Virus record (IMG/VR): IMGVR_UViG_3300037199_000176
Coordinates: 1-27,131 of that record
Direction: 5' to 3' (one strand)
DNA length: 27,131 bases
Source of the DNA: a virus
In this document: one piece after another, positions 1 through 27,131 of the stretch
How the letters are laid out: each line of letters opens with the position of its first letter
Position numbering within the stretch: the first letter of the stretch is position 1
Made by a program: the position numbers and the translations under genes
The notes under the pieces: generated by a model
Told to the model about the DNA's origin: nothing
The model's database searches: none
What the model saw: the letters and a program-made list of their open reading frames with translations, nothing else

Positions 1-311
1 CCGGACCTTGGGCGACACTGGACGCCGCCGGCGACTTGCGCGGAGCCATTCGCGATTACATGCGGATGCAGCGCGAAAATCCACGCGACATCGAGGCCTA
101 CATCCGGGCAGAGATGGCGGCAGAGATCGCCGAGCGCCAGCGTGCGCAGGAAACTCTGGAGCGCGAGATCAACGCGGCCGAGGAGTCGCTCGAACAGGTT
201 TGGAAGTCAACCAGCCTGGCGGCGCAGCAGGCGAGGGATAGGATGGCCGCCGCAGCGGGCCTGAACGGCCACTTTGGCGCAAGTGAGGATTGGGGCGAAA
301 GCCGCAACTAA
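1..311 (+). CDS. Partial coiled-coil protein, 3' end only
   Basis: The reading frame is open from the first complete codon at position 3 to the TAA at 309-311, so the gene begins upstream of the window. About 102 residues are visible. The middle part (from about 'RENPRDIEAYIRAEM') is rich in Glu, Ala, Arg and Gln and has the heptad-like spacing of a long alpha helix or coiled coil; the C-terminus is Gly/Ser/Asn-rich. A TTG at 36 and ATGs at 60 and 66 could serve as internal starts, but none has a convincing ribosome binding site and the frame is open upstream. It precedes the other virion genes in the same orientation with a 21-base gap. I do not recognise the family. A scaffold-like or capsid-associated role would fit the position but is not supported by a motif. 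Confidence 0.6.
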   Translation, partial: GPWATLDAAGDLRGAIRDYMRMQRENPRDIEAYIRAEMAAEIAERQRAQETLEREINAAEESLEQVWKSTSLAAQQARDRMAAAAGLNGHFGASEDWGESRN

Positions 312-332
312 CCCGTTTCAGGAGATAAGGAA

Positions 333-1484
333 ATGCCAGAAGAAATGCCCGTAATACAGATCAGCGATCCGCAAGCAATGCTTGGTTTGCCCGAACGTTC
401 AACGCAGCTCGGCAAGGTAGGCCGCGCCGCCACAAAGCGCCAGAAAGAACTGCTCGACCTGATTCGCCGGATGCAAACCGAAACCATGAAAGGACCAGAC
501 GGCAGGATTACCGGGCCGCTTCGCCCCTGCACCGTCGTCAATTACAACCCAGTAGACCTGGTGATTGAAGGCCAGCTCAACCTTCGCGTGCAGAAGGCTG
601 GAGCCAGCGAACACCACCACCTCGACATTCCCTTCATGGGCCGGTGGATCGAAGGTCATTACCAATACATCGCGAGCCCGATGGTCGGCGAAGGAAAGCC
701 CGATAAGGAGCCCACTTTTTACTCGACGGTGACCGGGCATGAGACCGATAGTATTTTGCCAATCGATATGCCGGTCTGCCAGGCGCGCATGTTCTCTCCG
801 CATTCGATCGCCTGTGAGTTGTGGAACCAGTACAACTCGCCGGACAACAAGCTGATGGGCGGCATTCTGATGTTCGATCAGAATCCCCACACGCTGAGCG
901 CGGCGAACCTGGCCAAGACCGGCGGCCGCATTTGGGTTCCGGAACGTGTCCTGCTGTCGGATTCAACTGTTTACAGCTACCGTCTGCGCGAGACACTGCT
1001 CGTGGATGAACTTGGACGGATTTTCGAAACGCAGCGCAATTACTGCGACGTGATCATTCAGCAGGCTGACGCGCTCTGGAACGAGCAGGATATTGTCAGC
1101 CGCAAGATGGTGACCAACACCCATCGGGACTGGGATCGCTTCGCTGTGAAGATGGGCTGGAAGGAAAAGCTACAAGAGTGGACCACCGCCAAACTGGCAG
1201 TAACTGGGGAGATGAAAACCCTGCTTCCCTGCCCGCAGTGCGGAACTCAGCAGCCCTCTCCGGATGCCTACTTCTGCCGCAACTGCAACGCACCATATGA
1301 CGCCTTCGATGCCTTTATGGCGGGCAAGGTGGTACCGATGGCCTTCCTTGAAGTCCTGCCTGAAGAAAAACTCGAAGAGGTGCTCGCGGTAATGGAAGAG
1401 CGGCGCGCGCGGCGCGAAAAGCTCGAGGGCCGCGGCACAAAAACGAAGAAAGAAAAGCCCGCGGCACAACCAGCCGGAGCATAA
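333..1484 (+). CDS. Phage protein with C-terminal zinc ribbon, probable virion-associated
   Basis: This encodes 383 residues, starting at an ATG preceded by GGAGATAAGG. The N-terminal two thirds look like a mixed alpha/beta globular domain that I cannot assign. Near the C-terminus are two CxxC pairs (C300/C303 and C315/C318), about 11 residues apart, the arrangement of a treble-clef or zinc-ribbon metal site. The last 35 residues are Arg/Lys/Glu-rich, then Lys/Pro/Ala-rich, and probably extended. There is no signal peptide or membrane segment. It lies 12 bases before the adaptor gene and is probably co-transcribed with it. By position it sits where other phages keep capsid or completion genes, but the sequence does not look like a major capsid protein to me. 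Function unknown; a zinc-stabilised structural or nucleic-acid-contacting role is inference. Confidence 0.75.
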   Translation: MPEEMPVIQISDPQAMLGLPERSTQLGKVGRAATKRQKELLDLIRRMQTETMKGPDGRITGPLRPCTVVNYNPVDLVIEGQLNLRVQKAGASEHHHLDIPFMGRWIEGHYQYIASPMVGEGKPDKEPTFYSTVTGHETDSILPIDMPVCQARMFSPHSIACELWNQYNSPDNKLMGGILMFDQNPHTLSAANLAKTGGRIWVPERVLLSDSTVYSYRLRETLLVDELGRIFETQRNYCDVIIQQADALWNEQDIVSRKMVTNTHRDWDRFAVKMGWKEKLQEWTTAKLAVTGEMKTLLPCPQCGTQQPSPDAYFCRNCNAPYDAFDAFMAGKVVPMAFLEVLPEEKLEEVLAVMEERRARREKLEGRGTKTKKEKPAAQPAGA

Positions 1485-1496
1485 AGGTCAGACGCA

Positions 1497-2240
1497 ATGA
1501 TGAGACTTGGCGACGCAATTGGGCAGATTCAGGCGCTTTTGGGAGACCCAAAGGGCCAATGGGTGAAGCGCGGCTATATTCTGCCGCTGCTCAACATCAC
1601 CTATGCCGCGGTAAACCTGAACATCAAGAACGCCAGCGCCAAGAATCTGACTGCCGTGGTGCCGATCCTGAACATTCCGGCCGGCACCACAAGCCTTTAC
1701 AAGTGGCAGAATGCAACCGCTTTCGCTGGCCAGCCAGTCGCTCAGCAGAACCCACCTGCACTGCTCGCCGGGCTTTTCGATGTGATGGAGATTTGGGTCA
1801 AGCCTGCCGGCGTTCCAGTGCAACGGTATTTCAAGATCAGAAACATTGGCACCTTGCCGCACACAAACCCAAGCCTGATGAACTCCAATGGACTGGGTGG
1901 TCCGCTTTACTATTCGATGATCGGCAACAAACTTGAAATCACGCCTGTGAACGAGCCGATTGACATTGAGGTCACCGGCAAATTCAACCCGCAGATGCTG
2001 GTAACTGACGATGACCTGTTGTGCACGCACGAAGACGTTTGGATCCCGACCTGTTATGAAAGTGCGGCGACGGCCGGGGTGGAGCGCAGCAATCCAGCGA
2101 TTCTGGAAGGTTATGCCACGAAAGGCCAGGCCGCGGAAGACAACATCATTGCCGAACTGATGCGCCAGAAGCAGGCTGAGCCAGCGCGATTCCAGCGTAT
2201 GTGCCGGGATAGCGGGCTAGCTCAGTGGTTTTGGAACTAA
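1497..2240 (+). CDS. Probable head-tail adaptor (portal-binding) protein
   Basis: This encodes 247 residues starting ATG ATG; the second ATG at 1500 is an equally possible start. The first 45 residues ('LGDAIGQIQALLGDPKGQWVKRGYILPLLN...') follow the pattern seen in phage adaptor/connector proteins of the gp6/gp4/gp11 type: an amphipathic helix, 'LLGDP.G.W', then a helix with 'LN.aY..vN'. The middle and C-terminal parts are beta-rich, with a segment 'NKLEITPVNEPIDIEVTGKF' like the strands of such adaptors, followed by a helical tail. In T7 the equivalent gene (gp11, 196 residues) lies directly before the nozzle gene. Here one gene, the DUF3494 protein, is inserted between them. The assignment rests on N-terminal pattern and gene order; structure prediction would settle it. 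Confidence 0.55.
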   Translation: MMRLGDAIGQIQALLGDPKGQWVKRGYILPLLNITYAAVNLNIKNASAKNLTAVVPILNIPAGTTSLYKWQNATAFAGQPVAQQNPPALLAGLFDVMEIWVKPAGVPVQRYFKIRNIGTLPHTNPSLMNSNGLGGPLYYSMIGNKLEITPVNEPIDIEVTGKFNPQMLVTDDDLLCTHEDVWIPTCYESAATAGVERSNPAILEGYATKGQAAEDNIIAELMRQKQAEPARFQRMCRDSGLAQWFWN

Positions 2241-2268
2241 CCGATTTCAACCGAGAGAGGACAAAACA

Positions 2269-3363
2269 ATGATTTCACTGCAACTAATCGACGTGTCGCC
2301 GGCAGAAAACCCGGACACATTGACATTTCTGGCGAAGTTTTCGGCAAACTACGGCGTAAACGGAGTGGGCGACCCACTCAACCTGGCGCCATACTCAGCT
2401 GGAAACAACCCGCTCGGATTCACCAACCCAAACCAGATTCCAACGCCGGAATTGCCGTTTGCATACACCCAGGCGCCGACGGTTGAAGCGGAAGACCTTG
2501 GTGGATACTATGTAAACCCGCATCCCCTGATTATGCCCGCTCCGATAGAAGGAGTGGCCCAGGGTATCGCTCCAGTGAACGGGTTTGCACTGCGCATGTA
2601 TGCACCTGGAGGAGTTGAATTGCCAACCGGCACATCGTATGCCGCCTCGGGCGCTGGAACGCAGGCCGCCTTTTTAGGAGCAGCAGGTAATTATGCTTTG
2701 CTTGCTTCAGCCGGCATCACCAACACCGGAAACACCACGGTTGTGGGCGGCAACATTGGATCGGTTCCAACGAGCAGCATTACGGGCTTCCCGCCGGGGC
2801 TTCTGACTGCGCCGGCGGTGATTGACAACAGCGCCAATGCGACAGCTGCTCAGGTTGCTCTTGCCGCCGCAATTGCGCACTACCAGGGGTTGACGCCGAC
2901 GCTTTCTGGCCTTGCCAACCTAAGCACCGGAGGTAACGGTTCGACCATTGCAACTTGGACCCCTGGCGTTTACGTTGGAGCTGCTGGCTTGACGATGCCC
3001 ACCGGCATTATTCTGGATGCCCAGGGAAACCCCAACGCCACGTTTATTTTTATCGCCGGATCGACGATCAACCTTGCCAGTGGCCAGACGATCTCTCTGG
3101 CTAACGGCGCCCAGGCGCAAAACGTTGTATTCGTGGCGGGAAGCGCTTTCACTTCCGTAGCAACCTCCACTGTTAATGGCAACATCCTGGCGGTAAGTGG
3201 CATCACTCTAGGCGGTGGAACATTGAACGGCCGCGCTCTTGTGACGACCGGCCCGGTTACCATTTCCGCAGCCACTGCTATTACTGCCTCGCCAAATGTG
3301 AGCGCACTTACTGGTCCCAGCTCTGCTATTCAACTCGCCATCACTCTTCCGCACAACCAGTAG
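2269..3363 (+). CDS. Virion-module protein with C-terminal DUF3494 (ice-binding-type) domain
   Basis: This encodes 364 residues, starting at an ATG after GAGAGAGGAC. Residues from about 134 to 345 read as a DUF3494 domain: 'LGAAGNYALLASAGITNTG', then 'GGNIGSVP.SSITGF', 'ATWTPGVY', 'DAQGNPNATFIFIAGSTI', 'GAQAQNVVFVAGSA', 'NGNILAVSGITL' and 'LNGRALVTTGPVTI'. These are the hallmark segments of this right-handed beta-solenoid family, whose characterised members bind ice and some of which serve as adhesin tips. Residues 1-130 are a separate, Pro/Asn-rich region ending in a short beta-type segment ('GFALRMYAPGGVELPTG'). There is no signal peptide, unlike typical secreted family members, which fits assembly onto a virion. 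It sits between the adaptor and nozzle genes. Ice binding is not implied: the fold could serve host attachment or capsid decoration. The family call is strong; the role is inference. Confidence 0.85.
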   Translation: MISLQLIDVSPAENPDTLTFLAKFSANYGVNGVGDPLNLAPYSAGNNPLGFTNPNQIPTPELPFAYTQAPTVEAEDLGGYYVNPHPLIMPAPIEGVAQGIAPVNGFALRMYAPGGVELPTGTSYAASGAGTQAAFLGAAGNYALLASAGITNTGNTTVVGGNIGSVPTSSITGFPPGLLTAPAVIDNSANATAAQVALAAAIAHYQGLTPTLSGLANLSTGGNGSTIATWTPGVYVGAAGLTMPTGIILDAQGNPNATFIFIAGSTINLASGQTISLANGAQAQNVVFVAGSAFTSVATSTVNGNILAVSGITLGGGTLNGRALVTTGPVTISAATAITASPNVSALTGPSSAIQLAITLPHNQ

Positions 3364-3378
3364 CCACGGGGCCAGACA

Positions 3379-6300
3379 ATGCAATGGTTTGGAAAGCCGG
3401 TAGTCTTTAACCGGTTTCTCGGCCAGGTGGACCAGGACGATCCGACGAATTTACCGATCGGCCTGGCTGCCCTGTGCCGTAATACGGACTTTACCCGGGA
3501 ATCTCCCGGCGTGACGTGCGCCAGCACGCGCGCCGGGATCAATCTGGCCATGCAAACCAGTGTGCAAGCTCAGATTACCGGAGCTGGATTCTTCCAGTAC
3601 GAGCCTGAGTTGGCAACCGAAACCTTCTTCGATATGCCCTACGTCTTCGACGCCGCAGGCAATCTCTGGCGCGAGTATCCAGTAGGCACTGGCCGCATGG
3701 TCAAGATCCCCGCAACCCCTCTTTTCAGTCCTCCCCTAAAATCTCACATGATTGGCTGCAACGCCGAGAATAAGGTTTGGCAGGCCTTCAGCGATCTGAA
3801 TGTGCCGACCGGGCCTGGCCTCTGCTTCGATCCCAAGCAAATTCAAAACAACACCGGCAAGCCGCCGCTCAATCCTATCGGGATGAAGCCGGTGGGCTGG
3901 TACTGGCAGCCGAACACCGACTGCCTCGCGATGGAGGTTTGCTGCCCTTCAACGCCATCAACAGGCAACGGCCACACTTATCAGGCGCAGAACGCTGGCG
4001 CGACCGGTCCGAATCAGCCTACCTGGCCTCTCACTACTTCAACGCCAGTAAGTCCTGTCACTGTCACCGAGGTTCTCTCGGCCGCACAGATCGCGCAAGG
4101 TTTGGTTCCTGTCATCTGGAAAGAAAACACCATGGCGATGGCGAACCGTTTGCCTGTTCCAGCTACGGCGGTTCTCACGGTAGGATCAGGTGGAAGCTTT
4201 GCCGGCGGTCAGGATGTCTACATTGCGGTAACGTTTGTCAATAACCAGGGAGAGACGACGCCCAGCGTGGCCGCCGTGGCCGTCAATGTAAGTTCGGGCG
4301 CATCGGTTTCCGTTGCAATCCCCGCTCTGAATACGCTGCCAAATTGGATTGCGAATCTCTCAGCCTCTTACGTGCCGCTCGGCATGAACGTTTACGTTGC
4401 CACGGTTGCAACCGGCAATCTAGCGCCACCTTTTTCAGATTACAAAGAATTCAATGGTCTGTTTTCTCTCGGAACCAATGCAGTCGTCACAGGACTTGGA
4501 AGCGGAAGCGCGCCGCCAAACCTTACAACGGCGCGCGTAGTGCCAGGTCAGTTGCCAACGCCGGATGTCCAGGTGCAAATCCAGCGCATTCCGGCAAACA
4601 GCACGGTAACGCCTCCGCCGGCGGTAGGATTGACTTTGGTTAATGGAGCCGGGACGATACCGCTTGGCTCGACCTTATATGTGGTTTTGACGTTATTGAA
4701 CTCGGCCGGAGAAACCACAGCCGGAGGAAGTTCTAACATCACCACCACGGCAGCGAATCAAGGAGTTCAACTTGATTTAGCTCAAGCATCGAGCTATGGT
4801 CCCACGGTTACGGGAGTCAATGCCTATGTTGCCGTGTTTGCCAGCGGACAGTCGCCCACCAATCCAATCATCTACCACCTGTACAACACCTCAGGCCCTT
4901 ATACCCCGGGCACGACGCCCATCATCGCAAACAATGTATTGACGGGAAACACGCCTCCCATAAACAACACGGCGACACTGCCAGTGGGAGGATTCCCCTC
5001 TGGCCGCGATGTCTATGTTCTGCAGACTTACACAAACGACAACGGAGAGACCAAGGCCGGCCCGACCAATTCTATTATCAACACCAACGCTGACGACTCC
5101 ATACTCGTGACCGTGGCCGTTCCCGAGGACGCCGACAACAACAAACTTTACACAATTAAATCGGTGGGAATTTATGAGGCGGATGTTGCAACAGGAACTC
5201 CTGCCCCTCCGTCTACCGCCTTTGCGCTTGTCGGCTACTACCAGCCGGGAGACACTCCATTTATTTTGAACACCGCGGCTGGCCAGAATCCTCCCACTTC
5301 GAACGGAACTGGCCCCGGCGGAGCAATCGTGGCGGATACGGAGACCGGCGGCGCCAATGGCGGGCAGGGCTACCGCTATGCTGCTCTGCTGTGGATGAAC
5401 ACAAATGAGACAGTTTCAGGCTTCACTATTGCGAGCGTGATCCAGTACGACGTGGATGAGGATGGCTGGGAAATCGGGATTTTCAATATTCTCAGTGGGC
5501 CATCCAACGTTGTAGCCAGACTTATCGCTTTCACTGGCGCGGATGCCTCGCAGGATGGACCGTTTAACTGGTCTGGTCTAGTCAATCTTACGTCGCCCAG
5601 CCAAAATGTAGTCTGGCCGACAACCACGCTGATCGACGACGTAGAACAATCGGCAACAGCGATCTTCGACAATGTAACCACCCAGGCCAACTTCAACTTT
5701 ACGGATACCTGGATGGACACCGAAAACAATGTCGATGATCGAACGGACATACTAGCCCCCTTCCAAGCCTGCCGAATTGATTACCTCAAGACAGTCAACT
5801 GTCTGGCTTACAGCGGCGTGCTGGGCTACTCTGGGGGCGGTCTGGTTTCAATCGGCGGCGATCCAGAAAGTGTCTATGCAGATACCGGCCCCGTTCCTTT
5901 TCCTTCGGACGGACAGCGCTGCTTTGGATTCACCGACGCCTACAAGAGCACAATCTTTGCGCTCAGAGAGAAGGGCGGATATGTACTAACTCCAAACACC
6001 GGCAATGCCAGTAGCTGGCAGGCGGTACAGCGTTGGAGCGATGTAGGCCCGTGCGGATTCAGAGCCTGGGATGCAAACGGAAAGTTTATTGTCTTTGTGC
6101 ATCGCAGCGGACTGTATAAGTACGACGAGAGCGATCCGGACATGATGAGTAAGGAGGTTCCTCGTCAGTGGTCTACAATCAACTGGGCTGCGGCCAAGAA
6201 TATCTGTGTCACGATCGATGAAGATACGCACACGGTAAGGATTCAGGTTCCGACCGGAGTTAGCACGGTAAACAACCAAGAGTTTGTTCTGAGTTATCTC

Positions 6301-6933
6301 GAAGGATGGAACAGCCCCATTCACTTTTCTACTTTCAGCGGCAAGGAAATCTCCATGGACGCGGCTCGCCGCTGGAGCTTCAACGATGTAGCTGCTACGC
6401 TCTGCCTGCGCATGGATCGAACCTTGCCCCCTGGACCGGGATTTATCGACGGACCGGATTGGACCACCCAGCCAGATTCGAGTTTTGGAGTAAGTCAGAT
6501 AATCTACGGAGACAGTTCTCCAGATGGCGCTCTGCAGGCGAGAACGCCGGGCATCTACAGCGACAACGGACAAGGTATCGACTGGGAGTGGGAGTCAGTC
6601 TGCGCCGGCCTGATGCAGGCAGTTTGCAAGCCCGAGGGTGTCAATCTCAACGCATTGGGAATTGGCCGCATCTATTGGAGTTTCCTTGCCGCGCGCGATC
6701 AGGACGCCGACCCGGGCGGACCAAAAGAGAACGAGATACCCATCGGTGATGGTTACTTCGATTTAGCGTCCGAACAGAAAGTTGGGATCACCGGCAAGTG
6801 CGGCCCTGAAATCAGCGAGTTTTTCAGGGTGAGATTCACAAACGGCAAGCAGCCGGGATGCTGGGCGAGCCTGAAATCCATGACTGTATTTCTGATTCCG
6901 TTCACCGTTGGCCGCGGAGAGTGGGAAGGATGA
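3379..6933 (+). CDS. Large tail protein, probable nozzle with Ig-like repeats
   Basis: This encodes 1184 residues, starting at an ATG 15 bases after the DUF3494 stop. The N-terminus ('FLGQVDQDDPTNLPIGLAAL..NTDFTRESPG') resembles the start of podovirus nozzle proteins (T7 gp12 type), which thread through a beta-propeller. Residues about 260-640 hold three Ig-like beta repeats, each with a core of the form D/T-L/V-Y-V/I-x-x-T-x-x-N-x-x-GET, near residues 276, 430 and 540. From about 690 to the end the sequence is beta-rich with propeller-like blades ('RIDYLKTVNCLAYSGVLGYS', 'RCFGFTDAYKSTIFALREKG', 'RWSDVGPCGFRAWDANGKFI'). There is no signal peptide. T7 gp12 is about 790 residues, so the extra length is largely accounted for by the repeat block. 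The stop overlaps the next start (ATGA). A tail structural role is likely; nozzle specifically is probable. Confidence 0.65.
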   Translation: MQWFGKPVVFNRFLGQVDQDDPTNLPIGLAALCRNTDFTRESPGVTCASTRAGINLAMQTSVQAQITGAGFFQYEPELATETFFDMPYVFDAAGNLWREYPVGTGRMVKIPATPLFSPPLKSHMIGCNAENKVWQAFSDLNVPTGPGLCFDPKQIQNNTGKPPLNPIGMKPVGWYWQPNTDCLAMEVCCPSTPSTGNGHTYQAQNAGATGPNQPTWPLTTSTPVSPVTVTEVLSAAQIAQGLVPVIWKENTMAMANRLPVPATAVLTVGSGGSFAGGQDVYIAVTFVNNQGETTPSVAAVAVNVSSGASVSVAIPALNTLPNWIANLSASYVPLGMNVYVATVATGNLAPPFSDYKEFNGLFSLGTNAVVTGLGSGSAPPNLTTARVVPGQLPTPDVQVQIQRIPANSTVTPPPAVGLTLVNGAGTIPLGSTLYVVLTLLNSAGETTAGGSSNITTTAANQGVQLDLAQASSYGPTVTGVNAYVAVFASGQSPTNPIIYHLYNTSGPYTPGTTPIIANNVLTGNTPPINNTATLPVGGFPSGRDVYVLQTYTNDNGETKAGPTNSIINTNADDSILVTVAVPEDADNNKLYTIKSVGIYEADVATGTPAPPSTAFALVGYYQPGDTPFILNTAAGQNPPTSNGTGPGGAIVADTETGGANGGQGYRYAALLWMNTNETVSGFTIASVIQYDVDEDGWEIGIFNILSGPSNVVARLIAFTGADASQDGPFNWSGLVNLTSPSQNVVWPTTTLIDDVEQSATAIFDNVTTQANFNFTDTWMDTENNVDDRTDILAPFQACRIDYLKTVNCLAYSGVLGYSGGGLVSIGGDPESVYADTGPVPFPSDGQRCFGFTDAYKSTIFALREKGGYVLTPNTGNASSWQAVQRWSDVGPCGFRAWDANGKFIVFVHRSGLYKYDESDPDMMSKEVPRQWSTINWAAAKNICVTIDEDTHTVRIQVPTGVSTVNNQEFVLSYLEGWNSPIHFSTFSGKEISMDAARRWSFNDVAATLCLRMDRTLPPGPGFIDGPDWTTQPDSSFGVSQIIYGDSSPDGALQARTPGIYSDNGQGIDWEWESVCAGLMQAVCKPEGVNLNALGIGRIYWSFLAARDQDADPGGPKENEIPIGDGYFDLASEQKVGITGKCGPEISEFFRVRFTNGKQPGCWASLKSMTVFLIPFTVGRGEWEG

Positions 6934-7775
6934 CGACTCCAAATCAAGGCAGTCCAGCGCTGCAAGCGCAGATTGAGAGCGTGGCAAAGAGCCTTCCTGG
7001 TGGTCCCCGTGAGGACTTCCGCCAGTTGATGAGTACAGTGGTGCAGAACGTGAAGGCGGCTCTCCCCAGTGGCAATCTGATTCAGCAAGGCGGCATCAAG
7101 CCGGGGTCGGGAACAGTCCCGAAAGGAGTTGGCTTCAATGTATCAGGCGCCAACGGCGCTCATAACATCCAGATCACAAATCCGGCCGATGCTCAAGGAA
7201 AACCGATTTGGCATGAAGTAAGTTACTCGCCACTCAAGAGTTTCACTGGAAACCCATCTCCAGTGGTGATGCCGGCGACGATGGCGACCAGTGTGGTAGT
7301 AAACGATCCGGGTTCGCAGTATCACTTCAGGATTCGCTCAAGCCACGATCAGGTAAACTGGAGCAATTACCAATCCGCAGGAGAATCTCCTTCAAACGCC
7401 GGACTTGTTTCAAGTTCCGCAATCTCAGATGCTGGAGCTTTCAATCAGACGAATTATGGGGTAGTTGACTCATCGCAAACTGGAGTGGTTAATGAAGTGC
7501 GCGTGCATGGAACCTCTGGACCTTTGACTGCATTTACCGCGCAAAAAGGGGCGGTGCAAACTACTCTTCCCTCGGCAACGATTGTCGGTCTGACGCCAAA
7601 CACAACGCAGTACGTCGGCCACGTTGAAGGGCACGGTTATGTGGTTAGCCCAACGCTTGGAGGACTGCTGGCGCACGATAATGTACGTCCGGTTGGCGCG
7701 GTGGGAGTCAGCAGCGGAACTTCGGGTGGCGGCGGAGCGACCGGCGGAAACGGCGGGAGATTGACCGCAATCTAA
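6930..7775 (+). CDS. Fibronectin III-like phage structural protein
   Basis: The likely start is the ATG at 6930, overlapping the preceding stop as ATGA with GGAGAG eight bases upstream; the in-frame ATG at 6858 lies inside the preceding gene and has no better signal. The protein is 281 residues. Residues about 1-50 are probably helical. Residues about 68-150 look like a fibronectin type III fold, with strands such as 'GAHNIQITNP', 'WHEVSYSPLKSFTG' and 'SQYHFRIRSSHDQVNWSNY'. A second beta-type segment follows ('PSATIVGLTPNTTQYVGHVEG'), and the C-terminus is a Gly/Ser-rich tail ending 'GGNGGRLTAI'. Such domains are common on exposed phage tail or capsid proteins and may help adsorption. Its coupling to the nozzle gene suggests a tail accessory protein. 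The exact role is unknown. Confidence 0.65.
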   Translation: MTTPNQGSPALQAQIESVAKSLPGGPREDFRQLMSTVVQNVKAALPSGNLIQQGGIKPGSGTVPKGVGFNVSGANGAHNIQITNPADAQGKPIWHEVSYSPLKSFTGNPSPVVMPATMATSVVVNDPGSQYHFRIRSSHDQVNWSNYQSAGESPSNAGLVSSSAISDAGAFNQTNYGVVDSSQTGVVNEVRVHGTSGPLTAFTAQKGAVQTTLPSATIVGLTPNTTQYVGHVEGHGYVVSPTLGGLLAHDNVRPVGAVGVSSGTSGGGGATGGNGGRLTAI

Positions 7776-7788
7776 AGAGAGGCTAGTT

Positions 7789-8127
7789 ATGGCTTGGGAA
7801 ATTGAAACTGAACATATCGATCTGGATCGGATGATGCACGTTACCCGCTTTATCGAACGAAGCGTAAAGACCATCCATGGCGTACCGGCTCGTCATGAGT
7901 TACTGATTCAGTTACGCACTGAGCCAACGCTGGACGCGAATGGAAAGCCTGTCGGCGGGGAAGTGATTTTGCATGAAGACGGGCGTTTGCGCGACACCGC
8001 CGGCGCTCATTTTGACCACAAAGCACGACAGTCGGAAGAGCTGAAAAAGCTGATGAAAAATCATGAGCTTGCCAGGAAATTTGCCGCGCACCACCAAACA
8101 CCGATTTTCACCGGACCGAAGAGATAG
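7789..8127 (+). CDS. Small phage protein of unknown function
   Basis: This encodes 112 residues, with AGAGAGG just upstream of the ATG and a 13-base gap to the preceding gene. The N-terminal half reads as beta-rich ('EIETEHIDLDRMMHVTRF', 'ARHELLIQLRTEPTLD'). The C-terminal third is a charged helix ('ARQSEELKKLMKNHELARKF'). It has no membrane segment, cysteines or recognisable motif. It opens the group of small genes leading into the putative ejection module and is probably co-transcribed with them. Function not recognised. Confidence 0.7.
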   Translation: MAWEIETEHIDLDRMMHVTRFIERSVKTIHGVPARHELLIQLRTEPTLDANGKPVGGEVILHEDGRLRDTAGAHFDHKARQSEELKKLMKNHELARKFAAHHQTPIFTGPKR

Positions 8128-8135
8128 GCTAATCA

Positions 8136-8573
8136 ATGGAATCGCATTTTTTGCATCTTCTGCCGAGGGACATTCCCCGGCTTGAGGAGCTTTGCCAGGA
8201 ACAGAATCAGGTGGACGGAACCAGTTACACTCCGCCGCAAATCTTTGACCGCGAAGGCAGGCGTCTGCCGAACATTCCCATTGCCATGAAGCGGGTTTGC
8301 AATGGACAGATAACACAGGCTTACATCTTCGAAGCGATTCCAGAGGTAATGAGTTTTGGCTTGGATGTGAGATCGAGCGCGCAGATGCTGCATCAAGAAC
8401 TCCCAGCCGCCATGTGGATTCTGGAGCAGTTGGGATTTCGAGGTTTCCGCTCACTAGTGCCACTTTCTCGTGTGGACCTCTGGCAGAAGACAATGAATAA
8501 GCGGCTGCGTATGAAACGGTTCGACGACACCCTGGCTCATTTTTATCGGGATTTGAGAGAGGTTCCAGAATGA
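8136..8573 (+). CDS. GNAT-like small phage protein, possible T7 gp13 counterpart
   Basis: This encodes 145 residues. It has the broad look of the small GNAT-fold proteins found in phage late operons: an N-terminal 'LPRDIPRLEELCQEQN' strand-helix, a middle beta part ('PNIPIAMKRVCNGQITQAYIFEA'), then 'AAMWILEQLGFRGFRSLVPLSRVDLW'. The last is similar to the C-terminal helix-strand of acetyltransferase-like proteins. A clear acetyl-CoA binding loop (Q/RxxGxG/A) is absent, so enzymatic activity is doubtful. T7 gp13 (138 residues) is similar in size and stands just before gp14 in the internal virion protein cluster, the same relative place as here. The stop overlaps the next start (ATGA), indicating translational coupling. 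The GNAT call is a pattern judgement. Confidence 0.5.
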   Translation: MESHFLHLLPRDIPRLEELCQEQNQVDGTSYTPPQIFDREGRRLPNIPIAMKRVCNGQITQAYIFEAIPEVMSFGLDVRSSAQMLHQELPAAMWILEQLGFRGFRSLVPLSRVDLWQKTMNKRLRMKRFDDTLAHFYRDLREVPE

Positions 8574-9181
8574 TCACAATATGCTTTATTCCTGCGATCA
8601 TTATGGCAGCGGCCGCCGCAGCCAAAGCCGCCGCAGTCAAAGCCGCCGCAGCCTTGGCTGAAAAGGGGGCCACTGCCGCGGCTGAAAAGGGCGCAGGCGC
8701 TGTAGCTCAAAAAGCGCCGGCTACCTTTGGGAGCCGTGTAATGACGGGCTTGGGAGACGTAGCAAAAGGATATGTAAAGGGTGGGCCATCGGGAGCTATC
8801 AGCGGCGGCTTAAATTCTTCTGCTTTTGCAAAACAATTACCGGCAACAGGGGCTGCGGCTACCTCAACTCCGGCGGTGCCAGTTGCAAGTTCAACGACAG
8901 CGGCGGCTCCAGCAGGCGGCGGCTTCAAGCATGAGCTCGGAAATTATCTCAATGACTACCAGAATTACGCACTTCACAATCAGCCGCAGAGTGGAGTTCC
9001 ATCGTCGAGCGGCGGCGTTCCTGGGCCACAGCAAGGAAGCACAGCATCTGCAATTCAGGCGGCAGGATTACCCGGAGGAATACCACCGATCTCGCCCTGG
9101 CGCGATAACTCCGAGGGCGTTCCGAGCCAAGGAAGTCAGGCAAAGATTAAAGACACTGAGGGAATCCCCAGCGCGGCGTAA
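8570..9181 (+). CDS. Ala-rich internal virion protein candidate (gp14-like position)
   Basis: This encodes 203 residues, starting at an ATG overlapping the previous stop; a second in-frame ATG lies at 8603. The N-terminus 'MITICFIPAIIMAAAAAAKAAAV' is hydrophobic, followed by Ala/Lys-rich helix to about residue 45. The rest is Ala/Gly/Ser/Pro-rich with low sequence complexity and probably flexible. T7 gp14, an ejected internal protein of 196 residues, also opens with a short hydrophobic segment and sits in the same order, so a channel or membrane-contacting ejection protein is a reasonable inference. No enzymatic motif is visible. Starting at 8603 would remove most of the hydrophobic segment. 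Confidence 0.6.
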   Translation: MITICFIPAIIMAAAAAAKAAAVKAAAALAEKGATAAAEKGAGAVAQKAPATFGSRVMTGLGDVAKGYVKGGPSGAISGGLNSSAFAKQLPATGAAATSTPAVPVASSTTAAAPAGGGFKHELGNYLNDYQNYALHNQPQSGVPSSSGGVPGPQQGSTASAIQAAGLPGGIPPISPWRDNSEGVPSQGSQAKIKDTEGIPSAA

Positions 9182-9208
9182 CCAAAAAACCAGAGAGGGG
9201 TATTGGTC

Positions 9209-9685
9209 ATGGGCAAGGCACAAGGAAATCAGAATTTTGCGGCATCGCAGGATCAGAATGCGGTCAACGCCAAGAATGCCCAATCGAGTTACACGGCCGC
9301 CGAAAGTGAGCTGGGAAAATATGGGGCTGAAAATCCCTATGTACAAGGCGGTCAGTTTCAGACCAGCCAAAATCAGCAATTTGCGGATACTGCCGCAGGC
9401 GGCGCGCAGAGCACAGCCCAGGCGATTCAGGGTGCGGGAGTGCGCAGCGGTCAAAACCCGGCGGCTGGTATTGCGGCAGCGGAGCAGGTGAGCCAGGCAA
9501 ACCAGCGTAACATGACGTCGTCTGAAAATCAGGCAACCCAACAGCGGCTGCAGGGCGAGGCCGGCTACAACGCCAAACCCGAAGAAATGCAGGCAGGACT
9601 TTACGGTCAATCCGGCGAGCAGGCCACAAAGGACTTGGGTACTGGCGCCGAGGTGGCGGTCGGGTCGAAGTGGCACCTGATGTAA
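9209..9685 (+). CDS. Gln/Ala/Asn-rich virion protein candidate
   Basis: The chosen start is the ATG at 9209, eight bases after the strong GAGAGGGG at 9193-9200; an upstream TTG at 9203 is too close to that site. The protein has 158 residues dominated by Gln, Ala, Asn, Gly and Ser, with predicted long polar helices ('GGAQSTAQAIQGAG', 'AAAEQVSQANQRNM'), and no hydrophobic segment or cysteine. It lies between the Ala-rich protein and the 467-residue protein in a run with the same composition. Together with its upstream neighbour it may form a split equivalent of a T7 gp14-type protein. Function not recognised. Confidence 0.6.
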   Translation: MGKAQGNQNFAASQDQNAVNAKNAQSSYTAAESELGKYGAENPYVQGGQFQTSQNQQFADTAAGGAQSTAQAIQGAGVRSGQNPAAGIAAAEQVSQANQRNMTSSENQATQQRLQGEAGYNAKPEEMQAGLYGQSGEQATKDLGTGAEVAVGSKWHLM

Positions 9686-9727
9686 CAAGCGGGCTGTAAA
9701 TCACAGACGCAACAAGGGGAGGATTTG

Positions 9728-11131
9728 ATGGACGGTCCGTATTCTTCGAATGTTCAGGATCCGGCGGCGTGGGAGGGAATGCCCGCGCCGTCCAGCGCAG
9801 GAGACCCGGATGAGCGGATGCTTGAAGCGGCGCGCGCTGCCGCGGCACTGCCGCGCGCGCGCGCCGCGGCGCCGCAGTTGTTCCCAGCGAGCCAGCGCTC
9901 AGCGCCAACAGAGCCAGCAACTGAAACCGATCCCGCCAAGCTGGCCGGTTTGGGATTACAGCGCGAGATGGGCGCGGGCAACGAGTTGATGGCAAATTCC
10001 CGGGAGATGCAGGACGATCCTGCCTTTCTTGCCTCACAACAAAAAACTACGACCGATGAACTGAACCGTCCCGATGTTTCAACGTACAAGCCTGGTTTCG
10101 GTACTCGGTTGCTGCGCGGATTGCGCGGGGCGGCCGGTGGCATGATGGAGGGTGCCGGCAAGAGCGGAATTTTAGGGCCTGCAATTGGCGCGCTCGGCGG
10201 AGCAATAAACCCAGCATCGACGGGCGGTAAAGCATACGGAGCACCGACCGACACTTACGACATCGCAATGAACAAGTACAATCAGACGCTTGCGGCGGAC
10301 AAAGAACAATCTGAAAATGTCGCCGCAAACTTCAAGCGGGCTCAGGATCTACGTGTAGCTCGCGATAAGGGATTCAATGAAGGCGGAGAAGCCTTTGGTC
10401 GCACGGTAACCGGTGGAGTTGATTTGGCAAAGTTGCCAGGAGAACTGGAGAACCAGCAGGATCCGGGCGGAAAAGATCGCGAGGCGATGCAGACCCAGAC
10501 TCGTCGACTGAACTTTGCCAATGCTGACCCGATTCTGAGCAAGCCGGGCTACACGCGCAGCCGCTATTTGGCGACTGGCGAGGTCCAACCCGCGCGCGAG
10601 GGCACCTTCGAAGAACAGGAGTACAACCGCCAGGTGGGCCAATGGCAGCGCGCAAACCCGAACCAAAAGATGACGCCGGACGTTGAGCAATCGATTTATC
10701 AGTCTGTGCGTGGCAAGAGCGGCGCGGGTGACGCGGGCGACGCGGCGGTGAGTGCGATTGTGGCCGACGCAACCGGGAAAAAGCAGGAATTCATCAACAA
10801 CTACGACCATCAACCCGACGGCAGCTACCTGCGCAAGGGCGCAGCAATGTATGAAATGGCAAATCGTAAGGCGGGCGATCTGCTCACGCCAGACCAGTAT
10901 GCCGCGAAAGTCGATCAGTTTCGGCTGGATGCGAACAAACAACTCGCGAAACACGGGGCGCAGATTGGGGCAGATGGCCAGGTAGTGAGTCGTCAAGCTC
11001 CAGGCGCTAACCCAGCGGCCAATGCGCCGGCAGCCGCCGCAAAGCAATCGCCCGCGCCAGATGGGACTCGCCGTCAAGCGCCCAATGGAACAATAGAAGT
11101 AAAACGCGCTGGAAAATGGGTGCCTGAATAA
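9728..11131 (+). CDS. Helical internal virion protein candidate (gp15-like position)
   Basis: The preferred start is the ATG at 9728, five bases after GGGGAGG; a TTG at 9725 is in frame. The protein is 467 residues. The first 125 residues are Ala/Pro/Arg-rich and probably disordered. Residues about 127-165 are a Gly/Ala-rich hydrophobic stretch ('LLRGLRGAAGGMMEGAG', then 'ILGPAIGALGGAI') that could insert in a membrane. Residues about 177-225 form a charged coiled-coil-like helix. Further helices follow ('VEQSIYQSVRGK', 'AAKVDQFRLDANKQLAKHG'), and the tail is Ala/Pro-rich, ending 'GTIEVKRAGKWVPE'. It overlaps the giant gene by one base (TAATG). Order and helical nature suggest an ejection protein like T7 gp15 (747 residues), but it is shorter and no sequence match is claimed. 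Confidence 0.6.
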   Translation: MDGPYSSNVQDPAAWEGMPAPSSAGDPDERMLEAARAAAALPRARAAAPQLFPASQRSAPTEPATETDPAKLAGLGLQREMGAGNELMANSREMQDDPAFLASQQKTTTDELNRPDVSTYKPGFGTRLLRGLRGAAGGMMEGAGKSGILGPAIGALGGAINPASTGGKAYGAPTDTYDIAMNKYNQTLAADKEQSENVAANFKRAQDLRVARDKGFNEGGEAFGRTVTGGVDLAKLPGELENQQDPGGKDREAMQTQTRRLNFANADPILSKPGYTRSRYLATGEVQPAREGTFEEQEYNRQVGQWQRANPNQKMTPDVEQSIYQSVRGKSGAGDAGDAAVSAIVADATGKKQEFINNYDHQPDGSYLRKGAAMYEMANRKAGDLLTPDQYAAKVDQFRLDANKQLAKHGAQIGADGQVVSRQAPGANPAANAPAAAAKQSPAPDGTRRQAPNGTIEVKRAGKWVPE

Positions 11132-14100
11132 TGGATGGAGACCAAGTTCAATTCAGTGATGTGCCGAGCGGCTACAAGATTCTCACTGCACCAACTTCTG
11201 CGCCGGTACTGGCCTATAGCGACATCCCTGCAAATTATAAAGTGATTGGCCCAGCGCCAACTCCCAAAGCCTCTCCTGTGGTCGGTCCGGTTGCTCCGCG
11301 CCCACCCGTGCGCGTCGCGCCTCCCACCTTCCATGATCTCTACGGTCTACCGCCAGCGCCAACATTGAGCCAGCGGCTCACCGGCGCATGGGAGGGACTA
11401 AAGACTGGCGGATTGCCTGGAGCTGAAGTAGGATATGTGACAGCTGGAACGCCTACACAGCCAACGGCAGCACCTGGAGACATTCCGAATTCAGTCAATA
11501 GTTTGGAGGATATTAATCGTCAGAATCGCGAGCAGAGGCGCGCTCGTCCGGCGACCGTAGGTGCCGGACTCAAGCCGCTGATGCCCGAGGAAGCGGCAAC
11601 TCCTCTCAGCCCAGCGGAGCGAGAATTCAACAGGCAGAACCCACCCGAAAGCCAGTTTACTTTGCCTGTTAAGCCTCAGCCGCGAAATGCGGAGGAAGAA
11701 TTCCAGAAGAGCATCCGCGCGGCGCGGGGTACCCAAGACACGCTACGCACGACACCACCACCCGCAATTACAAGTCAAAAGATACTTAATCCTGCAAAAA
11801 TTGATCCGATAACGCATCAACCAATCCCCGGAACTGAGGTTCTTGCGCCATCGGAGGATGTAAAGCCTTTCGCTCTTGAACAAACTCCAACCGGACCGCA
11901 GCTTGTGCCAGTTTCACCAGTGAGGCTGGCGCAGCCACAAATGCCCAGGGCGGCGATGAAAGAGGAGCCGCTGATGGACGCTCTGGTGCCTGTTGCACCA
12001 TCACTGGAAAATGCCCAGCGGCGAGCGTACATGTCGCCGGAAACCTGGGAGCAGTTGCAGAATCGGGCCAAAGAACAGAGATATGCTGACACCGGGGAAC
12101 GGGAAAAGAACTGGAACCAGTTGATGCCGCGGTTGATCCCTACCTCCGAGCAGACCGCCAAAACCATCGCCCTGACGCCAGATGAGCGCACACAATATGA
12201 GCAGGACAAAGCTGACGTGGCCGCAGGGCGCAAGGCTGCACCCAGGCCTGGCGGGCATGCACCCAACCCCCACAATCTTCCGGTAGTAAACACCGCAATT
12301 TGGCTTAGAGGCCAGGAAGGCGAAAAACGGCAAGATGACCCTATCGCCGCGAAGATGACCGATGCGGTACAGGACTTTGCTTCCGGCCTTTCACGCGTCG
12401 ACCAGGCGGCTCTGATTGCCGCGCTGGGCGGAAAAGACGTTATTTCAAAGCTGGCCACCGTCTATTTTGGCTATCAAGCGGGCAAGGGAACAATTAAAGC
12501 TGGGCGCGCTACGGTGTCCGATGTCGAGGCTGGAAATAATCCACAGGCGGCCTACGACGCGACAAGCGCGGTTCTAAATGCCTTAATGTTTGGAACCATG
12601 GCACGTCATGGCGTGCACGCGGCTGGCATTGAAGTGCATCCCGATGTCTTAACACCAGACCAAACTGCCCCCGGCGGATTTAGAGTGAAGAAATTCCCTG
12701 GCGCAACTGTCCGAGGTCCAGGATTCTCTGGGGCTGTAGGCCCAAACATTGGCGGCGGCGTTCGCGGAAATGTGCGAGTCGGTCCGTTCCAAGGCTCAGC
12801 AACCATAGGAGGCGAGCAGGGATTTACCGTCAAGGGCGGTCGTATTCCATCCCCTGCGCCTGTTCCAGAAACTGATCCATCTCGGCTTCTTGCCGAAAGT
12901 TCCACAGTCGGCCAGCCCACAGTGTCCGAGGCCGTGGCCGGTGAAAATGTTCCACGTGGAACATCGCCCGAGCGCCCAGTCGTCCAAGCGAGCACTAATC
13001 CTGCTGAGATCCGCACCTCCGCAGAGGCACAGAAAGCGCCTCTTGAACAGAACGTACAGGCCGCGATTTCCCAAGTACCCGGGGCGCAGGTGGAAGGAGC
13101 GCGTGTAAAAACTGCTGATTCTGTTGCAAACAAAGAAGATCGCGGCAAACCTCCAGAAACTAATATTGACCATCTGGGCGCGCGCGTTTCTGTGCCGACT
13201 CAGGCTGACGTGCCGGCAGTCCAGCAGGCAATTGAAACGCAGTTGCCGGTGGTCTCCAAAGAGAAGATCACAAGCAATGGCGTTAACGCCGACCAGTACG
13301 GAATCCAGACCGGTGCGCCTGGTGAACCTAATCAAGTCAGTGAGTTACAGGTTGTAACCAAGCCGGTTGCGGAGGCCATGAAAGCAACCGATGATCTCTA
13401 CGCCGAGCAGAAGAAAGCGCTGGCCACAGGCGACCAGGCTAAGGCTGACGAGTTGGGCAAACAGATCAAGGCAAAAATGGAAGCGGCTCAGCAGGAAGGC
13501 CAAGCAGCCGAGAATGCGGTAGTGACCTCTGGCGACGTGCGCGGACAAATTGCATATTCCATCAGTACGGCGGAAGGAACGCCGGTAGGCAAATTGCGCG
13601 TAGAAGAAATAGCGCCCGGCAAGGTTGAGATCAAAGGTTCAAGCGTCCGAATCCAAGGCGAGGGATACGGCAGTAAACTCTACGAAGAAACGATCAAGGC
13701 TGAGAACGCCAAAGGAAACACGGTGGTTTCAGACCAGAACGAAGTTACTTCCACCTCAGCTGCCGGAGTTTGGGATTCTCTGGTCAGACGGGGTTTAGCT
13801 GAAAAGGTGGGCAACACTTATCAGGCCACGCCGCGGACCTGGGTGCTCGAAAACCAGAACCGCGCCATCTTGCAGGAGTCGCCGGAACAAACCATGCTGG
13901 GCAATCCCCGGCCCCAGGAGACACCCAATGCCGTACAAGAGCCAAGCGCAGCAGGCGTTCTTCCACGCGAACAAGGCCAAGCTTCAGAAGCAGGGAGTGA
14001 ACGTCTCGGAGTGGGACGAGTCCAGCAAGGGACTCAAGCTCCCACCCCGCAAGCAACCCAAGGCACCGAAGCCGCCCCGCCAGTAATCCGGCCAGCGGTT

Positions 14101-17100
14101 GGTGGCCATGACGGTCGAGCGACCGACGTTCTGACGCCAACCCGCAAACTGCCGGGAACTTATCGTCTGGTGGAAGCGGCAGATCTGATGCCCAGCCATC
14201 ATCCTGCCAGCTTCGAACCAAACCCCGAATACCCAGCGGGCGTACAGGAACGCGATTACAAAAATTCAAAGGAAGCGCAGAACCGAGTTATTACCCAAGC
14301 GCAAAACTACGATCCGGCCTACACCGTCAATACCAACCCGGATGCGGTGAATGGGCCTCCGGTGATCACGCCAGATGGAACCGTGCTCGGCGGTAACTCG
14401 CGTGCGATGAGTACGCAGCGCATTTATGCCGAGGGGAGCGGAGCGGCATATCGGGACGCGATCAAGCGCGATGCCGCAACTTACGGGCTGACTCCGGAGC
14501 AAGTGGACGGAATGAACCAGCCCGTACTGGTGCGCCAGATCGACCGGCCAGCGAGCCTGGACGAAGCCAAGCGCATCGGTTCCGAGCTGAACAAGAGCAT
14601 GACCGGCGCGCTGGGCGTGAGCGAGAAGGCTGTGAGTGCCGGCCAGAAGTTGAAGCCGGAGACCTTGCAGGCCGTAAGCGCGATGCAGAATGAAGATGAT
14701 AGCAGCTTGCGCGAGGTGCTCAGTCGCAAAGGCCCGGAGATTCTGCAGATGATGGTACAGGATGGCGCGCTGACCGAGCGCGAGCGTCCACAGTATCTGG
14801 AATCCGACGGCAAGTCGCTGAGTGAAGAGGGCAAGACGTTTATCGAACGCGCGATGATGGGCTCGGTCTTCGATGACTCGCACTTGTTGGATGCTGCGCC
14901 GAAGTCGATCAAGGACAAGATCGGGAAAAGCCTGGGATCAATCTCGGCGATTGGCTCGCGGCCTGACGAATGGAACCTCGTGCCCGCCTTGCGCCCAGCA
15001 TTGCTGCGCGCAGTGGCTGAGCATACCGGGATTGCCCAGCGCGGCTCGACGGTAGAGTTGACGGTCAACCAGCAGAGTATGTTTGGGCCGGGAAGAAATC
15101 CGGTGGTTGATGCGCTGGTGCGCGTGCTCGACGAAAAGCCCAACGCTGTACGGGCGCGCTTTACGCAGTTTGCAACCGACGCCAAGCAGAATCTGCCAGG
15201 CGAAACCAGAATGTTTGGCGGCGGCGAGGCTTTTGATGCTTTCAACCACGCTTTTGGGAGTAAACTGACTGACGAGGAGTTCCACAATGGCATCAGCGAA
15301 ATCCTCCGCACCGAGACCACCGCAGCGGCAGTCCAGCCGCAACCGGCTCCGGCAAGGAATGAGGGCATACCTCAACGCGTCGCCGGAGAGCCGGCACGTG
15401 GCGGCGGCGAAGGCAATGGGATTGCCGCCGGTGCATCGCGACCTCCCGCAGAACCAGCCACCACAGGCGCCGCCGGAAGGAACGCCGGAATCGAAGCTAG
15501 CCGGCGGCCTGAGCTAAGAGCCCCGCGGCCACCCCAAGCGTCGTCAAACATCTTTAAGCAAGGCCATCAAAGCACGCCGGTTCTGGTGAAAGATGCCGAC
15601 GGTAACTGGGTCCACGCAACCCTCGATTACTTCAATGGCGGAGTGAATGGCGCCGCCCGCCGCGGCCGTGTAACTCTCGCCAGCGGTCTAAAGATGGACC
15701 CCGTCTCCGAGAACGATTTGAAAATTGTCCCTACGCCCGAAAAACTCAAGATCCCATCAATCAGTGGAACTCCTCAGGAAAAGCAAGTTATTGCTTACAC
15801 CGAGAGCCACCTTCCGGAGCTGATGGATGAGTACCGAGTCAAAAACATGAGCCAGGGTGTTCTGACCATAGCAACTGATGCGGCCAAAAAGTTATATCCG
15901 GTATTTCAAAGGGATCCGGTGCGCGGCGAACGCGACGTTCACTCTTCAGCTAAAGCCGTTGCCGATGCTGCACTGAAAGCAGAGTTAGCCACTCCCATAT
16001 TGCCGGACCGCCGTAATGTCGAAATTGTCACCGCGTCTCCTGGAAGCGGTAAGACTTGGAACCAGTCGGGAGCACTGCCGGATGGGGTAGGTCTGCGCAT
16101 TGAAGACATAGCAGCTAAGTTGGACGATGCAACAGCGTTGATTGATAAACTTCTGGCTGCTGGCCGGGAGCCTCGTATCAACTGGATTCATGTAGATGAT
16201 CCGGCAAAGACCGTGCGGCGCATGGCGCTGCGCGCGGTTGGTCATGGAGGGAAGGAGGGAATCGGTAGAACGGTTCCGCTGAGCTACATGGCCGATGCTT
16301 ATTCAAGCGTGCCGCGGGTCTTGCTGGAGATGATGGATAAGTACGGGGACCGGATCGGCGTAAGCGGCACAGAGAACTCTGGCGCAAGGGACGCTGCATA
16401 TCCCATAAAAAATGTTCATCAAACCCTGCAGGATGCTTTACAATGGAATCACGAGAAGACGCTGGAGCGGATGAGAACTGAACTGGAGACCCTGAAGCAG
16501 GAGGGTATTTTCCAGGGTGAGAGAGGAAAAGCAATTTATGACATCGCCGCCTATTCCCCCGAAGAAGAATCTGGCCGCGAAATCGCCCCGCCTGAATCCG
16601 CAGGAAGAAGCGCAGAAGATGGTGGAGCAAACGACCGCATCGGCCAACGAGCGGGCGAAGCGGGAGCCGAACGCCCAGGTCAGGTATTAGCGACTTCTAA
16701 AAACAGCGAAAGACGCGAAGGCGAAGGCGGCGGCATCCAACCAGGTGCCGCCGCTGACGTTTTGGCGAATGAGCAAAAAGAGAGCGAGACCCGCGCGGCG
16801 CGGCGCACTGAGACACTTCCAGCAGCCAACGCGCGCAACCTGGCCGAGAATGCCGCCCAGCACAAGACGAGCGTGGTTGACGTTGCCGGTCACAAAGCTG
16901 TTTTGCTGGACCCGGACGGCGAGGGTGTCTGGCATCGGCTTTTCCGTAAAGTCAAGGGAGATGCAGGTGAGAATCCGCTGGGAGCGGGATCAAGCTGGAC
17001 CGGGATAAGCCTGGACCGGCGCGGAGTCAACACCGCTCTGGATCTTTTGAAGAAGAATGGTGAAGGTGAGGTTACTAGCGTCAAGGATGGATATGATCGC

Positions 17101-20100
17101 ATGGCGCGCGCGTTGCGCGAGGCCCAGACATCCACTGGCGGCGTTACCGTGCTGCGCGGCGATTACCGGGCGGACACGGCGCGCGAAGAGGCTACACATC
17201 ATTGGCAGCGCGAGCACGCGCTCGATCGCAGTTATGCGATGGGATCTGTGGCCGACCAGCAGGAGTTTCAAGATGTTGTCAGTCTTTTGAAGGATCAGGG
17301 ATACCGGAACGCCAAGCCGCGCACCATAGCAATGGAACTGATGGCGAAAGCGCTGGCCGGAGATGCTGAGTTCAAAATTTCTGACGATCAGCGTGAATCT
17401 CTGATACGCTCATTTCTGACGGAAGCAATCGATGAAAAGGGTATTGGAATTTTAGACAACCTGCCCGAGGTTGACCCGCGAGCACGGCCGATTGTCGAGG
17501 ATGTGCGGAGGGAGTATGAAGCCAGAAATGAAGGCGGCGGAAAACAGGCGCCTGGAATCAAAGGCGGACCGGCTGGCCGAGAAGTACGGCCCAAAGATGA
17601 CAGGGCATTTTCACGTGCAGCGTCCGGCGAGCGAGGATCCGGTGCTGATGGCAGCGAACGAGGTGTTTCAAAAAGCGGCGCGGAGGAAAGTGAACTAGGG
17701 GCGTTCCAGCGCAAAGCTCCCAAGCCGCCGGTGCGCTCGGCCGCCCTGCCAGGGATGGAAGGCGACATCGAAGCACAGAGGACAGCCGCCGGCGAGGAGC
17801 AGGGCCGCCAACTCACTGACCGCTTGCTCGCGCCCAGGCCCAGCATCAGCCGGGCGGCTGGTGAGATGGAGAGGGAATCGCCACTCTTCCGCGATACTGA
17901 GGCCAGTGGACAAGGTTCGCTCTTCCAGCGCGCGAAGGACGATCCCGAGACCAAGACCCAAAATCCCTGGTTTCTGAAATCAGCCAAAGTCATCGAGCAG
18001 AAGATGCGCGGGCCCATGCCGGGCGACGCGCTGATTCACATGCTCGAAAACAATGGCGTAAAGCCAGACGAGATCAAGTGGAGTGGCCTTGAGGATCTGC
18101 GCGGCAAGCCGCGAATAACGCCGGACGAAGTAAAGGAACATCTCGCCGCCAATGCAATCCAGATCAAAGAAGTTACCCACAAAGAACTCAGCGAACCAAT
18201 CGAGAATATCATTGCGCGCGGCGAAGGTCTGGCTGAACGGCCAACGCGCTACGGTAGTTACACTCTTCCCGGCGGCGAGAACTATCGGGAGATGCTGCTG
18301 ACGCTGCCGCCAAAAACAGTTCCGCAATATTTCATTGGTTACAAGGGTGGCTCAACAATCGGCCAAGGATACTCAAACCTAGCTGAAGCTAAGTCTGAAA
18401 TGGAGGATTTGTTTGCGGGGAGGGATGATATTGAAATCAGGCCCGGAAGAGGTGACCGCTCAATTACAACGAGAAATGCAGATAACTTTACCTCTGGCCA
18501 CTGGGACGAACCCAACGTACTCGGCCACGTTCGTTTCAATGACCGCACTGGACCGAACGGCGAGAAACTCCTGCACATCGAGGAGTTACAGAGCGACTGG
18601 CATCAGAAGGGGCGGACAAAAGGCTATGCTACTCCGCTAACTGCCGAAGAGGAGGCGGAGTTCAAAAAGCTTCTTTCCAAGGGAACAATGGGGCGGGATC
18701 GCGCCGAAGAAGATCAATTCAGTCAGTTAGTAGACCGAAAGAATCCTGGCAGCGGAGCAACCGTTCCCGATGCCCCCTTCAAGAAGACCTGGCCGGAATT
18801 ACTGTTGAAGCGCATGGTCCGCTACGCAGCCGAGAACGGCTATGACGGCATCAGTTGGACACCGGGCGAGCAACAGGCGGAGCGGTACGACCTAAGCAAA
18901 CAGATCGATGCGGTCCACTACAGGACAGCCGGGCCGGACAGATTCCAGGTTGAGGCCTACGCACCAGGCCCGCGCAGCGTCTTGTCTCAAATAGGAACCG
19001 CTCAAGAACTTGAAGATGTTGTAGGCAAAGACATCGTTAAAAAGATGGTCGCCGGTGAAGGCGAAGAAGTGGGCGGCGCTGGCAATTACCGGAAGCTCTC
19101 TGGCGTTGACCTCAAGGTCGGCGGCGAAGGCATGAAGGGCTTCTACGACAAGATCGTGCCCGACCTGGCCAACAAGATCGGCAAGCCGTTCGGTGCAAAG
19201 GTGGGGGAGACAAAGATCGATACCATCCCCGGTGGAGCAAGGGAGTTTGGAGATGTAGAGGACCGCAAAGATAACCCAGATTTTAAGAAACAGACTGTTC
19301 CCTATCTTCCCGTCACCGACGCCATGCGTGGCACAGTTCTGCGCGAGGGCCAGCCACTCTTTCAAAAGCCCGGCGAGACCAACCCAACCAGCAACACCGG
19401 ACAGCCATGGGGACGCAAGAACACCCGCGCCCAGCAGCAACTAGCCTTCGGCGGTCCGTCGACCTGGCAACGCGCGCTGGGCGGCCTGCGCGACTGGCGC
19501 GACGACAATCCCGACGCCGGTGACGATCTTCGCTCCCTGATGCGCGAGAAGCGCGGCGAGATGGACCGCAACGTTTTGCAGTTGAAGAAGTCTCTGGAGG
19601 ATGCCCGCAAGGACTTTGTGACCATGCCGCGCGAAGAGGTCACCAAGTTTATCGACGATGTGGAACATGGGCGGTTCAGAGCAATTGATCCCAAGTACCG
19701 AGACATGGCTCAAGGCCTGCATGAAATCTTTGTCTCTGATCGCGAGGAATTACAGAGGCTGGACCCAGAGAAGCTGAAAAACTTCTACGAAAACTACTTC
19801 CCGCATATTTGGGATCACTCCGGCAAGGTAGCACGGATGATGCAGGCGCAGAGCGGGACCAAACCGCTCTTTGGTTCGGGCGCCTTCTTGAAACACAGAA
19901 CACTCTATCCGCCAACCTTCAAGGAAGGCATTGAGCTAGGCTTGGAACCAAAGACCTGGAACCCAGTGGATATGGCACTATTGAAGCACGCGGAGATCCA
20001 GCGCTACATCTTTGGCCTGAAAACCGTCCAGGATATGAAGGCAATCGGCCTGACGCGGGTCTTCAAGACTGCCGCGGACGCTCCGCCAAACTGGGTTCAA

Positions 20101-21942
20101 CTCGACGATCGCTTTGCCACTGTGACGCGCCGCAATGACGCCGGCGAAATGGTGTTGGAGGGCCACTACTACGCGCCGGCGGAGGCAGCCAAGAGCTTCA
20201 ACAACTTTGTCAGCAGGGGACTAGCTGGGCGAAACGCGGTAATCGATTCAGTCTTCAAGCTGAACCGCTCAATGAATGCCGTGCAGTTGGGCCTGAGCGC
20301 CTTCCACGCGACCGCCAGCACGATCAACCTGGGGATTGGAGACATTGCCCTGGGACTGGAGGAGTTGAGCCAAGGCCGGCCAGTCTCGGCAGCAGCGCAT
20401 ATAGCGCGCGGCGCCGTCCCTGGAGCCTCACTGGCTAGGCATCTGCTGGTGGGCAACAAGGTGATGCGCGAGTACTTGGAGCCCGGCTCCGCCGCAAAGT
20501 ACGAAGCGGAGGCTAACTGGGTGGCGCGCGCCGGCGGCCGACCAGAGCAAGGCGTGAATCTCGAGCCGGCCCGCTGGCGCCAAGTGACAGAGGACATCCG
20601 CCGGGGCGACTATTTCAAGGGCGCGAAAGGAGCAATCCCGGGCACAATCGATCTGGCGGGTAGTTGGCTGATGCATGGCATGATTCCGCGGATCAAGTTG
20701 GGATCCTTTCAAGATATGGCGGCGAACATTCTCAAAGAGGCGGACCACAACAATTGGAGCGAAGAAGAGATCAGGAGCCGGATGCAGTCGGCCTGGGACT
20801 CAGTGGATAACCGCTATGGCCAGATGGTCTATGACAACCGCTTTTGGAACCGCGTCGCGCTTGAGATTGCCCAGCTTGGAATCCGCAGCGTCGGCTGGCA
20901 GGGCGGAACCTACATGGAGTACGGCGGCGGAGTGACAGACGCAGCCAAGGCTTTTGCGCGGGCAGCCTCGCGGAAGAAGCCCGAAGTTACGCACAAGCTG
21001 GCTTTCAGCTTGGCCACGCCGATCTATACGGCTCTGATTGCGGCAGTTGGAACCTACCTGATGACCGGCCACAAACCAGACACCGACAAGTATGGACTGA
21101 AGGCCTACAGCATGATCGAGACGGCCGACGGAACCATGCTCAGCATTCCCGGATACTCGAAAAACCTGATGTCGGTTGGGGAGGACGTAGCTCAAAACGG
21201 GATCCCCTGGCGCACAGCTGTCAACACTGCCAGCCCGGCAATCTCAACATCGCTTGAGATGATGCAGAACAAGGATTATTACGGCAACGAGATCAGGAAC
21301 GAGGACGATCCTTACATCTCAAAGACGCTGGGCAAGAGCCAGACCGGAGAATACGCCAAGTTCATTGCCAGCCAGTACATACCGTTTACGGTGAAGAGCT
21401 TCCAACAGCAGCGCCAGCGTGCCGGCGAAGGCGAGTTTTCCGACATCAGTGAGGGCAAGAGCGGCGGCATGAGCTTGCTCAGCTATGCAGGTTTTCAGCC
21501 GGCGACACAGGTCATGCAGAACTCATCTGCCATGAATCTGGCCGAGCACTACCGCAACGAGACACCCCAGGCGCCGCGGACAGCAGAGCAGGCCGAGCAC
21601 AACCGAACCTTTCGGAATCTGGTCAAGGCGTTGGAAAACGGCAACCTCAACCAGGAAAAACTAAATGAGGCGATGGAAAAGGGCCGCATAACCAGCCGAC
21701 AGTATAGCGAGGCGGTCCGTGAAGCCCGCTGGACGCCACTGGAGCGCGTGACCAGCCGGCTCAGCTTTACCCAGGCCATGAAGGTATGGCAGAAAGCTAA
21801 TCCGCAAGAGAAGGCCTCCCTGCACGATCTGATGGCCGAGAAGAGCCAGCACCAACTGGAGACGGTCTACGAGCAGGAGGGCGACGAGGCCGCGCAGACT
21901 CTCCAGGCCAGGTTGAAGCAGCAGGGAATTTTGACTGAGTAG
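11131..21942 (+). CDS. Giant 3603-residue polyvalent internal virion (ejection) protein
   Basis: The gene starts at an ATG overlapping the previous stop and ends just before a terminator-like hairpin. Regions in order: Pro/Gly-rich residues 1-650 with an N-terminal duplication; RSH (RelA/SpoT)-like 655-790 (R658, K660, D680-x-x-G-x-R685, E738-L-Q740); GNAT-like 800-905 ('RIQGEGYGSKLYEE'); DdrB-type ParB-like 990-1400 ('VQERDY', G1088-N-S-R1091); possible SH3-like barrel 1476-1530; zeta-like P-loop kinase 1545-1815 (Walker A near 1637-1642, preceded by 'YPVFQRDPVRGERDVH'); a region with E2019, E2020, H2023, H2024 and H2029; a phage polyprotein domain 2270-2740 ('HWDEPNVLGHVRF', 'IEELQSDWHQ', 'GYDGISWTPGEQQ'); and a helical C-terminal region 2750-3603 with hydrophobic stretches near 3052 and 3289-3312. 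T7 gp16 is 1318 residues and begins with a lytic transglycosylase; none is visible here. Delivery with the DNA is inferred from context. The domains are read by eye. Confidence 0.8.
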   Translation: MDGDQVQFSDVPSGYKILTAPTSAPVLAYSDIPANYKVIGPAPTPKASPVVGPVAPRPPVRVAPPTFHDLYGLPPAPTLSQRLTGAWEGLKTGGLPGAEVGYVTAGTPTQPTAAPGDIPNSVNSLEDINRQNREQRRARPATVGAGLKPLMPEEAATPLSPAEREFNRQNPPESQFTLPVKPQPRNAEEEFQKSIRAARGTQDTLRTTPPPAITSQKILNPAKIDPITHQPIPGTEVLAPSEDVKPFALEQTPTGPQLVPVSPVRLAQPQMPRAAMKEEPLMDALVPVAPSLENAQRRAYMSPETWEQLQNRAKEQRYADTGEREKNWNQLMPRLIPTSEQTAKTIALTPDERTQYEQDKADVAAGRKAAPRPGGHAPNPHNLPVVNTAIWLRGQEGEKRQDDPIAAKMTDAVQDFASGLSRVDQAALIAALGGKDVISKLATVYFGYQAGKGTIKAGRATVSDVEAGNNPQAAYDATSAVLNALMFGTMARHGVHAAGIEVHPDVLTPDQTAPGGFRVKKFPGATVRGPGFSGAVGPNIGGGVRGNVRVGPFQGSATIGGEQGFTVKGGRIPSPAPVPETDPSRLLAESSTVGQPTVSEAVAGENVPRGTSPERPVVQASTNPAEIRTSAEAQKAPLEQNVQAAISQVPGAQVEGARVKTADSVANKEDRGKPPETNIDHLGARVSVPTQADVPAVQQAIETQLPVVSKEKITSNGVNADQYGIQTGAPGEPNQVSELQVVTKPVAEAMKATDDLYAEQKKALATGDQAKADELGKQIKAKMEAAQQEGQAAENAVVTSGDVRGQIAYSISTAEGTPVGKLRVEEIAPGKVEIKGSSVRIQGEGYGSKLYEETIKAENAKGNTVVSDQNEVTSTSAAGVWDSLVRRGLAEKVGNTYQATPRTWVLENQNRAILQESPEQTMLGNPRPQETPNAVQEPSAAGVLPREQGQASEAGSERLGVGRVQQGTQAPTPQATQGTEAAPPVIRPAVGGHDGRATDVLTPTRKLPGTYRLVEAADLMPSHHPASFEPNPEYPAGVQERDYKNSKEAQNRVITQAQNYDPAYTVNTNPDAVNGPPVITPDGTVLGGNSRAMSTQRIYAEGSGAAYRDAIKRDAATYGLTPEQVDGMNQPVLVRQIDRPASLDEAKRIGSELNKSMTGALGVSEKAVSAGQKLKPETLQAVSAMQNEDDSSLREVLSRKGPEILQMMVQDGALTERERPQYLESDGKSLSEEGKTFIERAMMGSVFDDSHLLDAAPKSIKDKIGKSLGSISAIGSRPDEWNLVPALRPALLRAVAEHTGIAQRGSTVELTVNQQSMFGPGRNPVVDALVRVLDEKPNAVRARFTQFATDAKQNLPGETRMFGGGEAFDAFNHAFGSKLTDEEFHNGISEILRTETTAAAVQPQPAPARNEGIPQRVAGEPARGGGEGNGIAAGASRPPAEPATTGAAGRNAGIEASRRPELRAPRPPQASSNIFKQGHQSTPVLVKDADGNWVHATLDYFNGGVNGAARRGRVTLASGLKMDPVSENDLKIVPTPEKLKIPSISGTPQEKQVIAYTESHLPELMDEYRVKNMSQGVLTIATDAAKKLYPVFQRDPVRGERDVHSSAKAVADAALKAELATPILPDRRNVEIVTASPGSGKTWNQSGALPDGVGLRIEDIAAKLDDATALIDKLLAAGREPRINWIHVDDPAKTVRRMALRAVGHGGKEGIGRTVPLSYMADAYSSVPRVLLEMMDKYGDRIGVSGTENSGARDAAYPIKNVHQTLQDALQWNHEKTLERMRTELETLKQEGIFQGERGKAIYDIAAYSPEEESGREIAPPESAGRSAEDGGANDRIGQRAGEAGAERPGQVLATSKNSERREGEGGGIQPGAAADVLANEQKESETRAARRTETLPAANARNLAENAAQHKTSVVDVAGHKAVLLDPDGEGVWHRLFRKVKGDAGENPLGAGSSWTGISLDRRGVNTALDLLKKNGEGEVTSVKDGYDRMARALREAQTSTGGVTVLRGDYRADTAREEATHHWQREHALDRSYAMGSVADQQEFQDVVSLLKDQGYRNAKPRTIAMELMAKALAGDAEFKISDDQRESLIRSFLTEAIDEKGIGILDNLPEVDPRARPIVEDVRREYEARNEGGGKQAPGIKGGPAGREVRPKDDRAFSRAASGERGSGADGSERGVSKSGAEESELGAFQRKAPKPPVRSAALPGMEGDIEAQRTAAGEEQGRQLTDRLLAPRPSISRAAGEMERESPLFRDTEASGQGSLFQRAKDDPETKTQNPWFLKSAKVIEQKMRGPMPGDALIHMLENNGVKPDEIKWSGLEDLRGKPRITPDEVKEHLAANAIQIKEVTHKELSEPIENIIARGEGLAERPTRYGSYTLPGGENYREMLLTLPPKTVPQYFIGYKGGSTIGQGYSNLAEAKSEMEDLFAGRDDIEIRPGRGDRSITTRNADNFTSGHWDEPNVLGHVRFNDRTGPNGEKLLHIEELQSDWHQKGRTKGYATPLTAEEEAEFKKLLSKGTMGRDRAEEDQFSQLVDRKNPGSGATVPDAPFKKTWPELLLKRMVRYAAENGYDGISWTPGEQQAERYDLSKQIDAVHYRTAGPDRFQVEAYAPGPRSVLSQIGTAQELEDVVGKDIVKKMVAGEGEEVGGAGNYRKLSGVDLKVGGEGMKGFYDKIVPDLANKIGKPFGAKVGETKIDTIPGGAREFGDVEDRKDNPDFKKQTVPYLPVTDAMRGTVLREGQPLFQKPGETNPTSNTGQPWGRKNTRAQQQLAFGGPSTWQRALGGLRDWRDDNPDAGDDLRSLMREKRGEMDRNVLQLKKSLEDARKDFVTMPREEVTKFIDDVEHGRFRAIDPKYRDMAQGLHEIFVSDREELQRLDPEKLKNFYENYFPHIWDHSGKVARMMQAQSGTKPLFGSGAFLKHRTLYPPTFKEGIELGLEPKTWNPVDMALLKHAEIQRYIFGLKTVQDMKAIGLTRVFKTAADAPPNWVQLDDRFATVTRRNDAGEMVLEGHYYAPAEAAKSFNNFVSRGLAGRNAVIDSVFKLNRSMNAVQLGLSAFHATASTINLGIGDIALGLEELSQGRPVSAAAHIARGAVPGASLARHLLVGNKVMREYLEPGSAAKYEAEANWVARAGGRPEQGVNLEPARWRQVTEDIRRGDYFKGAKGAIPGTIDLAGSWLMHGMIPRIKLGSFQDMAANILKEADHNNWSEEEIRSRMQSAWDSVDNRYGQMVYDNRFWNRVALEIAQLGIRSVGWQGGTYMEYGGGVTDAAKAFARAASRKKPEVTHKLAFSLATPIYTALIAAVGTYLMTGHKPDTDKYGLKAYSMIETADGTMLSIPGYSKNLMSVGEDVAQNGIPWRTAVNTASPAISTSLEMMQNKDYYGNEIRNEDDPYISKTLGKSQTGEYAKFIASQYIPFTVKSFQQQRQRAGEGEFSDISEGKSGGMSLLSYAGFQPATQVMQNSSAMNLAEHYRNETPQAPRTAEQAEHNRTFRNLVKALENGNLNQEKLNEAMEKGRITSRQYSEAVREARWTPLERVTSRLSFTQAMKVWQKANPQEKASLHDLMAEKSQHQLETVYEQEGDEAAQTLQARLKQQGILTE
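12947..12964. promoter_or_regulatory. parS: parS-type ParB-binding palindrome inside the giant gene
   Basis: An 18-base perfect palindrome, ATGTTCCACGTGGAACAT, lies here. Its central 16 bases (12948-12963) match the form of bacterial chromosomal parS sites (consensus TGTTTCACGTGAAACA; the variant with TTCC/GGAA arms is also used by bacteria). It lies in the disordered part of the giant protein, coding for 'ENVPRGTS', so the protein there would tolerate a sequence fixed for DNA reasons. Only one copy was seen in the window. No ParA or conventional ParB gene is present, so a host ParB would be the likely partner. The sequence match is direct; function is inference. Confidence 0.7.
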
Positions 21943-21944
21943 AC

Positions 21945-21967
21945 AGCCGGATTCCTCCGGCTTATTT
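21945..21967 (+). terminator. Terminator-like hairpin after the giant gene
   Basis: A 7-base perfect stem AGCCGGA/TCCGGCT with a TTCC loop begins two bases after the stop codon and is followed by TATTT. The T tract is short, so termination may be partial. It separates the virion/ejection genes from the packaging genes. The following gap to 22117 holds no convincing gene or promoter. Confidence 0.6.
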
Positions 21968-22117
21968 GCCAGCGGATTGAAGAAGTTCTGGTCTGCGATG
22001 AGGGTTGATACTCGGAAGGGCCTTTGTTGCGAGGAGCTACTTTGAGGGGCTGGCGTGTATTTGGATCATAGCACAACCGCACCATCTGAACCATGAGAAC
22101 CGCCCGGAGCGCCCGAA

Positions 22118-22807
22118 ATGCCGAAAGCCCAAAAGGATGCCTTCAAAGGATTAACGCTGGACGAGCAGCGGTTCGTCTTCCATTTTCTGCGCGAGAGTGT
22201 GAGCTCGGAGAATGAAAACGAGCAGATCCGATGGGCAGAACGAAAGAGCCGCATAGTTCAGGGAATGGGAGAGAAGTTTCTCAAGCGCGAACACGTGCAG
22301 CAGGAGATCCAGCGCCGGCGCGCCCAGGTGGAACTGGAGCAGGCCCGGCTTATCGCCCGCGACCAAGCCAAGTTGGCCGCCGAGGAAGACAAGCGAAAGA
22401 CGGTGACGCTCGACAAGCTTGAGGCTGCGCTTGACGGCGTGGTAAATCTGGACCCGGAAAAGCACGGCGGAACAGTCCTTGAAGCGATCCGGCTCGGACT
22501 GGTCTACACCGGAACCATCAACGATGGAAACAGAAAGCGGGTAGTGCCGGCCGACCCAACCACTCAGGAGAATTCCCCAGCCGGTGAAGGTGGTTTTTAT
22601 CAGAGCATCTTCCACGGGATGCGCCAGGGCGAGGTGCCAGCTGACGCCATGCCTCTGATGCCCGAGGAAACGCCCGCCGCGCTGATGCCGGACCAACCGG
22701 CGCCGCGGCCGCCCGTGCTGCGCGTGAACGAACCGCCGGCCCCTGCTCCGCCTTCGGCGGGGAATCCCAAATCCAAGAAAAGTTTACTTGAGATCAGAAT
22801 CACGTGA
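22118..22807 (+). CDS. Small terminase subunit candidate (TerS)
   Basis: This encodes 229 residues, starting at an ATG with a weak GGAG about ten bases upstream. Residues 1-75 have the feel of a terminase small subunit DNA-binding region: 'LTLDEQRFVFHFLRES', then 'AERKSRIVQGMGEKFLKREHVQQEI', compatible with helix-turn-helix followed by a 'v...i' helix. Residues about 70-110 form a charged coiled coil ('RRRAQVELEQARLIARDQAKLAAEEDKRK') that would suit a ring oligomer. The C-terminal 70 residues are Pro/Ala-rich and end 'LLEIRIT'. It is the first gene of the packaging block, four genes before TerL. A related tail ('LETRIT') ends the ribbon-helix-helix protein next to TerL. TerS is the best call by position and pattern, but small terminases diverge strongly. 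Confidence 0.5.
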   Translation: MPKAQKDAFKGLTLDEQRFVFHFLRESVSSENENEQIRWAERKSRIVQGMGEKFLKREHVQQEIQRRRAQVELEQARLIARDQAKLAAEEDKRKTVTLDKLEAALDGVVNLDPEKHGGTVLEAIRLGLVYTGTINDGNRKRVVPADPTTQENSPAGEGGFYQSIFHGMRQGEVPADAMPLMPEETPAALMPDQPAPRPPVLRVNEPPAPAPPSAGNPKSKKSLLEIRIT

Positions 22808-22809
22808 TT
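22798..22809. repeat. 12-base palindrome at the end of the TerS candidate gene
   Basis: AATCACGTGATT is a perfect palindrome centred on CACGTG, overlapping the stop codon at 22805-22807. With a one-base offset on each arm the symmetry continues to CAGAA...TTCTG. It could be an operator for one of the small DNA-binding proteins encoded just downstream. The arms differ from the parS consensus. Confidence 0.4.
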
Positions 22810-22851
22810 TCTGCGTCTGTGTGTGGTACAAGGGATACACGAGGTACAAAT

Positions 22852-23106
22852 ATGAACAAGTGGAAGCGAAGAATTGCAACTGCATGGATGGTTTTGACTG
22901 GAAAACAGTGCCGGCTTACTGACGCAACAGAGCGGATAATTTATGTGCATGATGCCGGGCCACAAGGGAAGATAGTGCAACTCGTTCCCTGGCGTGATCA
23001 GATTTTAGCGCTCGACAATAATGGGACAATCTTGCTTATTGACTGTCCCTATGAGTCTATCAACATACAAGTAAGAACGATCATGAAGTCACCGAGGCGA
23101 GGCTGA
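22852..23106 (+). CDS. Small phage protein of unknown function
   Basis: The preferred start is the ATG at 22852, with GAGG seven bases upstream, giving 84 residues. An in-frame GTG at 22804 would overlap the preceding stop but would add 16 unlikely residues. The N-terminus is basic ('MNKWKRRIATAWMVLTGKQ') and could be an amphipathic helix. The rest is beta-rich ('ERIIYVHDAGPQGKIVQLVP', 'RDQILALDNNGTILLIDCP'). It lies between the TerS candidate and a TerL-like fragment. No family recognised. Confidence 0.55.
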   Translation: MNKWKRRIATAWMVLTGKQCRLTDATERIIYVHDAGPQGKIVQLVPWRDQILALDNNGTILLIDCPYESINIQVRTIMKSPRRG

Positions 23107-23108
23107 GC

Positions 23109-23414
23109 ATGCCAAAAATGAGACTGCATGTTGATCTGAAAAAGCGGTTCAGACTACGCTTTAGAGCTGTCCAACTGCGCTTCAGAGCTCGCCACTGGTG
23201 GATGCGAGAAGCTTTCATGCGGGCTACACTGGACGATTCTCGGCAAGGGGACAGGTTCAAATCGATGTTTCTGGGCGACTGGAGCCCATTGCCATCCGAG
23301 GAAAAGCCGCCTGAACTGCACAAGGAATGGAGCGTGGGGCGCCTCTATCCGAAGCAGCAAGAAATGCTCAATGATCCACGACCGATGAGATTGTTTGGCG
23401 GCAGCCGCCGGTGA
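23109..23414 (+). CDS. TerL-like N-terminal fragment ending at the P-loop
   Basis: This encodes 101 residues, with GAGGCGAGG upstream of the ATG. The first 35 residues are very basic ('LKKRFRLRFRAVQLRFRARH'). The last 25, 'LYPKQQEMLNDPRPMRLF' followed by 'GGSRR' and a stop, look like the start of a large terminase ATPase, where a Q-containing segment leads to the Walker A glycine loop. The frame ends where 'GGKS/T' would be expected, and I found no continuation of the ATPase in any frame downstream. The intact TerL begins 574 bases later and shows the same layout ('INAAQQAAINCRAELLLMGG'). It may be a remnant of a second terminase, or an independent small gene that kept this piece. It is open and has a ribosome binding site, so it may still be translated. 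Confidence 0.5.
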   Translation: MPKMRLHVDLKKRFRLRFRAVQLRFRARHWWMREAFMRATLDDSRQGDRFKSMFLGDWSPLPSEEKPPELHKEWSVGRLYPKQQEMLNDPRPMRLFGGSRR

Positions 23415-23428
23415 GGAGCAACAAGATT

Positions 23429-23644
23429 ATGGCAGTTCTGATCGAGCGCCGAGAATGGGCGCATACGCGAGAAGTTGTGCGCTTTTTGATGAAGCAACCG
23501 GACCAGGTTTCAACAACCGCCGCTATCGCTGAAGCGCTGAACGAAGAACATGAATCTGTGCGCGCCGCCCTGTTACGGTTACAAAAGGTTGGAAGAGTGG
23601 CCGAGATTCACCCAGGCATGTCCGGAATGTGGCATCTCGAATAG
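23429..23644 (+). CDS. Small winged-helix-like protein
   Basis: The ATG at 23429 with AGGAG upstream is preferred over the in-frame GTG at 23411, giving 71 residues. The pattern 'REVVRFLMKQPDQVSTTAAIAEALNEEHESVRAALLRLQKVGRVAEIHPGM' is typical of a winged helix-turn-helix: a helix, a helix-turn-helix ('TAAIAEALN.EHESVRAALLRL') and a beta wing ('GRVAEIHPGMSGMWHLE'). It probably binds DNA as a regulator or packaging accessory. Its first 13 coding bases (ATGGCAGTTCTGA) are identical to those of the next gene. Confidence 0.6.
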   Translation: MAVLIERREWAHTREVVRFLMKQPDQVSTTAAIAEALNEEHESVRAALLRLQKVGRVAEIHPGMSGMWHLE

Positions 23645-23655
23645 AAAGGTCAACC

Positions 23656-23988
23656 ATGGCAGTTCTGAATCTACGAAACGTTCCTGAGGATCTGGTATGT
23701 CAACTCAGGGCTCAGGCAGCGCTGGCGGGCCGAGGAAACCACTTCCACGAGTACTGCATTGGCCTGCTGGAAGTGGTGGTCGCCCAGGTGGCCAATCAGC
23801 GAACCATAAAGCGGACGCCAACAGATCAGTCGCTGCCTCCGGGGCGCTCTCCGCAGGTTCGAGAGTTCTACCTTGGCCATCCCGGAAGCCGGCCCGAGAA
23901 AGAGATTTTGCAAAATCGAGCACAGATTATTCCAGAAATTATTCCAGAGCCTCCTTCCGATGAACCTCTGGAGACTCGGATCACCTGA
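23656..23988 (+). CDS. Ribbon-helix-helix-like DNA-binding protein
   Basis: The preferred start is the ATG at 23656 with GAAAGG upstream (110 residues); an in-frame GTG at 23629 overlaps the preceding gene. The N-terminus 'MAVLNLRNVPEDLVCQLRAQAALAGRGNHFHEYCIGLLEVVV' matches the ribbon-helix-helix (Arc/FitA/VapB-like) plan: a strand, 'VPEDL', helix, turn, helix. Residues 55-110 are Pro/Arg-rich and probably extended, ending 'LETRIT'. The last codon region overlaps the TerL start (TGATG), so the two are translationally coupled. It could autoregulate the packaging genes, act as antitoxin-like protein without a visible toxin, or assist TerS. Its tail resembles the end of the TerS candidate, which supports a packaging link. 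Confidence 0.6.
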   Translation: MAVLNLRNVPEDLVCQLRAQAALAGRGNHFHEYCIGLLEVVVAQVANQRTIKRTPTDQSLPPGRSPQVREFYLGHPGSRPEKEILQNRAQIIPEIIPEPPSDEPLETRIT

Positions 23989-26759
23989 TGGCCACGGCCA
24001 CGGTTTCACCCTATCCACCCCTGGTTTTACCTCCCTATAATCTGCATCCCCAAGGCTGGGAGCCCACCTGGTGGCCGATCAACGCGGCCCAGCAGGCGGC
24101 GATCAACTGCCGTGCTGAGCTGCTGCTCATGGGTGGCCAATCAGGTGGCGGCAAGCGTTTGGACGTTGATGAGCCTATTCCTACGCCCAGGGGATTGGTG
24201 CGCAATGGTGACCTGCGCGCAGGCGACTGGGTATTTGGGAGCGACGGTAGGGCATATCAGGTTTTAGTGGCTCATCCAATTGTCGAGGCGAAGGCGTTTC
24301 GAGTTATCTTTGATGACGGTACCTCAGTCCTGGCAGATGCTGAGCATCTATGGCACACTTTCACATTCCACGATCGTCAGAAAGTACACACAAACACTGA
24401 GAGCTTTCGTACACGCCGGCGTGAGAAGCGGCCGTCCAAAGCACACTCCCTCAGTCCCTGGACAAGCAAAAGAAATATCGAGAAGGCAAGGCTTTTCGTA
24501 CCGACGCCAGTCTTGGGATCAGTTAAGACCACGGCAGAGATCGCCGCGACTCTCTCTGTTGATAACTGTGAGCGGGCAAACCATTCAATTCCACTCACTG
24601 CACCGGTTGAGACTCCTGTGCGATGGTTTTCCATCGACCCCTATCTGCTCGGCGTCTGGCTGGGAGATGGCACAACCTCATCTGGCACACTGACAATCGG
24701 AAAACGAGACGCAAAAGATCAGCTTGCGCTGCTTCGCGACGTGGGAGCCTTTCTGAAGCCAAGGAAGGATCCAATCACTTATGGTGTCCGCGGCCTGCAG
24801 CGCACCTTGATAGAGCTTGGATTACTGAATCGAAAGCACATTCCGCAAGAGTATCTGTGGGCCTGCAAAGAGCAACGTCTCGCACTTCTGCAGGGTTTGA
24901 TGGACACAGATGGCTGTGCCAACAAAGACGGTCAGTGCGAGTTTACCAACATAAATGAAGAGTTGAGCCGAGGAGTCTACCATCTTGCAGCATCTTTAGG
25001 GGTTAAGCCGTTTTGGAACGAGGGTCGAGCCAAGCTATATGGCCGTGATATTGGCCCGAAGTATACCGTCAAGTGGACAGCTACACTTCGCTGCTTTCGG
25101 CTTAAAAGGAAGCTAAAGCGATTACCGGTCAAGGTCCGCGCAACGCAGCATTGGCGCTATATCATAGCAGTTGAACCGGCTGGAATGAGGCGGATGCGCT
25201 GTTTGACCACAGCCAATCCAGCCGGACTTTATCTGTTCGGTGCGAACTTTAACGTCACTCACAACACCTCGTTTCTGGCCGCCGACGCGATGCAGGAGTA
25301 TCAAAACCCCTACCTGCGAAGCCTAATCCTGCGCACATCAATGGTGGAAATGCAGGAGATGGGCGACCAGATGCAGAGGCTTTATGAACCGCTGGGTGCT
25401 CAGTGGCGCCGACCTAACAAGTTTGCCGGCTTCTCCTGGTGCTTTCCGAACGGCGGCACGATTGAGCCAGGCTATCTGCGCCACGCCAAGGATCTCCGGC
25501 GCTACCGCGGCAATGCGCGCAGCCACATGGGCGTGGACGAAAGCGGCCAGCACCCTGAGAAACTAGTCCGCGAACTGCTCGGTTGGCTGGCGGCGCCGGT
25601 GCGCCACAACCTGTTCGTGCGTGCCCGCTTCACCACCAACCCCGGCGGTCCTGGTCACGGCTGGCAGATGGGCGTATTCCTGCGCGGTAAGTGCCCTGTG
25701 CACTATCCAGCCAGCCGCGAGGATGATCGACCGTCAGAAACCAGTGTCTTCCCAGGTCGGGTCTACAAGGGCGCCCGCTGGCCATCTGACGACGGGCCGG
25801 TGGTCAAAACCACTGCATTTATCCCCGCACGTCTGGTCGACAATCCTTTTTACGACCGGGTCAAGATGGAAAGCCTGATGACCCAGACGGCAGCGATTCG
25901 TGAGCAACTGCTCTATGGCTGCTGGTGCAACGCTGAAGGGCTCTACTTTCCATTTCTTCGGCCGGAGTATATGCAGCCCATTCAGGAGGTTCCAGACGAG
26001 TGGTGGTGGGGGCACTTCATCTCGATCGATTATGGCTATGGAAACTCGGCCGCCGCGGCGGGAATGTATACCGTGGCTCCCTCAGGCAAGGTCTTTAAGG
26101 TGCGCGAGCGCGTCGCCCGCAAAATGCCTTCAAAGGAGCTTGCTGAACGAATCTGCAAAGATGGTTTCGCGGCGAGCGACGATCCCAAGATGCCGGCGCA
26201 GGAAGCCTGGCTGAAGAAGCTGAGACCTCGCGATCCAGAAGGACCGCGGATACTCTTTGCCATGACCGACCCGGCCAACGACCAGCACACCGGCACCGGT
26301 CGAAGCAACTACGAAATCATCAAGGAAGTATTCGCTGCGCATGGTGTCCCGTGTGTGCTGGGCGCCCATGATCCCATGGGTAACGCACAGCACCTCTACA
26401 ACGGCCTGAGCAATCGCTCGCTGGTGGTCACCACCGCCTGCCCGTACACCTTCAACACGCTGACCAGCCGAACAATCGATGATCGAAACGCTGTCAAAAA
26501 GGAAAAGGGTAACCCGCAGGATGACTGCTACGACGAATCAGCGTATGCCTGGAACAGTTGGATTGCGGAGAGCGTAAAGCCTAAGCGGATGGCGCTGGAA
26601 GAGGAGCTCGACCAGATGCGCAAGGATGGGATGGATGAGACCAGTCTGGCCCGCCACGCCTGGCAGCGCAACCAGCAACTGCGGACAGAAGAGCAAAAGG
26701 CGAGCCGGGGAATTGCATTGAGCGGCCGGCGAATCGGGCGCACGGTAACGAAGCGCTAG
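23988..26759 (+). CDS. terL: Large terminase subunit (TerL) precursor with intein
   Basis: TerL is the ATP-driven DNA-packaging motor and headful nuclease. The precursor is 923 residues; removing the intein (residues 57-426) leaves 553, a usual TerL size. In the spliced protein the Walker A loop is 'GGQSGGGK' plus T427. Walker B is 'MGVDE' (D517/E518). The coupling-motif region is 'TTNPGGPGHGWQM' from about 549. The nuclease domain shows D681 ('ISIDYGYGNS'), D761 ('AMTDPANDQH') and an acidic C-terminal 'DDCYDESAYAW' (from D845). The start codon overlaps the stop of the ribbon-helix-helix gene. The stop overlaps the stop of the convergent - strand gene. Packaging activity depends on splicing, because the intein splits the P-loop. 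Confidence 0.9.
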   Translation: MATATVSPYPPLVLPPYNLHPQGWEPTWWPINAAQQAAINCRAELLLMGGQSGGGKRLDVDEPIPTPRGLVRNGDLRAGDWVFGSDGRAYQVLVAHPIVEAKAFRVIFDDGTSVLADAEHLWHTFTFHDRQKVHTNTESFRTRRREKRPSKAHSLSPWTSKRNIEKARLFVPTPVLGSVKTTAEIAATLSVDNCERANHSIPLTAPVETPVRWFSIDPYLLGVWLGDGTTSSGTLTIGKRDAKDQLALLRDVGAFLKPRKDPITYGVRGLQRTLIELGLLNRKHIPQEYLWACKEQRLALLQGLMDTDGCANKDGQCEFTNINEELSRGVYHLAASLGVKPFWNEGRAKLYGRDIGPKYTVKWTATLRCFRLKRKLKRLPVKVRATQHWRYIIAVEPAGMRRMRCLTTANPAGLYLFGANFNVTHNTSFLAADAMQEYQNPYLRSLILRTSMVEMQEMGDQMQRLYEPLGAQWRRPNKFAGFSWCFPNGGTIEPGYLRHAKDLRRYRGNARSHMGVDESGQHPEKLVRELLGWLAAPVRHNLFVRARFTTNPGGPGHGWQMGVFLRGKCPVHYPASREDDRPSETSVFPGRVYKGARWPSDDGPVVKTTAFIPARLVDNPFYDRVKMESLMTQTAAIREQLLYGCWCNAEGLYFPFLRPEYMQPIQEVPDEWWWGHFISIDYGYGNSAAAAGMYTVAPSGKVFKVRERVARKMPSKELAERICKDGFAASDDPKMPAQEAWLKKLRPRDPEGPRILFAMTDPANDQHTGTGRSNYEIIKEVFAAHGVPCVLGAHDPMGNAQHLYNGLSNRSLVVTTACPYTFNTLTSRTIDDRNAVKKEKGNPQDDCYDESAYAWNSWIAESVKPKRMALEEELDQMRKDGMDETSLARHAWQRNQQLRTEEQKASRGIALSGRRIGRTVTKR
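24156..25265 (+). mobile_element. Class 3 type intein with LAGLIDADG endonuclease in TerL
   Basis: This is a 370-residue in-frame insertion inside Walker A, between K56 and T427 of the precursor. Block A reads 'RLDVDEPIPTPRGLVRNGDL', where most inteins start with Cys or Ser. Block B is 'VLADAEHLWHTF' with H64 and W66 (intein numbering). The C-terminal part is 'MRCLTTANPAGLYLFGAN' with C349, then 'VTHN' (T368, H369, N370), followed by extein Thr. The Trp/Cys/Thr triplet is the mark of class 3 inteins, which use the block F Cys instead of residue 1. Between them are two LAGLIDADG-type motifs, 'LLGVWLGDGT' and 'LLQGLMDTDG', with their acidic residues present. The element looks intact for both splicing and homing. 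Confidence 0.88.
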
Positions 26760-26986
26760 GCGGCCTGGCGGCGCTCAGCTTCGATCTCGGCTCGCCATTC
26801 GCGTGCAAACCTCTCAGCTAGCTTATTTAAGTTGGGCCGATCAATCTCCAGAGTACAAGCGGTACAGTAACGCACACCGGCGAGCACTGGAGAGCCGCAG
26901 GCATAGCAAATCGCGTCGCAACCAATGCACGGCCGAGGCGCATTAAGATCAAGAGGTGGTTCCAAAACCGCAGAACGATTGTCCAT
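26756..26986 (-). CDS. Small zinc-ribbon protein, convergent with TerL
   Basis: This encodes 76 residues on the opposite strand, with a perfect AGGAGG ribosome binding site four to six bases before its ATG. It contains three CxxC pairs close together ('CIGCDAICYACGSPVLAGVRYCTAC'), so it probably binds one zinc, perhaps with a spare pair. A charged helix follows ('LNKLAERFAREWRAEIEAERRQ'). The stop codon overlaps the TerL stop in the sequence CTAG. It is the only - strand gene in the window and has its own promoter-like sequence. Small zinc-finger proteins like this in phages often regulate transcription or inhibit host enzymes; nothing here decides between these. Confidence 0.75.
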   Translation of the reverse strand: MDNRSAVLEPPLDLNAPRPCIGCDAICYACGSPVLAGVRYCTACTLEIDRPNLNKLAERFAREWRAEIEAERRQAA

Positions 26987-26990
26987 GGCG

Positions 26991-26998
26991 TACCTCCT
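26991..26998 (-). promoter_or_regulatory. Strong Shine-Dalgarno for the - strand zinc-ribbon gene
   Basis: Read on the - strand, the sequence is AGGAGGTA, a full anti-16S complement, four bases from the ATG. It fixes the start at 26986 and is stronger than most sites on the + strand, suggesting high expression. Confidence 0.8.
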
Positions 26999-27003
26999 GT
27001 ACC

Positions 27004-27033
27004 TTTATACCGCAGGTCAAGAGAAAAATACAA
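27004..27033 (-). promoter_or_regulatory. Sigma70-like promoter candidate for the - strand gene
   Basis: On the - strand a TTGTAT (complement of 27028-27033) is followed after 18 bases by TATAAA (complement of 27004-27009), five bases before the Shine-Dalgarno. The surrounding 60 bases are clearly A+T-rich compared with the rest of the window. The close spacing leaves a very short leader. Confidence 0.45.
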
Positions 27034-27063
27034 GAAAAAAGATATGAAAATTAGAATATAAGT

Positions 27064-27100
27064 GCCGCGGCAGGTTTCCCGTCCCGCCGCGGCTTGTTCT
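27064..27100 (+). terminator. Terminator-like GC hairpin near window end
   Basis: GCCGCGGC at 27064-27071 pairs with the identical self-complementary copy at 27086-27093 across a 14-base loop, followed on the + strand by TTGTTCT. On the - strand it is followed by an A+T-rich tract. It may end transcription from either side and insulate the - strand gene from what lies beyond the window. The long loop lowers confidence. Confidence 0.5.
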
Positions 27101-27131
27101 GTTCTAGGTAAACCGTCTCAGATGAACGGCA

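What the first reader, a model, noticed from the sequence alone, without database searches (positions are those of the whole stretch)
2269..3363. DUF3494 ice-binding-type domain in a phage virion gene cluster
The segments of the DUF3494 beta-solenoid are all present from residue 134 on, fused to a non-family N-terminal region and without signal peptide, between the adaptor and nozzle genes. Family members are mostly secreted bacterial or eukaryotic ice-binding proteins or adhesin tips. On a virion it could bind ice, protect particles from freezing, hold them to ice-associated hosts, or simply serve as a rigid adhesion or decoration domain.
Basis: partly seen in the sequence, partly recalled or inferred. 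Interest (0 to 1): 0.8.

Follow-up and report, generated by a model that had tools for sequence, protein, structure and literature searches.

The report
Ice-binding domain inserted into phage virions
A phage protein in the particle-building gene cluster carries a whole ice-binding-type domain that nearly identical phages lack, and the same domain has been slotted into many unrelated phage proteins, including a tail sheath, which suggests that some phages display ice-binding patches on their particles.

Summary
Residues 145-336 of the ORF at 2269-3363 match PF11999 (Ice_binding/DUF3494) at E=1.9e-34. The domain folds as the DUF3494 solenoid (pLDDT 95-98), and all 31 significant PDB matches are DUF3494 ice-binding proteins. 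It is not a simple fusion but a clean insertion: two near-identical phages have the same gene at 148 aa, with both ends and no domain.

The same domain (40-84% identity) sits in at least 68 IMG/VR contigs, in many unrelated scaffolds, including a tail sheath whose orthologues lack it. The window's domain lies in an all-viral clade. No isolate phage record matches by tblastn.

The face that binds ice in solved relatives carries an FfIBP-type motif: column 4 is Thr/Asn in 7/7 segments here and 90% Thr/Ser/Asn across 47 viral domains, a stronger pattern than in a proven IBP or 39 cellular homologues.

Best reading: an exchangeable virion-surface display module, working like phage Ig-like decoration domains, with a competent ice-binding face. 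Display on the particle is inferred; ice binding is predicted, not shown. Earlier work called viral PF11999 genes host-cryoprotection genes; that does not fit here. 'Nozzle' for the next gene is unconfirmed.

The parts
2269..3363 (+). 364-aa gene: small structural-cluster protein with an inserted DUF3494 (Ice_binding) domain
2269..2658 (+). scaffold N-terminal part (residues 1-130), shared with the domain-less 148-aa orthologues L009/L010 (87% aa) and L011 (57%)
2671..3288 (+). inserted DUF3494 beta-solenoid domain (residues 135-340)
3308..3360 (+). scaffold C-terminal end, same as the end of the domain-less orthologues (...AIxLAITLPHNQ)
2833..2886 (+). long alpha-helix of the DUF3494 fold (residues 189-206)
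2710..2727 (+). predicted ice face, rung b1 (AGITNT, residues 148-153)
   Evidence: mapped from AnpIBP ice-binding site (PMC7277481) through
2773..2784 (+). predicted ice face, loop segment (SSIT, residues 169-172)
2983..3000 (+). predicted ice face, rung b2 (AGLTMP, residues 239-244)
3061..3078 (+). predicted ice face, rung b3 (STINLA, residues 265-270)
3142..3159 (+). predicted ice face, rung b4 (SAFTSV, residues 292-297)
3196..3213 (+). predicted ice face, rung b5 (SGITLG, residues 310-315)
3250..3267 (+). predicted ice face, rung b6 (GPVTIS, residues 328-333)
2401..3330 (+). probable allele-replacement tract: identity to L009 falls from 98% to 86% and 78% before the insertion and returns to 95% after it
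1497..2240 (+). upstream gene, SU10-type head-tail adaptor
   Evidence: PF24175, 29.4 bits over cut-off 27
3379..6933 (+). downstream 1184-aa gene in the nozzle position; identity as nozzle unconfirmed
   Evidence: conserved in L002, L003, L010, L011; no family or PDB match

Best explanation
The gene encodes a small structural protein of a tailed phage with an SU10-type adaptor. A complete DUF3494 beta-solenoid has been inserted into a loop just before its last strand. The N- and C-terminal coils of this fold pack side by side, so it can be dropped into a loop without disturbing the host protein. The domain is displayed on the particle surface and is swapped between phages and between unrelated virion proteins, as Ig-like decoration domains are. 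Its flat B face carries a regular small-small-x-Thr/Asn array, as in proven ice-binding proteins. The likely function is many-copy adsorption of virions to ice, or protection of virions at growing or recrystallising ice, in freezing soils and peat. Shown by computation: domain, fold, insertion, empty-site alleles, spread among scaffolds, conserved ice-face motif. Inferred: presence in the virion, surface exposure, ice binding, and the ecological benefit.
For: Domain and fold. Empty site: L009/L010 match window 1-2624 at 96.4% and 93.7% and resume at 3331 at 95.5% and 86.7%, with a 148-aa gene lacking only the domain; neither record has PF11999 anywhere. Same slot filled in L002/L003. Second empty site in a definite virion protein: the L050 tail sheath (phrog_2839 E=6.9e-24) has DUF3494 at 287-491; orthologous sheaths 85-91% identical over the part after the insert, including one from a 223-kb contig, have a 4-6 residue gap there. 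Further with/without pairs: L005/L007/L019/L023, L026, L049, L060 tandem paralogues, and L043 against L051. At least 68 viral contigs, up to 6 domains per record. All-viral clade of 37 rows with the window, SH-aLRT 99. Ice face: column 4 is Thr/Ser/Asn in 90% of cells and Thr in 79%, against 12% Thr elsewhere; mean 5.86 of 7 segments fit [TSAG][TSAG]x[TN] in viral domains, 2.59 in 39 cellular domains, 0.66 expected from random 4-mers. Exposed B-face positions vary less (1.09 bits) than exposed C-face ones (1.58) in viral domains, with little difference in cellular ones (1.73 and 1.81). Three of the contigs come from a metagenome listed as permafrost (3300006638).
Against: No experiment. The scaffold's place in the virion is unknown: its model failed (pLDDT 34) and it matches no family. 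The habitat of the window and of most contigs could not be established. The domain is rich in Ala, Gly, Thr and Ser throughout, so small residues in columns 1-2 are partly expected. DUF3494 IBPs have no strict common motif (PMC7966756), so motif counts do not prove activity. Four related proteins (L008, L033, L057, L060) start like secreted proteins, so not every viral-contig copy need be a virion part. Terminase models rang in only 8 of 49 records, so phage nature rests on IMG/VR for many.
Confidence: 0.55

Rival explanations
1. The domain is an exchangeable virion-surface decoration or adhesion domain that binds something other than ice (host polysaccharide, matrix, mineral or plant polymer). 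The solenoid is simply a stable scaffold with a flat Thr-rich face.
For: The same genetic behaviour as phage Ig-like domains (PMC9230969); co-occurrence with Ig-like He_PIG repeats in L036; fresh with/without alleles fit changing ligands.
Against: The face mapped as the ice-binding site is the conserved open face and fits the FfIBP-type motif better than cellular homologues do. All solved relatives found by fold are described as ice-binding or antifreeze proteins.
Confidence: 0.33
2. Host-cryoprotection auxiliary gene: the phage makes a free ice-binding protein that protects the infected cell, as proposed for PF11999 genes in Arctic viral contigs (PMC11515562).
For: Three PF11999 genes were called auxiliary genes in Arctic vOTUs. 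Four related proteins here (L008, L033, L057, L060) have secretion-like N-termini.
Against: This copy has no signal peptide, is inserted inside a structural-cluster protein whose domain-less form is kept by sister phages, and the same domain is inserted in a tail sheath.
Confidence: 0.05
3. Receptor-binding module: the inserted domain is the host-recognition part and its exchange changes host range.
For: Allele exchange between near-identical phages resembles tail-tip diversification.
Against: The domain's exposed B face is more conserved than its other open face, unlike a diversifying receptor site; insertion in a sheath and in several proteins of one phage fits coating rather than a tip.
Confidence: 0.07

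Closest known systems
DUF3494 / Ice_binding family (PF11999): FfIBP, AnpIBP, EfcIBP (6eio), SfIBP, TisAFP, Ca. Cryosericum IBPs
   Same: Same profile, fold, capping helix and B-face architecture; column-4 Thr/Asn motif as described for FfIBP (PMC7277481).
   Different: Known members are cellular proteins, usually secreted or surface-anchored; this one has no signal peptide, is inserted in a phage structural-cluster protein, and falls in an all-viral clade.
Phage Ig-like decoration domains, including extra domains of tail sheaths (PMC9230969)
   Same: Exchangeable domains added to many unrelated virion proteins, absent from close relatives, located away from the assembly core.
   Different: Fold is a DUF3494 solenoid, not an Ig sandwich; the predicted ligand is ice rather than carbohydrate.
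PF11999 genes in Arctic vOTUs (PMC11515562)
   Same: Same Pfam family in viral contigs from the cold.
   Different: Interpreted there as host auxiliary genes; no virion display or domain insertion was described in the passages read.
Hyperionvirus DUF3494 proteins (giant virus, BFVD)
   Same: DUF3494 fold in a virus.
   Different: Eukaryotic giant virus; the only significant viral-structure matches; sequence identity 17-25%.

Membership tests
DUF3494 / Ice_binding (PF11999) | Whole-domain profile match over the curated cut-off | tested here: met
   119.6 bits, cut-off 28.7, profile 2-206 of 208
DUF3494 / Ice_binding (PF11999) | Irregular triangular beta-solenoid with a long parallel alpha-helix | tested here: met
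   AlphaFold2 pLDDT 95-98, helix 189-206; 31 PDB fold matches, all DUF3494
DUF3494 / Ice_binding (PF11999) | Flat B face of small residues with spaced Thr/Ser/Asn (putative ice-binding site) | tested here: met
   Column 4 Thr/Asn in 7/7 segments; strict motif 6/7
DUF3494 / Ice_binding (PF11999) | Ice binding (thermal hysteresis, recrystallisation inhibition) | not testable with these tools
   needs purified protein
DUF3494 / Ice_binding (PF11999) | Secretion signal (usual, not defining) | tested here: not met
   N-terminus MISLQLIDVSPAENPDTLTF, no signal-like stretch by eye
Exchangeable phage virion decoration module (works like Ig-like domains) | Presence/absence in orthologous virion proteins of close relatives | tested here: met
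   window against L009/L010; sheath L050 against L102-L109
Exchangeable phage virion decoration module (works like Ig-like domains) | Occurs in unrelated virion scaffolds | tested here: met
   tail sheath, adaptor-adjacent small protein, other long structural-type proteins
Exchangeable phage virion decoration module (works like Ig-like domains) | Present on purified virions | not testable with these tools
   needs virion proteomics or cryo-EM
Phage Ig-like domain | Ig beta-sandwich fold | tested here: not met
   solenoid fold; no Ig family match
SU10-type adaptor (neighbour gene) | PF24175 match over cut-off | tested here: met
   29.4 bits, cut-off 27
Phage nozzle (downstream neighbour) | Sequence match to a known nozzle | tested here: not met
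   no Pfam, PHROG or PDB match

The most novel reading that the evidence does not exclude
Soil and permafrost phages share a mobile clade of ice-binding domains that is plugged into sheaths, adaptor-adjacent and other structural proteins, so that virions bind ice directly: a virion-level adaptation to freezing, comparable in logic to Ig-domain adherence of phages to mucus, but with ice as the surface.
Probability: 0.42. Interest if true: 0.92.

Novelty: new variant of a known kind. Interest (0 to 1): 0.77.

Why it matters
Viral PF11999 genes have been read as auxiliary genes that protect the host from freezing. The insertion pattern here moves the domain onto the particle and makes a clear, testable claim: phages can carry ice-binding patches. 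If true, it gives a mechanism for phage retention and survival in frozen soil, permafrost and peat, and a natural series of with/without alleles in otherwise near-identical phages. It also adds a second fold, beside Ig-like domains, to the set of mobile virion display domains.

Tried and rejected
Isolate phages: tblastn with four different domain queries found nothing in 50,697 records, although PMC11515562 mentions Synechococcus phage S-SKS1 homologues. The close cellular source was not found: one genome-contig scan gave a single 32% hit, and plasmids gave 36-47% actinobacterial relatives. Structure of the scaffold alone failed (pLDDT 34). The nozzle label could not be confirmed. Habitats: IMG identifiers were searched in papers; only 3300006638 (permafrost) was found. 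Terminase models rang in 8 of 49 domain-bearing or sister records; these viruses are divergent and many records are fragments. The host-auxiliary-gene reading was rejected for this gene. Chance resemblance was rejected (E=1.9e-34). A frameshift or assembly chimera was considered: the reading frame is open, the C-terminal end matches the sister phages, and L002/L003 carry the same arrangement in other assemblies.

Full report
1. What is there. The 27,131-base window is a whole IMG/VR virus record. The ORF at 2269-3363 (364 aa) matches PF11999, Ice_binding, at E=1.9e-34 over residues 145-336, almost the whole profile. PDB sequence search and profile search return only DUF3494 ice-binding proteins. 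AlphaFold2 with 49 phage sequences gives pLDDT 95-98 for about residues 140-340, a beta-solenoid with a long helix at 189-206. Foldseek finds 31 solved structures at E<=1e-3 and all are DUF3494 ice-binding proteins. The viral structure library holds only two Hyperionvirus DUF3494 proteins as significant matches.

2. Surroundings. Upstream is an SU10-type adaptor (PF24175). Downstream is an 1184-aa protein that is conserved in relatives but matches no family and no solved structure; 'nozzle' is therefore only a label from gene order. The large terminase is at 23988-26759.

3. It is an insertion. IMG/VR record L009 matches window bases 1-2624 at 96.4% and 3331-3595 at 95.5%; L010 (65 kb) matches the same flanks at 94% and 87%. 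In both, the orthologous gene is 148 aa: the same N-terminus and the same C-terminus (...QIAITLPHNQ), and no domain. L011 (146 aa, about 55% identical) also lacks it, and these records have no PF11999 match anywhere. L002 and L003, whose downstream gene is only 47-48% identical, carry the domain in the same slot. Identity between window and L009 is about 98% upstream, falls to 86% at 2401-2550 and 78% at 2551-2624, and returns to 95% after the insertion. This fits replacement of one allele by a diverged allele that carried the domain (inference).

4. A family of insertions. Scans with this domain and its relatives give 68 distinct viral contigs from 57 metagenomes, with up to six copies in one 223-kb record. 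The host proteins are diverse. In L050 the host protein is a tail sheath (phrog_2839, E=6.9e-24) with DUF3494 at 287-491. At least eight sheath loci (L102-L109), 85-91% identical over the part after the insert, have a gap of 4-6 residues at that place, including L102 from a 223-kb contig and L105 from a 186-kb contig. Some of these may be near-copies of one another. Sheaths L110 and L120-L122 hold a different extra stretch of about 120-150 aa in the same region. Tandem paralogues with and without the domain lie side by side in L005, L007, L019, L023, L026, L049 and L060, and the L043 gene has a domain-less orthologue in L051. The domains of unrelated scaffolds are close relatives of each other: the window's domain sits in a 37-row all-viral clade (SH-aLRT 99) and the second type in an 8-row all-viral clade (SH-aLRT 100), against 39 cellular domains. 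The cellular sample was mostly Bacteroidota plus four actinobacterial plasmids, so a closer cellular source in another phylum is not excluded. No isolate phage record matched by tblastn.

5. The ice face. Mutants of AnpIBP place its ice-binding site on the B face, in six-residue segments with outward positions 1, 2, 4 and 6 (PMC7277481). The same paper gives the FfIBP consensus T-A/G-X-T/N. Transferring these segments by alignment gives in the window: SSIT, AGITNT, AGLTMP, STINLA, SAFTSV, SGITLG, GPVTIS. Column 4 is Thr or Asn in all seven. Across 47 viral domains column 4 is Thr in 79% and Thr/Ser/Asn in 90% of cells, against 12% Thr in the rest of the domain, and columns 1 and 2 are Ala/Gly/Ser/Thr in 96-98%. 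The strict motif [TSAG][TSAG]x[TN] is met on average by 5.86 of 7 segments in viral domains, 2.59 in cellular ones, and 0.66 expected from random 4-mers of the same domains; the window itself scores 6 of 7. Counted by hand, proven AnpIBP scores 3 of 7. Exposed B-face positions are more conserved than exposed C-face positions in viral domains (1.09 against 1.58 bits) with little difference in cellular ones (1.73 against 1.81) (the script stopped with an error after printing these values). This points to function on that face. It does not prove that the ligand is ice: IBPs of this family share no strict motif (PMC7966756).

6. Why a solenoid can be dropped in. In DUF3494 the first strand packs beside the last coil (strand order b1-b6-b5-b4-b3-b2), so the two ends of the domain lie near each other. 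That suits insertion into loops (inference), which is what the window gene (before its last strand) and the sheath show.

7. Habitat. Only one source metagenome could be traced: 3300006638, listed as permafrost from Utqiagvik, Alaska (PMC9387269), which supplies L047, L049 and L179. The rest, including the window's, could not be established.

8. Reading. Most likely the window protein is a virion protein with an exchangeable DUF3494 display domain. Shown: domain, fold, insertion, empty-site alleles, spread. Inferred: virion location, exposure, ice binding, benefit. My estimates: domain real 0.99, exchangeable insertion 0.95, virion surface 0.8, ice as ligand about 0.55-0.6. The strongest rival is the same display module with another ligand. 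The host-cryoprotection reading of PF11999 in Arctic vOTUs (PMC11515562) does not fit this gene, though four relatives with secretion-like N-termini (L008, L033, L057, L060) might fit it.

Noticed in passing
window 23988-26759: The large terminase is interrupted at its Walker A motif by an intein-like insert with a LAGLIDADG domain (PF14528, E=1e-6): GGQSGGGK | RLDVDEPIPTPRG...NVTHN | TSFLAAD. The first insert residue is Arg, not Cys or Ser; with a Cys near block F and Thr at +1 it may be a class 3 intein (from memory, not tested).
   Followed up: partly
window 11131-21942: A single 3603-aa ORF whose only Pfam match is ddrB-ParB (PF18763, E=1.1e-19, residues 1004-1137); looks like a giant multi-domain protein possibly injected with the DNA.
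   Followed up: partly
L004, L006, L043, L052, L054, L110 (e.g. L110 sheath residues about 230-300): A ~65-aa repeat (YTGTITGG...AG..F.V.GF....NNGTF.C.AS...TLTL.N) without a Pfam match in L006 and L054 recurs in DUF3494-bearing proteins and in a sheath: possibly another mobile virion domain.
   Followed up: partly
L015/L017/L162 (contig 3300028800_000946) and L013: Second DUF3494 type (T-x-x-T on nearly every rung: TAVT, TSLT, TTFT, TSIT, TTVT), two copies in one 913-aa protein of L015 and five copies in that record.
   Followed up: partly
L008, L033, L057, L060: DUF3494 proteins in IMG/VR contigs that begin with secretion-like signal sequences; these may be secreted phage proteins or host contigs.
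   Followed up: no
L111 5001-7829: An orthologue of the L050 sheath is split into two ORFs (501 and 722 aa), by a stop or frameshift, real or an assembly error.
   Followed up: no
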